This document shows, one piece after another, positions 1 through 64,000 of a DNA stretch of 64,000 nt. Below the pieces are notes generated by a model. It made no database searches and was not told the origin of the DNA. It saw only the letters and a program-made list of their open reading frames with translations. The stretch's first letter is position 1. Every line of letters begins with the position of its first letter. Position numbers and translations under genes: made by a program. Origin of the DNA: Negativicutes bacterium (lineage in GTDB: Bacteria > Bacillota > JAAYKD01); NCBI GenBank assembly GCA_021372785.1, contig JAJFTT010000048.1:1-64000 (forward strand), given 5' to 3'.

Positions 1-136
1 AATGCCGGGTGACAACGTGGTGATGGGAGTGGAACTGATCACTCCGATTGCCATCGAAAAAGAATTGCGTTTCGCAATTCGCGAAGGCGGCCGCACGGTT
101 GGCGCCGGTGTCGTCACCGAAATCAAAGAAGCCTAG
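1..136 (+). CDS. tuf: Elongation factor Tu, C-terminal end (partial)
   Basis: Reading frame 2 encodes the last 44 residues of EF-Tu, from [20 protein letters not shown] to the terminal GVVTEIKEA before TAG at 134-136. This is the domain III beta-barrel edge of the GTPase that delivers aminoacyl-tRNA to the ribosome. The 5' part lies outside the window. Its place just before rpsJ matches the usual end of the str operon running into the S10 operon. The identification rests on near-invariant C-terminal residues. Confidence 0.96.
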
Positions 137-147
137 AAGAAGGTAAG

Positions 148-195
148 CCGTTTCGGTGCGATAATTAGGGTTGCAACTTTATCGCACCAAAACGG
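148..195 (+). promoter_or_regulatory. Hairpin in the tuf-rpsJ leader
   Basis: The 171-base gap between tuf and rpsJ holds a long inverted repeat: an arm at 148-163 pairs with 180-195 (core CGGTGCGATA with TATCGCACC, extended by CCGTTT with AAAACGG). No T-run follows, so it is not a plain intrinsic terminator. S10-operon leaders are often regulatory, so an attenuation or processing role is possible; that role is inference. Confidence 0.4.
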
Positions 196-307
196 GACCG
201 ATAATTTGCGATGAAGCAGAAGGTTGCCTGGTGAAATATCCTTTGGCATCAGGGGAATTTTTGCGGAGTTGTCAGTCCGCATAGATCGGACGAAGGAGGA
301 AACAAGA

Positions 308-616
308 GTGGCACAACAAAAAATTCGTATTCGCCTGAAAGCTTTTGACCACAATCTCTTGGATGCCTGCGCTGAAAAAATTGTGGAAACAGCAAAACGT
401 ACCGGTGCACAAGTATCGGGACCAATTCCGTTGCCGACCGAGAAAAACTTGTATACCATTCTCCGTGCTGTGCACAAATACAAAGATTCGCGGGAACAAT
501 TCGAGATGCGTACACACAAACGTTTAATCGATATCCTGGAACCGACGCAGAAAACAGTGAATGATTTAATGAAACTGGATCTACCTGCCGGCGTCGATAT
601 TGAGATTAAACTTTAA
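308..616 (+). CDS. rpsJ: 30S ribosomal protein S10
   Basis: S10 is a small-subunit head protein that also takes part in transcription antitermination (NusB-NusE). The GTG at 308 is chosen because an AAGGAGGA site lies at 293-300 and the product is 102 residues ([19 protein letters not shown]...), the normal S10 length. The in-frame ATG at 224 lacks a good ribosome site and would add 28 foreign residues. First gene of the S10 cluster, 23 bases before rplC. Confidence 0.97.
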
Positions 617-639
617 CGCCATCAGGGAGGTGAAAGTGG

Positions 640-1266
640 ATGAAAAAAGCAATCATTGGTAAGAAATTAGGCATGACTCAGATTTTCTTGGATAATGGTC
701 AAGTCGTTCCTGTTACCGTTGTAGAAGCCGGCCCCTGTGTGGTTGTGCAGAAAAAAACGGTGGAGAACGACGGCTATTCCGCTATTCAAATCGGTTTTGG
801 TGAGATCGCCGAACGGAAAGTGAACAAGCCGGAAACAGGCCATTTCAAAAAAAGTAATCTTGCTCCGAAACGTGTTTTGAAAGAACTGCGTTTGGAGAAT
901 GCACAGGATTATGAAGTGGGTCAGTCTCTCACCTGCGATCTTTTCGCAGTAAATGAGTTTATTGATGTCAGCGGGATCAGCAAAGGTCATGGTTTTACAG
1001 GCAGTATCAAGCGCTGGAATCATCATCGCGGCAAAATGACTCATGGTTCCAAATTTCACAGGGCTCCCGGTACTTTGGCAGCTCGTGCAGCGGCACGTGT
1101 GCCAAAAGGCCGTAAGATGCCCGGACATTACGGCGTTGACAATACGACGATTCTCAATTTGAGAGTTGTCCGCGTGATTGCCGATCGTAATTTGTTGTTA
1201 GTCAGAGGCTCCGTACCCGGTCAGGTAGGCAGCCTTTTGACCATCAAGAACGCTGCTAAAAAGTAG
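640..1266 (+). CDS. rplC: 50S ribosomal protein L3
   Basis: 208 residues beginning [16 protein letters not shown], the standard bacterial L3 start. The central [14 protein letters not shown] extension reaches the peptidyl transferase centre in known structures, and the conserved [20 protein letters not shown] stretch is present. GGGAGGTGA precedes the ATG. Second gene of the S10 cluster. No anomalies. Confidence 0.98.
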
Positions 1267-1296
1267 CGGGATGATGACAGGAAAGGAGGATAGGCT

Positions 1297-1920
1297 ATGC
1301 CTCAAGTAGCTGTATACAATACCCTGGGAGAAAAAGTTGGCGAAATGAGCTTGTGTGAATCGCTTTTCGCAACTGAAGTCAGCGAGCCGAGCCTGCATCA
1401 AGCCGTTGTTGCTTATTTAGCTGCACAAAGACAGGGTACCCATTCGACGCTGCTCCGTTCGGAGGTCCGCGGCGGCGGAAAAAAACCTTGGCGTCAAAAA
1501 GGAACCGGTCATGCCAGAGCCGGCTCCAGCCGTTCGCCGATTTGGCGAAAAGGCGGTATCACTTTCGGACCGAAACCGAGAGATTACCGCATCAAAATGC
1601 ACAAAAACGTAAAACGGATTGCCATGCGATCTGCTTTTACCAGTAAAGTCAATGATCAGGATCTGATCATCTTAGAGAGTCTGGATATGACTTCGCCGAA
1701 AACCAAAGAAATGGTCACCTTATTAAAAAACCTGAAGATTGATCGCAAAGCTTTGTTCATCACGGCGGGTCCCGAAAAAAATGTTTACCTCTCCGCAAGA
1801 AACCTTCCCGGTATCAGCGTAACTTTCTCCGGCAGCGTGAATGTTTATGACATTCTGCTCCATGATAAGCTGATCATCGTGAAAGATGCGGTCGGTAAAT
1901 TAGAGGAGGTATTTGCGTAA
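1297..1920 (+). CDS. rplD: 50S ribosomal protein L4
   Basis: 207 residues with the L4 loop signature [20 protein letters not shown] followed by [12 protein letters not shown], which lines the exit tunnel. In some bacteria L4 represses its own operon at the S10 leader; nothing in the sequence proves that here. The ATG at 1297 follows AAAGGAGGA. The stop codon overlaps the rplW start by one base, indicating translational coupling. Confidence 0.98.
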
Positions 1921-2210
1921 TGCGTGAACCTCATGAAGTTCTGGTAAAACCGATTATCACTGAAAAAACCAGTGCCATGATGGCAAACAAGAAGTATGTA
2001 TTCAAGGTGCATCCGGATGCCAACAAAATCGAAATCAAATATGCGGTGGAAAAAGTTTTCGAAGTTCAGGTAGCCGATGTCAATACCCTGCATGTAAAAG
2101 GTAAAAAGAAACGGGTCGGAGCACATTACGGTTACACTTCCGATTGGAAAAAAGCGATTGTTACTTTGACCAAAGATTCCAAGACTATCGGCTTCTTCGA
2201 TGGGCTATAA
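1920..2210 (+). CDS. rplW: 50S ribosomal protein L23
   Basis: 96 residues, [20 protein letters not shown]..., matching the L23 start motif (IxxPxxTEKS/T). L23 sits at the tunnel exit and docks trigger factor and SRP. The ATG shares its A with the TAA of rplD, and the AGGAGG at 1902-1908 lies inside rplD. Normal length. Confidence 0.97.
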
Positions 2211-2225
2211 GGAGGAGGATGACAA

Positions 2226-3053
2226 ATGGCTGTAAAAACATACAAACCAACCTCTCCGGCCCGCCGTGCCATGACAGGTTACTCGTTTGACGAGATCACG
2301 CGCCAAACCCCGGAGAAGTCTTTGCTGGCTCCTTTGATCAGCCGCGGCGGCCGCAATAATCATGGCCACTTAACGGTTCGTCATCAGGGCGGCGGCGCCA
2401 AACGGATGTATCGCCTGATTGACTTTAAACGTAGCAAAGACGACATCCCTGCAAAAGTATTCAGTATTGAATATGATCCCAATCGTACTGCCCGGATCGC
2501 CCTGATCTGCTATGCGGATGGTGAGAAGAGCTATATTCTGGCTCCTGTTGGTTTGAAGGTTGGCGACACCGTTATTTCCGGTGAAAGCGTTGATATCAAA
2601 CCCGGCAATGCATTACCTTTAAGAAAAATCCCGGTTGGCACGTTGATTCACAATATCGAATTGAAAATCGGTAAAGGCGGTCAATTAGTGCGCTCCGCCG
2701 GTGTATCTGCTCAGTTGATGGCGAAGGAATCGGAATATGTTCACGTTCGCCTTCCCTCCAACGAAATGCGCCTTATCCATGGCAACTGCAAAGCTTCTAT
2801 TGGTGAGGTAGGTAACCTGGAGCATGAAAATGTAAAAATCGGTAAAGCCGGTCGCTCACGTCATATGGGAATCCGTCCTACCGTCCGCGGCGTGGTCATG
2901 AATCCTGTGGATCATCCGCATGGTGGCGGCGAAGGTCGTTCTCCGGTTGGCCATAAGAGCCCTCTGAGCCCGTGGGGTCAGAAAACGAACGGTTTCAAGA
3001 CTCGCAAGAAGAAAGCATCCGATAAGTACATTGTTACACGACGGAGCAAGTAA
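2226..3053 (+). CDS. rplB: 50S ribosomal protein L2
   Basis: 275 residues. The N-terminal [11 protein letters not shown] start and the C-terminal motif [18 protein letters not shown] are diagnostic; the latter histidine region is near the peptidyl transferase centre. Preceded by GGAGGAGG at 2211-2218. Standard position between L23 and S19. Confidence 0.98.
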
Positions 3054-3073
3054 TAGACAAGGGAGGCTAGACA

Positions 3074-3370
3074 ATGTCCAGATCCATTAAGAAGGGTCCT
3101 TATATTGCCGACCACTTGCTCAAGAAGATCCAGGCAATGAATGCGAACCGTGAGAAAAAAGTTGTGAAAACTTGGTCTCGCGCTTCGACGATTTTCCCGG
3201 ATATGGTTGGCCATACCATCGCAGTGCATGACGGAAGAAAACATGTACCTGTATATATTTCGGAAGATATGATCGGTCATAAACTTGGCGAATTCGCTCC
3301 CACCCGCACATTCCGCGGACACAGCGGCGGCGCCGAGAAGACAACCGGTACGAAAAAGGTAGGGGTGTAA
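3074..3370 (+). CDS. rpsS: 30S ribosomal protein S19
   Basis: 98 residues starting [18 protein letters not shown] and containing [20 protein letters not shown], both typical of S19, which binds 16S rRNA in the 30S head with S13. GGGAGG lies 9 bases before the ATG. The stop is 4 bases from the rplV start. Confidence 0.98.
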
Positions 3371-3374
3371 GCAT

Positions 3375-3719
3375 ATGGAGAGTAAAGAGAGTAAAGCAAT
3401 TGCTCGTTATATCCGGATAGCCCCCCTGAAAGTCCGTATTGTTATGAACAATATTCGTGGCAAGAATGTTGACGAAGCATTAACGATTTTGCGTTATACG
3501 CCGAAAGCCGCTTCGCCAATCATCGCGAAAGTTGTGAAATCCGCTGTCGCGAATGCGGAAAACAATTACGATATGGACAGTTCCCGTCTTTATATCGCTG
3601 CTGCATTTGTAGATCAGGGTCCAACGATGAAGCGGGCGCAGCCTCATCAGCGTGGTCGTGCGTTTCCCATTTTGAAACGCAGCAGTCACATCACGATCGT
3701 AGTAAAAGAGCGTGCATAG
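3375..3719 (+). CDS. rplV: 50S ribosomal protein L22
   Basis: 114 residues with the L22 signatures [15 protein letters not shown] and, towards the C-terminus, [20 protein letters not shown], the tunnel-lining hairpin where macrolide-resistance changes occur in other species. Directly follows rpsS. Ordinary length and order. Confidence 0.97.
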
Positions 3720-3754
3720 CGACGGAGCGCAAGTAAGCAAGGAGGGAAAATAGA

Positions 3755-4423
3755 GTGGGTCAAAAAATTCATCCTTACGGTCTGCGTCTTGGCATCATTA
3801 AGGACTGGGAATCTCGCTGGTTTGCAACTAAGAATTTCTCAGATCTTTTGGTCGAAGACTACAAGCTTCGTAAGTTTCTGAAAGATAAGCTCTATCAAGC
3901 CGGTCTCTCGAAAATTGAAATCGAGCGGACTGCAAACCGGGTCAGCGTGATCCTGTTTACTGCTAAACCTGGTATTGTCATCGGCAGAGGCGGTGCGGGG
4001 ATTGAAGATCTGCGCAAACAACTCGAGGCGATGGTCAAGAAACCGGTCAATATCAAAGTAAACGAAATCCGTTTTGCCGAAGGGGATGCCCAATTGGTAG
4101 CGGAGAATATCGCTGCGCAATTGGAAAAAAGAATCGGATTCCGCCGCGCCATGAAACAATCCATCATGCGTGCGATGCGGTCACCCGGAGTCAAAGGCTG
4201 CAAGGTCCAATGTTCCGGCCGGTTGGGCGGCGCCGAAATTGCCCGGGATGAGAAGTTCCATGAAGGCACCATTCCGCTGCATACCCTGAGAGCAGATATC
4301 CAATATGGAATTACCGAAGCCAAGACCACTTATGGTCGCATCGGTGTAAAAGTATGGATTTACAAAGGTCAAGTATTACCGAAGCCGAAAGTGAAAACGG
4401 AAGCTAAGGAAGGGGGCAAATAA
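3755..4423 (+). CDS. rpsC: 30S ribosomal protein S3
   Basis: 222 residues from a GTG start ([20 protein letters not shown]), preceded by AAGGAGGG. The KH-type RNA-binding GxxG segment ([20 protein letters not shown]) is near residues 69-88. S3 forms part of the mRNA entry channel. The stop is one base from the rplP start. Confidence 0.98.
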
Positions 4424-4424
4424 A

Positions 4425-4859
4425 ATGTTACTCCCCAAACGTGTCAAGTACCGCAAACAACATCGCGGTAAAATGCGCGGTCTGACCAAGGGCGGTGCAG
4501 AATTAAGCGGCGGCGAATTCGGATTGCAGGCTTTAGAAGCCTCATGGATCAGCGCCCGTCAGATCGAGGCAGCCCGTGTCGCCATGACTCGTTTTATCAA
4601 ACGTGGCGGTAAAGTCTGGATCAAAATATTTCCGGATAAACCGGTTACGCAAAAACCGGCTGAAACCCGTATGGGTTCCGGCAAAGGTGCTCCTGAATAT
4701 TGGGTAGCGGTTGTGAAACCCGGCCGTATCATGTTTGAAATCGCCGGTGTGACGGAAGAAACTGCCCGTGAAGCTTTCCGGTTAGCTGCCCATAAGTTGC
4801 CGATCAGAACGAAATTTATTAAACGTGAAGAAGTGGGTGGTGAAATCAATGAAGGTTAA
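4425..4859 (+). CDS. rplP: 50S ribosomal protein L16
   Basis: 144 residues starting [19 protein letters not shown], with the conserved [19 protein letters not shown] and [18 protein letters not shown] motifs. L16 helps position tRNA near the peptidyl transferase centre. Its 3' end overlaps rpmC by 11 bases. Confidence 0.98.
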
Positions 4860-5058
4860 GGAATTGCGCAAGCAGATCAGCGATATGAACGCTACCGAGC
4901 TTGAGCAAAAGCTCGCGAGTTTAAAGGCTGAGCTATTTAACCTCCGTTTCCAAATGGCTATGGGGCAGTTGGATAATCCAATGCGCATCCGTGAAGTCAG
5001 AAAAGCCATTGCCCGCGTCAAAACCCGCATTCGTCAGCGGGAACTCAATATCGGTTAA
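4849..5058 (+). CDS. rpmC: 50S ribosomal protein L29
   Basis: 69 residues, [20 protein letters not shown]..., with the L29 segment [20 protein letters not shown]. The ATG at 4849 is preferred to the upstream in-frame ATG at 4825 because it gives the standard L29 N-terminus and sits after the GTGGTGA region inside rplP. The two genes overlap by 11 bases. Confidence 0.95.
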
Positions 5059-5087
5059 TGGCAGGAAACAAAAAGGAGGAGCCAAAT

Positions 5088-5345
5088 ATGATAGATCGCG
5101 CTCGTCGTAAAATGAAGACCGGTGTGGTTGTCAGTGATAAGATGGATAAAACCATTGTTGTTTCTGTAGAAAGAATGGTACAACATCCTCTGTATGGCAA
5201 ACGCATTCGTCTTACTACGAAATTCAAAGCCCATGATGAAAACAACGAATGCCAGGAAGGCGATACCGTGACCATAATGGAAACAAGACCGCTTTCCAAA
5301 GACAAACGCTGGCGGTTGGTTGAAATCGTCGAACGGGCAAAATAG
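5088..5345 (+). CDS. rpsQ: 30S ribosomal protein S17
   Basis: 85 residues from ATG 5088 ([20 protein letters not shown]), just after AAAAGGAGGA at 5071-5080. An earlier in-frame ATG at 5058 would place that strong site inside the coding region. The motif [20 protein letters not shown] is typical of S17, a primary 16S rRNA binding protein. Confidence 0.94.
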
Positions 5346-5384
5346 TCTTGAAGCCCATTGCAGACGAAAGGGGGATGAAACCAC

Positions 5385-5753
5385 ATGATTCAACAGCAGA
5401 CTGTTTTGAATGTTGCTGATAATTCCGGTGCGAAAACAATTATGTGTATTCGCGTCAAAGGCGGTCATTACCGTCGCTATGGTAATGTCGGCGATACGAT
5501 TGTTGCTGCCGTCAAAACCGCCACACCCGGCGGCGTTGTTAAAAAAGGCGAAGTTGTCAAGGCTGTCATCGTCAGAACCCGTAAGGGGATGGGACGGGAC
5601 GACGGTTCTTACATTCGCTTCGACGATAATGCGGCCGTTATTATCAAGGAAGATAAGAGCCCGCGTGGCACTCGTATCTTTGGGCCTGTTGCTCGGGAAT
5701 TACGCGAAAGAGATTATATGAAAATCATTTCGCTAGCTCCCGAAGTTCTGTAG
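5385..5753 (+). CDS. rplN: 50S ribosomal protein L14
   Basis: 122 residues starting [20 protein letters not shown], the usual L14 N-terminus, and ending in [20 protein letters not shown]14 contacts 16S rRNA at an inter-subunit bridge. AAAGGGGG precedes the ATG. Canonical length and position. Confidence 0.98.
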
Positions 5754-5770
5754 TCAGGAGGTGTACTAGT

Positions 5771-6100
5771 TTGACAGCACCTAAAATGCATGTTAGAAAA
5801 GACGATACCGTCGTTATTTTACAGGGAAAAGATGCAGGCAAGCAGGGTAAGATCTTAGTAGCGATGCCAAACGACCGTAAAGTCATTGTGGAAGGCATCA
5901 ATATTATTAAGCGTCATACGCGTCCTTCCAATACAAATCCCAAAGGCGGAATTGTGGAAAAGGAAGCGCCGGTTTTCGCTGCCAGAGTGCAAGTCGTCTG
6001 CAAAAGCTGCAAAAAACCGACCAGAGTCGGCCGCAAAATTGCCGAAGACGGCAGTCACGTTCGTTATTGTAAAAAATGCGGACAGTCCCTTGATAAATAG
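5771..6100 (+). CDS. rplX: 50S ribosomal protein L24
   Basis: 109 residues from TTG 5771, 7 bases after AGGAGGTG. The KOW motif (VRKDDTVVILQGKDAGKQGK) lies near residues 8-27. The C-terminal half carries two Cys-x2-Cys pairs (CKSC and CKKC), giving a likely zinc-ribbon form of L24. L24 is an early assembly protein. An ATG five codons downstream is a less likely start. Confidence 0.96.
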   Translation: MTAPKMHVRKDDTVVILQGKDAGKQGKILVAMPNDRKVIVEGINIIKRHTRPSNTNPKGGIVEKEAPVFAARVQVVCKSCKKPTRVGRKIAEDGSHVRYCKKCGQSLDK

Positions 6101-6120
6101 AGGAAGGGAGGTAAACTATC

Positions 6121-6660
6121 TTGTCCCGATTGAAAGAAAAATATCAAAATGAAGTGACACCAGCTTTGATGGAGCGCTTCAAATACAGCAGCGTGATGAG
6201 TGTTCCCCGTCTATCGAAGATTGTGATTAATATCGGCGTGGGAGATGCATTGCAAAACTCAAAATTGCTGGACGCATCGGTCAGTGATCTGACAACAATT
6301 GCCGGACAAAAACCGGTGATTACGAAAGCGAAGAAATCAATCGCAAACTTTAAACTGCGTGAAGGCGTTTCAATTGGCACCATGGTGACTTTGCGCGGCG
6401 AGCGTATGTGGTCTTTCCTGGATAAGCTAATGAATATCAACCTTCCCCGCGTTCGTGACTTTCGCGGAGTTTCTCCGAAAGCTTTTGATGGTCGTGGTAA
6501 CTATTCCCTCGGCGTGAAAGAGCAATTGATCTTCCCTGAAATTGAATATGATAAGGTCGACAAAATTCGGGGTATGAATATTTCTATTGTCACCACGGCA
6601 AGAACAGACGAAGAGGCCTTCGAGTTGCTGAAAGCACTCGGTATGCCTTTCCGTTCCTAA
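6121..6660 (+). CDS. rplE: 50S ribosomal protein L5
   Basis: 179 residues from TTG 6121 ([20 protein letters not shown]) after GGGAGG. The motifs [15 protein letters not shown] and [19 protein letters not shown] are diagnostic. L5 binds 5S rRNA and contacts P-site tRNA. Part of the spc cluster. Confidence 0.98.
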
Positions 6661-6676
6661 CTGAGGAGGAAGCTTT

Positions 6677-6862
6677 ATGGCTAAGACTTCACTAAAAATC
6701 AAACAGAGCCGTCCGCAGAAATTTAAGGTACAGGAATACAACCGCTGCAAAATTTGCGGCCGTCCTCATGCCTATATGCGGAAATTTGGCATCTGCCGCA
6801 TCTGCTTCCGCAATCTGGCGCATCAGGGACACATTCCCGGTGTCACGAAAGCCAGCTGGTAA
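6677..6862 (+). CDS. rpsN: 30S ribosomal protein S14, type Z (zinc-binding)
   Basis: 61 residues. The cysteines at 24, 27, 40 and 43 (CKIC and CRIC) form the zinc site of the short C+ type of S14, often called rpsZ. The short form is the usual housekeeping S14 of Bacillota. GAGGAGG precedes the ATG. No zinc-free paralogue is visible in the window. Confidence 0.97.
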
Positions 6863-6889
6863 TATCGAAACAGGGAGGAGGTCGTTTAC

Positions 6890-7288
6890 ATGGCTATGAC
6901 CGATCCGATTGCTGATATGTTAACTCGCATTCGCAATGGTAATGTGGTTTACCATGAAAAGGTAGACATTCCGGCGTCAAAGATGAAAGTGGCGCTGGCG
7001 GAGATCCTGAAAAATGAAGGATATATCCGTGATTTTCAACAAATCAGCGACAATAAACAAGGCGTTATCCGGATTTTTATGAAATACGGTGCGGAACGCG
7101 AACGCGTAATCACCGGTATCAAACGCATTTCGAAACCTGGTTTACGTGTGTATGTTCACAGAGATGAAATTCCTCGTGTCCTTGGCGGGTTGGGTGTTGC
7201 AATTATTTCCACAACATCTGGTCTAATGAGCGACAAACAAGCTCGCGCAGCAGGTCTGGGCGGCGAAGTGATTTGTTATATCTGGTAA
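6890..7288 (+). CDS. rpsH: 30S ribosomal protein S8
   Basis: 132 residues starting [18 protein letters not shown] and ending with the [13 protein letters not shown] type C-terminus, both characteristic. S8 binds helix 21 of 16S rRNA, and in enterobacteria regulates the spc operon; no such site was searched for here. GGGAGGAGG precedes the ATG. Confidence 0.98.
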
Positions 7289-7302
7289 AGGAGGTGCCGT
7301 AA

Positions 7303-7839
7303 GTGTCTCGTATAGGTAGAATGCCGATTGTAATTCCGCAGGGCGTTAACGTTACTGTGGAAGGTAACTTGGTAAGCGTAAAGGGACCCAAGGGCACCCT
7401 GACACGTGCTTTACATCCGGAGATGAAAATTACTTTGGAAGACGGAGCCCTGCATGTCAGCCGTCCCAGTGACGCTCCGAAGCACCGTGCGCTTCATGGC
7501 TTGACCCGCGCCTTGCTGAATAACATGGTTGTCGGTGTCACTAAGGGTTTTGAGAAAAATTTAAACATTGTTGGTGTTGGGTACCGTGCTTCAAAACAAG
7601 GCAGGACCCTGGTACTCAATATGGGATATTCCCATCCGGTCGAGATTACTCCTGAGGAAGGCGTCGAAGTTGAAGTTCCCGCTCAGGCCAGAATGATCGT
7701 TAAGGGAATCGACAAAGAAAAAGTCGGTGCTCTTGCCGCTGAAATTCGTAAGGTCCGCGAACCGGAACCCTACCTCGGTAAAGGAATCATGTATGAGGGC
7801 GAAGTCATTCGTCGTAAAGTCGGTAAGACCGGTAAATAA
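7303..7839 (+). CDS. rplF: 50S ribosomal protein L6
   Basis: 178 residues from GTG 7303 ([20 protein letters not shown]) after AAGGAGGTG. The C-terminal signature [19 protein letters not shown] is intact. L6 lies near the factor-binding site of the large subunit. Confidence 0.98.
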
Positions 7840-7871
7840 AGGGATTTGATCAAGAAAGGAGTGACTCCGCT

Positions 7872-8240
7872 TTGATCCAAAAGCCGGATGCGAATCAAGC
7901 TCGTCTGGTTCGTCATTTTCGTGTGCGTAAACAGATCAGCGGGACGGCAGAACGTCCTCGTCTCTGCGTTTACCGCAGCAACAAGCATATTGTCGCACAA
8001 GTCATTGATGATAACAGCGGTCACACCCTGGTTGCTGCTTCTTCTCTAGAAAAGGCAGTCCGGGAAGAATTAAAATACGGCGGTAATATCAGCGCCGCTA
8101 AAGTGGTTGGCAGTATCGTTGCCAAACGTGCTCTTGAAAAAGGGATCAATCAAGTAGTCTTCGATCGCGGTGGATATCTCTACCACGGCCGTATCGCCGC
8201 GCTGGCTGATGCCGCCCGTGAAGGCGGTCTGAAATTCTAG
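7872..8240 (+). CDS. rplR: 50S ribosomal protein L18
   Basis: 122 residues from TTG 7872, 8 bases after AAAGGAGTG. The motif [20 protein letters not shown] and the C-terminal [20 protein letters not shown] identify L18, a 5S rRNA binding protein. The N-terminus ([20 protein letters not shown]) is slightly divergent but of normal length. Confidence 0.97.
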
Positions 8241-8262
8241 GACGATTGGGAGGGAGTTTTCA

Positions 8263-8763
8263 ATGCAAAAGATTGATTTAACCAATCTGGAACTGACAGA
8301 AAAAGTGGTCTCCATCGGTCCTGTATCCAAGACCGTAAAGGGCGGACGTATTCGTCGGTTCAGAACTCTGGTTGTAGTCGGTGACCAAAAAGGTCACGTC
8401 GGGATCGGCGTCGGAAAGGCCAGAGAAGTACAGGAAGCCATCAAAAAAGGTACGGACGACGCCAAGAAAAATGTTGTAACGATTCCTATGGTAGGGACTA
8501 CGGTCCCTCATGTTAATATCGGCCGCTATGGCTCCGCGGAAGTTTTATTGAAACCGGCGGCAGTCGGGACCGGGGTGATTGCCGGCGGTCCGGTGCGTGC
8601 GATTTTGGAAGCAGCAGGCATACACGATATTTTAACAAAATCCAATGGATCTTCTAACCCTATCAATCAGGTACAAGCAACTCTCAAGGCCTTAATGACC
8701 ATGAAGACAGTTGAACAGGTAGCCAAATTGCGGGGTAAAACCGTGGAAGAAATCCTCGGTTAG
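8263..8763 (+). CDS. rpsE: 30S ribosomal protein S5
   Basis: 166 residues with the double-stranded-RNA-binding-like region containing [20 protein letters not shown] and the second domain [21 protein letters not shown]5 affects decoding fidelity. GGGAGG precedes the ATG. Confidence 0.98.
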
Positions 8764-8776
8764 GGAGGAAAAAATC

Positions 8777-8965
8777 ATGGCAAAACAGATTAAAGTGACT
8801 CTATTCCGTGGTTTTGCCGGACGTACCGAAAAGCAGCGCAAAATTGCCCGGGCTTTGGGATTAACCAAACGCGAGCATGTTGTAGTGCATGACGATAACC
8901 CGGTAATCCGCGGTATGATCAACAAAATCCCCCACATGTTGATTGTGGAAGAAATTGAAGAATAG
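8777..8965 (+). CDS. rpmD: 50S ribosomal protein L30
   Basis: 62 residues, MAKQIKVTLFRGFAGRTEKQ..., ending in an L30-type MINKIPHMLIVEEIEE. A small protein present in many but not all bacteria, in its normal place between S5 and L15. GGGAGGAA precedes the ATG. Confidence 0.97.
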   Translation: MAKQIKVTLFRGFAGRTEKQRKIARALGLTKREHVVVHDDNPVIRGMINKIPHMLIVEEIEE

Positions 8966-8977
8966 GAGGTGCCCTTC

Positions 8978-9417
8978 GTGAAACTTCATGAACTAAAACC
9001 GGCTGCCGGTTCGCATAAACCCCGTCGCCGCGTTGGACGCGGTCTGGGTTCCGGGATGGGCAAAACCTCTACCCGCGGACATAAAGGCCAATGGAGCCGG
9101 ACCGGCGGCGGTGTGCGTATTGGTTTTGAAGGCGGTCAGATGCCGATTACCAGACGGATGCCGAAGGTCGGTTTCACCAATATTTTCAAAAAAGAATACG
9201 CGTTGGTTAACGTAAAATTCCTCGATTGCTTTGAAGCTGGTACCGAAGTGACGCCTGAACTGATGTATCAGGAAGGTCTGATCAATAAACTCCAGTTGCC
9301 GGTAAAAGTGCTCGGCCATGGTGATTTAACAAAAGCGCTCACCGTGAAAGCTCACAAATTCTCGGCAGCAGCCCTGGAGAAGATTGAAAAGGCCGGCGGC
9401 AAAGCAGAGGTGATTTA

Positions 9418-9418
<1 letters not shown>
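8978..9418 (+). CDS. rplO: 50S ribosomal protein L15
   Basis: 146 residues from GTG 8978 ([20 protein letters not shown]), 8 bases after AGGAGGT. A GTG at 8969 would sit inside the ribosome binding site. The glycine-rich stretch [19 protein letters not shown] is the L15 hallmark. The TAA overlaps the secY ATG. Confidence 0.96.
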
Positions 9419-11340
<1,922 letters not shown>

Positions 11341-11341
<1 letters not shown>

Positions 11342-12105
11342 TGATTATTCTGAAATCTGAAAACGAAATCAATGCAATGCGGCATGCGGGCACAATCTTA
11401 GCCAGGGTTCTCAAAGCGGTGACGGAAGCTGTACGCCCCGGCATCACGACGCAGGAACTGGATGAAATTGCTGCCGAAGTCATTCGCAAAGCGGGATGCA
11501 AACCTAGTTTTCTGGGTTATAACGGATTTCCGTCAACATTATGCATTTCTGTGAATGAAGAAGTAGTACATGGCTTCCCCGGTGCAAGAAAGCTGCAGGA
11601 AGGTGATATCGTCAGCATTGATGGCGGTGTCATCTACGAAGGAATGCATTCTGATTCGGCTGTCACACTTCCGGTTGGCGAAATCAGCGCTGAGAAAGCA
11701 CGATTGCTGCAAGTCACAAAAGAAAGTCTTTATTTGGGAATTGCCCAGGCCCTGGAAGGGAACCGCCTCAGCGATATTTCACATGCCGTTCAGGTTCATG
11801 CCGAAGCAGCCGGTTATTCGGTTGTGCGTGATCTGGTTGGTCATGGTGTTGGATGTGATTTGCATGAGGATCCCGAGATCCCTAATTACGGATCCCCGCA
11901 TCGCGGTCCTCGTCTGAAAAGCGGTATGACTTTAGCGATCGAACCCATGATCAACATGGGAAGATACGAAGTTGAAGTGGAAGAGAACCAATGGACTATT
12001 GTGACGCAAGACCGACAGCCTTCCGCTCATTTTGAGCATTCCATCTTGATTACGCCAACAGGGCCGCTGATCTTGAGTGTGGATGATGAGGAACCGGTTG
12101 AATGA
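11341..12105 (+). CDS. map: Methionine aminopeptidase, type I
   Basis: About 254 residues; removes the initiator methionine from nascent proteins. The metal ligands of the pita-bread fold are visible: D in SIDGGVIYEGMHSDSAVT, H in DLVGHGVG, E in LAIEPM and a final E in the FEHSILIT segment (normally AQFEHT). An in-frame GTG lies directly upstream at 11338. The start overlaps adk, so the two are coupled. Confidence 0.97.
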
Positions 12106-12145
12106 TGGAAGCAGAAGATTTTAGAGGAGGATTGAGCTGTAAAAC

Positions 12146-12364
12146 ATGTCCAAAGAGGATGTAATCGAAGTAGAAGGCAAAGTTGTGGAACCATTGCCCA
12201 ATGCAATGTTCCGGGTTCAGTTGGAGAACGGTCATATCGTATTAGCGCATGTGTCCGGGAAGTTGAAACTGAACTTTATCCGCATCCTCACGGGAGATAA
12301 GGTGAAGCTAGAGATTTCGCCTTACGATCTCAGTCGAGGCCGCATTACCTATCGGTTGAAGTAA
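12146..12364 (+). CDS. infA: Translation initiation factor IF-1
   Basis: 72 residues of the S1/OB-fold type: [20 protein letters not shown]..., ending [14 protein letters not shown]-1 occupies the A site during initiation. The AGGAGGA site is about 17 bases upstream, rather far; no better start is seen. Many Bacillota carry a small KOW-domain gene between map and infA; here only 40 bases separate them, so it is absent. Confidence 0.97.
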
Positions 12365-12390
12365 CCTAAAACCTAAGGAGGTAAAAATCC

Positions 12391-12504
12391 ATGAAGGTTC
12401 GGCCGTCTGTTAAAAAGATGTGTGAAAAATGCAAGATCATTAAGCGCCATGGTCGTGTGATGGTGATCTGTGAAAATCCCAAACATAAACAAACACAAGG
12501 TTAA
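12391..12504 (+). CDS. rpmJ: 50S ribosomal protein L36
   Basis: 37 residues, [20 protein letters not shown]..., with zinc ligands Cys11, Cys14, Cys27 and His32, the C+ form of L36. TAAGGAGGT precedes the ATG at good spacing. In the standard place between infA and rpsM. Confidence 0.96.
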
Positions 12505-12587
12505 CCAAGCACAAAGAGCAAAGGGCTTCTGTAAAACATCATGGCTCTTGACTGCTTAATGCAAGTCAGTGGAGGTGTACGACAAGT

Positions 12588-12956
12588 ATGGCACGTATTG
12601 CCGGTGTAGATCTGCCCAGAGAGAAACGTGTGGAAATCGGATTAACGTATATCTTTGGCATTGGTCTTTCAACATCAAGAAAGGTTCTGGGACAAACCGG
12701 AATCAGCCCCGATACCCGTGTTCGCGACTTAACGGAAGGTGACGTAGCGAAATTGCGTGAGGTTCTCGACCATGATTATAAGGTCGAAGGGGATTTACGG
12801 CGTGAAGTGACCGCCAATATCAAACGCCTGGTAGACATAGGTTGCTACCGTGGCATCCGACATCGCCGCGGCCTGCCGGTTAGAGGGCAGCGCACGAAAA
12901 CCAATGCGAGAACGCGCAAAGGTCCACGTCGCTCCATGTCCGGTAAAAGGAAATAA
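12588..12956 (+). CDS. rpsM: 30S ribosomal protein S13
   Basis: 122 residues starting [20 protein letters not shown], with the helix-two-turn-helix region and the C-terminal [17 protein letters not shown] tail that contacts P-site tRNA. GGAGGTG lies upstream. The 83 bases before it hold no recognised element. Confidence 0.98.
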
Positions 12957-12989
12957 GCGGTAAAACCCCAAAGGAGGGATTAGCGATAA

Positions 12990-13382
12990 ATGGCTAAGGC
13001 AAAAGCTGTTCGCACCAAACGTCGTGAACGTAAAAACATTGAGTTCGGCGTTGCGCACATTCAATCTACCTTCAACAATACCATTGTTACCATTACCGAT
13101 CGAACCGGTAATGCAATTTCCTGGGCTACCGCCGGGGGAATGGGTTTTAAAGGTTCCAAAAAGAGTACTCCCTTTGCTGCTCAACAAGCCGCAGAGAAAG
13201 CTGCTGCAGCTGCGATGGAACATGGTATGAAAGAAGTAGAAGTATTGGTCAAAGGACCAGGTTCCGGCCGCGAGGCGGCAATTCGTCAGCTTCAAACATC
13301 CGGTTTGAACATCAGCATGATCAAAGATGTTACATCGATTCCCCATAATGGCTGCCGGCCACCCAAACGGCGCCGCGTTTAA
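12990..13382 (+). CDS. rpsK: 30S ribosomal protein S11
   Basis: 130 residues with [20 protein letters not shown] and the C-terminal [18 protein letters not shown], diagnostic of S11 on the 30S platform. AAAGGAGGG precedes the ATG. The DVTxxPHNGC segment is where the isoaspartate modification occurs in E. coli. Confidence 0.98.
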
Positions 13383-13402
13383 TCTGAAGGAGGAAAAGTT
13401 AT

Positions 13403-14032
13403 ATGGCTAGATATACCGGACCTGTCTGCAGATTGTGCCGCCGCGAGGGCATTAAGCTCTTTTTAAAGAGTGAACGCTGCTATACCGGCAAGTGCGCTCT
13501 GGAGCGCCGTGCCACGATTCCCGGACAACATGGACAGGGTCGTCGCGGTAAAGTATCTGACTATGGTCTGCATTTGCGCGAAAAACAAAAAGCCCGCCGT
13601 ATTTATGGCATCCTGGAAAGTCAATTCCACCGTTACTTCGCCCTCGCCAAACGTAAAAAAGGCGTTGCCGGTGAAAACTTATTACAATTACTGGAATGCC
13701 GTTTAGATAACGTCGTTTATCGTCTTGGTTTTGCCGGCAATCGAATTGAAGCCCGCCAGTTGGTTCGGCACGGACACTTCAAAGTGAACGGTCGTCGGGT
13801 GGATATTCCTTCCTACATTTTGAAAGTAAACGATGTCGTTGAAATCAGATCCAAGAGTCGGGCCAGTGCGAAATTCGTTGGTCTGGTGGAAGCACTCGGA
13901 GCAAAAGCTGTGGTACCTTGGCTGCAGCTGGATGTTGAGAATTTAAAAGGTTTGGTTTTGCGTATTCCAAGCCGTGAAGAAATTGACATTCCGGTAGCCG
14001 AAAACCTGATCATCGAGTTTTATTCCCGTTAA
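13403..14032 (+). CDS. rpsD: 30S ribosomal protein S4, zinc form
   Basis: 209 residues starting [20 protein letters not shown]. Cysteines 9, 12, 26 and 31 form the zinc site of the C+ S4 type. The S4 RNA-binding domain ([20 protein letters not shown]) is in the middle. S4 nucleates 30S assembly and in some species represses the alpha operon. Here it lies between S11 and rpoA. Confidence 0.98.
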
Positions 14033-14062
14033 TGCATTGGGAACAAGTAGGAGGGTTGGCCT

Positions 14063-15022
14063 ATGTTGGAGAAATTTGATCGCCCAAAAATTGAAATTGT
14101 CTCCATTACGAGTGACGATCGTTATGGGAAGTTTTGTGTGGAACCTCTCCAACGGGGTTACGGACACACTTTAGGCAATTCTCTTCGTCGTATCCTCCTT
14201 TCAAGTATCGACGGAGCCGCAGTCACCGCGGTTCGAATTCAGGGGGTTGAACACGAATTCACGACGGTTCCGGGTATGCTGGAAGATATCACAGAATTTG
14301 TGCTGAACCTCAAGGAACTTCGTCTCAGGATCTTCAGCGATGAAGTGAAAACTTTACGAATTGAAGCACAGGGAGAAGGAATCGTTCAGGCAAAGGATTT
14401 GAAGCTGGATGCTGATGTGGAAGTCTTAAATCCGGAACTTAAACTGGCAACATTGGATGCCGACGGTCGTCTCTTTGCCGAAATAACGGCGGAGAGAGGA
14501 CGCGGCTATGTATCGGCCGACCGGAATAAGAAGAACGATACAACGATCGGTACTATTTGGGTTGACTCCATTTTTTCACCCATTATCCGCGTGAATTACT
14601 TTGTTGAAAATGCGCGTGTCGGTCAAGTCACTGACTTTGATAAGTTAACGCTGGAAGTTTGGACCGACGGCAGCATCAAACCGCAGGAAGCAGTCAGCAA
14701 TGGGGCGCAAATCATCTGTGATTTATTGAATCCTTTTGTCGCCCTGACGGAAACTCATACGGAAGCGGAGGAAATTGTGGCTCATGAAGCCGGTGAGACG
14801 AGACAGAAGGAAGACAAATTACGCATGACGATTGAGGACCTGGACTTGTCGGTTCGCTCCTACAATTGTTTAAAGCGGGCAGGTATCAATTCGGTATCTG
14901 AATTAGTCAACCGTACTGAAGATGATATGATGAAAGTACGCAATCTGGGAAGAAAGTCTTTGGAGGAAGTTATTATCAAACTTCAAGTCCTTGGCTTATC
15001 CTTAAGGGAACAGGAAGAATAA
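14063..15022 (+). CDS. rpoA: RNA polymerase alpha subunit
   Basis: 319 residues. The N-terminal dimerisation domain contains the conserved [21 protein letters not shown] linker near residue 235-250 joins the C-terminal domain, with [20 protein letters not shown] and [14 protein letters not shown], which binds UP elements and activators. GGAGGG precedes the ATG. Confidence 0.98.
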
Positions 15023-15044
15023 AAGTGACGAAGGAGGGAGAACC

Positions 15045-15413
15045 ATGGGCTATCGTAAATTAGGTCGTAATACCGGACATCGTAAAGCCCTTCTCCGTAA
15101 CCTGGTGACTTCATTATTGGAAATGGAACAAATTGAAACCACGGAAACCCGTGCAAAAGAAGTCAGTTCCATTGCCGAAAAAATGATAACCCTGGGTAAA
15201 AGAGGAGATCTCCATGCTCGCCGTCAGGCTGCCGCCTATCTGACCAAAGAAAGTGTGGCAAAGAAAGTCTTTGACGACGTAGCGAAGCGTTGTGCGACCC
15301 GCCCCGGCGGCTATACACGGATTTTGAAATTAGGCCCCCGGCGCGGGGACGCTGCCCCTATGGTGCTGCTGCAATTGGTGGACGGCAAAGTAGAAGCAGC
15401 CAAAAAGGAATAA
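15045..15413 (+). CDS. rplQ: 50S ribosomal protein L17
   Basis: 122 residues starting [20 protein letters not shown], with the C-terminal [20 protein letters not shown]. Last ribosomal gene of the alpha cluster. GAAGGAGGGAG precedes the ATG; the stop lies 4 bases before ecfA1, so the ECF genes are probably cotranscribed. Confidence 0.98.
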
Positions 15414-15417
15414 GAAG

Positions 15418-16263
15418 ATGACAGGCCAAACTCTGCTGATAGAAACCAGGAACTTGAGCCATGCGTTTCAAGGTCCGGATGATCAGGAGATTCAAGCGCT
15501 TGATTCTGTTAATATGACAATCGCTTCCGGGGAATTTGTGGTGATTTTAGGTGCCAACGGCTCCGGTAAGTCTACCTTGGCCAAACACCTGAACGCTCTG
15601 TTGCTTCCAACGGAAGGAACTGTTTGGGTGGATGGTCTGGATACTGCCAGGGAGGAAGCGCTTTGGACGATTCGGCAAAATGTCGGGATGGTCTTTCAAA
15701 ACCCAGACAATCAGATCGTGGCAACCATCGTAGAAGATGATGTCGCTTTCGGTCCGGAAAACTTAGGGCTTCCCCCTGCTCTCATCCGGGAGCGGGTTGC
15801 GGAAGCCCTTGTCATGGTTGACATGAGTGAATTCAGGCAGCATGCTCCTCATTTATTGTCCGGCGGTCAGAAACAACGTGTGGCAATTGCCGGAATTGTT
15901 GCGATGCGTCCGAAAATTGTCGTTTTGGATGAAGCGACTGCCATGCTGGATCCGCAGGGACGCAGGGAAGTAATGGCGGCGATTCAGCGGCTGCGCAGTG
16001 AAGGGATGACGGTGATTTTGATCACCCATCACATGAACGAGGCGGTCCTGGCGGATCGTATCATCCTGCTGGATCAGGGCCGGATTGTTGACCAGGGCAC
16101 TCCGCATGAAATTTTCCAAAAACGAGAGCAAATGAAGGCATTGGGTTTGGATATTCCTCAGATTGCGCAATTGGCGGCTTTACTGAAGGCCGATCATCTG
16201 ATCGAGCAGGATGATTTGCTTACTGTGGAAGAGATGGTGAAACAATTATGTCCATCATCTTAA
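15418..16263 (+). CDS. ecfA1: ECF transporter ATPase EcfA1
   Basis: 281 residues. ABC ATPase of the general energising module used by many vitamin and metal S components. Walker A GANGSGKST near 42-50, Q-loop FQNPDNQ, signature LSGGQKQR, Walker B IVVLDEATAMLD, then the H-loop ITHH. The reading overlaps ecfA2 by 16 bases. No S component is adjacent, as expected for a shared (group II) module. Confidence 0.95.
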   Translation: MTGQTLLIETRNLSHAFQGPDDQEIQALDSVNMTIASGEFVVILGANGSGKSTLAKHLNALLLPTEGTVWVDGLDTAREEALWTIRQNVGMVFQNPDNQIVATIVEDDVAFGPENLGLPPALIRERVAEALVMVDMSEFRQHAPHLLSGGQKQRVAIAGIVAMRPKIVVLDEATAMLDPQGRREVMAAIQRLRSEGMTVILITHHMNEAVLADRIILLDQGRIVDQGTPHEIFQKREQMKALGLDIPQIAQLAALLKADHLIEQDDLLTVEEMVKQLCPSS

Positions 16264-17105
16264 AAAACGTCGGTCTGGTCTACAGTCCGGGTACTCCTTT
16301 TGCTGCCTTTGCCTTACAAGATATCAATTTGGAAATCGGCAGCGGCAAATTGGTGGCAATCATTGGGCATACCGGTTCCGGAAAATCAACCCTCGTGCAG
16401 GTCATGGCCGGTCTGGAGCAACCCAGCAACGGGGAAGTGACGCTGGACGGTATTGTTTTGTACAAAAAAAGCACAGACAGAAAACAGCTGCGCAGGAAAG
16501 TCGGGATGGTCTTCCAATATCCGGAGCATCAGTTATTTGAAGAAACCGTCGAAAAAGAACTCACTTTCGGTTTGCAGAAACAGGGCAGAGGCGAAGAGGA
16601 AATTCGCGCTCAAATGGAAAAGGCGATGCAGTTTGCCCAATTAGCACCGGATTTGCTCAGCCGGTCCCCTTTTGAATTATCCGGCGGTCAAATGCGGCGA
16701 TTGGCGATTGCTTCCGTCATTGCGATGGAACCGGATTATCTGATTATGGATGAACCGACAGCCGGTCTCGATCCGGCCGGCCGCGACGAGATCTTGAGTG
16801 GTTTGGCCAAATGGCAGCGTCAAACGAAGAAGACAGTCATCTTAGTCTCCCATAGTATGGAGGATGTTGCGAAACTGGCGGAGGAAATTCTGGTGTTAAG
16901 CGATGGCCGCCTGGTGATGTCGGGTGATACGAAGAGTATTTTTGCCCGTGGGGAAGAGCTGCAGCAAGTGGGACTCGATGTTCCGCAGGTAACCGCTTTG
17001 ATGATGGAGTTGAAGCGGAAAGGCTGGCAGGTCCCCACCGATGTGATCAGTGTGGAGGAAGCCTATGCCAGTATTTCCGCACAGCTCAGGAGGGGACGGC
17101 CATGA
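16248..17105 (+). CDS. ecfA2: ECF transporter ATPase EcfA2
   Basis: 285 residues. Second, non-identical ATPase: Walker A GHTGSGKST, Q-loop FQYPEHQLFEETVEKELTFG, signature LSGGQMRR, Walker B LIMDEPTAGLD, H-loop VSHSM. The ETVEKELTFG stretch is typical of EcfA2. Overlaps both neighbours, so the three subunits are translationally coupled. Confidence 0.95.
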   Translation: MSIILKNVGLVYSPGTPFAAFALQDINLEIGSGKLVAIIGHTGSGKSTLVQVMAGLEQPSNGEVTLDGIVLYKKSTDRKQLRRKVGMVFQYPEHQLFEETVEKELTFGLQKQGRGEEEIRAQMEKAMQFAQLAPDLLSRSPFELSGGQMRRLAIASVIAMEPDYLIMDEPTAGLDPAGRDEILSGLAKWQRQTKKTVILVSHSMEDVAKLAEEILVLSDGRLVMSGDTKSIFARGEELQQVGLDVPQVTALMMELKRKGWQVPTDVISVEEAYASISAQLRRGRP

Positions 17106-17938
17106 ATTTATTACGGGGAGTGACCATTGGCCAGCATTATCCTCTCAATTCGCCGATCCATCATCTGGATCCGCGCTTTAAGATTTGTTTTGTGTTTATC
17201 TATATTACGGCACTGTTTACCGCGAACGGGCCGTTCGCCTACACGGTTCTGCTTCTGTTTTGCTTAATGGTCATCTATTTGTCTAAAATCCCTTTTAAGC
17301 TGATTTTGCGGGGGCTGAAGCCTGTCCTATGGATCGTTGGCTTTACCCTGCTCCTGCACAGTTTTAGCACCGCTGAGGGAGAGATCCTCTGGCAATGGTG
17401 GCGGTTCACTCTGTACAGCGGCGGTATTCTGCGCGGTGTGATGATGTCAAGCCGTCTGATTCTGCTGATCAGTCTGACCTCGCTGCTGACCTTAACGACC
17501 TCGCCCATTGCCTTAACCGACGGATTGGAAATGCTGATGAAGCCGTTGCAGCGCTTAGGCTTCCCTGCCCATGAATTGGCGATGATGATGACCATTGCCT
17601 TGCGTTTCGTGCCGACTCTGATTGAAGAAGCGGATAAAATCATCAAAGCGCAGACAGCCAGAGGTGCGGATTTCGAGCAGGGCGGTTTAATTTCCCGCGC
17701 CAAGAATCTGCTGCCTGTCTTGGTTCCTCTCTTCATCAGCGCATTTCGCCGGGCTGATGATCTCGCCATCGCAATGGAAGCACGCTGTTATCGCGGCGGC
17801 GAACACCGCACCCGCATGAAAGAATTGAAAAGCGGCGGCAATGATTGGATTGCCCTGCTGATTCTCTTGGCTTGCTTTACGCTCATTCTTCTACTCAGAC
17901 TGTCCGGGCTGGATGTCTGGCAGGTTGCGGGGAATTAA
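17102..17938 (+). CDS. ecfT: ECF transporter transmembrane subunit EcfT
   Basis: 278 residues, membrane protein. Starts MNLLRGVTIGQHYPLNSPIH with the LDPRFKI segment typical of EcfT. The two coupling-helix motifs are seen as ARGADF (around 187-192) and ARCYRGGEHRTRM (around 228-240), the Ala-Arg-Gly type sites that touch the ATPases. Overlaps ecfA2 by 4 bases. Confidence 0.95.
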   Translation: MNLLRGVTIGQHYPLNSPIHHLDPRFKICFVFIYITALFTANGPFAYTVLLLFCLMVIYLSKIPFKLILRGLKPVLWIVGFTLLLHSFSTAEGEILWQWWRFTLYSGGILRGVMMSSRLILLISLTSLLTLTTSPIALTDGLEMLMKPLQRLGFPAHELAMMMTIALRFVPTLIEEADKIIKAQTARGADFEQGGLISRAKNLLPVLVPLFISAFRRADDLAIAMEARCYRGGEHRTRMKELKSGGNDWIALLILLACFTLILLLRLSGLDVWQVAGN

Positions 17939-17939
17939 T

Positions 17940-18716
17940 ATGAAAAGCATTCGTTTGAATATACAGTATGACGGCAGCCGGTATCACGGCTGGCAGCGTC
18001 AAGCAAATAGTTTGACGATTCAGCAGCTGATTGAAGAAGCTATCACACGGCTAAGCGGGGAAAGCGTTAGTCTCTGCGGGGCAGGCCGTACCGATGCCGG
18101 CGTCCATGCGCTGAATCAATGGGCCAATTTTAAAACAGAAAGTTCCATTCCGGCGGAAAAATGGTCTCTGGCGCTGAATCATATCCTGCCAAGCGATATC
18201 CGCATCATGCATTCCGAAGAGTGTCAGCCGCTCTGGCATGCCCGCTTCGTACCGCATCAAAAGACCTATCGTTATACCATTGAAACGGCTCCGGTGGCTT
18301 CTCCTTTTCGGCAGGCGTATGTCTGGCATCGCCGGGGGGATTTGCAATTCGCCAGCCTGCAGGCGGCCGCAGCGTTGGTGCTGGGAGAGCATGATTTCAG
18401 TGCTTTTTGTGCGTCACATAGCGAAGTGAAGAACAAGGTGCGTCGCGTTGCCGTCTCACAGTGGCGGCAGGAAGACACACGTTTGATCTACAGCATCACC
18501 GGAAACGGGTTTCTCTATAATATGGTTCGTCTGCTGGTTGGATTTATGGTGGAAATCGCTTCCGGTAAGCGGGAGGTGCAACAGATGCAGAGCTTTCTGA
18601 GTGATGCCTGCCATTGTAAAGCCGGCTTTACGGTACCGCCGCAGGGACTTTGTCTGTATGAGATAGTTTATGAAGAAATGCCTGTGCTACTTGACATCAG
18701 CACAAATATTGACTAA
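17940..18716 (+). CDS. truA: tRNA pseudouridine(38-40) synthase TruA
   Basis: 258 residues from ATG 17940 (MKSIRLNIQYDGSRYHGWQR). The catalytic aspartate lies in GAGRTDAGVHALNQ. Modifies the anticodon arm of many tRNAs. The ATG at 17913 would put nine extra residues inside ecfT. Directly follows ecfT (one base gap), which matches gene order in many Bacillota. Its 3' end carries the rplM promoter. Confidence 0.96.
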   Translation: MKSIRLNIQYDGSRYHGWQRQANSLTIQQLIEEAITRLSGESVSLCGAGRTDAGVHALNQWANFKTESSIPAEKWSLALNHILPSDIRIMHSEECQPLWHARFVPHQKTYRYTIETAPVASPFRQAYVWHRRGDLQFASLQAAAALVLGEHDFSAFCASHSEVKNKVRRVAVSQWRQEDTRLIYSITGNGFLYNMVRLLVGFMVEIASGKREVQQMQSFLSDACHCKAGFTVPPQGLCLYEIVYEEMPVLLDISTNID

Positions 18717-18719
18717 AAT
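18691..18719 (+). promoter_or_regulatory. Promoter for rplM-rpsI
   Basis: TTGACA at 18691-18696, a 17-base spacer and TAAAAT at 18714-18719. The -35 box and spacer lie within the end of truA, so the promoter overlaps coding sequence. About 100 bases of untranslated leader follow before rplM; leaders of rplM in Firmicutes can hold an autoregulatory L13-binding structure, but I did not derive a convincing fold here. Confidence 0.75.
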
Positions 18720-18822
18720 AGTAATGTTCTGTATTTCTGTCTTCCGGTAACCCCGATATCTGACGACAGGAAGCGAAAAACCCGTGATATAGCTACTTTG
18801 AAAAATAAACGGAGGGAATACC

Positions 18823-19263
18823 GTGCGTACGACCTATATGGCCAAATCTTCTGAAGTGATCGATAAATGGTGGATCATTGATGCAAGCGGTTTGGTGTTG
18901 GGACGCGTAGCAGCCGATGTGGCGGCAATTCTGCGTGGCAAACACAAACCAACCTTTACTCCTCACGTCAATTGCGGTGATCATGTTATCATTATCAACG
19001 CCGACAAAATTGTTCTGACCGGAAACAAATTGGATCAGAAATTTGACGAGCATTATTCCGGATATTGGAGCGGCTTAAAGCGCGTTCCGTATCGTATTCT
19101 TATGGATAAGCATCCTGAGCGCGCTTTGGAAAATGCCGTCAAAGGCATGTTGCCGCATACTCGTCTTGGCAAACAGATGATGAAAAAATGCCGCATCTAT
19201 GCCAGCCCCGAGCATCCTCATGAAGCACAATGCCCTGAAGTCTGGGCAATCGGCAACAAATAA
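18823..19263 (+). CDS. rplM: 50S ribosomal protein L13
   Basis: 146 residues from GTG 18823 ([20 protein letters not shown]), after GGAGGG. The N-terminus fits the family consensus, and [20 protein letters not shown] is the L13 signature. An early large-subunit assembly protein. Forms a pair with rpsI. Confidence 0.98.
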
Positions 19264-19281
19264 CGAAAGGGAGAAACGACA

Positions 19282-19680
19282 GTGGTACAATATCGCATTA
19301 AAAATTATGCTACCGGCCGCCGCAAGAGTTCTGTGGCTCAGGTTCGTTTGATTCCCGGAACCGGTAATATCATTGTGAATAATCGTGGCATTGACGAATA
19401 TTTCGGTCTTGCCACCTTAAAGCTGATTATTCGTCAACCTTTGGTTCTTACCAAAACCGAAGCGGATTATGATGTCATCTGCAAAGTGGAGGGCGGCGGC
19501 AATTCCGGTCAAGCCGGTGCGATCCGTCATGGTATCTCCCGTGCGCTCTGCTCGATTGATGCGGAAATGCGTCCGACCTTGAAAAAGGCTGGTTTTCTCA
19601 CCCGCGATCAACGGATGAAAGAACGTAAAAAATACGGCTTAAAGAAAGCACGCAAAGCGCCGCAGTTCTCCAAACGTTAA
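19282..19680 (+). CDS. rpsI: 30S ribosomal protein S9
   Basis: 132 residues from GTG 19282. The motif [20 protein letters not shown] and the C-terminal [17 protein letters not shown] (tail reaching P-site tRNA) are diagnostic. 18 bases after rplM; followed by a terminator. Confidence 0.98.
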
Positions 19681-19714
19681 TTCTGCCGCAATCAAAACTT
19701 ACGATCAAAACGCG

Positions 19715-19752
19715 AGCAGTTGTCGGATTGCTGGAATCCGGCAGCTGCTTTT
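19715..19752 (+). terminator. Terminator after rpsI
   Basis: A 14-base stem (19715-19728 with 19736-19749, allowing G-U pairs) closes a short loop and is followed by four Ts. It ends the rplM-rpsI unit. The remaining bases up to 19963 hold only a possible TATAAT at 19848-19853 for the next gene; its -35 box is unclear. Confidence 0.7.
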
Positions 19753-19963
19753 GCATGTACAAAATACGGCCGTCGGTTTCTCGATGCCAGGCGTGCCTGA
19801 CGATTATCACGAATTAGATTGCATAAAAAATAAAATTGATAGATAGGTATAATATTCAGAAGGAATTTTAAAAAAAACGTCAAAACTGTATGTGAAGCTT
19901 GATTAACAGAAAAACGGCAACAACAAAATATCCCAAATCGCAGCGAGGCTAAGGAGGATAAAA

Positions 19964-20815
19964 ATGAAACCATTGATCCTGATCACGGGGGAAGACGAAT
20001 TTGATCCCAAATCGCATAACCCATTTTATTTGATTAAACGCAGTTATGGCACGGCGGTAGCCGGCGCGGGAGGTACGGCAGTGATGCCGCTGGACCCGGT
20101 GTTATGGGCGAGTTACGCCGAAATGGCGGATGGCTTGCTGCTGACCGGCGGTGTGGATGTTCATCCGGCACGTTATCATGAGATCTTCATGGATTATGAT
20201 CCAAACTCCGGCGGACCTGCGCCTTTCGTCATCAGCGTGAGCAGGGACTCCATGGATTTTCTGCTCTGTCAGGCATTTTTGCAGGCGGGCAAGCCAATCA
20301 TGGGAATCGGACGCGGTTTGCAGGTGATCAATGTCATTTTGGGCGGCACCTTAGTGCAGGACATTGCGATTTTGCTGCAACAGGAACACCCGATTGGCCG
20401 GCATCACTGGGTTTCGACAACAAGCGGCAGCCGCTTGCGGCAATTGCTGGGAGAAAAGCTGGAAGTGAACAGCTATCATCACATGGCAGTCAAGATGTTG
20501 GGAAAGGATCTGCAGGTCAGCGCCTGGTCCGAAGATGGTCTGATTGAAGCAATCGAGCATACAAGCCTGCCGGTTTTTGCGGTGCAGTGGCATCCGGAGA
20601 CCTATCGAACCGATGACGAGGAAATTCGGGCCCTGCATGCTGCCGTGACAGAACCGCTCATGACGGCGGATGGCAATGAACTCGCAAAGCAAATCACAGC
20701 GAGCGAACATAAAAAAGCCATTCCGGGTTATCGGACCGATGCGGATGTGGTATTGCCGACCGATAGCGCCTTGTTTAACTACTTTGTTGCTTTATGTAAA
20801 AAGGAGGGCAAATAA
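19964..20815 (+). CDS. Peptidase C26-like class I amidotransferase, nucleophile missing
   Basis: 283 residues, similar to gamma-glutamyl-GABA hydrolases (PuuD family), which cleave gamma-glutamyl amides. The fold motifs are present: LLLTGGVDVHPARY (58-71), the nucleophile elbow at 114-118 and the distal VQWHPE with His210 and Glu212. But the elbow reads GIGRG where the family has GICRG, so the catalytic Cys is Gly116 (codon GGA at 20309-20311, at least two changes from a Cys codon). It should be inactive as a hydrolase. AGGAGGA precedes the ATG. The next gene is a paralogue with an intact Cys, so a partner, binding or regulatory role is possible. Confidence 0.85.
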   Translation: MKPLILITGEDEFDPKSHNPFYLIKRSYGTAVAGAGGTAVMPLDPVLWASYAEMADGLLLTGGVDVHPARYHEIFMDYDPNSGGPAPFVISVSRDSMDFLLCQAFLQAGKPIMGIGRGLQVINVILGGTLVQDIAILLQQEHPIGRHHWVSTTSGSRLRQLLGEKLEVNSYHHMAVKMLGKDLQVSAWSEDGLIEAIEHTSLPVFAVQWHPETYRTDDEEIRALHAAVTEPLMTADGNELAKQITASEHKKAIPGYRTDADVVLPTDSALFNYFVALCKKEGK

Positions 20816-20816
20816 A

Positions 20817-21527
20817 GTGAAAAAACCGATCATAATGATCATGTGGGGAGCTTGTCTGGACAATCAATTTCTCTCTCATGGCATGATGCTGAGCAAAGCC
20901 TACAGTGCGGCAATTACCTCCGGCGGCGGGATTCCGCTCCTGCCTTTGGTGCAAAGCCAAGTGATGGAATATGCCGAACTGGCAGACGGTTTGCTGCTGC
21001 CGGGAGGGATGGGTTATGTGCCGCGCCCTCAATTGGGAAAACATCTGGCGCAGGAACGTTTTTCACGTCAATCGGATTTTGAGAGTAAACTGTATCAGGC
21101 GTTCAAGGCCGCCGGGAAACCGATCCTGGGGATTTGCGCCGGCTGTCAGAAAATCAATTGTGAAGAAGGCGGCACGCTGGAATTGGATTTCCGGCGGAAA
21201 ACCGGCATAGAACATCATCTGGGCAGCAGCCACGCTGTAAAAGCGGCCGCAGGAAGTTTGTTTGCACAATTGTTTGGTGATCACTTTTGGATTAACAGCT
21301 ATCATGGTTATAAAATCAACCAATTGGGTGAAAAGTTAAAAGTGACGCTGCTGTCGCCGGAAGGAATTCCCGAGGGGATCGAGCATTTGGAATACCCCAT
21401 TTTTGGCACACAATGGCATCCCGAACGTATGCGCGGTGATTTCCCCAATCCACCGGAGGGACCGGATACAACGGTGCTTTTTCGTCATTTCATCCGGTTG
21501 TGCGAGGCGCGACGGGATCAAAAATAA
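20817..21527 (+). CDS. Peptidase C26 family gamma-glutamyl hydrolase-like protein
   Basis: 236 residues from GTG 20817, placed after AAGGAGGG at 20801-20808 and one base past the stop of the preceding paralogue. LLLPGGMGY matches the family GGxD region in part. The elbow GICAGCQ gives nucleophile Cys107, followed by a second Cys110; the His/Glu pair is His201/Glu203 in TQWHPE. The triad appears complete, unlike its neighbour. Substrate unknown: gamma-glutamyl amides or peptides are the family expectation. The shared operon suggests the two proteins act together. Confidence 0.82.
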   Translation: MKKPIIMIMWGACLDNQFLSHGMMLSKAYSAAITSGGGIPLLPLVQSQVMEYAELADGLLLPGGMGYVPRPQLGKHLAQERFSRQSDFESKLYQAFKAAGKPILGICAGCQKINCEEGGTLELDFRRKTGIEHHLGSSHAVKAAAGSLFAQLFGDHFWINSYHGYKINQLGEKLKVTLLSPEGIPEGIEHLEYPIFGTQWHPERMRGDFPNPPEGPDTTVLFRHFIRLCEARRDQK

Positions 21528-22042
21528 GTTGGGGAAATTCAAACAATCCGGCAATCCGAAAAAACAACGTCAGAAAACTGCAGTCCGCAGAGTTGAAAAA
21601 GAGAAGACCGGATTATTCTGCTGCCAGGCGAAACGAGTGGCATAATTTTACAGATACCTGCGATTGATCAGAAACCGAAATTAAAAAGTAAAATGAAATT
21701 ATTTAGTTCTAAATATAGCAACGCAGTGCGGATTTTTCGGATACCAAAGTATATTATAAACGTAAAATTATAAAAATACAGGCCGCCACGATCACATCAA
21801 TACCATATTATGTAATTAATATAAAAAAATATTTTATAAAACAAAATCATCAGAGGCATATCGACTAATTCTACGGATAAAATGCATAACCGACCGAAAG
21901 AAATAATATTAAAAAAAAAGGAATTCGAGCTGCAGGTGCATAATGATTAAGAAGACAGATTCCTGTCAATGGTTGTTCTATTTTGCAGGGAATTGATGTG
22001 CGACCATCATAAAACGGAATGCGTTAAAGGAGGAGTGTGACG
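21528..22042 (+). other. AT-rich gap without a gene
   Basis: About 515 bases between the amidotransferase pair and the regulator gene. The middle (about 21660-21930) is much richer in A and T than its surroundings and contains several TATAAA/TAATAT-like words but no convincing -35/-10 pair and no open frame of note on either strand. AT-rich DNA here may hold the promoter region of the regulator. Confidence 0.6.
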
Positions 22043-23374
22043 ATGAAGACAGGGATTGTAGGCCCAAAGATTACTGTTGAAAGAATCATTGCAAATTTGG
22101 AAACCAAAAAGCTCTTTGTTGAATATGTTCCCATCATTTACGACAAACTGCAGGATGCTGTGGCAATGGTGCGGGCGCATATCGGAATCGTGGATAATTT
22201 TTATTTTACCGGTCCGATACCGTACCACTATGTCCGGACAAAAATGAGCTTGCCGTGTCCGGTGGAATATCTTACGGTAGATACGAATGCTTTTGCTGTG
22301 ATGCTGTTTCAGGCCAATTATCATTTCCACTGTGATATCAAAAAGGTGACTGCGGATTTTTATGATAACGTAAATCTTGCCAAAGCGTATAATCTCCTGG
22401 AAATTCCTGCCGCGCAGGTCAAGATTCTGGAAGCGCAATATGATATTTTCGACGATGAATATCCGGAGAAGAACGCGGAATTTCATATTGCCAATATTGC
22501 GGAAGGGAACGCGAATTTCTGTCTGACCGGAACCGTGCGGACTTACGAAATACTGAAAGAGAAAGGATATCCCGTCATTTTAGCCATGCCTTCCCAGGAG
22601 CAGCCTGAAATGCAGATCAATCAGCTGCGGTTGCGTAATGTGATGGCTTTGCGGGATGAAAATGAATCTTCCGTCATTTCCATTGGGGTGGAATACGGAG
22701 TCGAAGAGGAGGGCGCCATTACCACCGAACTGCAGAATTATCAGATCCGCGGACAGATTATGGAGAAGATCTATTATTACGCTCAGAGACTGGATGCAGC
22801 TGTGGAGAAACAGGAGAATGGTGATCTGGTCTATCGCATCTATACCACCAAATCGATTCTGAGCGATGAAACCAGCGGTTACCGAAAGCTGCGCTTGCTG
22901 GATGAATTGCCGGGCCTTTTTGGGGTCACTAAAGTCGGGATTGGCATCGGTCTTGGTAAGACAACGGCAGAAGCAAAGAGAAATGCTGATTTTGGCCGTG
23001 AACGCGCGAGTAATTATGAAAGCGACTGCTTCTTTATTGTCTATGAGGATCAGAAAATCGCCGGACCAATCATCCAGGCCGAAGTGGTCAAAAAGAATGA
23101 AGAAATCAATGGTGAACTCTATTTGATCTCCCGGGATACGCAGGTTGGTTTGGATAAACTGATCATCATCGATGCGGTCCTCGACCAGTATGGGGTTGAC
23201 GTGATCACTCCGGGAGAATTGGCTCGCCTATGCGAATTACCCCTGAACCGAGTCAACCGCCTGATCACCAAACTGGAATCAGCGGGTTACGCCAGAGTTA
23301 TCGGCAAAAAACCGTTGAACGGTTCGGGCCGCCCCAGCCGTCTCGTTCAAATCAACCTGAAAAAGCGGATTTAA
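22043..23374 (+). CDS. Multidomain regulator with cyclase-like fold and winged helix
   Basis: 443 residues; not recognised as a named family. ATG 22043 is 9 bases after GGAGG; a GTG at 22037 is too close. The N-terminal 180 residues look like a ligand-sensing domain (MKTGIVGPKITVERIIANLE...), reminiscent of the PrpR N-terminal sensor type. The middle carries GLGKTTAEAKRNA near residue 303, the pattern of GGDEF-like/GTP-cyclohydrolase-III-like domains with poorly conserved catalytic residues. The last 60 residues form a probable winged helix (ITPGELARLCELPLNRVNRL, then GSGRPSRLVQINL). It reads toward the membrane module downstream and is the obvious candidate to control it. That link is inference. 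Confidence 0.65.
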   Translation: MKTGIVGPKITVERIIANLETKKLFVEYVPIIYDKLQDAVAMVRAHIGIVDNFYFTGPIPYHYVRTKMSLPCPVEYLTVDTNAFAVMLFQANYHFHCDIKKVTADFYDNVNLAKAYNLLEIPAAQVKILEAQYDIFDDEYPEKNAEFHIANIAEGNANFCLTGTVRTYEILKEKGYPVILAMPSQEQPEMQINQLRLRNVMALRDENESSVISIGVEYGVEEEGAITTELQNYQIRGQIMEKIYYYAQRLDAAVEKQENGDLVYRIYTTKSILSDETSGYRKLRLLDELPGLFGVTKVGIGIGLGKTTAEAKRNADFGRERASNYESDCFFIVYEDQKIAGPIIQAEVVKKNEEINGELYLISRDTQVGLDKLIIIDAVLDQYGVDVITPGELARLCELPLNRVNRLITKLESAGYARVIGKKPLNGSGRPSRLVQINLKKRI

Positions 23375-23393
23375 TCCGCTTTTTCGGTTTTTT
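23360..23393 (+). terminator. Terminator overlapping the regulator stop codon
   Basis: AAAAAGCGGAT at 23360-23370 pairs with ATCCGCTTTTT at 23374-23384 around a three-base loop that contains the TAA stop; more Ts follow. The hairpin separates the regulator transcript from the membrane module, which has its own candidate promoter. Confidence 0.75.
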
Positions 23394-23470
23394 GGCAGGG
23401 AGTACCGCTGGCAAAGGAGCGGAAGAATTGAAGGAAGGGTTTGTCGAGTTCAATTTTGCGGAATTATTCG

Positions 23471-23499
23471 TTGATACTTTTTTTACCGCTAGCTATGTA
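23471..23499 (+). promoter_or_regulatory. Candidate promoter of the membrane module
   Basis: TTGATA at 23471-23476, a 17-base spacer and TATGTA at 23494-23499 (TATAAA overlaps just downstream). It lies between the regulator terminator and the first module gene, about 80 bases from its ATG. An imperfect inverted repeat (CAGGCAG...CTGCCTG) follows at about 23521-23556 in the leader and could be an operator; both are inferred from position. Confidence 0.45.
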
Positions 23500-23580
23500 T
23501 AAAATGAAAAGAAATAATGTCAGGCAGACAACCAAACCAGGCATCGGCTGCCTGACAGAACTCAGAATGGAGGATTTGAG

Positions 23581-24366
23581 ATGACCATAATTCCGGGGAA
23601 GATTTTTTCCTTTCTCGTTCTGATTGTGCTGAGTCTGATGACGGTTTATCTGATTAAGAAAATGCAGAAGAGCAGTGAGCCGGTGGATGTCCGGCGCTTG
23701 GCAGGTTTGGACGCGCTGCAGGAAGTGGTTGGCCGCGCTACGGAAACCGGACGTCCCATTCATTACAATCCCGGTATGGGTTCCGTAGAAAGCGCCAGTA
23801 CCGGCGCGCGCGTCCTGGGTGGCATGGAGGTTTTGGGTTGGCTGAGTTACCAATGTGCCCGCTATGATACGCGCCTGATTTCGACTTACTGCGCTCCTTC
23901 CACTTATGCGATCGCGCGCGAAGTCATTCGGAACGGATATGTGCAGGCAGGGAAACCGGAAAGCATGAGCGAAGAAACCGCGCAATTTTTGTCCAGCGAT
24001 CAAATGGCATTTGCCATGGGTGCGGTGGCCATTATGCAGCGGGAACGCATCGCTTCCAATGTGCTGATCGGCAGTTATGGCGCAGAATGTTTGCTGTTGG
24101 CGGAAGCCGGCAATACGCTGGGAGCGATCCAGATTTCCGGTGATACCAATGCTTACCAATTGCCTTTCCTGATTGTGACTTGCGACTATTCTCTGATTGG
24201 CGAAGAACTTTTTGCCGCCGGGGCCGTTTTGAGCAACAACCGCGATGTCTATGGTTCCCTGATCGCGCAGGATTACGGCAAATTGGCCGCCTTGGTCTTG
24301 ATCATCGTCGGCAGCGTGCTGGCGACCTTCGGCAATACGGTTTTAACGAACTTATTCAGCTGGTAG
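23581..24366 (+). CDS. Membrane-anchored protein of unknown function, module gene A
   Basis: 261 residues. One membrane segment at about 6-25 and another at about 236-257 flank a soluble region of roughly 200 residues with PIHYNPGMGSVESASTGARV, a Tyr/Cys-containing STYCAPSTYAIAREVIRNGY and LIGSYGAECLLLAEAG. Similar proteins may be catalogued as DUF6754, but I cannot confirm the name. No known catalytic motif was found. It is followed at 13 bases by a polytopic membrane protein, and the same arrangement (anchored domain plus polytopic protein) recurs in genes C and D. Confidence 0.6.
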   Translation: MTIIPGKIFSFLVLIVLSLMTVYLIKKMQKSSEPVDVRRLAGLDALQEVVGRATETGRPIHYNPGMGSVESASTGARVLGGMEVLGWLSYQCARYDTRLISTYCAPSTYAIAREVIRNGYVQAGKPESMSEETAQFLSSDQMAFAMGAVAIMQRERIASNVLIGSYGAECLLLAEAGNTLGAIQISGDTNAYQLPFLIVTCDYSLIGEELFAAGAVLSNNRDVYGSLIAQDYGKLAALVLIIVGSVLATFGNTVLTNLFSW

Positions 24367-24379
24367 GAGGTGAGCGTAA

Positions 24380-25000
24380 ATGAAAAGAACAGTTCCGTTG
24401 ATCATTGCCTTTTTAGTTGGCATGGGTTTATTGTTGGATAACTTTATTACCTTTGCTCCGTTGAACACTTCCATGGTGACTTTGCGTTCCTGGCTGGTTA
24501 TCATTGCCTTGTTTTCCCTGATGGTAGCGGCGCTCAACCTGCTTATGGTGCATATCCCGCGAATCATGAGACGCAAAGGTACCTGGTCACAGAGTATCGT
24601 CCTGGTTACCTTTATGCTGCTGACCATAATCAGCGGTATTTTCATCGGCACCAAAGGAACCGTCTATCAGACCCTTTATACCGGTATTATGACGCCGGGC
24701 GGCTCTACCGTCAATGCGTTATTGGCTTTTTTTATTGCATCTGCCGCTGTGCGAACCTTCCGGGCGAGAAATCTGGAATCCACGCTTCTCCTGATTACTG
24801 CTATTATTCTGATGCTGTCCAATGTCACCATTGGTAATGCGATCAGTCAGTACATTCCTGTCGTCGGTAATTGGCTGACCAATGTACCGAATGCGACCGC
24901 ACAGCGCGGCTTGATTATTACCAGTTCACTGGCCTTTGTCACCATTAATTTAAGAAACATCCTCGGCTTCAGCACGCAGTGGCTGGGCGGCAAAGATTGA
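24380..25000 (+). CDS. Polytopic membrane protein, module gene B
   Basis: 206 residues with about six membrane segments and short loops; begins MKRTVPLIIAFLVGMGLLLD. The loop HIPRIMRRKGTWSQS is basic and probably cytoplasmic. No transporter signature recognised. GGAGG precedes the ATG at 24380. Spacings of 12-13 bases on both sides show it is part of one operon with genes A, C and D. Confidence 0.6.
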   Translation: MKRTVPLIIAFLVGMGLLLDNFITFAPLNTSMVTLRSWLVIIALFSLMVAALNLLMVHIPRIMRRKGTWSQSIVLVTFMLLTIISGIFIGTKGTVYQTLYTGIMTPGGSTVNALLAFFIASAAVRTFRARNLESTLLLITAIILMLSNVTIGNAISQYIPVVGNWLTNVPNATAQRGLIITSSLAFVTINLRNILGFSTQWLGGKD

Positions 25001-25012
25001 GGGGGCGGGCAA

Positions 25013-25855
25013 ATGAAAAAATTCAACCTATTCGATCCCGACAAAAAGATCACGTATCTCTTGCTCCTGATTATGATCATTTTCCCGTTGATCCATCCTC
25101 TGGGTATCGCCATCAAACCATCGGAAAATACCATTCTTGCTTATAATTATGTGGAATCTTTAAAACCGGGTTCTTCCGTCATTCTTTTTATTGACTTTGG
25201 CATGGGCAACAGTGCCGAACTGACACCGCAGGTGATCGCTTCGTTGAAACACTTTGCCAGGAAAGACCTGAAAGTTTATGCCGCCACGCAAGTGCCGGAA
25301 ATGGCGACCGCTCTCGAAACCTATTTGGAGCAGACCTATGGAGTGATGGGCAAGGTTTACGGTGAAGATTATATCAATCTGGGATATTTTGCCGGGGCAG
25401 AATCCGCCATTGGCGCCATGGGTGACAGCCTGATCGCTGTCTTTAAAAAGGATATCAGAGGCAATGACCTGACCGCCATTCCAATGATGAAAGAGGTTGT
25501 GAAATTACCGGATATCAATGTGGTTTTTGCCGTGACGGCCTCCGGAACCATTCCATTCATCCGTCAGTGCAATGCCAAGTTCGGCATGCCGATTATTTTC
25601 TCGGTCAATGCGGTGATGGGCCCCGCCAATGTGCCTTATGTTCAGTCCGGACAGGCGGTATCCGTGCTGGTAGGCAGCACAGGAGCTGCGCAATATGAGA
25701 CGATGATTGGTGCGCCGGGTACGGCAACCGCTGCCATGGATGCGCAGTCTCTGGCTCATGTTGTGATCATTCTTTTGATTCTTTGGGGTAATATTGGCTA
25801 TTTCGTGGAAAAGCGTCAGAAAAAAGCAAAGAAATCAGCAGAGAAAAAAGCCTAA
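25013..25855 (+). CDS. Membrane-anchored protein of unknown function, module gene C
   Basis: 280 residues. Membrane segments at about 14-34 and 247-266 enclose a soluble domain with alternating strand-helix pattern: GSSVILFIDFGMGNSAELTP, then KVYAATQVPEMATALETYLE and GEDYINLGYFAGAESAIGAM, suggesting a Rossmann-like fold. The C-terminus is a basic tail rich in Lys. The layout parallels gene A, though the sequences are not obviously alike. No enzyme motif could be assigned. Confidence 0.6.
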   Translation: MKKFNLFDPDKKITYLLLLIMIIFPLIHPLGIAIKPSENTILAYNYVESLKPGSSVILFIDFGMGNSAELTPQVIASLKHFARKDLKVYAATQVPEMATALETYLEQTYGVMGKVYGEDYINLGYFAGAESAIGAMGDSLIAVFKKDIRGNDLTAIPMMKEVVKLPDINVVFAVTASGTIPFIRQCNAKFGMPIIFSVNAVMGPANVPYVQSGQAVSVLVGSTGAAQYETMIGAPGTATAAMDAQSLAHVVIILLILWGNIGYFVEKRQKKAKKSAEKKA

Positions 25856-25867
25856 GGAGGTGCACTT

Positions 25868-26482
25868 ATGCAAATCAGTCATAATCCTGTCGTCTGGCTG
25901 GCCGCCTTTGTGACGGTCTCGATCCTCAGTTTCGTTTTCTGGAATGACAGTCCTTTTTATAAATATGTGCAAAGCGCTTATTTAGGCGTAGCTGCTGGTA
26001 TCACGGTGGTGGTTGGCTGGGGCAATTTAAAAAATCAGGTGATTACACCCTTAACAAACGGTGACTTCCGCATGATTGTGCCGATTCTTTTTGGCTGTCT
26101 CTTGTTGGTCCGCTTTATTCCCGGTTTCAACTGGGTCGCACGGTATCCGGTCGCCATCTTAGTCGCCGGCGGCGCCGGTTTGGGCTTAGCCAATACCGTA
26201 CAGGCTCAGTTTGTCAGTCAGATCAAAGCCGCTTTACTGCCTCTCAACAGCGTCAATAATCTGATCATGTTTGTCGGCTTAATCGCTGTGATTGCCTTCT
26301 TTTTCCTGACCGGTCGGACCACGCACGCGATTGAAAAACTAAAACTGGGTTGGCTGACCTATCTTGGCCGTCTTGTTTTGATGGTTGCATTCGGCGCAGC
26401 CTTTGGCACCACGGTCATGGGCCGCTGTTCCATCCTGATTGGCCGCCTGCAGTTCCTTTTGACCGACTTTCTCGGTTTATAA
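25868..26482 (+). CDS. Polytopic membrane protein, module gene D
   Basis: 204 residues with about six membrane segments, including the glycine-rich AILVAGGAGLGLANTVQAQF and a C-terminal MVAFGAAFGTTVMGRCSILI. AAGGAGGTG precedes the ATG. Last gene of the four-gene module; a strong terminator follows. Function unknown. Confidence 0.6.
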   Translation: MQISHNPVVWLAAFVTVSILSFVFWNDSPFYKYVQSAYLGVAAGITVVVGWGNLKNQVITPLTNGDFRMIVPILFGCLLLVRFIPGFNWVARYPVAILVAGGAGLGLANTVQAQFVSQIKAALLPLNSVNNLIMFVGLIAVIAFFFLTGRTTHAIEKLKLGWLTYLGRLVLMVAFGAAFGTTVMGRCSILIGRLQFLLTDFLGL

Positions 26483-26517
26483 AGAAAATTTACTATCAGC
26501 GGGCAGGCTTGCCCTTG

Positions 26518-26565
26518 AAAACGAACATTCTTCCTCTTTGGCGGCAGGAAGGATGTTCGTTTTTC
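26518..26565 (+). terminator. Terminator after the membrane module
   Basis: A long stem (AAAACGAACATTCTTCCT at 26518-26535 with AGGAAGGATGTTCGTTTTT at 26546-26564) ending in a T-run. Very stable; closes the module operon. Confidence 0.88.
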
Positions 26566-26658
26566 GGCAATCGACAGAAAATGCAGGAAAGCGGCAGATC
26601 GGACACGAATTTATAAAGATCGCTCAAGTGGAGCGAAATACGAGCCGGGAGGTTCTTC

Positions 26659-26895
26659 ATGAAGACTTTTTTGGAATATTGTTCCGCTTATTTTAAAAGA
26701 ATGTCCCTCATCGATCACATGCTCTTGAAAGTGAGCATTTTTTCTCTCGCTCTGCTGATCGGGATGATACTTTCACCCAAACAGCGTGATGCAAAGATTA
26801 CCGTGCTCACAGCAATAGTCAGCGCCTCCAGTTTGCTGCTGATCAAAGGATTTCTGCAATTTTTCCGGGCGCACCGTCTCGATGCCATGGAATAA
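26659..26895 (+). CDS. Small two-helix membrane protein
   Basis: 78 residues with two hydrophobic segments (about 22-41 and 50-68) and a basic end. It resembles, in size and layout, small Clostridia proteins labelled as phosphate ABC transporter permease-like, but that label has no functional weight. GGGAGG precedes the ATG. It ends 2 bases before the signal peptidase gene, so the two are likely cotranscribed. Confidence 0.6.
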   Translation: MKTFLEYCSAYFKRMSLIDHMLLKVSIFSLALLIGMILSPKQRDAKITVLTAIVSASSLLLIKGFLQFFRAHRLDAME

Positions 26896-26897
26896 GC

Positions 26898-27335
26898 ATG
26901 TTAATCAGCAGTATCGAACAAACGATAGCGGAAAAAGGCAGTTTATTGATCATAACGCATGGTCACAGTATGTGGCCGTTGCTGCGCGGCGGCAAAGATC
27001 CGGTTTGCTTAAAAAAGCCGGCGATTTTACGCAAATATGATGTCGTACTCTTTCGGCGCGATCACGCCGGGCTCGTTCTGCATCGTATTGTTGCCGTCGG
27101 TCAAGACAGAAGATGCCTTGTCTGCGGTGATGCGGAAAGTGGCCGGGAGTGGATCCGTCCCGAGCAGGTAAAAGCGGTTATGGATGGTTTTTATCGCGGA
27201 AAAACCTATATCAGCTGCGGTCATCCGCTTTATCGGATTTATGTACAACTTGTGTGCGCCGCTTATCCGCTGCGGGTCTGGCTGCTTTGTCTGCGCGCTT
27301 TGTTTGCTAAAAAAACTGTCGCCGGCAAAAAATAA
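26898..27335 (+). CDS. S24/S26 family signal peptidase-like protein (SipW type)
   Basis: 145 residues. Nucleophile Ser24 in GHSMWPLL, followed by KYDVVLFRR and LVLHRIVAV with His62 where Lys sits in the usual P-type signal peptidase; His marks the ER/SipW type. CGDAES matches the later GDN box. Family enzymes cleave signal peptides at the membrane; here no N-terminal anchor precedes the catalytic box, but a hydrophobic stretch at about 113-133 could anchor the C-terminus. The substrate is not apparent. Confidence 0.75.
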   Translation: MLISSIEQTIAEKGSLLIITHGHSMWPLLRGGKDPVCLKKPAILRKYDVVLFRRDHAGLVLHRIVAVGQDRRCLVCGDAESGREWIRPEQVKAVMDGFYRGKTYISCGHPLYRIYVQLVCAAYPLRVWLLCLRALFAKKTVAGKK

Positions 27336-27363
27336 ACATAAAATCGAGTGGGAGTGCGCAAGG

Positions 27364-27447
27364 TTGAAGTTTCAGACCAGACTTTTTGATTTTGACGGGA
27401 CCTTGACCGATCCTGTGATCGGCATTACCAATTCTATTATCGAGTAA
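27364..27447 (+). pseudogene. 5' fragment of a HAD phosphatase, cut by an insertion
   Basis: From TTG 27364 the frame encodes KFQTRLFDFDGTLTDPVIGI then TNSI, the N-terminus of phosphoglycolate-phosphatase-like HAD enzymes with the nucleophile motif DFDGTLTD. It then runs into the IS200/IS605 end and stops at 27445. The rest of the gene is recognisable, much decayed, at 29181-29460. Confidence 0.8.
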
Positions 27448-27457
27448 AGCCGTAAAA

Positions 27458-27478
27458 CCCCTTGCTTTAGCTGTGGGG
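27458..27478 (+). repeat. Left-end palindrome of the IS200/IS605 element
   Basis: A 21-base imperfect palindrome running from CCCCTTGC to GTGGGG. It differs by one base from the copy at 29157-29177. Such hairpins are the TnpA recognition structures in this family. Confidence 0.8.
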
Positions 27479-27536
27479 ATATCAGGCTTTCCGCAACTTC
27501 TTAATAATATATGGAGACATGATGTAGAATACAAAT

Positions 27537-28042
27537 ATGAAATATCAATCAAATCAAAATGTCGTCTACTCGAGCAAATATGCAAATATCATGTGGTTTG
27601 GTGTCCTGAATATCGGCGAAAAGTTCTGACGGGAACAATAGAGGCTCGTTTGAAAGAGGTGCTGATTGAAACGGGCAATTCTATAAAAATCGATATCATT
27701 GAAATGGAGATCATGCCGGATCAGGTGCGGTTGCTGCTTGAAGCTGATCCTCAGTACGGCGTTCATAAGGCAATTCAACATTTGAAAGGACGAAGCTCAT
27801 TTGTATTATGCAGCGAGTTTAAGGAATTGACAACGAAGCTGCCTACTCTTTGGACGAATTCATATTTTGTTTTTACTGTTGGAGGAGCATCTCCCGACGC
27901 TATCAGAAATAGATTGAAGATCAAAAAACATCGCAAAGGAAGTGAAAAGCATGGAACGGGCATACAAATTTCGGATATACCCCAACAGAGAACAAGAAAT
28001 ACTCATTCAAAAAACTTTTGGTTGCGCTCGTTTCGTGCCTAA
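27537..28042 (+). pseudogene. tnpA: tnpA, Y1 HUH transposase, frameshifted and catalytically altered
   Basis: The N-terminus MKYQSNQNVVYSSKY starts at ATG 27537; the remainder (YHVVWCPEYRRKVL onward) is in another frame. The shift is explained by an 8-base tandem duplication, GCAAATAT twice at 27574-27581 and 27582-27589; deleting one copy restores YSSKYHVVW. In the downstream part the HUH motif expected as PDHVHLLLE reads PDQVRLLLE, and the catalytic Tyr expected in a KQYIENQ-like segment reads RNRLKIK. So the protein is dead by three independent criteria. The open frame runs on into tnpB. Confidence 0.85.
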
Positions 28043-29072
28043 TCACTACTGAGCGAAGTGGATTGAATTGTATGAAAAAGACAAATCTTCGTTGTCATAC
28101 CATGCTTGTTCTACCGACCTGACCGGTTTAAAAAAAGAAATCGCATGGCTTCAAGAAGTGGATTCAACCGCTTTGCAATCGTCATTGAAGGATTTAGATT
28201 CTGCCGATCAAAATTTCTTTCGCAGAGGAAAACAAGGCGAAGGCAAAGCAGGCTTTCCTAAATTCAAAAGTAAACAGAATCACCGGAAGTCCTATAAGAG
28301 CAAGATGAGCATTTCAATCCGCGACAAAACTGTGAAACTCCCGAAATTGGGCTTCGTTGCATGCCGTGTCAGCAAACAAATTGAGGGCAGAATACTCAGC
28401 GCGACAGTTTCTCAGAATCCTTCCGGCAAATACTTTGTGTCGCTCTGCTGCACCGGGGTCGAGAGTAAGCCGTTGACAAAAACAGGCTTAAGCATCGGAA
28501 TCGACTTAGGTATGAAAGACTTCGTTGTTACGTCCGACACACCTCCATTTCCGAATCACAAATTTCTCGCCAAGTCCTTAGAAAAACTTCGCCTATTTCA
28601 ACGCTTACTATCCCGAAAAACAAAGGGTAGCAACAACTGGAACAAGGCAAGAATCAAAGTGGCAAGACTCCATGAACAAGTTGCAAATCAGAGAAGTGAT
28701 CTGCAGCTTACGCTTTCTACACAGCTCATTCAAGACTATGATCTCATTGCGATTGAAGATTTAACCGTCAAAAATATGGTCAAAAATCGGAGACTGGCGA
28801 GATCAGTCAGTGATGTGTCGTGGAGTGAATTTGTCCGACAGTTGGAGTATAAGGCTGTATGGTATGGCAAGCGGGTTGTTAGAGTGGATCAATACTTCCC
28901 TTCAAGTCAACTTTGCTCTGCATGCGGATATCAAAATCCCGAAACGAAAAATCTTGCCATTCGCAACCGGACTTGTCCTGTCTGTGGAGCAGTTCACGAC
29001 AGAGATGTGAACGCAGCAATCAACATTTTGCATGAAGGGATACCGGTTAGTCACTACTTAAAAAACAGGTAA
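27951..29072 (+). pseudogene. tnpB: tnpB, RNA-guided nuclease, with one in-frame stop
   Basis: MERAYKFRIYPNREQEILIQ from ATG 27951, then after codon 33 a TGA at 28050-28052 where relatives have a Leu (NHY-L-AKxIELYEK), a single base change from TTG. The frame is otherwise open to TAA 29072. The RuvC residues are intact: Asp185 (GIDLGMKD), Glu269 (IAIEDLTVKN) and Asp352 (HDRDVNAA), as is the zinc finger with CSACGY and CPVCGA. A restart downstream would lose only the N-terminal part. TnpB proteins use the transposon-end RNA as guide. Confidence 0.88.
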
Positions 29073-29180
29073 TACCGTGGGATGCACGGAAATTCACGCT
29101 TGAGGAGATTGCATCAACTTCGCTGGAAGCCATGCAGCGGTCGATTAACCAAGAATCCCCTTGCTTTAGCTATGGGGATT
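29073..29180 (+). ncRNA. Probable omega (re) RNA scaffold at the element's right end
   Basis: The 108 bases after tnpB match the position and layout of the guide RNA of IS605-type TnpB: the end of tnpB, then a structured stretch (CTTCGCTGGAAGCCATGCAG region around 29118-29137), then the right-end palindrome. The guide would be the flanking sequence after about 29180, inside the old HAD gene. The RNA probably also includes the tnpB 3' end. Expression is not shown by sequence. Confidence 0.5.
29157..29177 (+). repeat. Right-end palindrome of the IS200/IS605 element
   Basis: 21 bases, CCCCTTGC to ATGGGG, one mismatch to the left copy. Followed within a few bases by the resumption of HAD-like coding sequence. 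Confidence 0.8.
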
Positions 29181-29460
29181 GTCAACTCTGCTCTCCAATA
29201 GTTTCAGGTCACTGTCAATGATCGGAACGAAGGATATCGCCTGATCGGATTACCCCTGCTGCTTGCTCCCCTGCGCTTTTACGGGTTTTCCCCCGGTAGA
29301 AGCTGCCCAAACCGTTACGTTCCAGCGGGAGTATCGCAGTAAAAAAGCTGATTTGGGCATACAGCTGATCAGGGTATGGCGGAACTGACGGCTGCTTTGC
29401 AAAGCGCAGGCAAAACGCTGCCGCGCAAATCCTTTTCCACCAATCAGAGAAAGCGGGATA
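29181..29460 (+). pseudogene. 3' remnant of the HAD phosphatase
   Basis: After the element, fragments in shifting frames match the middle of a phosphoglycolate-phosphatase-like protein: NSALQ, IGLPLLLAPLRFYGFSP, then EAAQTVTFQREYRSKK, then QGMAELTAALQSAGKTL. Internal stops and at least two frameshifts are needed. Most of the C-terminal half is gone. The decay suggests the insertion is old. Confidence 0.7.
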
Positions 29461-29464
29461 TCAA

Positions 29465-30280
29465 ATGAATCAAGTCGCAGCTTTGCCGCCGCAGTGGCTG
29501 AAAAAAGCCAAAGTGCTTATCTTGGATCTGGATGGCACCATCTATCTGGGCGGACGGCTTTTCCCTTTTACGCAGCGCTCTTTACAGGAAATCAGCGACA
29601 GCGGCCGGCGTTATGTCTTTTTCACCAACAATTCTTCCCGCAGTGTGACGGATTATCGGGAAAAATTGGCATCTATGGGCGTCAAAACCGCAGAGAATCA
29701 GCTCTATAACGCAACACAGGTTTTATTAGAGGTTTTGCAGCAAAGACAGACAATCCCTACTGTTTTTGTAGTCGGTACGCAAAGCTTGCAAAAAGAATTC
29801 AGCCGGGCGGGATTTCAATGCAGTACGGCTGCCGATCTTGTCGTCCTGGGTTTTGATACGGAGCTGACCTATGATAAAGTAAAGACAGCCTGCGATTTAA
29901 TTCGGCAGGGAGTGCCGGTCGTCGGGATCAATCCGGACTTGAATTGCCCGGTGGAGAACGGCTTTCTGCCCGATTGCGGTTCCATTGCCGCCCTGATCAC
30001 GGCTTCGACCGCTGTCAAAGTGGAGTTTTACGGCAAACCGAGCCGCTCTACCTTGGAGTTTCTCCTACGAAAAACCGGCGTCCGCGAGGAAGAGCTCATT
30101 TTTGTCGGTGACCGCCTTTATACGGATATCGCGATCACAGAGGGCAGCCGGGCGCACAGTGTTTTGGTTTATTCCGGTGAGACAAAAAAAGGCTCCGCCG
30201 AAAATTCGCAGTGCAAGCCGGATTTGGCTTGCGCAAATTTGGCAGAGCTGACTGCGCTGCTGAAAAAAGCAGACGGTTAA
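29465..30280 (+). CDS. HAD-IIA family phosphatase (NagD-like)
   Basis: 271 residues. Nucleophile motif LDLDGTIYLGG near 19-29 (family form DxDGxxxxG), the FFTNNSSRS motif II, the capping domain with FVVGTQSL, and the acidic motif FVGDRLYTDIAIT. Members dephosphorylate sugar phosphates, 2-phosphoglycolate or nucleotides; the substrate here is unknown. Its TAA shares the TTAA word with the stop of the convergent gene. Confidence 0.85.
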   Translation: MNQVAALPPQWLKKAKVLILDLDGTIYLGGRLFPFTQRSLQEISDSGRRYVFFTNNSSRSVTDYREKLASMGVKTAENQLYNATQVLLEVLQQRQTIPTVFVVGTQSLQKEFSRAGFQCSTAADLVVLGFDTELTYDKVKTACDLIRQGVPVVGINPDLNCPVENGFLPDCGSIAALITASTAVKVEFYGKPSRSTLEFLLRKTGVREEELIFVGDRLYTDIAITEGSRAHSVLVYSGETKKGSAENSQCKPDLACANLAELTALLKKADG

Positions 30281-30918
30281 ATGTTGATCCCTTTTAAGAA
30301 AAGCTCCGTGTTAAAATACTTGGCAGCATCGTCAATCAAAAGCGCTTCTGCCGTTAAAAATTTTATCAGCAGGCGGGCGCTGCCTTTACCGCCGCCGGCA
30401 CCGGGTGCGGCAACGAGGGCGCAGGAGAACTCGCTGCCGCGCAGCGCGATGCTGTAACGTTCCTCACTGTAAAATAAGAAGGGCGAACGGAGCTTGACAC
30501 AAGTCAGCGGCGTCAGCTGAACTTGTTCGATCTCGCTGACGGCGGTGCGGTTCGACTTGATCACCAGATCAAAGCAGCCGCTGAAGCCAAAATAGACGGC
30601 CAGTTGATCCGCCGCTTCCAGACCAATAATCCGGCCGGCGTGATCAGCAAACCTAGGCGGCAGACGCGCGCCGTTGTCATTGCTGAGGTCGAGCACTTCC
30701 CTTTGCTTCATTAATTGGCGTTCAAGCCGGCTGAGAACCTGAGAGACACCGTTCTGTTCTTTCTCCGCCAGAAAAGCAATATCCGCCGCCGTTAAGCTGG
30801 AAAAAAGCAGACTGGGGATCTGGTAAAACTCTCCCAGATACTGCAGATTCAAAGGCTGAGAAAAATGGATCGCCCGGTAGACGGAGGCGGGAATGAAGTC
30901 GGCATTTTGATTTTTCAA
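30277..30918 (-). CDS. Conserved-looking protein of unknown function
   Basis: 213 residues from TTG 30918, after GGAAG in the leader. No recognised domain. The sequence is mixed alpha/beta, with a glycine-rich GAGGGKG near residue 177 that does not fit a Walker A motif. It is the second gene after the HD-domain gene on the same strand, 17 bases away, so probably in its operon. The stop overlaps that of the HAD gene on the other strand. Confidence 0.55.
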   Translation of the reverse strand: MKNQNADFIPASVYRAIHFSQPLNLQYLGEFYQIPSLLFSSLTAADIAFLAEKEQNGVSQVLSRLERQLMKQREVLDLSNDNGARLPPRFADHAGRIIGLEAADQLAVYFGFSGCFDLVIKSNRTAVSEIEQVQLTPLTCVKLRSPFLFYSEERYSIALRGSEFSCALVAAPGAGGGKGSARLLIKFLTAEALLIDDAAKYFNTELFLKGINI

Positions 30919-30935
30919 GAGGGTTGCTTCCTTTC

Positions 30936-31595
30936 TTACATCATTACCATTTGATTGACAATCAGGCTGAAGCGCAGTTTCAAAAATTCTGCGGCGCGGC
31001 GGCAGAGCAGCATGCGGCTGATGAAAATCTCAAAATACTCCATCGGCGGGCAGATTTGGGGGTCGATGGTGATATTCAATGTGATCAGGTTTTTTTCCGC
31101 TTCGATCAGCACATCGCAATGCTCCACCGCATAATTGACCCGGTCATGAATATCAAAAGCAGTCGTATTCCGGTTACGCACGCGGCTGCGGCGCACATCA
31201 CTCTTGTCGGCGATGATCAAAGCGGCGCTGATCGGGTTGACTGCGACCGCAGTCGCTTCGTCATGCGTGCCGATGGCGGAGACGATCAAAGCAATTTCAT
31301 CTGCCGGCAGCGCCAGATTTTGCAGCAGAGTGAAGGCCATAATACCACCGCTGTGCGCATGATCCACCCGGTTGACCAAATTGCCGATATCATGCATATA
31401 ACCCGCAATTTGGGCTAATTCCACCATCCTCGCGCTGTAACCTAAGGCTGCGAGAATTTTAGCGGCGCGGTCGGCGCTCAGCAAAGCGTGAGGAAAGGAA
31501 TGCTCGGTATAACCGAGTTCCTTCATCATCTGATCGCTTTGTTCGATGTAGGTATGCAAACTTAAGTTTTCTTTAACTTGTGCAAAAGTGACCAT
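30936..31595 (-). CDS. HD-domain phosphohydrolase-like protein
   Basis: 219 residues. The HD core is seen as H in FPHALLSADRAA, the HD pair in IAGYMHDIGN and the later IGTHDEAT and ADKSDVRR (Asp) metal ligands. HD proteins hydrolyse nucleotides or phosphodiesters; the exact activity cannot be read. AAAGGAG lies 12 bases before the ATG and a strong promoter upstream. Confidence 0.8.
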   Translation of the reverse strand: MVTFAQVKENLSLHTYIEQSDQMMKELGYTEHSFPHALLSADRAAKILAALGYSARMVELAQIAGYMHDIGNLVNRVDHAHSGGIMAFTLLQNLALPADEIALIVSAIGTHDEATAVAVNPISAALIIADKSDVRRSRVRNRNTTAFDIHDRVNYAVEHCDVLIEAEKNLITLNITIDPQICPPMEYFEIFISRMLLCRRAAEFLKLRFSLIVNQMVMM

Positions 31596-31630
31596 AGCTT
31601 TTGTGTTCTCCTTTGAGTTCCTCTGCTTCT

Positions 31631-31658
31631 ATTATACTTGTTTTTATGTTTCTGACAA
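31631..31658 (-). promoter_or_regulatory. Promoter of the HD-domain gene
   Basis: On the minus strand TTGTCA (31658-31653), 16-base spacer, TATAAT (31636-31631). About 35 bases upstream of the start codon at 31595. Confidence 0.72.
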
Positions 31659-31862
31659 GTGGCATCCGAAAAATCAGCGCGGATCAGCCAATCCGGCGGC
31701 CGGCCGCGAAATTGTTTTTGCCTAAAAGGAACGGGAACCTAAAAACCGCTTCGACTAGGTCCAATGGCAAAGAATTTTCAGCGACACCTTGCAAAAGCAA
31801 GCAGGAGACGGTCTTTTTCTTCTCGAATGATAAGTAGCATCAACCGCAAGGAGGAAATTGAC

Positions 31863-33038
31863 ATGGAGAAAATCTATCAGGGCATCCGGGCTGCCGTCGA
31901 AGCGGACAAAGAGCGACTGTTTGAAATCAACGATGCAATTTACGCCCATCCGGAATTGGGCAATCAGGAATTCTATGCTGCCGATCGTTTGACCGCAGCG
32001 CTGCAGACGGCAGGTTTTAGCGTTGAACGTCCTTACCGCGAGATCGCCACCGGGTTTCGTGCGACCTACGATACCGGTAAGCCGGGTCCCACCCTGGCTA
32101 TCATGGGTGAATATGATGCCTTGCCGGATATCGGCCACGGCTGCGGGCACAATATGATCGGGACGATCGCGCTGGGTACCGCTTGTGCCCTGGCAGAAAA
32201 TGCAGCGGCTCTGCGCGGTAAAATTGTGATGCTGGGGACTCCCGCGGAAGAAACCAACGGAGCAAAAGTCGTCTATGCGGCGACCAATGTCTTTGACGAT
32301 ATCGATGCTGCGATGATCGTGCATCCCGGCAGCGAAAATGCGCTCGGCTCGACATCTCTCGCTTTGGAACCGCTGGAGTTTATCTTTCATGGCAAGACTT
32401 GTCATGCTTCCGGCAATCCGGAAGACGGTATCAACGCATTGGACGGCGCTATCCTGACCTTTCAGAACATCAATGCGCTGCGTCAGCATGTGACTTCGGA
32501 TATTCGCATCCATGGTGTGATAACGGAAGGCGGCAAGACACCCAATGTCACGCCGGACTATGCGGTCGCCCGTTTCTATGTGCGCGGTAAAAAACGCGAT
32601 TATCTGGATACCATCGTGGAAAAAGTAAAAAACTGCGCCCGCGCCGCTGCTTTGGCGACCGGCTGCAGTCTGGAAATCAGGACCTACGAATTTCCCAATG
32701 ACAATATGCGCCCCAATGTGCGGATGACCGCTGTCTGGGAAAAGCATCTGCGCGCTCTTGGTATCACTGAATTCAAACCGCTCGATTTGACGGCAGCCGG
32801 AGGTTCCACCGACTGCGGCAATGTTTCACAGAAACTGCCGGCAATTCATCCCCATATCGGCATTACCGGCGGAGTCAAGGTCAGCGGGCACAGCCGCGAA
32901 TTTGCCGCGGCTACGCAGACCGAAGCGGGACACGCCGCCATGCTGGTTGCCGTCAAAGGCGCTGCCTGCACGCTGGCGGATCTCTTGATGAATGACGCGC
33001 TTTTACAGGAAGTCAAAGACGAATTCAATCAGCGCTGA
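31863..33038 (+). CDS. M20 family amidohydrolase
   Basis: 391 residues from ATG 31863 after AAGGAGGAA. Typical M20D start (KERLFEINDAIYAHPELGNQ), metal-site elements GEYDALPDIGHGCGHNMIG and GTPAEETNGAKVVYAAT, and the dimerisation domain with GKTCHASGNPEDGINALDGA. Close to the AbgB/p-aminobenzoyl-glutamate hydrolase group. Cleaves an amide of an acylated or peptidic substrate, unknown here. Cytoplasmic, no signal peptide. Confidence 0.88.
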   Translation: MEKIYQGIRAAVEADKERLFEINDAIYAHPELGNQEFYAADRLTAALQTAGFSVERPYREIATGFRATYDTGKPGPTLAIMGEYDALPDIGHGCGHNMIGTIALGTACALAENAAALRGKIVMLGTPAEETNGAKVVYAATNVFDDIDAAMIVHPGSENALGSTSLALEPLEFIFHGKTCHASGNPEDGINALDGAILTFQNINALRQHVTSDIRIHGVITEGGKTPNVTPDYAVARFYVRGKKRDYLDTIVEKVKNCARAAALATGCSLEIRTYEFPNDNMRPNVRMTAVWEKHLRALGITEFKPLDLTAAGGSTDCGNVSQKLPAIHPHIGITGGVKVSGHSREFAAATQTEAGHAAMLVAVKGAACTLADLLMNDALLQEVKDEFNQR

Positions 33039-33904
33039 GATTCTGTGATCAATGCAGCAAAGAGCCAAAACCAGGCGGTCCGTCGGCCTTCTTCCGGGTG
33101 ATACCCGCCGCAAAGCCCATTTCGCAGCGTACAGGATGAGGAAAGCGAAGCAAAAAGCGATTCGCTTATTACAGATCCTTTGGGATTTTTAACGCTACTT
33201 TGCGCAACGGTGTCGGGACAGAGGACCAAAAGTGCCAATGTTTTATTGCGGCGCCGCTATTTACAATCGATTGAAAGTATCACCGGTGACCGGCAGCTTG
33301 TCTTTTGATCGCCAAGGGACAGCAAACCAAAGATAGCCTGGGGAAATTCGTTTTTCCGGTGTTGAACAATCTGACGGACTTGCTCTCCGTCCTCTGACCG
33401 GAGATTATTGCAAAGGGCTGCAGCAAAAAAAATCGCTGCTGCCCCGCTGCCTTGGTACCTGAAAGCGATGTTTCGGGATACCCGGCGCAACGTGGAAGGT
33501 GGGGACGAAACCTCCTAAAAAGCACAAGCCGAGTAAACGGGCAGCGTCAACAAACTGATGTGGAAACCATTACTCGACTTCTTTATTACGGAACGGGCCG
33601 ATGGGCGTGTGCGCGGAGGAATTCCGGCTCATAGCCATCGGCCTGTTTTTAGATTTTTGGATTTGCCCCAAGCATTGGCATGAAATTGAAAAGCAAAAGA
33701 AAACCCGAACGATCGATAATATCCTTCCGCTGGGAATATGGGGTGAATTGAAATATGCGTGTACTTGCTATATAATTCAAAATATGGCTGCCAAGACTGA
33801 TTTCCGCATCTTATCCTCCCCAAACGCACCTTATCCAATATCGCTTGCTCCCGAAACAAAGTGCATTTATACTTGGGGTATAAATCAAATTGGAGGGTGA
33901 AATT
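33039..33904 (+). other. 866-base stretch without a recognisable gene
   Basis: No frame with a plausible start, ribosome site and length. Some frames are open for 70-80 codons but resemble nothing known. The region looks like decayed coding sequence. It ends with a possible TATAAA at 33879-33884 just before the hydrolase gene. Confidence 0.5.
33592..33650 (+). terminator. Possible terminator in the decayed stretch
   Basis: AACGGGCCGATGG at 33592-33604 pairs with CCATCGGCCTGTT at 33635-33647 (one mismatch), with a T-run to 33650. The loop is about 30 bases, long for an intrinsic terminator. It may have belonged to a gene now lost. Confidence 0.4.
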
Positions 33905-35203
33905 ATGGGAATACTTACATTGGCTTTATTGTTCGCGCTGGAGACATTTTTTCTTGTTTGGGCAATCAAAACAAAGAACAATCACAGGGAAGAAAAAGCA
34001 ATAACCAGCATCGGCTTGCTGGCTTTTTTCGGTCTACTGCTTGTCACAGGGGTTTATGAATGGAGCTTTCGCTATGTGGCTTTTTTGCCCGTGTTGGTTA
34101 TACAGGCTATTATCAGCGCGATCATACTCGTCAGAAAGAGAGAAAAGGAATACCGGCTAAAAAGAAACATCCTTCGTTTCGTAAAGAACTGTTTTATTTT
34201 TGCCTTCGCCCTATCTCTTGCCATTCTCTGTCCTCAATACGAGCAGCCGGAAACGACCGGTGCATATGAAGTGGCGACAGCAAAATACACCTGGACCGAT
34301 TATAGCAGGGTGGATGAGTTTTCGGAGTCTGGTGAAAACAGGGCTTTGACTGTTGAATTCTGGTATCCGGAGACCGTGGATGAGACATATCCCCTTGTCG
34401 TTTTTTCTCACGGTGCGTTTGGATTTTCCGGAAGCAACTACTCCACGTTTGCCGAGCTTGCCTCCAACGGATATGTCGTAGCAAGCATCGGACACACCTA
34501 CCAGGCTTTTTATACGATGGATACAAACGGAAAACTCACCATTGTAGACACCGATTTTATTTATAAAGCGGTTGAAATTAACGCCGTTAACGATACTCAA
34601 CACGAAGAAGAGATTTACAATACCACAAAAGAGTGGATGAAGCTTCGTACCGATGATGAAAACTTCGTTATTAACATGATACTTTCTGAATGCGGCAGCA
34701 ATAAGTCTGATTCGATTTTTTCTATCATCAATACAGAAAAAATCGGTCTGATGGGCCACTCCCTCGGAGGGGCGGCATCCGCGCAGATCGGCAGGATTCG
34801 TAATGATATTGATGCTGTCATCGTCCTTGACGGAACAATGCTGGGCGAAGAGACGGCATTCGAAAACAATGCTGTGGTATTAAATGCAACACCATATCCG
34901 ATTCCACTTTTGAATGTGTATGCGGAAGATCATTACACAAATTCAATGGAGCTTGTCGGAGACGCCTATAATAATTTTTATGCGACACGAAACGCTCTCT
35001 GCGCATATGAGACGGTGTTTCAAGGGGCCGGACATTTGAACTTTACCGACCTGTCTCTATTTTCCCCGGCGCTTGCCGAAATGCTTGGCGTAGGCACGGT
35101 TGACGCGAGGTATTGTATTGAAACAATGAACGAAGTTGTGCTGGAATTTTTCAACGGTTATTTAAAAGAAGCGGGAGAACCGAAAATCGAAAAGGAATAT
35201 TAA
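33905..35203 (+). CDS. Membrane-anchored alpha/beta hydrolase
   Basis: 432 residues from ATG 33905, 7 bases after GGAGGG. Four hydrophobic segments occupy about residues 1-110. The hydrolase domain follows: PLVVFSHGAFGFSGSNYSTF (oxyanion region), nucleophile elbow LMGHSLGGAAS, Asp in VIVLDGTM and a likely His in GAGHLNF near the C-terminus. Resembles PAF-acetylhydrolase or dienelactone-hydrolase-like esterases. Four bases before a LytTR regulator gene, so it belongs to that operon. Base composition looks poorer in G+C than the ribosomal region. Confidence 0.78.
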   Translation: MGILTLALLFALETFFLVWAIKTKNNHREEKAITSIGLLAFFGLLLVTGVYEWSFRYVAFLPVLVIQAIISAIILVRKREKEYRLKRNILRFVKNCFIFAFALSLAILCPQYEQPETTGAYEVATAKYTWTDYSRVDEFSESGENRALTVEFWYPETVDETYPLVVFSHGAFGFSGSNYSTFAELASNGYVVASIGHTYQAFYTMDTNGKLTIVDTDFIYKAVEINAVNDTQHEEEIYNTTKEWMKLRTDDENFVINMILSECGSNKSDSIFSIINTEKIGLMGHSLGGAASAQIGRIRNDIDAVIVLDGTMLGEETAFENNAVVLNATPYPIPLLNVYAEDHYTNSMELVGDAYNNFYATRNALCAYETVFQGAGHLNFTDLSLFSPALAEMLGVGTVDARYCIETMNEVVLEFFNGYLKEAGEPKIEKEY

Positions 35204-35206
35204 ACT

Positions 35207-35662
35207 ATGAAAGTACGAATCAGGCAAATTAGTGATAAGACAGACGAGTGTCTCATTATAGAATGCGTTGAGGTTACACCCGATATCGAGAGCATACGGT
35301 CGTATGCTCTCTCCAAGGGTATGATATTAACGGGAAGTATGGACGAACGTACATATCAGTTCAATCTCTCCGATGTTTTCTATTTTGAGGCGGTTGACGA
35401 GCGGGTCTTCGCCTATACAAAGGGCAGGTCGTATGAACTCAAAATCCGTTTGTATGAGCTTGAAAATGCCTATGCGGATAAACATTTTATACGATGCTCG
35501 AAATCCTTTGTTATTAACCTGATAAAGCTTGAAAGTATAAGCCCGGCTCTAAATGGGCGGTTTACGGCGCATATGAAAAATGGTGAAAAAATCATTATTT
35601 CACGACAGTATGTGCCTGAAATGAAGCGCGCTGTGTTGGGAGGGATAGGAGATGGACTTTAA
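35207..35662 (+). CDS. LytTR-family DNA-binding regulator
   Basis: 151 residues. The C-terminal LytTR domain (about 45-147) shows DVFYFEAVDERVFAYTKGRS and FIRCSKSFVINLIKLESISP, the family pattern. It has no receiver domain; the N-terminal 45 residues are of unknown role. The gene pairs with a DUF3021 membrane protein, the known LytTR plus membrane-inhibitor arrangement in Firmicutes, where the membrane partner restrains the regulator. Confidence 0.88.
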   Translation: MKVRIRQISDKTDECLIIECVEVTPDIESIRSYALSKGMILTGSMDERTYQFNLSDVFYFEAVDERVFAYTKGRSYELKIRLYELENAYADKHFIRCSKSFVINLIKLESISPALNGRFTAHMKNGEKIIISRQYVPEMKRAVLGGIGDGL

Positions 35663-36098
35663 AACTTTTTTTGTGAAAAAGGTTATGATGAGCTTTTTTG
35701 TGTCGGTTACCTGCATTTGTACGGCTATGGCTTTGATTGGAATAGGATTTGAACCCAATACCCGTTTTGGTTATGAAGCGTTTTTATCACCTCTTATCTT
35801 TGGCGCACTTGCATCGATTCCCACGCTTGTGACATACTCAAGGAAAGAATTGTCCTTTCAGCTAGCCGCAATGAGAAATGCGATCCATTTTCTTTTGCTT
35901 GAAGCAGTTATACTTTCGGTTCTCTATTTCGGAGGAATGCTCACAAGCGTAGCTATGGCAATATCGCTTGGAATCTCCATATTTGTAATTGATTTAACCG
36001 TTAATCTGGTTTTATGGATAAATGATAAAAGGATTGCAAAAGAATTTAACAGCGCATTGAAAAAATTGCAAAACGATTATGAAACGGCAAATAGTTAA
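35652..36098 (+). CDS. DUF3021 family membrane protein
   Basis: 148 residues with four membrane segments (about 12-32, 44-62, 76-96, 100-122) and a charged C-terminal helix. The gene overlaps the LytTR gene by 11 bases. In characterised pairs this membrane protein inhibits the LytTR regulator; here that is by analogy. Confidence 0.82.
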   Translation: MDFKTFFVKKVMMSFFVSVTCICTAMALIGIGFEPNTRFGYEAFLSPLIFGALASIPTLVTYSRKELSFQLAAMRNAIHFLLLEAVILSVLYFGGMLTSVAMAISLGISIFVIDLTVNLVLWINDKRIAKEFNSALKKLQNDYETANS

Positions 36099-36126
36099 AA
36101 TCAGGATTGCAATCAATTTTTTCAGG

Positions 36127-36752
36127 AGGCTGTGGCAAAACGGAAAACTGCTGCAGCTTTTATGCTCCAGTATCATTATTCACAAACGGAAAGCAAGCTA
36201 ATACGAACAATAAAAGAAAAAAACAAAAAGGTCAGGTAAAATCTCACCAAAAACAGGGAATATTTTGATTCTTACGATTTTTAAGTCGTAAATTTTTGAA
36301 GTGTCTATCGATTTGATTTTGTTGAATCTTGTTATGTAATTGATTGTTGTTGTTATCCATTGCCGGCAATAGGGTCTCTGCCAAAATCTTTTTATTACCG
36401 CGGAGCAGAAACTGACGAAGACCATAAGCCCGCTTGATTACGCCGGAGGCTCCTTCTGACTGAATGGAGCGATTCATCCGCAACAAGACTCCTTAGCACC
36501 GGCGATCCGCTCTGGCGACTGTTCACGCTGCTCAATGAATTTCTTTGCCCATTCTGCCTGGCTTTCTTCTCCGGCCGGATACGCTTCGGCTGTTGTGATC
36601 TTTTCTTCTGATGTTGCTTTCGTTTTGTACATGATACGAGCTCCTCATGGTGTAGTTGCGAATTTTTTGTTATTTCAGCTGTCTACTTGACAGGGAGCTG
36701 TCCATTTTGCAGCCATTTGGCTCTGCTTTTTGGGGCTGTTTTGTTGCAGCCT
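36127..36752 (+). mobile_element. Internally deleted IS1182-like element
   Basis: The 15-base word at 36127-36141 (AGGCTGTGGCAAAAC) recurs as an inverted copy at 36738-36752 with three mismatches. Between them, on the minus strand, only the C-terminal part of an IS1182-type transposase remains. At about 626 bases it is far shorter than a full element of the family (about 1.6-1.9 kb). Terminal repeats and limits are moderate-confidence readings. Confidence 0.5.
36244..36634 (-). pseudogene. IS1182-family transposase fragment
   Basis: Minus strand. The frame from 36486 downward reads LRMNRSIQSEGASGVIKRAY and LRQFLLRGNKKILAETLLPA, matching the C-terminal catalytic region of IS1182 transposases (NRSIQxEGxFGxIKxDxxxRRF). 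Upstream, a second frame from ATG 36634 (MYKTKATSEEKITTAEAYPA...) probably belonged to the same gene and joins by a frameshift near 36486. No complete protein is possible. Confidence 0.65.
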
Positions 36753-36863
36753 TTTTTTGCTTGTACGGCTCACCGGCGCGGCGTAGCCGGGAAAGAGAAA
36801 TCTGCCCGGGAAAGCAGGGGAAGAATTCAACGAAAAATAAGGAAAAGAAAGCCGGAGAACTAC

Positions 36864-36893
36864 TTGACAGTTGAGCCTCTATTCAATTATAAT
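36864..36893 (+). promoter_or_regulatory. Promoter of the cadC-cadA unit
   Basis: TTGACA at 36864-36869, an 18-base spacer and TATAAT at 36888-36893, both perfect consensus. The operator palindrome begins 11 bases downstream. Confidence 0.88.
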
Positions 36894-36903
36894 GCAGGTA
36901 AAG

Positions 36904-36921
36904 GTTGAATCATGATTCAAC
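36904..36921 (+). promoter_or_regulatory. Palindromic operator for the ArsR/CadC-type repressor
   Basis: An 18-base perfect palindrome, GTTGAATCATGATTCAAC, lies at the expected transcription start, between promoter and gene. ArsR/SmtB repressors bind such sites. In addition, 11 bases from the -35 box (TTGACAGTTGA, 36864-36874) are repeated inverted at 36918-36928, so two nested inverted repeats cover the control region. Confidence 0.82.
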
Positions 36922-36950
36922 TGTCAAAACAGGAAGGAGGAACGTAATCG

Positions 36951-37331
36951 GTGAAAACGGATGTATTTTGTGATTGCGATGTGATCCATGCGGAGAGCGT
37001 CGACGCGGTCCGGCTAAAAATGCCGGATGAGAATAAGCTAACCGATTTGGCTGATTTTTTCAAGGTTCTGGGCGACAGCACGCGAGTGAGAATCCTCTGG
37101 GCGCTGGATGAAAGTGATTTGTGTGTTTGCGATCTGGCGGTCTTACTGAACATGACCAAGTCTGCAATTTCCCACCAACTCAGTGCATTGAAGCAGGAAA
37201 ATCTTGTGAAATCCAGAAGAGACGGCAAAGTCATCTTCTATTCTCTTACTGATGATCATGTGAAAGAGATCTTCGAAAAGGGATGGCAGCATGTCACGGC
37301 ATGCAATCAGATAGAAGCGGAGGCAGTGTAG
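36951..37331 (+). CDS. cadC: ArsR/SmtB-family metal-responsive repressor, CadC type
   Basis: 126 residues from GTG 36951 after AAGGAGGAA. Cys7 and Cys9 in the N-terminal FCDCD and Cys58/Cys60 in LCVCDL form the alpha3N-type metal site of CadC, which senses Cd, Pb or Zn. The winged helix follows (LNMTKSAISHQLSALKQENL, then RRDGKVIFYSL). It heads the operon with an HMA protein and the P-ATPase, and should derepress it on metal binding. Confidence 0.88.
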   Translation: MKTDVFCDCDVIHAESVDAVRLKMPDENKLTDLADFFKVLGDSTRVRILWALDESDLCVCDLAVLLNMTKSAISHQLSALKQENLVKSRRDGKVIFYSLTDDHVKEIFEKGWQHVTACNQIEAEAV

Positions 37332-37405
37332 CGTGAAAAGGAACTGTTTGCATCCTTTTCATCTCTATGTGTGCCTTGAGCACTGCGAAAGGAATGAATT
37401 TTAAA

Positions 37406-37630
37406 ATGAAAAAAACGTATCGACTCGAAGGACTGAATTGCGCCAGCTGCGCGGCAAAAATTGAAAGAGCCGTCAATGGCTTGGATGGAGTCACGTCCGC
37501 CACCCTGAATTTCATGACTACGAAATTGGTGATTGAGGCCGATGAAGCAAAATTGAGCGAAATCGCAGCGGCGGCAGAGAAAATCGTAAAAAAAATAGAG
37601 CCTGATGTCAAATTGAAAAAATTTGATTGA
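37406..37630 (+). CDS. Heavy-metal-associated (HMA) domain protein
   Basis: 74 residues, MKKTYRLEGLNCASCAAKIE..., with metal-binding Cys12 and Cys15 (GLNCASC). In most CadA/ZntA pumps this domain is fused to the N-terminus of the ATPase; here it is a separate protein directly upstream of a pump lacking it. An ATG at 37394 directly abuts the AAAGGA site, so 37406 is favoured. Acts as metal chaperone or detached regulatory domain. Confidence 0.82.
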   Translation: MKKTYRLEGLNCASCAAKIERAVNGLDGVTSATLNFMTTKLVIEADEAKLSEIAAAAEKIVKKIEPDVKLKKFD

Positions 37631-37638
37631 GGTTCGTT

Positions 37639-39483
37639 ATGAAGAAACGTTTTTGGCGGATCCTGAGCGGGGCATTGATCTTTCTGGCAGCCTTGTTGAT
37701 CCAACCGACAAATCCCCGGCTGCAGCCGCTGATCTTTCTGATCAGCTATCTGATTTTAGCCGGTGATGTCCTTATGAAAGCCTTGCGGAATATCCTGCGG
37801 GGACAGCTTTTGGATGAAAAGTTCCTGATGGGGATCGCTTCCCTGGGAGCATTTTGCATTCGGCAATACTCCGAAGGTGTTGCCGTCATGCTTTTTTATC
37901 AAGTCGGAGAGCTGTTTCAAAGCTATGCCGTCCAGAAATCCAGAAAGTCGATTGCCGATCTGATGGACATTCGGCCGGATTATGCCAATGTTCAGCAGGG
38001 ATTAGAATTGATCCGAATGGATCCGGACGATGTGAAGATCGGTGACCTGATAGTGATCAAGGCCGGGGAGAAAGTAGCGCTCGACGGGACCGTGCGGGAA
38101 GGCAGATCGATGATTGATACCTCCGCATTGACCGGCGAATCGCTGCCGCGTGAGGTGACAGTCGGTGATGATATCCTCAGCGGCTGCATCAATCTCCATG
38201 GTGTTCTGACTGTGGAAGTGAAAAAGGTATTCGGTGAATCAACCGTCAGTAAAATCCTGGATTTGGTGGAGAATGCCAGCAGTAAAAAAGCCAAATCAGA
38301 ACAATTCATCACCAAATTCGCCCGTTATTATACACCAATTGTGGTGACACTGGCTGTGCTGTTAGCCGTTCTGCCACCCCTGCTGATCCCGGGAGCGAGC
38401 TTTGGCAGCTGGATCTATCGGTCGTTATCCTTTCTGGTCGTATCCTGCCCCTGTGCCCTCGTGATTTCGATCCCGCTCAGCTTTTTCGGAGGTATTGGCG
38501 GAGCCTCACGGCGAGGGATTTTAGTCAAAGGCAGTAACTACCTGGAGGCTTTGGCGCAGACTGAAATCGTTGTTTTTGATAAGACCGGCACCCTGACCAA
38601 AGGTGTCTTCAACGTACAGGAGATCCGGCCGCAGGGAATGACACGGGAAATGCTGTTGGAATTGGCCGCTTATGCGGAAAGCTATTCCAATCATCCAATT
38701 TCTTCTTCCCTCAAGCGTGCCTACGGCAAAGCCATTCAAAACGAGCGCATAAGCGGGGTGGAAGAAATTGCGGGGCAGGGAGTCGTGGCGACAGTGGATG
38801 GAAAGCAAATCATCGCCGGTAATGTTAAGCTGCTGCAAGACAAGCAGATCCCCTATTTTACGGGTGAGTTGATCGGGACAGTGGTTCATGTTGCCGTCGA
38901 CGGCATCTATGCCGGCTATCTGCTCATCTCCGATGAAGTCAAAGAAGATGCGTCGCAGGCAATCCGGGCTTTGAAAAAAAATGGGATTCAAAAAATCATC
39001 ATGCTGACCGGCGACAATCAAAATGTCGGAGCCAAAATCGCAGAGGAACTGGGCATCGATCAGGTCTATGCCGAACTGCTGCCTGCGGACAAAGTCAACA
39101 AGCTGGAAGAACTCTTACGGGGAAAATCCGGCAAAGGCAAGCTGGCTTTTGTCGGTGACGGAATCAATGACGCACCGGTATTGGCGCGGGCGGATATCGG
39201 CATTGCCATGGGGGCTTTGGGTTCGGATGCCGCCATTGAAGCGGCGGACGTGGTGATCATGACCGATGAACCCTCGAAGATAGCCACTGCCATCAAGATT
39301 TCCAAAAAGACTCTGGCTATTGTTTATCAGAACATTATCCTGGCAATTTCCATTAAAGTCATTGTCTTAATTCTCAGTGCTTTGGGAATTGTCTCGATGT
39401 GGGCCGCGATTTTTGCCGATGTCGGCGTCATGATCTTAGCAGTACTCAATTCCTTCCGTGCCTTGAATATGCGCAATCTCTAA
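37639..39483 (+). CDS. cadA: Cadmium/zinc-type P1B ATPase without HMA domain
   Basis: About 614 residues from ATG 37639 (a TTG at 37627 is also possible). The membrane metal site is CPC at about 270-272 (SCPCALVISIPLSFFGG), the phosphorylation motif DKTGT starts at Asp314, and the hinge GDGINDAPVLARADIGIAMG is intact. The actuator motif is TGES. P1B-2 type pumps export Cd, Zn and Pb. Overlaps or abuts the HMA gene; a terminator follows. Confidence 0.92.
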   Translation: MKKRFWRILSGALIFLAALLIQPTNPRLQPLIFLISYLILAGDVLMKALRNILRGQLLDEKFLMGIASLGAFCIRQYSEGVAVMLFYQVGELFQSYAVQKSRKSIADLMDIRPDYANVQQGLELIRMDPDDVKIGDLIVIKAGEKVALDGTVREGRSMIDTSALTGESLPREVTVGDDILSGCINLHGVLTVEVKKVFGESTVSKILDLVENASSKKAKSEQFITKFARYYTPIVVTLAVLLAVLPPLLIPGASFGSWIYRSLSFLVVSCPCALVISIPLSFFGGIGGASRRGILVKGSNYLEALAQTEIVVFDKTGTLTKGVFNVQEIRPQGMTREMLLELAAYAESYSNHPISSSLKRAYGKAIQNERISGVEEIAGQGVVATVDGKQIIAGNVKLLQDKQIPYFTGELIGTVVHVAVDGIYAGYLLISDEVKEDASQAIRALKKNGIQKIIMLTGDNQNVGAKIAEELGIDQVYAELLPADKVNKLEELLRGKSGKGKLAFVGDGINDAPVLARADIGIAMGALGSDAAIEAADVVIMTDEPSKIATAIKISKKTLAIVYQNIILAISIKVIVLILSALGIVSMWAAIFADVGVMILAVLNSFRALNMRNL

Positions 39484-39547
39484 AAAGCGCCAGCCAACCC
39501 GGCCTCAACCCGGCTTGATGAAGAAAAACTAATTTGCCTGAGAAACG

Positions 39548-39587
39548 GAAAAATCGCCGGCTGTGTCAGTATAGCCGGCGATTTTTC
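39548..39587 (+). terminator. Terminator after cadA
   Basis: A 15-base perfect stem, GAAAAATCGCCGGCT at 39548-39562 with its complement at 39573-39587, flanked by A- and T-runs, so it can work in both directions. Confidence 0.88.
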
Positions 39588-39689
39588 TGATGTGCGCCTG
39601 ATGAGCGCAGGTTCTAAAGGATGAAAGTATCAAAGCCACTTGGCAGCGGTATCTTCGCACATTCGATTACAAACAAAAGACCCGCACAG

Positions 39690-39825
39690 GCCGGATACTT
39701 CGGTACCCTTGACCGATACGAGTCTCTCTGCACGAATGCGGTTGAACCACCGTCTACCGAACGGTCCGCACGGCGGGGTGAGAGGCCGGTCACTGAATTC
39801 AGAGGAGTGACAGATCGCCCGATTG
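39690..39825 (+). other. 3' remnant of a group II intron (domains V-VI region)
   Basis: The stretch around 39746-39792, with ACCGTCTACCGAACGGTCCG and ACGGCGGGGTGAGAGGCCGG, matches the common 3' end of bacterial group II introns (ACCGTATACCGAACGGTACG then ACGGTGGTGTGAGAGGTCGG by memory). A short hairpin GGTCACT...AGTGAC at about 39788-39811 fits domain VI. No reverse-transcriptase gene is present. The remnant overlaps the 3' end of arsC by some bases. Recognised by eye only. Confidence 0.55.
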
Positions 39826-40221
39826 CAGTTGTGCTTTTAGGTTTCTGACCTTTTGCTCGATGATGGCGATGGTTTTGCGCATCTCTTCGTCCGATTGACC
39901 GCTCGGATCAGCCAATCCCCAGTCTTCGCGCCGCTTGCAGGGCAGGTAAGGACAGGTGACATTGCATCCCATGGTGATTAACAGATCAATTGCAGGCAGT
40001 TCTGCCAGCGATTTGGGGTGCTGCGTACGCTCCAGATCAATTTGGTAAATTTCTTTCATCAACCGAACCGCATCGGGATTAATTTGCGCAGCGATTTCTG
40101 TACCGGCAGAATAGCTTTCGAAGACATCTCCTGCCAGATGCTTGGCCAAAGCCTCCGCTATTTGGGAACGGCAGGAATTATGCACACAGACAAAAGCGAC
40201 TTTTGGTTTGCTTTGCTTCAT
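39799..40221 (-). CDS. arsC: Arsenate reductase, thioredoxin-coupled type
   Basis: 140 residues. LMW-phosphatase-like fold: P-loop CVHNSCR at 12-18 with nucleophile Cys12, and the redox cysteines 86, 90 and 95 in TMGCNVTCPYLPC; DWGLADPSG supplies the Asp. Reduces arsenate to arsenite for efflux. Overlaps acr3 by 4 bases (ATGA), so the two are coupled. Its last codons overlap the intron-like remnant. Confidence 0.93.
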   Translation of the reverse strand: MKQSKPKVAFVCVHNSCRSQIAEALAKHLAGDVFESYSAGTEIAAQINPDAVRLMKEIYQIDLERTQHPKSLAELPAIDLLITMGCNVTCPYLPCKRREDWGLADPSGQSDEEMRKTIAIIEQKVRNLKAQLQSGDLSLL

Positions 40222-41306
40222 ATTAACTTGCTTGCACTCCCTTCATTGAGATCAGACTGAGGTTGCGGAAACCAGTGTTTGGTTCGATTGGCGATTCTGA
40301 CCAGAATCAGCATGGTGGGAACTTCGGTCAGAACTCCAACCGTGGTCGCCAGGGCGGCGGGAGAGGTGGTTCCAAATAGTGCGATTGCTACCGCCACCGA
40401 TAATTCAAAGAAGTTTGAGGCGGCGATCATGCCGGCGGGCGCCGCTATCTCATGCGGCAGTTGCAGCCAGCGGCAGGGCAGATAGGAAATAAAGAAGATG
40501 AGGAAGGTTTGAATGATCAAAGGAATTGCGATTAACAGAATGTGTAAAGGATTCTTCAGGATAATCTCACCCTGGAAGGAGAATAGCAGGATCAGGGTCA
40601 GCAGCAAACCGGCGATGGTGGCGTGATCGAACTTCGGCAAGAATTGCTTTTCGAAGTATGCCATGCCGCTGCGGCGGCTAACCAGCTGCCTGGTCAGGAT
40701 ACCGCCGGCCAATGGAACAACCACGAAGAGAATTACCGATAAAATCAAAGTATCCCAGGGGACGAAAACATTGCTGACACCCAACAGAAATTTGACAATG
40801 GGAACAAAAGCAACGAGGATGATCAGATCATTCGTGGCAACCTGCACGACCGTATATGCCGGATTGCCTTTGGTTAAGAGACTCCAGACAAAAACCATCG
40901 CGGTGCAGGGAGCCGCACCCAGCAGAATTGCTCCGGCGAGATATTGTTTGGCCAGATCCGGCGGAATCAGATCCCGAAAGACGACAAACAGGAAAAAAGA
41001 GGCGATTGCATACATCGTAAACGGCTTAATTAACCAATTGGCGATCCAGGTGACATATAAGCCCTTGGGATTTTTCCCCACATTTTTAATACTTTGAAAA
41101 TCGACCTTCATCATCATAGGATAGATCATAATCCAGATCAGAATCGCGACCGGTATGGAAACTTTGGCATATTCAAACTTGTTCAGGAAGGCTGGGAGTC
41201 CGGGCAAGTACTTGCCGATCAGAACTCCGATTGCCATACACAGAAGCACCCAGACCGATAAATACTTTTGAAAAAACCCGATATCCTGAACTTTCTCGTT
41301 TTGCAT
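40218..41306 (-). CDS. acr3: Arsenite efflux transporter, ACR3 family
   Basis: About 362 residues from ATG 41306 (GTG at 41312 possible), ten membrane segments. The conserved Cys region GAAPCTAMVFVWSLLTKGNP is present, as is PAGMIAASNFFELSVAVAIA. Exports arsenite using the proton gradient. Coupled to arsC downstream and followed upstream by a redox-disulfide gene. Confidence 0.92.
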   Translation of the reverse strand: MQNEKVQDIGFFQKYLSVWVLLCMAIGVLIGKYLPGLPAFLNKFEYAKVSIPVAILIWIMIYPMMMKVDFQSIKNVGKNPKGLYVTWIANWLIKPFTMYAIASFFLFVVFRDLIPPDLAKQYLAGAILLGAAPCTAMVFVWSLLTKGNPAYTVVQVATNDLIILVAFVPIVKFLLGVSNVFVPWDTLILSVILFVVVPLAGGILTRQLVSRRSGMAYFEKQFLPKFDHATIAGLLLTLILLFSFQGEIILKNPLHILLIAIPLIIQTFLIFFISYLPCRWLQLPHEIAAPAGMIAASNFFELSVAVAIALFGTTSPAALATTVGVLTEVPTMLILVRIANRTKHWFPQPQSDLNEGSASKLI

Positions 41307-41325
41307 CGTCACGCCTCACTTTTGT

Positions 41326-41718
41326 TTAAAGAATTTTTTTCAGTAATTTTTCCAGGTCAGCCGGTTTTAAAACTTTTCCCATGGCAACTACTTTTTCATT
41401 GATCACGACAGCCGGCATCGACATCACACCGTAAGTCATAATCGTCTGTAAATCGGTAATGTATTCCACTTTTGTCTCAAGCCCCATCGCTTTGAGGGCT
41501 TCCTCTGCGTTTTTTAATTGCTCATGACATTTGGCACAACCGGTACCCAGAATCTTAATGCTGAGGCTGCCCGGCTGGCTTTGACCGCCACCGTTAGAGA
41601 CTTTTGCTGCCGCGGGCCGGCTGTCCGCGCCGCTGCCGCTTGCCGTCACCTGCGGCTGTGCGGCACAATTACAAGCGGGTGCTTTGATTTCGTTTTTCTT
41701 GATGTGAAACAATGACAT
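41326..41718 (-). CDS. Small redox-active disulfide (thioredoxin-like) protein
   Basis: 130 residues. The C-terminal 78 form a thioredoxin-like domain of the TM0996/MM1314 type with ILGTGCAKC (CxxC) and the cis-Pro region VMSMPAVVINEKVV. The N-terminal part is low in complexity, with a CNC pair and Gly/Ser/Ala-rich linker. Such proteins accompany DUF318/ArsP permeases. It may reduce or carry metals or arsenicals. Confidence 0.78.
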   Translation of the reverse strand: MSLFHIKKNEIKAPACNCAAQPQVTASGSGADSRPAAAKVSNGGGQSQPGSLSIKILGTGCAKCHEQLKNAEEALKAMGLETKVEYITDLQTIMTYGVMSMPAVVINEKVVAMGKVLKPADLEKLLKKIL

Positions 41719-41773
41719 GATTCTTCCTCCTCTGATTTGATGTTTTCTTTGATGATCGCACCGGCAGCCTTGT

Positions 41774-42787
41774 TTAGATCAGGAATGGCTGCAGTGCATT
41801 GAACAGGTATCCGACTGTGATAATACCCAGTGTACAGTATCCGACAAATAAGGTCAAGAGCTTTGGTTTTATTGCCTTGCGCAGCATAACGATCGATGGC
41901 AGGGAGAGGGTGGTGACAGCCATCATGAAGGCAAGGATGGCGCCCAGCTGTGCTCCTTTGGCCAGCAGTGCTTCCGCAACAGGAAGCGTTCCAAAAATGT
42001 CGGCATACATGGGAACGCCAACCAGCGTAGCCAGGATCACGGAAAAAGGATTATTGCTGCCAAGCACATTGCTCACCCAGGCATCGGGAATCCAGTTGTG
42101 GATGAGAGCACCGATGCCGACTCCGATCAGAACATAAAGAAACACTTTTTGCACGGTTGCGATGACTTGATCCCGGGAGAACTGCAGACGGTCCCGGACG
42201 CTCAGTACTTCGGCTTCCAGGTCGACCGATCCGGCAGTGCGGATGAACGACTCCACCTGTTCTTCCATCTGCATTTTTTCGATCAGACTGCCGCCCAGAA
42301 TGGCGATCAGTAAGCCCATGCTCACATAGGCAAGCGCGACTTTAATACCAAAAATACTCATCAACAGAACGAGCGAGCCAAGATCAACCATCGGGGAGGA
42401 AATTAAAAAGGAGAAGGTAACACCCAGCGGTAAACCGGCGCTGCTGAAACCGATGAACAACGGGATCGAGGAGCAGGAGCAGAAGGGAGTGACAGTCCCG
42501 AGCAGAGCGGCAAGGATGTTAGCGCCAAGGCCATGGAAGCGGCTGAGGATTTTTTTACTGCGCTCCGGTGGAAAATAGCTTTGAATATAAGAAATCAAAA
42601 AAATCAGGATACTGAGCAGCAGCATGATTTTGACGGAATCATAGAGAAAAAATTGTACGCTTTTGCCGATTTTACTGTTCAGATCGAAACCAAAGCTTGT
42701 CAGCATCCGACCGACCAGAAGATTCAGCCATTGCATGCCCAGAACTTGATTCTGAAAAAACCCCCAGCCGGTTTGCACTGCCGTCAT
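41774..42787 (-). CDS. ArsP-like permease (DUF318/UPF0718 family)
   Basis: 337 residues with about eight membrane segments. The hallmark TPFCSCSSIPLFIGFSSAGL carries the Cys pair used in substrate binding by ArsP, an exporter of trivalent organoarsenicals; other relatives are tied to Cu/Zn. First gene of the minus-strand unit, with its own promoter. Substrate assignment to arsenicals rests on the neighbours acr3 and arsC. Confidence 0.8.
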   Translation of the reverse strand: MTAVQTGWGFFQNQVLGMQWLNLLVGRMLTSFGFDLNSKIGKSVQFFLYDSVKIMLLLSILIFLISYIQSYFPPERSKKILSRFHGLGANILAALLGTVTPFCSCSSIPLFIGFSSAGLPLGVTFSFLISSPMVDLGSLVLLMSIFGIKVALAYVSMGLLIAILGGSLIEKMQMEEQVESFIRTAGSVDLEAEVLSVRDRLQFSRDQVIATVQKVFLYVLIGVGIGALIHNWIPDAWVSNVLGSNNPFSVILATLVGVPMYADIFGTLPVAEALLAKGAQLGAILAFMMAVTTLSLPSIVMLRKAIKPKLLTLFVGYCTLGIITVGYLFNALQPFLI

Positions 42788-42900
42788 AACGTTTACCCCC
42801 GCTCAATTAATAAATTCAAATATTTCTATATGATGGTTTGAAAAGAAAGTCATCTTGCGATGACTCGCGGACAACTGTTCCGTTACGCCGGATCAAATAG

Positions 42901-42945
42901 ACAAGTATCTATCTGCCATTATAGTCAAAGATAGAGACTTGTCAA
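42901..42945 (-). promoter_or_regulatory. Promoter and inverted-repeat operator of the arsenic unit
   Basis: Minus strand: TTGACA (42945-42940), 16-base spacer, TATAAT (42923-42918). A 14-base inverted repeat (42901-42914 with 42929-42942, 13 of 14 matching) straddles the -10 box, the layout of a repressor site. No regulator gene lies next to this unit; the CadC-type gene at 36951 is the nearest candidate but its own operator has a different sequence. Confidence 0.72.
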
Positions 42946-42966
42946 TGGGTTAGCGGCAAATCACAG

Positions 42967-43010
42967 AAAAAAGCAGAATCAGCCGGCATCCGCCTTTCAG
43001 CGAATTCTGC
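42967..43010 (-). terminator. Terminator after the DUF2971 gene
   Basis: Minus strand: GCAGAAT pairs with ATTCTGC around a 24-base interior that can pair further, followed by TTTTTT (42972-42967). It overlaps the last codons of the gene. Confidence 0.6.
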
Positions 43011-43770
43011 CTTCCAGACGGCTATTCAGAAAATTATGATTGGGATAATCAGGAAGAAACATTTTCACGGTAGCTTTGACGATATCCTTACGCACACTAT
43101 CCATAAACGGATTAAAAACCACTTTCATCTCGTGCAGCACCTGAGGCGGCAGTGTGCAGAAGATATAATCAAAATTGGGGTAGTTGTATTTTCTACTGAT
43201 TCCGGATTTACTCTTGCTGATCGAAACCGAGGGCTTGCCTTTGCCGACATCAATGTAGCAGCGCAGTCTCGTTTCCTGCTCATATTCCCAGATCTTCGTT
43301 TTAGCGAAACCGATGCAGGTCGAATAAACTGCGTCGCCGCTGTCCTCGCCGTCTTTGCGCGCATTGAATTCAAACTTGGATAAATCATCGTCGTATAAGA
43401 CATCCAGCAATTTGACATCCCGAACTTCCCAACCTTTTTCGATTGCCAAATAGTTATTTTTATCTTCCAGGAAGTCCAGGTGATCAAACCGCAGGGACAA
43501 CCCCATTTTATCATTCGCGTAAATTTTCCACATGGGAATTGTTTCTGTACTGTGGTGTGTAAAACAAAGTGTGAATACTTTATTTTTATACAGGGGCAGT
43601 GCTCGTTCTTCTTCGATGGGATCATTGAATTTTTTTAACTGGGATAATCGGATCGATCGATCAGAGACAATATGAGCGAGTGTTTCCAAGTTGGTAAAAT
43701 GATAATAGCTGTCATGCGCTTTTGCTTTTTCATTTTGTTGGGTGTAAAACTCTTTTTCATTCAAACTCAA
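42997..43770 (-). CDS. DUF2971 family protein
   Basis: 257 residues if started at TTG 43770, which follows GAGGG; an open frame continues to 43911 but a TATAAT lies inside that extension. Family motifs: YYHFTNLETLAHIVSDRSIR, QLKKFNDPIEEERA, MWKIYANDKMGLSLRF and WEYEQETRLRC. DUF2971 proteins are common near mobile or defence loci; their activity is not established. Stands alone between the arsenic unit and cdaA. Confidence 0.8.
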   Translation of the reverse strand: MSLNEKEFYTQQNEKAKAHDSYYHFTNLETLAHIVSDRSIRLSQLKKFNDPIEEERALPLYKNKVFTLCFTHHSTETIPMWKIYANDKMGLSLRFDHLDFLEDKNNYLAIEKGWEVRDVKLLDVLYDDDLSKFEFNARKDGEDSGDAVYSTCIGFAKTKIWEYEQETRLRCYIDVGKGKPSVSISKSKSGISRKYNYPNFDYIFCTLPPQVLHEMKVVFNPFMDSVRKDIVKATVKMFLPDYPNHNFLNSRLEGRIR

Positions 43771-44194
43771 GTCTGATCCCTCGCTTTGCGTTGGCTGCTT
43801 TTGTTTTGGCTGCTCATCAGGTGCAATCGCATTATACACCATACCGCTGTAAAAAGCTAGAGAAAAGGCCGGCAAAGCAGGTTCTGTGGCGTAAAAAGGC
43901 GGAGAGATCACATTTTTTTTGCAAATTGCTTGCCGTCTTCTATGCTAAGCCATAACAAGGACGCGCGGATTTTCCGGGAATCTGCTTTGCCAATCCGCTT
44001 GGTAGTACCGTTGAGAACAAGGTCTGATTTGAATTTTTCCTGAAACAGAGTTCTTTTTTTCAGCTGCGAAAGGGAAACCTCTCTGCTTTGCAGAATAAAA
44101 ATTAATATTGCTTGATCAAATCACGGTTTCGACAGTAAAAACGGCAGATATGCTGGTTTCTGTTTGCCTGATCGAACCGGTCTGGAGGGACTTT
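43771..44194 (+). other. Intergenic region between the DUF2971 gene and cdaA
   Basis: Divergent genes flank it. On the minus strand a TATAAT at 43837-43832 with weak -35 (TAGCTT region) may serve the DUF2971 gene. On the plus strand no clear promoter for cdaA was seen. The cdaA frame is open upstream of its start but without a ribosome site. Confidence 0.5.
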
Positions 44195-45025
44195 ATGGAG
44201 AGAATTCTGGCGATTTTCGCTGATTTTAGTTTACTCGACGCAGTTGATGTGCTGATCGTCTCCATCGCCATATCCAGTTTGATTATGATGATTCGCAATA
44301 CGCGAGCCATTCAACTGGTCAAAGGATTGCTCTATGTCTTGCTGGCTTTTGCCGTCAGCTCGTTTCTGGAATTGAAAGCGATCGGCTGGCTGATGGATAA
44401 GATTTTGACCTTAGGCATTGTCGCTATTCCTATTGTTTTTCAATCCGAGCTGCGTAAGGTTTTGGAGGAATTGGGCCGCGGTACTTTTTTTCATAAACAA
44501 ACGGCGGATCAAATACAAATCAACCAGATGTTTACTGAAATTATCAAAGCGGTGGATACGATGTCAGCCGCCAAAACCGGCGCTTTGATTGTTTTAGAAC
44601 GGAAAACCGGCTTAAGGGAATATATGGAAACCGGAGTCGAGCTGGACAGTCTGGTTACCAGTCAGCTGCTGCTGAATATCTTTTATAAGAATACACCGCT
44701 GCATGACGGGGCTGTGATGATTCGGAATAACCGCATTGTTGCCGCTGCCTGCTATCTGCCGCTGTCCGCCAATCCGGAAATTGCGCAGGAATTGGGCACG
44801 CGACATCGGGCGGGGATTGGCATCACCGAACAATCCGATTGTCTGACCATTATTGTATCCGAAGAAACGGGTGCCGTGTCTTTAGCCAAAGCAGGCAAAT
44901 TAATTCGTTATCTGGATGGCAAAATGTTGGGCGAATTGCTGCAGCAGACTTATTTCGAAGCAGAGAATACCCTGCAGGCTGCCTTGCCGGCCTGGCTGCG
45001 CTGGGGAGGGAAAAAAGATGAATAA
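44195..45025 (+). CDS. cdaA: Diadenylate cyclase CdaA
   Basis: 276 residues from ATG 44195, after GGAGGG. Three membrane helices in the first 90 residues, then the DAC domain with the DGA motif (LHDGAVMIRNNRIVAAACYL) and RHR motif (GTRHRAGIGITEQSD). Makes c-di-AMP from two ATP, the second messenger for osmolyte and cell-wall control. Overlaps cdaR by 8 bases; the cdaA-cdaR-glmM order is conserved in Bacillota. Confidence 0.95.
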   Translation: MERILAIFADFSLLDAVDVLIVSIAISSLIMMIRNTRAIQLVKGLLYVLLAFAVSSFLELKAIGWLMDKILTLGIVAIPIVFQSELRKVLEELGRGTFFHKQTADQIQINQMFTEIIKAVDTMSAAKTGALIVLERKTGLREYMETGVELDSLVTSQLLLNIFYKNTPLHDGAVMIRNNRIVAAACYLPLSANPEIAQELGTRHRAGIGITEQSDCLTIIVSEETGAVSLAKAGKLIRYLDGKMLGELLQQTYFEAENTLQAALPAWLRWGGKKDE

Positions 45026-46019
45026 GATTTTTTCTTCCAATGTGGCCGTGCGTATTTTATCGGTTTTAATTGCGCTGACGATTTGGGTCGTAGCCAGCGA
45101 ACAGTCAAATAAGCAAGTGGCAAGCAACGAAATGAGTAAGAACTTTTATCGTATTCCCATTGAGGTGCTGAATGTCCCCGCGAATTATGCCATTTCTTAT
45201 GATTATACCGCCGTGGAAAGCATTGTACTGAAGGGTTCTTCTTCTTTGCTGACCGATATGCTCGGTCAGGAGATTACAGCCAGTATTGACCTGAAAGGTT
45301 TGAGCGAGGGAGAATATGATCTGGAGATTAATCTGCGTTATCCTGCCGGATTAAGCATCGAAGCAGTCCAACCGCACAAAGTACATGTCAGCTTGGTCAG
45401 CAGCATGAGCCGGGTGATGGATGTAGAAGTAATCATCACGGAACAGCCGGCCGATGCCGCTGTTGACCCTGTGGTGACGATTCAACCGGAAACTGTCTTG
45501 GTCGTCGGTTCCCGTTCCACCCTGGAGCAGGTAGCGCAGGCGGTTGTGCTGGTCGACTTAAGTGAACGCAGAGGGAATTTTGAACAGAGTATGGAGGTGA
45601 AGATCCTGGACAGCGCCGGCAACAGCGTGGAAGGTGTCAGCTTGCAGCCCAGTTTGGTCGCCGTAACGATTCAACTTCTGCCCGCCAAGGATATCGGTTT
45701 GGTTTTACCGGATTCATTGGCGATTCCGGAGGGATGGGTGCTGCAGAATTATACCTTTTCTCCGACAACGGTCCGGATCAATGGCGACCTTGAACAACTG
45801 GCTTTGATTGAGACATTGCCGGTGAAAATGAGTGTTCCGGATCTCACAGCCGAGGATAAAGCCAGCGAAGAGATCGTGAAATCATTGCGTACCACCATCC
45901 AATTACCGGAGGGGATTACTTTGGCGCAGGAGATGCCCAATACCGTCAGGGTAACACTGACGCTGAAACGGGTGAGCGGCGGTACAACTGGGATCTCTGC
46001 GGGGGGAACCGGCAATTGA
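45018..46019 (+). CDS. cdaR: YbbR-domain regulator CdaR
   Basis: 333 residues from ATG 45018. One N-terminal membrane segment (VAVRILSVLIALTIWVVASE) and three to four extracytoplasmic YbbR repeats, e.g. RIPIEVLNVPANYAISYDYT. CdaR modulates CdaA in the membrane. The C-terminus ends in a Gly-rich GISAGGTGN. Confidence 0.92.
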   Translation: MNKIFSSNVAVRILSVLIALTIWVVASEQSNKQVASNEMSKNFYRIPIEVLNVPANYAISYDYTAVESIVLKGSSSLLTDMLGQEITASIDLKGLSEGEYDLEINLRYPAGLSIEAVQPHKVHVSLVSSMSRVMDVEVIITEQPADAAVDPVVTIQPETVLVVGSRSTLEQVAQAVVLVDLSERRGNFEQSMEVKILDSAGNSVEGVSLQPSLVAVTIQLLPAKDIGLVLPDSLAIPEGWVLQNYTFSPTTVRINGDLEQLALIETLPVKMSVPDLTAEDKASEEIVKSLRTTIQLPEGITLAQEMPNTVRVTLTLKRVSGGTTGISAGGTGN

Positions 46020-46110
46020 GCGAAGCGGCAAACCCGCTCGCTTCTGATGCTATAAATTCGGGAGATGAGCGAAGCAAAAACATCGCAAGTAACTTCTGGG
46101 GGGCAGTGAG

Positions 46111-47388
46111 ATGGCAAGATTATTTGGTACGGACGGAGTCCGCGGTATTGCAAACACGATATTAACACCGGAATTGGCATTTCAATTGGGGCGGGCGGCT
46201 GCGGCAGTGTTAACGCCGCAACAGGAAAAGCCGACGATTTTGGTAGGTAAAGACCCAAGATCTTCCGGAGAGATGTTGGAAGCAGCCTTAGCGGCGGGCA
46301 TGATGTCGAACGGTGCGCAGGTGATTTCTCTTGGCATCGTCACCACGCCGGCGGTAGCCTATCTGACCAAGCAAATGGCGGTGCAGGCGGGGGCGATGAT
46401 CTCCGCTTCGCATAACCAGGTGGAGGATAACGGTATTAAGTTTTTCTCGCATGACGGCTATAAATTACCGGATCGCACAGAAGATGCCATCGAAGCATAC
46501 CTGTGCCGGGATCAGGACGTTAGTCTGAGGCCGACCGGCGCCGCAGTGGGCAGTTGGCAGCGAAACGATACGGCGATTCAACTTTATCTGCATCATCTGC
46601 GGCAAAGCATTGCCGGAATCAGACTGGATGGTTTGCATATCGTGCTTGATTGCGCGAATGGCGCCTCCGCTCCTCTGGCAGCTGATTTGTTCCGCAGTGT
46701 CGGTGCTAAGATAACGACGCTGCATGCCAAGCCAAACGGAGCGAACATTAATCTGGACTGCGGTTCCACGCACCCTGCCAGTTTACAAAAGGCAGTCAAG
46801 CAAATGGGAGCGGATTTCGGATTTGCTTTTGACGGGGATGCCGACCGTTGTTTGGCTGTGGATGCTGACGGTAATTTGGTCGATGGCGATCAAATTATGG
46901 CCATGCTGGCGCTGCATTTAAAACAAAAGGGCAGCCTGAAGAAAAACACATTGGTTATTACGGTAATGAGCAACCTCGGCTTAAAGAAAGCTATGGCAGA
47001 ACATCAGATTGAGCTGCAGATTACAGCGGTGGGAGACCGATATGTTTTGGAAACAATGCTGGCTAAGGGATACAACCTGGGCGGAGAACAGTCCGGTCAT
47101 ATCATTTTAACTGATTTTTCCACAACCGGTGACGGTATGCTGACCGGATTACAAATTGCAGCCATGCTGAAAGAAAGCAAGGCGACAATGCGGGAGAAGG
47201 CTGAGGTGCTGCATAAATTCCCGCAAGTCCTGCTGAATTGTAAGGTGGAAGATAAACAGGCTGCCATGCGGAATACCGTCTTCTCTCAAGCGGTGGCAGA
47301 AGAGACAGCGGCCTTGGGCGAGCGGGGGCGCATTTTAGTACGGTCTTCCGGTACCGAGCAGCTGATTCGAATTATGGTTGAAGCGTAA
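46111..47388 (+). CDS. glmM: Phosphoglucosamine mutase, C-terminal helix cut by TAA
   Basis: 425 residues; the family usually has about 445-450. Converts glucosamine-6-phosphate to the 1-phosphate for peptidoglycan. Active-site Ser in MISASHNQVEDNGIKFF (usually HNP), metal loop DGDADR, sugar loop GGEQSGH and phosphate loop SSGTEQLIRIMVE. Right after that loop TAA (47386-47388) ends the frame, but the same frame continues for 24 codons, QEEEAAAIARRLSLYLRNDA..., to TAG 47463, matching the usual last helix. So either a nonsense mutation, readthrough, or a sequencing error. GGGG and GCAGTGAG lie before the ATG. Operon with cdaA-cdaR. Confidence 0.9.
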   Translation: MARLFGTDGVRGIANTILTPELAFQLGRAAAAVLTPQQEKPTILVGKDPRSSGEMLEAALAAGMMSNGAQVISLGIVTTPAVAYLTKQMAVQAGAMISASHNQVEDNGIKFFSHDGYKLPDRTEDAIEAYLCRDQDVSLRPTGAAVGSWQRNDTAIQLYLHHLRQSIAGIRLDGLHIVLDCANGASAPLAADLFRSVGAKITTLHAKPNGANINLDCGSTHPASLQKAVKQMGADFGFAFDGDADRCLAVDADGNLVDGDQIMAMLALHLKQKGSLKKNTLVITVMSNLGLKKAMAEHQIELQITAVGDRYVLETMLAKGYNLGGEQSGHIILTDFSTTGDGMLTGLQIAAMLKESKATMREKAEVLHKFPQVLLNCKVEDKQAAMRNTVFSQAVAEETAALGERGRILVRSSGTEQLIRIMVEA

Positions 47389-47475
47389 CAGGAAGAAGAA
47401 GCGGCAGCAATTGCCAGGCGCCTGAGCCTGTATTTAAGGAATGATGCACGGATAGTAGAATAGGAGGGATAGCGT

Positions 47476-49302
47476 ATGTGTGGGATTATGGGTTATGTTG
47501 GACCAAAGGACGCACTGCCGATCATTCTCGACGGGTTACGTTGTTTGGAATATCGGGGGTATGATTCCGCCGGGGTAGCGATCATCGACGCAGGGAAATT
47601 GAACCAGCTGAAAAGCGCAGGGCGGTTATCGGAACTGGAAGCCATTTTGAAAGAAAAACCACTGACGGGGCATATCGGCATCGGTCATACCCGCTGGGCA
47701 ACGCATGGCGAACCCAACAATGAAAATGCTCATCCTCATTTGGGCAGCCGCGGTCGGATCACGCTCATCCATAATGGTGTGATTGAAAATTACAAAGAAT
47801 TACGCCAGGAACTCATAACCAAAGGAATTGCTTTGCTTTCCCAAACCGATTCGGAAGTAGTGGTTAATTTATTGGAAGAAACCGAATTGCCGCTGATGCA
47901 GGCGTTGGATGTGGTATTACCCCGTTTGCGCGGCGCTTATGCTTTGGTTATGCTGGATCTTTGGCAACCGGATCGTATTGTTGTGGCGCGCAAAGACAAC
48001 CCGGTGGTCATCGGTTTGGGCAAAGGTGAAAATTATGTTGCTTCCGATATTCCGGCGCTGCTGCCCTATACGCGCGAAATGATTTTTCTGAATGACGGCG
48101 AACGCGCCGTGATAACCAAAGAAAAGGTGATCTTTTACCAGCAGGACGGCGGCGAAATTGAAAAGCAGCCGCAGGAAATTACCTGGACGGCGGAAGCGGC
48201 CGATAAAGTCGGTTTTGAACACTATATGCTGAAAGAGATACATGAACAGCCCAAAGTACTGCGCGAAACAATGAGAGAACGCATGCCGAATGCCGACGGC
48301 AGAAAGTTCTTCGCTGAAATGGATGCTTTTCCCTGGGACTGGCAGCAGGTGAACCACATTCATATCGTGGCATGCGGTACAGCGTATTACGCCGGTATGG
48401 CAGGTAAATATATGATTGAGCGCGTTGCCCGTATTCCGGTGGAAGTGGATATGGCGTCGGAATTTCGTTATCGGGAGCCCATCCTGAAGACTAGCGATGT
48501 GGTGATTATTATCAGTCAATCCGGTGAGACGGCGGATACCCTGGGCGCGTTGCGTGAAGCGCAGCGTAGAGGCGCTAAAGTCCTGGCCGTGACCAATGTC
48601 ATGGGCAGCACGGTTTCCCGTGAAGCCGATTTTGTTGTCTATACCCAAGCCGGTCCGGAAATTGCCGTGGCGTCCACCAAAGCCTATATTTCCCAGTTGC
48701 TGATTATGTTAATGCTGGCCTTCAAATTAGGCAATCTGCGCGGTCAGGTAACGGATACGGAATTAGCGCTGTGGATGGAAAAACTGCGCGTCCTGCCTTA
48801 TTGGGTGGAGAAAGTATTGCTGCAGGAAAAAATAATTGCCGATTGGGCCAGGCAAATCGCAGGATATCAGAACTTCTTCTTTATCGGACGCGACCTGGAT
48901 TACGCTTTGGCCCTGGAAGGCGCCTTGAAATTAAAGGAAATTTCCTATATTCATGCGGAAGCCTATGCGGCCGGTGAATTGAAGCATGGTCCGCTGGCCT
49001 TGATTTCCGGCGGCACTCCGGTGGTCGCCCTGACGACCCAGAGCCGTTTGGTGGAAAAAGCGCTGAGCAATATTGAAGTGGTCAAAGCCCGCGGTGCATT
49101 GGTTTATCATATTACCAATGCGGAAATCATCAGCCGCAGCGAAGACAACGAACATATCCTCGCTTTGCCTGAATTGGATGATCTTTTAATGCCGATTCTG
49201 GCGATTGTGCCGCTGCAGCTGCTAGCCTATCACGCGGCGGTGACCAAGGGCAACAATGTGGATAAACCGCGGAATTTAGCCAAGAGCGTTACCGTGGAAT
49301 AA
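47476..49302 (+). CDS. glmS: Glutamine-fructose-6-phosphate aminotransferase
   Basis: 608 residues. N-terminal glutaminase with nucleophile Cys2 (MCGIMGYVG) and HTRWATHGEPNNENAHPH; two SIS isomerase domains with ACGTAYYAGMAGKY, SQSGETADTL and the C-terminal KPRNLAKSVTVE. Makes glucosamine-6-phosphate, feeding GlmM. AGGAGGG precedes the ATG. The 87-base gap after glmM is too short for a glmS ribozyme. Confidence 0.98.
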   Translation: MCGIMGYVGPKDALPIILDGLRCLEYRGYDSAGVAIIDAGKLNQLKSAGRLSELEAILKEKPLTGHIGIGHTRWATHGEPNNENAHPHLGSRGRITLIHNGVIENYKELRQELITKGIALLSQTDSEVVVNLLEETELPLMQALDVVLPRLRGAYALVMLDLWQPDRIVVARKDNPVVIGLGKGENYVASDIPALLPYTREMIFLNDGERAVITKEKVIFYQQDGGEIEKQPQEITWTAEAADKVGFEHYMLKEIHEQPKVLRETMRERMPNADGRKFFAEMDAFPWDWQQVNHIHIVACGTAYYAGMAGKYMIERVARIPVEVDMASEFRYREPILKTSDVVIIISQSGETADTLGALREAQRRGAKVLAVTNVMGSTVSREADFVVYTQAGPEIAVASTKAYISQLLIMLMLAFKLGNLRGQVTDTELALWMEKLRVLPYWVEKVLLQEKIIADWARQIAGYQNFFFIGRDLDYALALEGALKLKEISYIHAEAYAAGELKHGPLALISGGTPVVALTTQSRLVEKALSNIEVVKARGALVYHITNAEIISRSEDNEHILALPELDDLLMPILAIVPLQLLAYHAAVTKGNNVDKPRNLAKSVTVE

Positions 49303-49361
49303 ATGTTCGGTCTGTTTTTTTTCGCAGCACGGACGAGCGGAATGCAGGGATCTGTTTTCTC

Positions 49362-49404
49362 AAAAAGGGAGGAGTAAAACCTTGGGAAAAGAGGTCCCTT
49401 TTTT
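49362..49404 (+). terminator. Terminator after glmS
   Basis: AAAAAGGGA at 49362-49370 pairs with TCCCTTTTT at 49395-49403, with a further partial stem inside and a T-run. Position fits the end of the cdaA-glmS unit. Confidence 0.65.
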
Positions 49405-49552
49405 TACTTTGCATCAGAAACAACCGCCGGCCGGAAGTACAAAAAAACAGGCAGCGCTGAGCGCCGTGAGCAGGAAAAGCTTGGTCAAAGCAAGAAAATT
49501 ATACGTATTCGCAGCTTGAAATTTCGTCCGGAAGCAACAGTAAGGGGTTATT

Positions 49553-50791
49553 ATGGAACAATACCAAAGTAATGTGAGGCATAATATCATCGGAGGTTTG
49601 CTGGGAACTTTTGTTCTGGGATCCGCCAGCTACGCAGCGACTTTTCTCAAAGCGCTGGGCGGAACGGATCTCCATTTTGCCATGCTGAATGCCTTGCCGG
49701 CGATGATTGCCGTGATAGCGCTGATTCCCGGAGCGATGTTGATTGACAGCGCCAAAAACAAATTGAAGACTGTTTTGATTGTCTGTTTGGTCTCGCGCCT
49801 GTTTTTTTTATTGTATGCGGTTGTGCCGCTTTTACCGCCTGTTCTGCGACCGCTGGCTTTGGTTTTTTTAATCGGGCTGCGCAATGCACCGGAATCGATT
49901 TGGCTGATCGGCTATCAGTCGCTGATCGGCGATGTCTTTCCTATGGATCAGCTGAATGAGATCATCGGCCAACGCAATAAATATAACAGCTTGTTGACCA
50001 TCGGAGCAACTTTTTTATTGGGAATCTTTCTTTCTTTGAATGAACGGTTTGCCATCCGTAATTTAACACTGTTTGAAATCCTCTTCGTTTTTACTTTCCT
50101 GGTCGGTTTGACGGAGATTCATCAATACAGGCAATTTGCTTTTCTGCAAAAGCCGCCTGCCAGGGGAGATCATCTTGGCAAGAAGTTGCTTGGTATCATC
50201 AAGACCTTGCCGAAACAGCCGCAATATGTTCGTTATTGTTCGACGGTGATCGTCTTTTATCTGGGGTGGCAAATGGCCTGGCCGCTTTACAGTATTTATC
50301 AGCTGAATGTGCTGCAGGCCAATGCAGCCTGGATTGGCTATTTTACAATTGTCTCAACCATCACGCAGGTGATCACCATTGAACTGTGGATCAGATTGAG
50401 CAGAAAAATCGGCAGTCAGTTCGTCCTTGGTATTTGTATGTTCCTGATGGCAATTTCCCCTTGTGTCTATGCCCTCAGCGCTACGCTTCCAATGCTTCTA
50501 CTGGCGCAGATCGTGGTGGGCAGCGGTACAGGCGGTGTGATTTTTCTGGTATTCAATGAATTGCTCTATGTTTGTCCGCAAGAAAATCGGACGTTATATA
50601 TTTCTCTTTTCACCTGCCTGACCCAAATCACCGGCTCGGTGATGCCCTTTGTTGGTATCTACATCAAGCAGCTCTGGTCGATTTACGCAGCGCTCTATCT
50701 CAGTGCTGCGATACGGTTGATCGGCGCCGTGATTTTCCTTTGGGCCAGTAATCGAAATCAAAGAAAAACCAGAAAAATTCAGCAAGTATAA
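49553..50791 (+). CDS. MFS transporter
   Basis: 412 residues, 12 predicted membrane segments. Starts MEQYQSNVRHNIIGGLLGTF. It shares layout with the convergent gene at 50842-52161 (both have an RNAPESIWLIGYQSLIGDVF / STISWQSYIARVIPPALRP type loop and a RNKYNSL / RNKMQNL segment), so the two appear to be paralogues. Substrate unknown. ATG follows AAGGGG. Confidence 0.8.
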   Translation: MEQYQSNVRHNIIGGLLGTFVLGSASYAATFLKALGGTDLHFAMLNALPAMIAVIALIPGAMLIDSAKNKLKTVLIVCLVSRLFFLLYAVVPLLPPVLRPLALVFLIGLRNAPESIWLIGYQSLIGDVFPMDQLNEIIGQRNKYNSLLTIGATFLLGIFLSLNERFAIRNLTLFEILFVFTFLVGLTEIHQYRQFAFLQKPPARGDHLGKKLLGIIKTLPKQPQYVRYCSTVIVFYLGWQMAWPLYSIYQLNVLQANAAWIGYFTIVSTITQVITIELWIRLSRKIGSQFVLGICMFLMAISPCVYALSATLPMLLLAQIVVGSGTGGVIFLVFNELLYVCPQENRTLYISLFTCLTQITGSVMPFVGIYIKQLWSIYAALYLSAAIRLIGAVIFLWASNRNQRKTRKIQQV

Positions 50792-50792
50792 C

Positions 50793-50832
50793 AAAAAAAG
50801 CCTGACGGATTGATTCCGGCAGACTTTTTTTT
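50793..50832 (+). terminator. Bidirectional terminator between the MFS genes
   Basis: A-rich arm AAAAAAAGCCTG at about 50793-50806 pairs with the CAGACTTTTTTTT arm to 50832, with minor mismatches. A-run on one side and T-run on the other suit both convergent genes. Confidence 0.75.
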
Positions 50833-50841
50833 TCGGGTTTT

Positions 50842-52161
50842 TCAGACAATTTCTTCTGCGGCATGTTTTTTCTCATAACGCTGCAAGACTTTAAAGCTGG
50901 AAGCACCGCCGATACGCAGCAGAGCACAGATCAGGAAAGCAATTTGAAAGCCGAAAAGGTCTCTTAAGCCAACGCCGACAATGGGAGCAAATACAGCCAT
51001 GATGTTGATAACCGTTTGATGATAAGCAAGAAAACTGGTGCGGTTTTTTTCCGGCGCCGCCTCAAGAGTCGCATTGAACAGAGACAGATTGACACCCGAA
51101 AAGACCATGCCGGTAATCAGATTGATGCAGGCAACAAAATACAGGCTTTTCGAAAAAGCGTAGGCCAAAGGGACGACGAAAATCCAAATGCCGGAAGAGA
51201 AGAGCGTGGCCAGATTGCCATTCTTTTGGCTGTATCTTGTCCAGAAGCCGTAGCCGAGCAAGGAACCTCCGGTATTGATTAAGCTTAATAAACTGACCCA
51301 GGTGTTATTGGCGCCCAAGATCCGCACCTGATAGAGCGAGAACAAAGACCAGGGGATCATCATGGCAAAATTGAAGCAAAGAGAAGCGGCACAGAAACGC
51401 AAAAAACGCTTCTCCTGCCAAATCTCCCGCAGGATTTTTTTCAGGCTTTGCACAGGACTTGTTTTGGCCGGAACAGTCTGCGCTCGTTGTTCAATCGCCT
51501 CATCACCCGGCAGGTCCGGTTCATCCATGCGCGAGAAGACCCAGATTTCAACCATAGCGAGTAAAAAAGAAGTGAAGAAAGCCAGCTGATAGCCAATAGG
51601 ATAGGAAGCAATATCAAGGAAGCGGCCGGCCAAGAGGGTAAAACATGTGCCGACCAAATTCTGCATTTTATTCCTGGTGGCAATCGATTGCGGACGTAAA
51701 GCCGGCGGTATGACCCGCGCGATATAAGACTGCCAGGATATCGTGCTGATCGAGCCCGGCAGATTCATGAGAGCGATGGTCGCTACCAGCAAAGAGGCGC
51801 GCAGGTTGGGGCGAAAGAAGGGAATGCAGGCCAAAAACAGATAAAAGCAGCGATGAAAAAGCATGGTAAGCAGCGTGACTTTGTGCTTTTTGGCGTGTTT
51901 GTCGATATATCGTGCGCCGGGGATCATCGATAAAACACTGACCAGAGCCGGAGCGGAAGCCAGCAGGGCGACTTGATAATCGGTAGCACCGTTTTTTATG
52001 GCAAAAATGTTTAAAAACGGATTGACCAGATTGATCGCCATGATGGACAGGATTCCCTGCGCAACATTGATTTGCTGATTGCGTTGGAATTGTGCGTCCG
52101 GTCCATCGGTATTTTTGTTGCGTAAAAGTTGCCAAAAGGTCAGGGGCTTGGGAAAATTCAA
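50842..52161 (-). CDS. MFS transporter, paralogue of the convergent gene
   Basis: 439 residues, 12 predicted membrane segments; minus strand. Shows DKHAKKHKVTLL in the loop between helices 2 and 3, and the long central loop (EAIEQRAQTVPAKTSPVQSL) typical of MFS. Start MNFPKPLTFWQLLRNKNTD. The N-terminus is longer than that of the partner by about 30 residues. Substrate unknown. Confidence 0.78.
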   Translation of the reverse strand: MNFPKPLTFWQLLRNKNTDGPDAQFQRNQQINVAQGILSIMAINLVNPFLNIFAIKNGATDYQVALLASAPALVSVLSMIPGARYIDKHAKKHKVTLLTMLFHRCFYLFLACIPFFRPNLRASLLVATIALMNLPGSISTISWQSYIARVIPPALRPQSIATRNKMQNLVGTCFTLLAGRFLDIASYPIGYQLAFFTSFLLAMVEIWVFSRMDEPDLPGDEAIEQRAQTVPAKTSPVQSLKKILREIWQEKRFLRFCAASLCFNFAMMIPWSLFSLYQVRILGANNTWVSLLSLINTGGSLLGYGFWTRYSQKNGNLATLFSSGIWIFVVPLAYAFSKSLYFVACINLITGMVFSGVNLSLFNATLEAAPEKNRTSFLAYHQTVINIMAVFAPIVGVGLRDLFGFQIAFLICALLRIGGASSFKVLQRYEKKHAAEEIV

Positions 52162-52336
52162 ACTAAGACCACCTTATGATCGATTTAGCCGCACGGGTTT
52201 TCAAATCAGAACAGGAGATGATTTGAAGCATCCTCTGCACCCGGCGTATCGTTTTTCAGCAAGTAGGATCATTTTCACCCGGACATCCTGAGCCTGGATT
52301 GACCCGAATCAAGGTCCTGCTTGCGGCTTGCCGTTT

Positions 52337-52374
52337 AAAAACGGCACCCGGTTCGTTTCACGCCGGGTGCCTTT
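52337..52374 (-). terminator. Terminator after the C-GCAxxG-C-C gene
   Basis: GGCACCCGG at 52343-52351 and CCGGGTGCC at 52363-52371 form a perfect 9-pair stem; on the minus strand it is followed by GTTTTT. The region 52162-52336 holds nothing else recognised. Confidence 0.78.
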
Positions 52375-52408
52375 CATGCTGCGTCACGCGCAACGGGTCG
52401 TTCTATTT

Positions 52409-52840
52409 TCAACCGCAGTCATCATCATCAGCAAGGCCTTTGTCCAGCAGTTCTTCTACTTTTTCGGCTGTGAAACGCACATATTCGGCGCATTGCTTTT
52501 TAGCATTGCTTTCCGGTTTGAGTTTCCTACAGCTTTCCGATCCGAATTTGTCTGTGAAGGCTTCATACAAGGCTTTGCTGTATTCTTTCATTTCGTCCTT
52601 GCGTGCTTCATTTAAGTTGCGGCCAAACCAGCGGCCCAGCGTCAGCATGCCGCCTGTCAAGGCGCCGCAGACAGATCCTACGCTCATCCCGCCGGAAAAG
52701 GCGCCGGCCATGTGATTTCCTGCGTCGATTTGTTCTGCGGTCAAATCATCGGCTTCTGCTAAAGCGATATAAACGGATTCTGAACAGCTGAACCCTTTTT
52801 CCAGATAAAGTTCAACCGCTCGATCGCCTGTTTTGGACAT
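52409..52840 (-). CDS. C-GCAxxG-C-C family protein
   Basis: 143 residues from ATG 52840, after AAAGGATGG; upstream in-frame ATGs sit in or before the ribosome site. Family pattern: Cys in GFSCSESVY, the glycine box GGMSVGSVCGALTGG, then single Cys in ESCRKLKPES and KQCAEYVRF. A probable redox or metal protein of unknown activity, often seen in anaerobes. Ends in an acidic DDDDCG tail. Confidence 0.85.
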   Translation of the reverse strand: MSKTGDRAVELYLEKGFSCSESVYIALAEADDLTAEQIDAGNHMAGAFSGGMSVGSVCGALTGGMLTLGRWFGRNLNEARKDEMKEYSKALYEAFTDKFGSESCRKLKPESNAKKQCAEYVRFTAEKVEELLDKGLADDDDCG

Positions 52841-52897
52841 GGAAACCATCCTTTCTATCCCCCGAATCATAAGCATTGCTTATGTCATTTGAACGGA

Positions 52898-52926
52898 ATT
52901 ATAACATGAATTGTTGAGAAATGCAA
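52898..52926 (-). promoter_or_regulatory. Promoter of the C-GCAxxG-C-C gene
   Basis: Minus strand TTGCAT (52926-52921), 17-base spacer, TATAAT (52903-52898). Confidence 0.72.
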
Positions 52927-52955
52927 TTCAGATTCCGATAGAGTTCTGGTATAAA
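52927..52955 (+). promoter_or_regulatory. Candidate promoter of the 53080 gene
   Basis: TTCAGA at 52927-52932, 17-base spacer, TATAAA at 52950-52955. The -35 box is poor. It is back to back with the minus-strand promoter at 52898-52926. Confidence 0.4.
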
Positions 52956-53006
52956 AAGGAGAAAGAAGGATTCAAGAGGCTAAGTCCAGAAAGAAATAGA
53001 TTCAAT

Positions 53007-53055
53007 CGGAAACTAAGAATAAGCCGAACAAGCCCCGGAAGCTAAGAACAAACCG
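53007..53055 (+). repeat. Imperfect direct repeat in the leader of the 53080 gene
   Basis: Two 20-base copies, CGGAAACTAAGAATAAGCCG at 53007-53026 and CGGAAGCTAAGAACAAACCG at 53036-53055, differ at three positions and start 29 bases apart. A weaker third related word (GGCTAAGTCCAGAAAG) begins near 52978. Possible regulator-binding repeats. Confidence 0.55.
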
Positions 53056-53079
53056 CGCTTAGAAAAGAGGTGTGAAACG

Positions 53080-54531
53080 ATGGGCACAAAAAACAAGGCG
53101 ATCATTTATGATTTACGCTTCATTCAACAAGTGGAGGATTTGCTGAACGAAGCGTTGGCGCGGCAGGATTTGCAGCAAATCAAGACACAGCCCGCCCATC
53201 AGCTGATGGCAATGATGGAAGCGCGGCCGGCGGACTTTTTAGCCGCTCTGATCCTGCAGTTTCGTAAACCATATGAGCAAAAACGTCTGAATTTCTTGGT
53301 CTGGCTGCTGACGGAAGGTGAACTGCCGGGTGTGGAGGAAGCTTTATACCGGGTGATAGGCAATCCGAAAATTCCGGATATGCAGCGCATGGCGGCAGCG
53401 ACAATTCTGACGGAATTGGGTGAAAACGTTGATAAGGAAGAGTTGTTGCTGTCATTAGAGGACTCAATGTCGATTTTAAGATACTATTACGATGAGTATT
53501 TACGGGCGATTTCCGATGAGGAAGAAAATCTGGATAAACTGGCAGAAGAATTCCGCGATTTGGACGAGGAATTGCAGATCGATTGTCTGACAGCCGTTTC
53601 GCAGCAAAAGACAAAACGCGCCGCCCTGTTTCTTTGGCTGCTCAGTTTACAGCGGCAAGAGTGGTATCAGGAAAAAGCCTACGATTTGCACCGTAAACTC
53701 GTTCTGCTGGGTGTGCCGTTTCTGGATCCGGTACAGCGAATGAAGGACAGCGCCCCGGTTTGCCTGAAAATCAGTCACAGCAGAGACGATTGTCTGGTTC
53801 TGATGCTGCTGGCCTGGCAATCGGATGGCTATGTGGAGTACGTTTATTTTTATCTCAACGCGTATATGCAGGAAGGACACGGCATCCAGTTTAATAGCGA
53901 GCGAGTACCAATCAAGCAGTTTTATGCTTATTTTGAACATAGCAGATTTAACGCAGGCATCAAAATGCAGGATGCGGATCTGATGACCTGCCGCTATTTA
54001 CTGGCGGATGCGGTGGCAATCGCCGAAACCTGCCAGCGCAGTGTGGAGATCCCAACGAAATACCATTGGCTGATTGAGGAATTGGCGGGAAAAACAGATG
54101 CCGACTATCAGATGCTCAATCGTTCCCTCTACCGCTGTAAATTGGGGCCGAAGAATTTGCTGACGATTTTTTGCAGAGCTTGGGGCAGCCAGGACTGGGG
54201 ATTGATTTGGGATTTATATGAGCCGAACAGAGCGCCGCTTACCCGAATGGAATATGTAAAGGCCATGTCGGCGCGTGCCGGCAAAGAACAATTGCTCTTC
54301 AGTTCTGCCGGTTTCCGGATGGGGGAAGGTAAAAGCAAAAGAACGGCAGTGGTCCGCCTGGAATATCAATTAAGCCACGGTCATTATGAAACCGTCTGGC
54401 ATCTTTTGATCAGCAAGTTGGAAGCGGATTGGTATATCAGCGAAATTCGTGATCAGCAGGAAAAACCATGGCTGTTTCCTTTCCCGGAGAATTCGAGGCA
54501 GGATATTCTGCGTTTCCCTTTGAAACGTTGA
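53080..54531 (+). CDS. Large helical protein of unknown function
   Basis: 483 residues. Not recognised. The N-terminal half looks like stacked helices (HEAT-like: DFLAALILQFRKPYEQKRLN, RMAAATILTELGENVDKEEL), with an acidic segment at about 145-170. The C-terminal 130 residues (GSQDWGLIWDLYEPNRAPLT ... SRAGKEQ) resemble small alpha+beta domains seen after TPR/HEAT stretches. No catalytic motif. AGAGGTG precedes the ATG. Soluble, cytoplasmic. The gap to prs is 121 bases, so cotranscription is possible. Confidence 0.65.
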   Translation: MGTKNKAIIYDLRFIQQVEDLLNEALARQDLQQIKTQPAHQLMAMMEARPADFLAALILQFRKPYEQKRLNFLVWLLTEGELPGVEEALYRVIGNPKIPDMQRMAAATILTELGENVDKEELLLSLEDSMSILRYYYDEYLRAISDEEENLDKLAEEFRDLDEELQIDCLTAVSQQKTKRAALFLWLLSLQRQEWYQEKAYDLHRKLVLLGVPFLDPVQRMKDSAPVCLKISHSRDDCLVLMLLAWQSDGYVEYVYFYLNAYMQEGHGIQFNSERVPIKQFYAYFEHSRFNAGIKMQDADLMTCRYLLADAVAIAETCQRSVEIPTKYHWLIEELAGKTDADYQMLNRSLYRCKLGPKNLLTIFCRAWGSQDWGLIWDLYEPNRAPLTRMEYVKAMSARAGKEQLLFSSAGFRMGEGKSKRTAVVRLEYQLSHGHYETVWHLLISKLEADWYISEIRDQQEKPWLFPFPENSRQDILRFPLKR

Positions 54532-54652
54532 CAATTCAAAAAATGTAATGCTGTCGAATCGTTGAGAATTCTGATAGGATGATAGGATTATTACCGCCGG
54601 GGCAGAAATGATAGGTAGAGGCTTTGCTGATCAATTGTGAGGAGGAACGATT

Positions 54653-55768
54653 ATGGACGCAGGAAGAATCATAAAACTATTCGCCGGCACGGCAAGCCGT
54701 CGTTTGGGAGAACGAATCGTCGATCATTTAAAAACAGAATTACCGGAAACAGCAGGTCACAAGCATTTGGAGAAATATCGCCTCGGTGATATTACGGTGA
54801 AAAAGTTTTCCAATGATAATACTTTTGTAAAATTGGAAGAAACGGTACGGGAAGCCGACACCTTTATCATCCAATCTTCCGGAGTGCCGGTGAATGACCG
54901 ATTGATGGAATTATTGCTGACAATTGATGCCATGCGCCGCAGTTCAGCCGGACGTATCACTGCGATTCTGCCATATTTTCCCTACTCACGCTCTGATAAG
55001 ATTGATCAGCCCCGTATTCCGCTGACTGCCAGACTGGTGGCAGATTTGATTGAAGCGGCTGGTGCGGATCACATTGTTGTCATGGATCTGCATGCCGATC
55101 AAATTCAGGGTTATTTCAATATTCCGGTCGATCACCTGAAGGCGACCAGCATTCTGGCTTCTTATGTCAGAGAAAATATCCTCAAAGGCTTGAGCAAGAA
55201 AGAATTGGCCGATTGGACCGTGATCTCGCCGGATGCCGGCTCTGCCAAGCGTGCTCAGAGTTTTGCCTCCAAATTAAACCTGCCCCTGGCGGTTGTGCTC
55301 AAAGAACGTCAGGGCAATGAAGATGTTTCTGAAATTATACATGTGATCGGTGATATCGCCGGCAAAAATGCGATTATCTTTGACGATGAAATTGATACGG
55401 CCGGTTCCATGATGAATGCGATTAATGCCCTATGTGAAAATTTTGGCGTGAAACACGTGATCGCTGTCGCAACGCACGGGATTTTCTCCGGCGCCGCCCT
55501 GCGCCGGATTGAAGAAAATAAGTATTTACAGGAAGTTGTGGTCACCGACACCCTGGAGGTCCCGGAAAAAGGCGAGACTGTGACCAAGTGCTATTTGTCC
55601 GGGGGGAAGATGGTGGAAGATCGGATTACCGTGACGAAAATTCGGGTTTGCTCCGTCTCGGAATTGTTTGCCGCCACGATCCGCTCCATTCATTTGGGGG
55701 AGAGCGTGACCCATCTGTATCAGCGTTGGGAAATTAATGATCCTGCCGATAATAACAAAACCATCTAG
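54653..55768 (+). CDS. prs: Ribose-phosphate pyrophosphokinase
   Basis: 371 residues, longer than the usual 310-320. Makes PRPP from ribose-5-phosphate and ATP. Visible: PYFPYSRSDK, the DLHADQIQGYFNIPVDHL flexible loop region and PRPP loop IFDDEIDTAGSM. Extra length comes from an insertion (ILKGLSKKELADWT), a region after TKCYLSGGKMVEDRITVTKI and a C-terminal tail. GAGGAGG precedes the ATG. Likely the housekeeping enzyme of this lineage or a divergent copy. Confidence 0.92.
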   Translation: MDAGRIIKLFAGTASRRLGERIVDHLKTELPETAGHKHLEKYRLGDITVKKFSNDNTFVKLEETVREADTFIIQSSGVPVNDRLMELLLTIDAMRRSSAGRITAILPYFPYSRSDKIDQPRIPLTARLVADLIEAAGADHIVVMDLHADQIQGYFNIPVDHLKATSILASYVRENILKGLSKKELADWTVISPDAGSAKRAQSFASKLNLPLAVVLKERQGNEDVSEIIHVIGDIAGKNAIIFDDEIDTAGSMMNAINALCENFGVKHVIAVATHGIFSGAALRRIEENKYLQEVVVTDTLEVPEKGETVTKCYLSGGKMVEDRITVTKIRVCSVSELFAATIRSIHLGESVTHLYQRWEINDPADNNKTI

Positions 55769-55967
55769 TCTCCGCTGCCACGTGCTGTCGGTTGGATCGG
55801 CTGCGGCCAGAGCGCAACAAGCCGGTCGCAGCGTATGATCGGCTTTTCTATTGACTATAACGGGCTCGAAGAAATCAGGAAATCATACCCTTCTCAAAGA
55901 AGAAGAGTGGATAAAAAAAGAAAGCCGGCTGGACGTCTGTCTTTAAAAAGTGAAGGAGGAGACAACC

Positions 55968-56744
55968 ATGAAGAGGATGATTGACTTAAACAGCGATATG
56001 GGCGAATCTTTTGGCGCTTATCGCTATGGCGCTGATCAGGACATTGTGGAATTTATTTCTTCTGCCAATATCGCCTGCGGCTGGCATGCCGGAGATGCGC
56101 TCGTCATGGACCAAAGCGCCAAGTTATGCCGTACGCATCAGGTTGCGCTGGGAGCACATCCCGGTTTTCCCGATCTGCTCGGCTTCGGCCGACGCAATTT
56201 GACTTGCTCTGCGGCTGAAATCCGTGCTTATCTGATTTATCAGATCGGCGCGCTGCAGGCGTTTGCTCACAGTCAGGGGATTGAGTTGTCGCACGTCAAA
56301 CCCCATGGCAATTTGTATAATATGGCCGGTCAGGACCTGAAGATGGCGCTGGCCATCGCAGAAGGGGTTAAAGCGGTGAATCCAAAGCTGATTCTGGTCG
56401 GACTGGCCGGTTCTCAGCTTTGCCGGGCAGGCTATCAAACAGGATTGCAGGTGGCCGAAGAGGTCTTTGCCGACCGGGGGTATCGCGCGGATGGCAGCCT
56501 TGTGCCCCGCGGCGAACCGGGTGCTATGATCGAAACTCTGGAGGAAGCGGTCAGTCGGATTGTTCACCTGGTGGAAACCGGTGAAATGATTGCCAATGAC
56601 GGCAGTATCCTCAAGATTGAGGCGCATACAGTCTGTCTGCATGGTGACACACCCGGAGCGGCGGCGTATGCCAAAGCTATCCGTCAAATGCTGACCGAAA
56701 AAGGAATTACGATCGCTCCCATGGCAGAGGTGATTCGGCAATGA
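55968..56744 (+). CDS. pxpA: 5-oxoprolinase subunit A
   Basis: 258 residues from ATG 55968 after AAGGAGGA. LamB/YcsF family: starts MKRMIDLNSDMGESFGAYRY, with NIACGWHAGD and GAHPGFPDLLGFGRR. With PxpB and PxpC it cleaves 5-oxoproline to glutamate using ATP. Overlaps pxpB by 4 bases. Confidence 0.95.
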   Translation: MKRMIDLNSDMGESFGAYRYGADQDIVEFISSANIACGWHAGDALVMDQSAKLCRTHQVALGAHPGFPDLLGFGRRNLTCSAAEIRAYLIYQIGALQAFAHSQGIELSHVKPHGNLYNMAGQDLKMALAIAEGVKAVNPKLILVGLAGSQLCRAGYQTGLQVAEEVFADRGYRADGSLVPRGEPGAMIETLEEAVSRIVHLVETGEMIANDGSILKIEAHTVCLHGDTPGAAAYAKAIRQMLTEKGITIAPMAEVIRQ

Positions 56745-57478
56745 GCAATCCCCGTTTCTTAAGACAGGGTGAAAGCGGTATGGTGGTGGAGTTTGGCGAT
56801 CGCATCGATCCCGCTTTGGTAGCGCAGGTGCGCAGTCTGGAAAACGCCTTGCAGCGGGAAAACATTGCAGCCGTTCGGGAAACGATTCCCACCTATCGCT
56901 CCCTCTTGATCGTTTACGATCCTTTGCAGCTGCACTTTGACGATTTAAAGCGGGAAGTGGAGCGTTTGCTGCAGCAGGTCTCGCCGGAGACTGCGGCAGC
57001 GGAGGTCGTGGAAATCCCTGTTTGTTACGGCGGTCACTTCGGACCCGATCTGCACGATGTTGCAGAACATGCCGGCGTAACGGAAGAAAAGGTCATCGAA
57101 CTGCACAGCTCGGTCGATTACTTGATTTATATGCTGGGATTCACGCCGGGTTTTCCTTATCTGGGCGGTTTGCCGCAAGAAATTGCCTGCCCGCGCTTGC
57201 CTTCCCCCCGGACGGCGGTGCCGGCCGGTTCCGTAGGTATCGCCGAAACGCAGACAGGCGTCTATCCCCTGGAAACACCCGGTGGCTGGCGGCTGATTGG
57301 ACGAACACCGCTGCGACTCTTTGATCCCCGGCTGGAACAGCCTGTTTTGCTCAAAGCCGGTGACTATCTGCATTTTGCGCCGATCAGTTTAGCCGAGTAT
57401 GAGAGAATCCAGCAGCAGGTTTCGCTGAATTCTTATCAGGTAAACCGCCGCCGGAAAGAGGGAGGCGAAGACCGATGA
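56741..57478 (+). CDS. pxpB: 5-oxoprolinase subunit B
   Basis: 245 residues, KipI-like. Motifs: VEIPVCYGGHFGPDLHDVAE, LGFTPGFPYLGGLPQEIACP and the C-terminal GGWRLIGRTPLRLFDP. ATGA overlaps at both ends give tight coupling with pxpA and pxpC. Confidence 0.95.
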   Translation: MSNPRFLRQGESGMVVEFGDRIDPALVAQVRSLENALQRENIAAVRETIPTYRSLLIVYDPLQLHFDDLKREVERLLQQVSPETAAAEVVEIPVCYGGHFGPDLHDVAEHAGVTEEKVIELHSSVDYLIYMLGFTPGFPYLGGLPQEIACPRLPSPRTAVPAGSVGIAETQTGVYPLETPGGWRLIGRTPLRLFDPRLEQPVLLKAGDYLHFAPISLAEYERIQQQVSLNSYQVNRRRKEGGEDR

Positions 57479-58506
57479 GTCTACAATTACTGGTGGGACA
57501 ACCCGGTTTGCTGACGACCGTGCAGGATCTGGGGCGCTATGGCTATGGTTCCATTGGTCTGCCTGCCGCCGGAGTGATGGATGATTATGCTGCTTCCGTG
57601 GCAAATTTCATGCTGGGCAACGAGGCCGGGGTGGCTGTACTGGAAATCACATTGCTGGGACCGACGCTGACCGCAATCGGCAGCGGCCTGGCCGCTTTGA
57701 TGGGCGGCGATCTGGGAGCGAAACTGAATGGCATCGCCTTACCTGTTTGCGGCAGCTTTTGGCTAAACGAGGGTGATGTTTTGAGTTTCCGCGGCGGCGC
57801 GGGAAGCCGTACTTATCTGGCTTTGGCAGGCGGAATTGATACAGCGCCCGTTCTGCACAGCCGCAGTACTTTTCTGCGCGGTAAACTGGGTGGTTTTCAG
57901 GGCAGAGCCCTGCTGCGCGGTGACCTGATTGCGGCTGGGGCAGCAGCAGGGCTGCCAGCCTGGTACGGCCGGCTGCCGGAACGGTTTTGGCCGCAGAATC
58001 AAGGAGAACGTCAGCTGATTCGGGCTTTACCGGGGCCGCAAGCGGATTTTTTTGACACCGCTGAAAAATTGAGTTTCTTCAGGCAAACCTGGCAGGTGAG
58101 CAAAGATTCCGACCGCATGGGTTACCGCCTGGAAGGAGAAGCGTTGCATCATTTGGACAAAAAAGAGATCGTTTCTGATGGCGTTATGAAAGGCGCGATT
58201 CAAGTGCCGGGACATGGCCAACCCATTGTCTTGCTGGCGGATGCCCAGACGACGGGTGGTTATCCCAAAATCGCCACGGTAATCGGACCTGATCTGGGTA
58301 AATTCGCCTATTTGTCCGCGGGTCATCGGCTGCGCTTTCAGGAAGTCAGTTATGAAGCGGCGCTGCAGGCCCGGCGCGACCGGAATGCGCAGTATGCAGC
58401 CATCAAAACATGGTTGGCAGCGCAAACGATGCCCGGCAGCCACCTCTACAAAATTTCGGTCAAAGGGGAAGTCTTTACCGTGCGGGTGGATGAGAAATTA
58501 GAGTAG
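57475..58506 (+). CDS. pxpC: 5-oxoprolinase subunit C
   Basis: 343 residues, KipA/biotin-dependent carboxylase-like fold. Starts MSLQLLVGQPGLLTTVQDLG with the YGYGSIGLPAAGVMDDYAA segment; also SDRMGYRLEG and TTGGYPKIATVI. Last gene of pxpABC. No transporter gene is adjacent. Confidence 0.95.
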   Translation: MSLQLLVGQPGLLTTVQDLGRYGYGSIGLPAAGVMDDYAASVANFMLGNEAGVAVLEITLLGPTLTAIGSGLAALMGGDLGAKLNGIALPVCGSFWLNEGDVLSFRGGAGSRTYLALAGGIDTAPVLHSRSTFLRGKLGGFQGRALLRGDLIAAGAAAGLPAWYGRLPERFWPQNQGERQLIRALPGPQADFFDTAEKLSFFRQTWQVSKDSDRMGYRLEGEALHHLDKKEIVSDGVMKGAIQVPGHGQPIVLLADAQTTGGYPKIATVIGPDLGKFAYLSAGHRLRFQEVSYEAALQARRDRNAQYAAIKTWLAAQTMPGSHLYKISVKGEVFTVRVDEKLE

Positions 58507-58626
58507 TTTGCTCTGCCTTTGCCCCAATTTGAACCGCAGCAGCAGTAAATCAAACGGCAGAACCAAACAGCGGGAACTTTTATGCCAAACCAACGGCATG
58601 GTTTGACTGTCTGATTGCTGTGCCAT
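58498..58626 (-). CDS. Possible small protein on the minus strand
   Basis: 42 residues, MAQQSDSQTMPLVWHKSSRC..., from ATG 58626 with an AGAGGAG site 7 bases upstream, unusually good for a random frame. A TATAGT at about 58686-58681 on the minus strand could be a -10 box. The 3' end overlaps pxpC by 9 bases. No homology recognised; the rest of 58507-58827 holds nothing else seen. Confidence 0.4.
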   Translation of the reverse strand: MAQQSDSQTMPLVWHKSSRCLVLPFDLLLLRFKLGQRQSKLL

Positions 58627-58827
58627 GGATCAACTCCTCTTGCCCGCGGATGTTGTGCCGTCCGACTGGATATTAATTGGACTATACCCGCTAAAGCTGA
58701 AATTTGCCATGGCAGCCAAAAGGCGGAAAATGACCGCAGCGGAATCACTTCGCAGGCAAGCCGCACAAGCGCCGCTGCTTTTAGGTTGATTTTCGGAAGA
58801 AACCTCTCTGAAAAAGCGAAAAAAGAC

Positions 58828-58856
58828 TTCCCAATTCGAAAAGAATATGCTATACT
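58828..58856 (+). promoter_or_regulatory. Promoter of the zinc-ribbon gene
   Basis: TTCCCA at 58828-58833, 17-base spacer, TATACT at 58851-58856. Transcription would start near 58862. Confidence 0.6.
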
Positions 58857-58860
58857 AAAG

Positions 58861-58894
58861 CACGTTATCGTTGGAAAACAACGAAATCAACGTG
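58861..58894 (+). promoter_or_regulatory. Hairpin at the predicted mRNA 5' end
   Basis: Two stacked stems: CACGTT (58861-58866) with AACGTG (58889-58894) and CGTTG (58869-58873) with CAACG (58879-58883), loop GAAAA. It begins at the predicted transcription start and ends just before the ribosome site GAGGTG at 58898-58903. Could stabilise the mRNA or control translation. Confidence 0.65.
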
Positions 58895-58910
58895 AGAAGA
58901 GGTGCTAGAT

Positions 58911-59063
58911 ATGCCAAAAACAAAAAGAGGTAAAAACATTAAAGCCACAGCCGGTTGGAGAGGTACCTGTCCAGTTTGCAAAAGAACCGGTGTGAAATTA
59001 TTATGGAATAAGAATGATGCCAATGGCAATGCAATCAATGTATGCAAACGCTGTGGTAAATAA
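58911..59063 (+). CDS. Small zinc-ribbon protein
   Basis: 50 residues, very basic N-terminus (MPKTKRGKNIKATAGWRGTC) and two Cys-x2-Cys pairs, CPVC and CKRC, 20-odd residues apart: a compact zinc ribbon. It is not L32, L33 or L36 by motif. The basic tail and promoter plus leader hairpin suggest a nucleic-acid-binding, perhaps ribosome-associated, protein. AAGAGGTG precedes the ATG at 8 bases. Own promoter and terminator. Confidence 0.75.
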   Translation: MPKTKRGKNIKATAGWRGTCPVCKRTGVKLLWNKNDANGNAINVCKRCGK

Positions 59064-59074
59064 GCGGCAAGATG

Positions 59075-59116
59075 AAAAACCTGGGGATCAAAAAAAAGAT
59101 TCGCAGGCTTTTTTTT
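59075..59116 (+). terminator. Terminator after the zinc-ribbon gene
   Basis: AAAAACCTGGGGATC at 59075-59089 pairs with GATTCGCAGGCTTTTT (59098-59113), with mismatches in the middle, and a long T-run follows. Confidence 0.65.
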
Positions 59117-59451
59117 GCCTTTGTCCGTTTAACGCCTGGACTAAGGCGTTGACCGCTGTTTTGGCACCGTTGATGGATTGGAGCGTCTGCAGTGCCGTGA
59201 CGGTCCCGTTTCTGATCAGATGATCGGCGTCCTGTTGCGAGCGGGGTGACAGAATATCCCAAACCGTTTGGTTCGCTTGCGTTTCAGAGTATCCTGACGC
59301 TTCTTGGTCCGAGCCAACTGAAATGTTAAAAAACTATGGCAAAAAAGCCGGCCGGGTTATTGCATTAAATGAGGGATTGTGTTATTCTATGACTATGTGA
59401 TGTGCGTAAAAAACGCGCCACGAAATAATATTTAGGAGGAAAGAACTGAAA
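59117..59451 (+). other. Region before the BMP lipoprotein gene
   Basis: 335 bases. The last part holds the promoter at 59360-59388. In 59117-59330 the minus strand has a stop-free frame without a start codon (see rejected items). No riboswitch-like structure was recognised in the roughly 60-base leader. Confidence 0.5.
59360..59388 (+). promoter_or_regulatory. Promoter of the nucleoside transporter operon
   Basis: TTGCAT at 59360-59365, 17-base spacer, TATTCT at 59383-59388; about 60 bases before the start codon of the lipoprotein. Confidence 0.6.
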
Positions 59452-60528
59452 ATGAAGAGAAAAAGTATTACGATGTTACTTATTCTGGCCACTGTTTTAG
59501 CTATGTTTGCAGGCTGCACACCGAAAAAAGAAACTTTTGAAATTGCTTTGGTCACCGATATCGGTACGATTGATGACAAATCCTTTAACCAGGGCGCCTG
59601 GGAAGGCGTCGTTCAATATGCAACCGAAAATAAGAAAACGTATAAGTATTATCAGCCGAAAAGCGACGCGAAAGACGATTTACTCGCTTCCATCGGCCTT
59701 GCCGTTGACGGCGGAGCGAAAATTGTGGTTTGCCCCGGTTTCAATTTTGAAGTAGCTATTTATGAAGCCCAGACCAAGTATCCCAAAGTAAACTTTGTTC
59801 TTCTGGATGGTGAACCTCATACAGCTGATTATAAAACCTTTAAGACAGAAGCCAATGTCAAATGCATTAAGTACGCGGAACAGGAAGCCGGATTTCTCGC
59901 CGGATATGCCGTTGTCAAAGATGGCATGACCAAATTAGGCTTTATGGGCGGTGTGTCCGTACCCGCCGTGATCCGTTTTGGTTACGGTTTCATTCAGGGC
60001 GCTGATTATGCCGCCAAAGAAATGAAACTTGCCCCCGGCGCGGTTGAAGTGAATTACAATTACACCGGTAAATTCGAAGCGACGCCTGAAGCACAGACCA
60101 TGGCTGCCGGTTGGTTTACGAACGGCACGCAGGTTATCTTTGGCTGCGGCGGCGCTCTGGGTGATTCTGTGATGGCTGCTGCCGCGACGGCGAAAGGCAA
60201 AGTAATCGGTGTTGACGTGGATCAATCCAGCGAATCGCCAACCGTGATTACTTCCGCCATGAAAAATCTGACCAAATCCGTTTATGACTCTCTGAAAGAA
60301 TATTATGCCGGGAAATTTGCCGGCGGTGCCACTTTAATTGTTGATGTGAAGTCTCAAGGTGTCGGACTGCCGATGGCAACTTCCAAATTCACCACCTTTA
60401 CACAAGCGGATTACGATGCGATTTATGCCAAATTGGTTGCCGGCGAGATTAAAATTCTCACCGATACCGATCAGGATGCCGTCGAAAAACTTGCTACTGC
60501 CAATGTCGTTGTCAATGTGATCAAATAA
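59452..60528 (+). CDS. BMP-family nucleoside-binding lipoprotein
   Basis: 358 residues. Lipoprotein signal with lipobox LAMFAGC (Cys at 22). Mature domain with EIALVTDIGTIDDKSFNQGA, YAEQEAGFLAGYAVVKDG and VIGVDVDQSSES, typical of the BmpA/PnrA/Med family, the binding protein for purine or other nucleosides. AGGAGGAAAG precedes the ATG. First gene of an ABC operon equivalent to bmpA-nupABC. Confidence 0.93.
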   Translation: MKRKSITMLLILATVLAMFAGCTPKKETFEIALVTDIGTIDDKSFNQGAWEGVVQYATENKKTYKYYQPKSDAKDDLLASIGLAVDGGAKIVVCPGFNFEVAIYEAQTKYPKVNFVLLDGEPHTADYKTFKTEANVKCIKYAEQEAGFLAGYAVVKDGMTKLGFMGGVSVPAVIRFGYGFIQGADYAAKEMKLAPGAVEVNYNYTGKFEATPEAQTMAAGWFTNGTQVIFGCGGALGDSVMAAAATAKGKVIGVDVDQSSESPTVITSAMKNLTKSVYDSLKEYYAGKFAGGATLIVDVKSQGVGLPMATSKFTTFTQADYDAIYAKLVAGEIKILTDTDQDAVEKLATANVVVNVIK

Positions 60529-60560
60529 ATCGGAGCCTGAACGCCCGGAGCAAGGTTCAA

Positions 60561-60591
60561 ACAGGGGGATGTTGATCAGACATCTCCCTGT
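60561..60591 (+). promoter_or_regulatory. Intergenic hairpin between lipoprotein and ATPase genes
   Basis: ACAGGGGGATGT at 60561-60572 pairs with ACATCTCCCTGT at 60580-60591 (one G-U pair), seven-base loop, no T-run. Such hairpins after binding-protein genes often protect the upstream mRNA, giving more binding protein than transporter. Confidence 0.65.
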
Positions 60592-60643
60592 CCTTATCCT
60601 GACAGCATGCATGGGCAGGCAGTAAAGCAAGAGGGGATAAGTC

Positions 60644-62176
60644 ATGGAAAATGTCATTGAGATGCTCAATATCACAAAAAAGTTCCCCGGAATAATCGCC
60701 AATGACAATGTGACCTTTCTGGTCAGAAAAGGTGAAATCCACGCGCTGCTTGGTGAGAACGGTGCAGGGAAGTCCACTCTGATGAGTGTGCTTTTCGGCT
60801 TATATCAACCCGAGAAGGGTAGCATCCGCATCAACGGACAGGAAGCGAAAATTCGCAATCCCAATGATGCGAACCGTTATCACATCGGTATGGTGCATCA
60901 GCATTTTAAGCTGGTGCAGAATTTTACTGTACTGGAGAATATTATCCTGGGTGTGGAATCGACTCGCCGGGGATTTTTAGAAATGAATGAAGCCAGGGAC
61001 AAAGTGATCAAACTCAGTGAAAAATATAAGTTGAAGATTGATCCGGATGCCCTTGTATCCGATATTACCGTTGGCATGCAGCAGAGAGTGGAAATTCTCA
61101 AGATGCTCTACAGAGAAAACGAAATTTTGATTTTCGATGAACCGACGGCTGTCCTAACCCCACAGGAAATCATTGAATTAATCAAGATTATGAAGGATCT
61201 CGTGCATGAAGGGAAATCGATTGTCTTTATTACACATAAACTCAATGAGATCAAAGAAGCGGCCGACCGCTGTAGTGTGCTGCGCAAAGGCAAGTACATC
61301 GGCACGGTCGATGTGCGGACTACCAGCAAAGAACAAATGTCCGAAATGATGGTGGGGCGCCAGGTCAATTTTGCAGTCGATAAAAAAGCGGCTATCAGGG
61401 GCGAGCAAATCCTGAAAGTGGAGCATTTATCCGTGAAAACCGGCCATCACGGTCAGTCTGATGTGGATGATATTTCTTTTGCTGCCAATCGGGGTGAAAT
61501 TGTCTGTATCGCCGGGATAGACGGCAACGGACAGAGTGAACTGGTTTACGCTTTAACCGGTTTGCTGCCGGCCGTCAGCGGCAGGATCGAATTTATGGGT
61601 CGGGATATCACACACCTTTCCATCCGGGACCGCACGCGGTTAGGCATGGCTCACATCCCGGAAGACAGACATAAATATGGATTGGTACTGGATTATTCTC
61701 TGGAGGAAAATTTAGTACTGCAAAGGTATTTTGAACGGCCGTTTTCCGTGCATGGCTTTCTGCAATTTGATGCCATCGAGCAATTTGCCCAGCAATTGAT
61801 CGAACGATTTGATATTCGCAGCGGTCAGGGAAGCAAGACATCCGCCAGAAGTATGTCGGGTGGGAATCAGCAAAAAGCAATATTGGCCCGGGAAATCGAA
61901 CGCGATCCGGAACTCCTGATCGCCGTGCAGCCGACACGCGGCTTGGATGTGGGAGCGATTGAGTATATTCACGGCCAGATCATTGCCCAGCGTGACCAGG
62001 GCAAAGCCATTTTATTGATTTCCCTGGAATTGGATGAAGTGATGGATGTCAGTGATCGGATTCTGGTCATGCACAACGGGCGGATTGTAGCGGATATGCT
62101 GCCGGAAGAGGTAACGATGCAGGAACTTGGACTTTACATGTCCGGCGCGAAGGTGGGGGCGGGTTATGAAAGGTAG
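60644..62176 (+). CDS. nupA: Nucleoside ABC transporter ATPase (double domain)
   Basis: 510 residues with two ATPase halves. First: Walker A GENGAGKST, FKLVQNFTVLENIILG and Walker B ILIFDEPTAVLTPQE. Second half has the less regular IAGIDGNGQSEL Walker A and RSMSGGNQQKAILAREIERD with LLIAVQPTRGLDVGA. The half-degenerate second site is typical of sugar/nucleoside-class (RbsA-like) importers. Overlaps the permease gene. Confidence 0.92.
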   Translation: MENVIEMLNITKKFPGIIANDNVTFLVRKGEIHALLGENGAGKSTLMSVLFGLYQPEKGSIRINGQEAKIRNPNDANRYHIGMVHQHFKLVQNFTVLENIILGVESTRRGFLEMNEARDKVIKLSEKYKLKIDPDALVSDITVGMQQRVEILKMLYRENEILIFDEPTAVLTPQEIIELIKIMKDLVHEGKSIVFITHKLNEIKEAADRCSVLRKGKYIGTVDVRTTSKEQMSEMMVGRQVNFAVDKKAAIRGEQILKVEHLSVKTGHHGQSDVDDISFAANRGEIVCIAGIDGNGQSELVYALTGLLPAVSGRIEFMGRDITHLSIRDRTRLGMAHIPEDRHKYGLVLDYSLEENLVLQRYFERPFSVHGFLQFDAIEQFAQQLIERFDIRSGQGSKTSARSMSGGNQQKAILAREIERDPELLIAVQPTRGLDVGAIEYIHGQIIAQRDQGKAILLISLELDEVMDVSDRILVMHNGRIVADMLPEEVTMQELGLYMSGAKVGAGYER

Positions 62177-63341
62177 AAGTGTCGGCCAATTTACGCGGGC
62201 GGGCCTGCCCTCTGTCCTGGCGGTACTCGCAGGTTTTTTACTTGGTTTTATTATCATGCTGATTGTCAACCCGCAGCAGGCACTGCAGGGAATCGGCATT
62301 ATTCTGATGGGCGGTTTTCAAAAAGGAGCGGCGGGGATCGGTCAGATGCTTTATTATGCCACCCCCATCATCATGACCGGACTGGCGGTTGGTTTTGCTT
62401 TTAAAACCGGTTTGTTCAATATCGGCGCCTCCGGACAATTTATGTTGGGCTCCTTTGCCGCTGTCTATGTGGGTGTGACGATGACCTGGCTGCCCGGCAG
62501 CATTCATTGGTTGGCAGCTCTCCTGGCAGCTATGCTGGCCGGAGCGCTGTGGGGGATGCTGCCGGGTCTGCTGAAGGCGGTCAGCAATGTCAGCGAAGTG
62601 ATTACTTCGATCATGATGAATTATATCGGTATGAGTTTGGTCAATCTGCTGATCAAGGCTACCGTGTATAATAAATTGAAAAATGAAACAATGCCGGTGG
62701 CGGCAACCGCCAACATTCCGAAATGGGGCCTGGATCGGCTTTTTCCGTATAGCAGTATGAATGGCGGAATTTTGCTTGCCATACTCAGTGTGATTGTGAT
62801 TTATATTGTTTTGCAGAAAACAACGTTTGGTTATGAACTGAAAGCCTGCGGTTTCAATAAAGACGCCAGTCTGTATGCCGGGATCAATGCCAAGCGCAAT
62901 ATCGTTTTTTCGATGATGATTTCCGGCGCTTTGGCCGGGATTGGCGGTGGGCTACTATATTTGTCCGGTTCCGGCAAATACATCAAAGTCATCGACATCA
63001 TTGCCACCGAAGGATTTGACGGCATGTCGGTCGCTTTGTTAGGCTTATCGAATCCCGTCGGAATCCTGATTGCCGGTCTGTTCATTGCCTATATTCAGGT
63101 GGGCGGGTTCAATTTGCAGCTATTGAATTATGATCAGGAAATCATCAACATTATCACGGCCGCAATCATCTATTTCAGCGGGTTTGTGCTTGTTTTCCAA
63201 AACAATCTGGAATATGTGCAAAATTGGTGGAAGGGCAGAAACTCTAAAAACAAAGGCGGCTTCGCGAACAACGCGGCAGAAGAGCCGGTGCCGAAAGTGC
63301 CGGAAAATGAGTCTCCCGCGGAAGGGGGCGGTCTGCGATGA
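62166..63341 (+). CDS. nupB: Nucleoside ABC transporter permease 1
   Basis: 391 residues from ATG 62166, overlapping the ATPase by 11 bases. About ten membrane segments; motif KTGLFNIGASGQFMLGSFAA and NVSEVITSIMMNYIG match the BPD_transp_2 family. A charged C-terminal tail (after about 358) extends into the cytoplasm. A GTG or earlier start at 62127 would only add residues from the ATPase 3' end. Confidence 0.92.
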   Translation: MKGRSVGQFTRAGLPSVLAVLAGFLLGFIIMLIVNPQQALQGIGIILMGGFQKGAAGIGQMLYYATPIIMTGLAVGFAFKTGLFNIGASGQFMLGSFAAVYVGVTMTWLPGSIHWLAALLAAMLAGALWGMLPGLLKAVSNVSEVITSIMMNYIGMSLVNLLIKATVYNKLKNETMPVAATANIPKWGLDRLFPYSSMNGGILLAILSVIVIYIVLQKTTFGYELKACGFNKDASLYAGINAKRNIVFSMMISGALAGIGGGLLYLSGSGKYIKVIDIIATEGFDGMSVALLGLSNPVGILIAGLFIAYIQVGGFNLQLLNYDQEIINIITAAIIYFSGFVLVFQNNLEYVQNWWKGRNSKNKGGFANNAAEEPVPKVPENESPAEGGGLR

Positions 63342-64000
63342 GAGGGATCGACCTGCTTTATTTTATTGTTCAGCAAACCATGTTCTTCTCGATGCCGCTG
63401 CTTTTGGTTGCTTTGGGCGGCCTTTTTTCCGAACGCAGCGGTGTTGTCAACATTGCTTTGGAAGGGATCATGGTTGTCGGAGCCTTGGCCAGCGTGCTTT
63501 TTATCTATTTGATGCAGACTTATGCGCTGCTTTCCGGCAATTTTTTGTTGATTTGCGCAGTTTTTATTGCTATCATAGCCGGGATGCTGTATTCCCTGCT
63601 GCATGCATACGCCGCCATCAATATGAAGGCAAATCAGGTCATCAGCGGTACTGCTCTGAATTTGGCTTCCTCCCCACTGGCGATTTTAGTCGGCAGAATT
63701 GCGACCGGCAGCATCAGCGGCCGCAGTGTACAGCAGATTCCGTTTGAAAATCAGTTTCATATCGCCAAACTGCCGCTCTTGGGTGATTTGCCGCTGCTCG
63801 GACCGCTCTTTTTCCAAAACACCTACCTGACCACTTATCTTTCGGTGGCGATTTTGATTGTGTCCTGGGTGGTGCTCTATCGTACAAAATTCGGCTTGCG
63901 TCTGAGGGCATGCGGCGAACATCCGCAGGCGGCTGATTCGGTTGGGATTAATGTCTATCGAATGCGTTATGCCGGCGTAGTCATCTCAGGCGCGTTAGCG
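63338..64000 (+). CDS. nupC: Nucleoside ABC transporter permease 2 (partial)
   Basis: 221 codons seen before the window ends, from ATG 63338 overlapping the previous stop (ATGA). Contains LGGLFSERSGVVNIALEGIM, MKANQVISGTALNL and LRACGEHPQAADSVGINVYR, typical of the partner permease. The C-terminal part lies outside the window. Confidence 0.93.
   Translation, partial: MRGIDLLYFIVQQTMFFSMPLLLVALGGLFSERSGVVNIALEGIMVVGALASVLFIYLMQTYALLSGNFLLICAVFIAIIAGMLYSLLHAYAAINMKANQVISGTALNLASSPLAILVGRIATGSISGRSVQQIPFENQFHIAKLPLLGDLPLLGPLFFQNTYLTTYLSVAILIVSWVVLYRTKFGLRLRACGEHPQAADSVGINVYRMRYAGVVISGALA

Follow-up and report, generated by a model that had tools for sequence, protein, structure and literature searches.

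The window (the whole stretch of DNA analysed here, 64,000 nucleotides) contains four closely spaced genes, A to D, that encode membrane proteins and follow a gene for a multidomain regulator, R. This locus raises the question of what the four proteins do, and whether R belongs with them, as was proposed in a first-pass annotation made from the sequence alone. The relevant features are:

19964..20815, + strand: Peptidase_C26 gene (gamma-glutamyl-hydrolase-like), upstream; PF07722, E=2.5e-48
20670..21527, + strand: second Peptidase_C26 gene; PF07722, E=1.8e-32 (the ORF start overlaps the preceding C26 gene; the gene itself probably begins further in)
22043..23374, + strand: regulator R, a neighbour outside the system (ORF start 22037/22043); PDB profile matches
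23357..23387, + strand: terminator of R, between R and A-D; 14-pair stem and T6, -19.9 kcal/mol, z -4.9
23581..24366, + strand: gene A, DUF6754 protein, 261 aa; Pfam PF20539, AlphaFold, topology of homologues
24380..25000, + strand: gene B, six-helix membrane protein, 206 aa; no Pfam, NCBIfam or PDB match
25013..25855, + strand: gene C, 280 aa, TM, alpha/beta core (predicted extracytoplasmic), TM; no family match
25868..26482, + strand: gene D, six-helix membrane protein, 204 aa; no family match
26517..26565 (about), + strand: cassette terminator (intrinsic); hairpin of -27 kcal/mol, z -5.1, then a T-run

The open reading frames of all five genes (R and A-D) are confirmed as real at these coordinates. 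The spacing of 12-13 bases originally described for A-D was borne out, with gaps of 13, 12 and 12 bases for A-B, B-C and C-D, and so was the strong terminator 3' of the module, a hairpin and T-run after D. The promoter proposed for the module is a visual candidate only; promoter-like matches in the region numbered 8 against 8.3 expected, which is no excess. An Rfam search of positions 18000-30000 gave no match, and thus no riboswitch upstream of the cassette. Since one hairpin follows R and another follows D, R and the cassette are terminated separately.

R has a sensor-like N-terminal region, and profile searches matched the two other parts that had been read from its sequence: a GTP-cyclohydrolase-III-like domain (about 217-329; PDB 2qv6, E=3.2e-8) and a C-terminal winged helix (about 366-413; PDB 3cta, E=2.2e-5). 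It thereby resembles known regulators that carry both domains, a family that is no component of A-D. The original model, a single functional unit in which R responds to a ligand and governs A-D, draws on their adjacency, which is seen within this window only. However, the two do not stay together in other genomes. R is present in 2/15 genomes with the cassette and in 9/185 without it, which does not exceed chance (P=0.19), and its homologues elsewhere adjoin M20 peptidases and AbgT/DcuC/SSF transporters. In the sister genome, the R orthologue and the orthologous cassette are located on different contigs, and in the window a terminator stands between R and A. R is therefore not supported as a partner of the cassette, and joint control of this kind is very improbable.

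Among the four proteins, A is a member of DUF6754 (PF20539; E=1.3e-73, 247.8 bits, above the curated cut-off of 27), an entry for a domain of unknown function that mentions neither a four-gene cassette, nor a mirror topology, nor an ATPase cluster. B, C and D gave no match in Pfam, NCBIfam or PDB profile searches, and for B and D no PDB chain reached an E-value below 0.5. The expectation that relatives might be catalogued as DUF entries thus held for A but not for the other three, while the absence of a transporter, enzyme or secretion signature in A-D holds for Pfam, NCBIfam and PDB. The AlphaFold models of A and C (pLDDT 94.8 and 95.4) have their secondary-structure elements in identical order. 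Neither model found a PDB entry with E below 0.001, and the TM-scores were low; for this reason, weak matches of A or C to LOG/Moco-carrier and dehydrogenase folds were not taken as identification. Sequence homology between A and C is likewise not regarded as established: the two aligned at P 0.004-0.015, in register with the predicted elements, yet with a probability below 10%. For B and D, the score was no better than that of reversed controls. The A core holds 15 near-invariant polar residues, many of them at strand ends (R52, E55, E169, E175, Q193, D202, E208, E209), compared with 4 in the C core; C201 of A is the sole conserved cysteine.

Topology was predicted for each gene from charge bias across 116-133 homologues. 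In A, TM1 (~8-30) and TM2 (~232-250) flank an alpha/beta core that is predicted to be cytosolic, with both termini outside, in 130/133 homologues. B is predicted N-in/C-in in all 123 of 123; C is predicted N-in/C-in with its core outside in 117/120, and D N-out/C-out in 111/116. Each of A and C has two membrane segments, and each of B and D has six, which agrees with the initial description of two like units, each an anchored soluble domain followed by a six-helix protein. The A+B unit and the C+D unit are accordingly predicted to have opposite, mirror-like orientations in the membrane, which suggests a pseudo-symmetric core of 16 helices. In diderm phyla, A opens with a signal-peptide-like segment, and up to ~950 aa of extracytoplasmic extension precede the DUF6754 core. 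A fibronectin-III-like character of this extension was seen by eye only, and Pfam had no match for two examples.

About 110 cassettes, drawn from more than 15 phyla, share the A-B-C-D order, which is far above chance, and B always follows A. Computation thus shows A-B-C-D to be an obligatory and very stable four-gene cassette. It is present in 4-5 copies in this genome and in 10 copies in one relative with a 2-Mb genome, with 4-10 cassettes per genome. One carrier that can be cultivated is Symbiobacterium thermophilum. A phage or plasmid origin was rejected, since searches of viral contigs, plasmids and phages yielded no relatives. A literature search for DUF6754, PF20539 and PF13941, thin on subscription journals and preprints, found no paper. 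Of the module as first proposed, its undescribed nature and its two like units stand, and the membership of R does not.

Which other proteins accompany the cassette was revealed by a second cluster, located in this genome on another contig and outside the window (G000:C72:44756-48978). It encodes a small membrane protein (c7), a small soluble protein (c4), a MutL/GlmL-like ATPase and c1, which combines a probable RnfC_N/NqrA-like barrel-sandwich with a KOW domain. Co-occurrence was examined in one set of 200 genomes, of which 15 have the cassette. All 14 genomes with c4 and all 11 with c7 carry it, as do 13 of the 14 with c1; the ATPase exceeds 500 bits in the same 14 genomes as c1 (again 13/14). 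Fisher P values over the 200 genomes range from 1e-20 to 2e-17. The families with c4 are the 7 cassette families, c1 is present in 38/40 genomes with a cassette that were sampled in other phyla, and c0, c1 and c4 adjoin cassettes in several phyla. Only one genome has c1 in the absence of a cassette, and its MutL misses model positions 96-222. Conversely, c1 and the MutL-like protein were not found in two genomes despite a cassette; one is 78% complete (G020), and the cassette of the other is divergent (G095). That c7, c4, the MutL-like ATPase and c1 are the true partners of the cassette is well supported.

The ATPase of this genome matches the entire profile of MutL/GlmL (PF13941, which includes the methylaspartate mutase accessory protein GlmL; positions 1-450 of 450, E=2.2e-127). 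The partner ATPase is about 130 residues longer than this family. A homologue (L050) scored 235.8 bits against NF040745, the equivalog for GlmL of glutamate mutase, below the cut-off of 475. The partner ATPases form a separate high-scoring group, while the phylum's remaining MutL-type proteins reach ~200 bits or less. Both phosphate motifs, DCGSTTTK and GVDIGGATTD, are conserved in the consensus. RnfC_N (PF13375) was found in 3 c1-type genes near cassettes; the c1 proteins of two other loci (L052 and L188) had no Pfam match at E 0.001.

The genes around the cassettes hint at a function. Homologues of the Peptidase_C26 gene at 19964..20815 are also found, in syntenic position, upstream of the orthologous cassette in the sister genome. 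The 88 genes near cassettes include amidohydrolases (7), C26 (4), M20 (2) and DUF885 (2); for 110 far genes, the 25 most frequent families, each with at least 2 members, include none of these. The association is modest; it is confined to Bacillota and in part reflects shared ancestry. No ABC family is among the commonest near neighbours, the recurrent partner being an ASKHA-type ATPase, and no binding-protein gene was found for the cassette. An upstream oligopeptide ABC transporter, suspected at first, turned out to be an ECF module (CbiQ and two ATPases) in a ribosomal-protein neighbourhood.

Taken together, the tentative reading of A-D, at a little under even chances, is that they form the membrane portion of a machine, so far undescribed, that is linked to an ATPase and most likely works as a transporter in several specialised copies. 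The composition of the machine is well supported, and its role in transport is what we infer. The cytosolic ATPase set would dock on the A core and, with ATP, power or gate the membrane core, while the C core, and in diderms the secreted N-terminal extension of A, would face the substrate. A single ATPase set may serve several cassette paralogues of differing specificity. The most likely cargo would be small amide- or peptide-like solutes, given how often genes for enzymes that hydrolyse such compounds neighbour the cassettes of Bacillota. Neither a transport substrate nor a known transporter fold was found, and we know of no precedent for ATP-driven transport by this ATPase superfamily. A more specific version is possible but doubtful: an ASKHA-fold (MutL-like) ATPase, acting via the RnfC_N/KOW adaptor and small helpers, would drive a pseudo-symmetric core of two gene pairs in opposite orientations, the cassette having multiplied for different substrates around one ATPase set.

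PilM and GspL are actin-fold partners of membrane platforms, and the actin-like-fold ATPase, c7 and A-D might similarly span the envelope as a scaffold or assembly machine that organises surface structures and moves no solutes. The signal-peptide-like start and long extension of diderm A fit this, as do TonB-receptor-like genes downstream of cassettes in Fermentibacteria/Aegiribacteria. However, no pilin, secretin or peptidoglycan-binding gene recurs among the neighbours, and as many as ten paralogous cassettes in a small genome are easier to explain as substrate variants, which leaves a scaffold unlikely. Less probable still is a membrane-bound enzyme or nucleotide-signal module, in which the Rossmann-like cytosolic core of A would act as enzyme or as ligand sensor, with B-D as its membrane partners. 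The near-invariant polar residues of A would suit such a role, and its top Foldseek matches are Moco carrier and LOG proteins, albeit insignificant (E about 0.01); A nevertheless has no catalytic motif of a known family, and three further membrane genes are strictly conserved.

An ion-translocating energy converter resembling Rnf/Na+-NQR is suggested by the probable RnfC/NqrA-type domain of c1, with PF13375 matches in c1-type neighbours and a weak match of c1 to NqrA (E about 0.2), and by the opposite predicted orientations of B and D. NqrD and NqrE are an inverted six-helix pair. Yet B and D are unrelated in sequence to Nqr/Rnf chains, and their profiles match no PDB chain although Nqr structures were in the searched set. 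The single conserved cysteine, the absence of flavin, Fe-S or other redox subunits, and an ATPase as partner further argue against such a converter, which is hence quite improbable.

If the proposed ATPase-linked transporter is compared with known transporters, the closest in organisation are the group II ECF transporters, in which many membrane cassettes share an energising module. The likeness lies in one ATPase set per genome with several membrane cassettes; the difference is that the partner ATPase is not a P-loop ABC protein and that the membrane subunits are unrelated by family search. The occurrence in more than 15 phyla, together with an ATPase gene set of its own, suggests that a widespread cell machine has been overlooked. 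An eight-gene set is now defined, and with it DUF6754 and one branch of the MutL/GlmL ATPases gain a context in which a function can be sought: a membrane complex in more than fifteen, mostly uncultured, phyla that is tied to a specific ATPase cluster. Its predicted architecture is unusual, with two like halves, mutually inverted, from separate diverged genes. If the more specific version, with an ASKHA-fold ATPase that drives the core, is true, the machine would energise transport in a manner distinct from that of ABC, ECF, P-type or TonB-linked systems.

The five open reading frames described in the first-pass annotation are all present at the positions it proposed:

22043-23374, forward strand: R, upstream regulator gene
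23581-24366, forward strand: A, first membrane gene, Pfam DUF6754
24380-25000, forward strand: B, second membrane gene
25013-25855, forward strand: C, third membrane gene
25868-26482, forward strand: D, fourth membrane gene

The gaps within the A-D cassette are 13, 12 and 12 bases. One strong terminator lies at the end of R and another at the end of D, which makes it appear that R and A-D are transcribed separately. The promoter proposed for A-D proved to be a visual candidate only. B, C and D gave no match above cut-off in Pfam or NCBIfam and nothing significant against the PDB. Upstream of the cassette (13403-19260) lie rpsD, rpoA, two ABC ATPases with CbiQ (an ECF module), truA and rplM. 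At 27473-29072 adjacent frames resemble, by eye, a 189-aa transposase of the IS200/IS605 type and a 334-aa protein similar to TnpB.

R does combine a GTP-cyclohydrolase-III-like part with a winged helix, as had been stated, but the partnership with the cassette did not hold: R occurs in 11 of 200 genomes, just two of which carry the cassette (P=0.19). Its homologues adjoin M20 peptidases, transporters of the AbgT, DcuC and SSF types, a carbamoyltransferase of amino-acid type and comparable genes. The sister genome has an orthologous cassette (identity to that of the window: A 78%, B 72%, C 68%, D 79%) with no R inside 7 kb; its R orthologue (62%) is on a different contig, adjoining an M20 peptidase. 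Taken together, these findings indicate that R most likely regulates peptide or amide catabolism and is a neighbour of the cassette by chance.

Gene calling covered 33 loci within the phylum and 80 more that were kept after a search through 84,980 species genomes, which encoded at least 577 relatives. The kept loci came from Bacillota, Zixibacteria, WOR-3, Stahlbacteria, Cloacimonadota, Latescibacterota, Poribacteria, Elusimicrobia, Eisenbacteria, Fermentibacteria/Aegiribacteria, Edwardsbacteria, BRC1, Bdellovibrionales, Nitrospirae, one archaeal bin and others. The A-B-C-D order and strand are kept at nearly all loci uncut by a contig end, and the cassette is the unit. It frequently forms tandem arrays; the window's genome encodes four DUF6754 proteins and five homologues of C, and its relatives have up to ten copies. 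Phages, plasmids and viral contigs yielded no relatives. In Fermentithermobacillaceae, genes of about 1260 residues lie immediately 5' of the cassette (L096:3944-7756, L097:1257-5027), and the ribonucleotide reductase, intein and LAGLIDADG matches among neighbours (two members each) most likely derive from them.

Positive-inside counts over homologue alignments, a charge-bias prediction rather than an experiment, place the inter-segment loop of A inside (130/133 homologues), both ends of B inside (123/123), the core of C outside with its ends inside (117/120) and both ends of D outside (111/116). A/C and B/D are thus probably mirror images in orientation. A proteins from diderm phyla often have a signal-peptide-like N-terminal stretch and an additional domain ahead of the first helix, and this start independently fits a cytosolic DUF6754 core. 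Very long extracytoplasmic extensions occur in A proteins of about 960-1160 residues from Cloacimonadota and Mcinerneyibacteriota (L145:114-2984, L156:5832-8756, L162:567-4049).

AlphaFold models of A (pLDDT 94.8, pTM 0.88) and C (pLDDT 95.4, pTM 0.89) have an identical helix/strand order in the cores between their two membrane helices. In profile comparison the first halves are in register and above reversed controls, a signal too weak to prove homology. Against the PDB neither model had a hit with E <0.001; the resemblances were weak and Rossmann-like. Across phyla, A has 15 polar positions with a conservation of at least 95%, C has four, B three and D one. This distribution suggests that the cytosolic side may carry a shared site for a ligand or partner and that the outer side may be more variable.

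Clustering of neighbour genes across loci revealed three recurrent families that adjoin cassettes in several phyla: c0, a MutL/GlmL-type ATPase; c1, of about 375 residues with RnfC_N/NqrA-like and KOW features; and c4, a small protein. A fourth family, c7, is a small membrane protein whose gene precedes c4. Among the same 200 genomes, 15 of them cassette carriers, c4 is present in 14, every one a carrier (P=1.3e-20), and c1 and a high-scoring MutL-like protein share an identical set of 14, 13 of them carriers (P=1.6e-17), although these P values overstate independence because the genomes are related. All 11 genomes with c7 carry the cassette. At family level c4 and the cassette occur in precisely the same seven families, and c1 was found in 38 of 40 cassette genomes sampled from other phyla, 36 at E <1e-140. 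The system very probably consists of A-D with c0, c1, c4 and often c7. The partner cluster of the window's genome lies away from the window (G000:C72:44756-48978; L188:8754-13042), with an unaccompanied C homologue (L188:1621-2472) 6-7 kb off on the same contig. Two more MutL-like and c1-like pairs, without c4, are present elsewhere in this genome (G000:C24:10951-14018, L189; G000:C34:211-4116, L190), and such extra pairs occur in several cassette genomes.

The exceptions to co-occurrence are informative. One genome (G010) has c1 without the cassette; adjoining the intact c1, its MutL-like protein (L200, G010:C18:122000-125400) lacks model positions 96-222 in frame. Another (G095) lacks c1, c4 and a high-scoring MutL, and its sole cassette (L061) is divergent (A 20%, C 23% identical), with the conserved residues of A partly lost. 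That cassette borders tsaE-tsaB-rimI-tsaD, as does the partner cluster of a relative (G130).

DUF6754 was already catalogued without function, no papers on DUF6754, PF20539 or PF13941 turned up in the literature library searched, and none of the known families tested fits the whole system. The c0 consensus retains both superfamily phosphate motifs (DCGSTTTK and GVDIGGATTD), so use of ATP is likely. Beside Bacillota cassettes lie amidohydrolases and C26, M20 and DUF885 hydrolases (near set of 88 genes versus far set of 110). These hydrolase neighbours, together with the several cassettes per ATPase cluster, favour transport by specialised copies; a scaffold, an enzymatic or signalling role, and Rnf-like ion translocation are the rival readings. 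Tentatively, and at somewhat less than even chances, A-D and the ATPase cluster may transport amide- or peptide-like solutes, each specialised copy serving in that transport.
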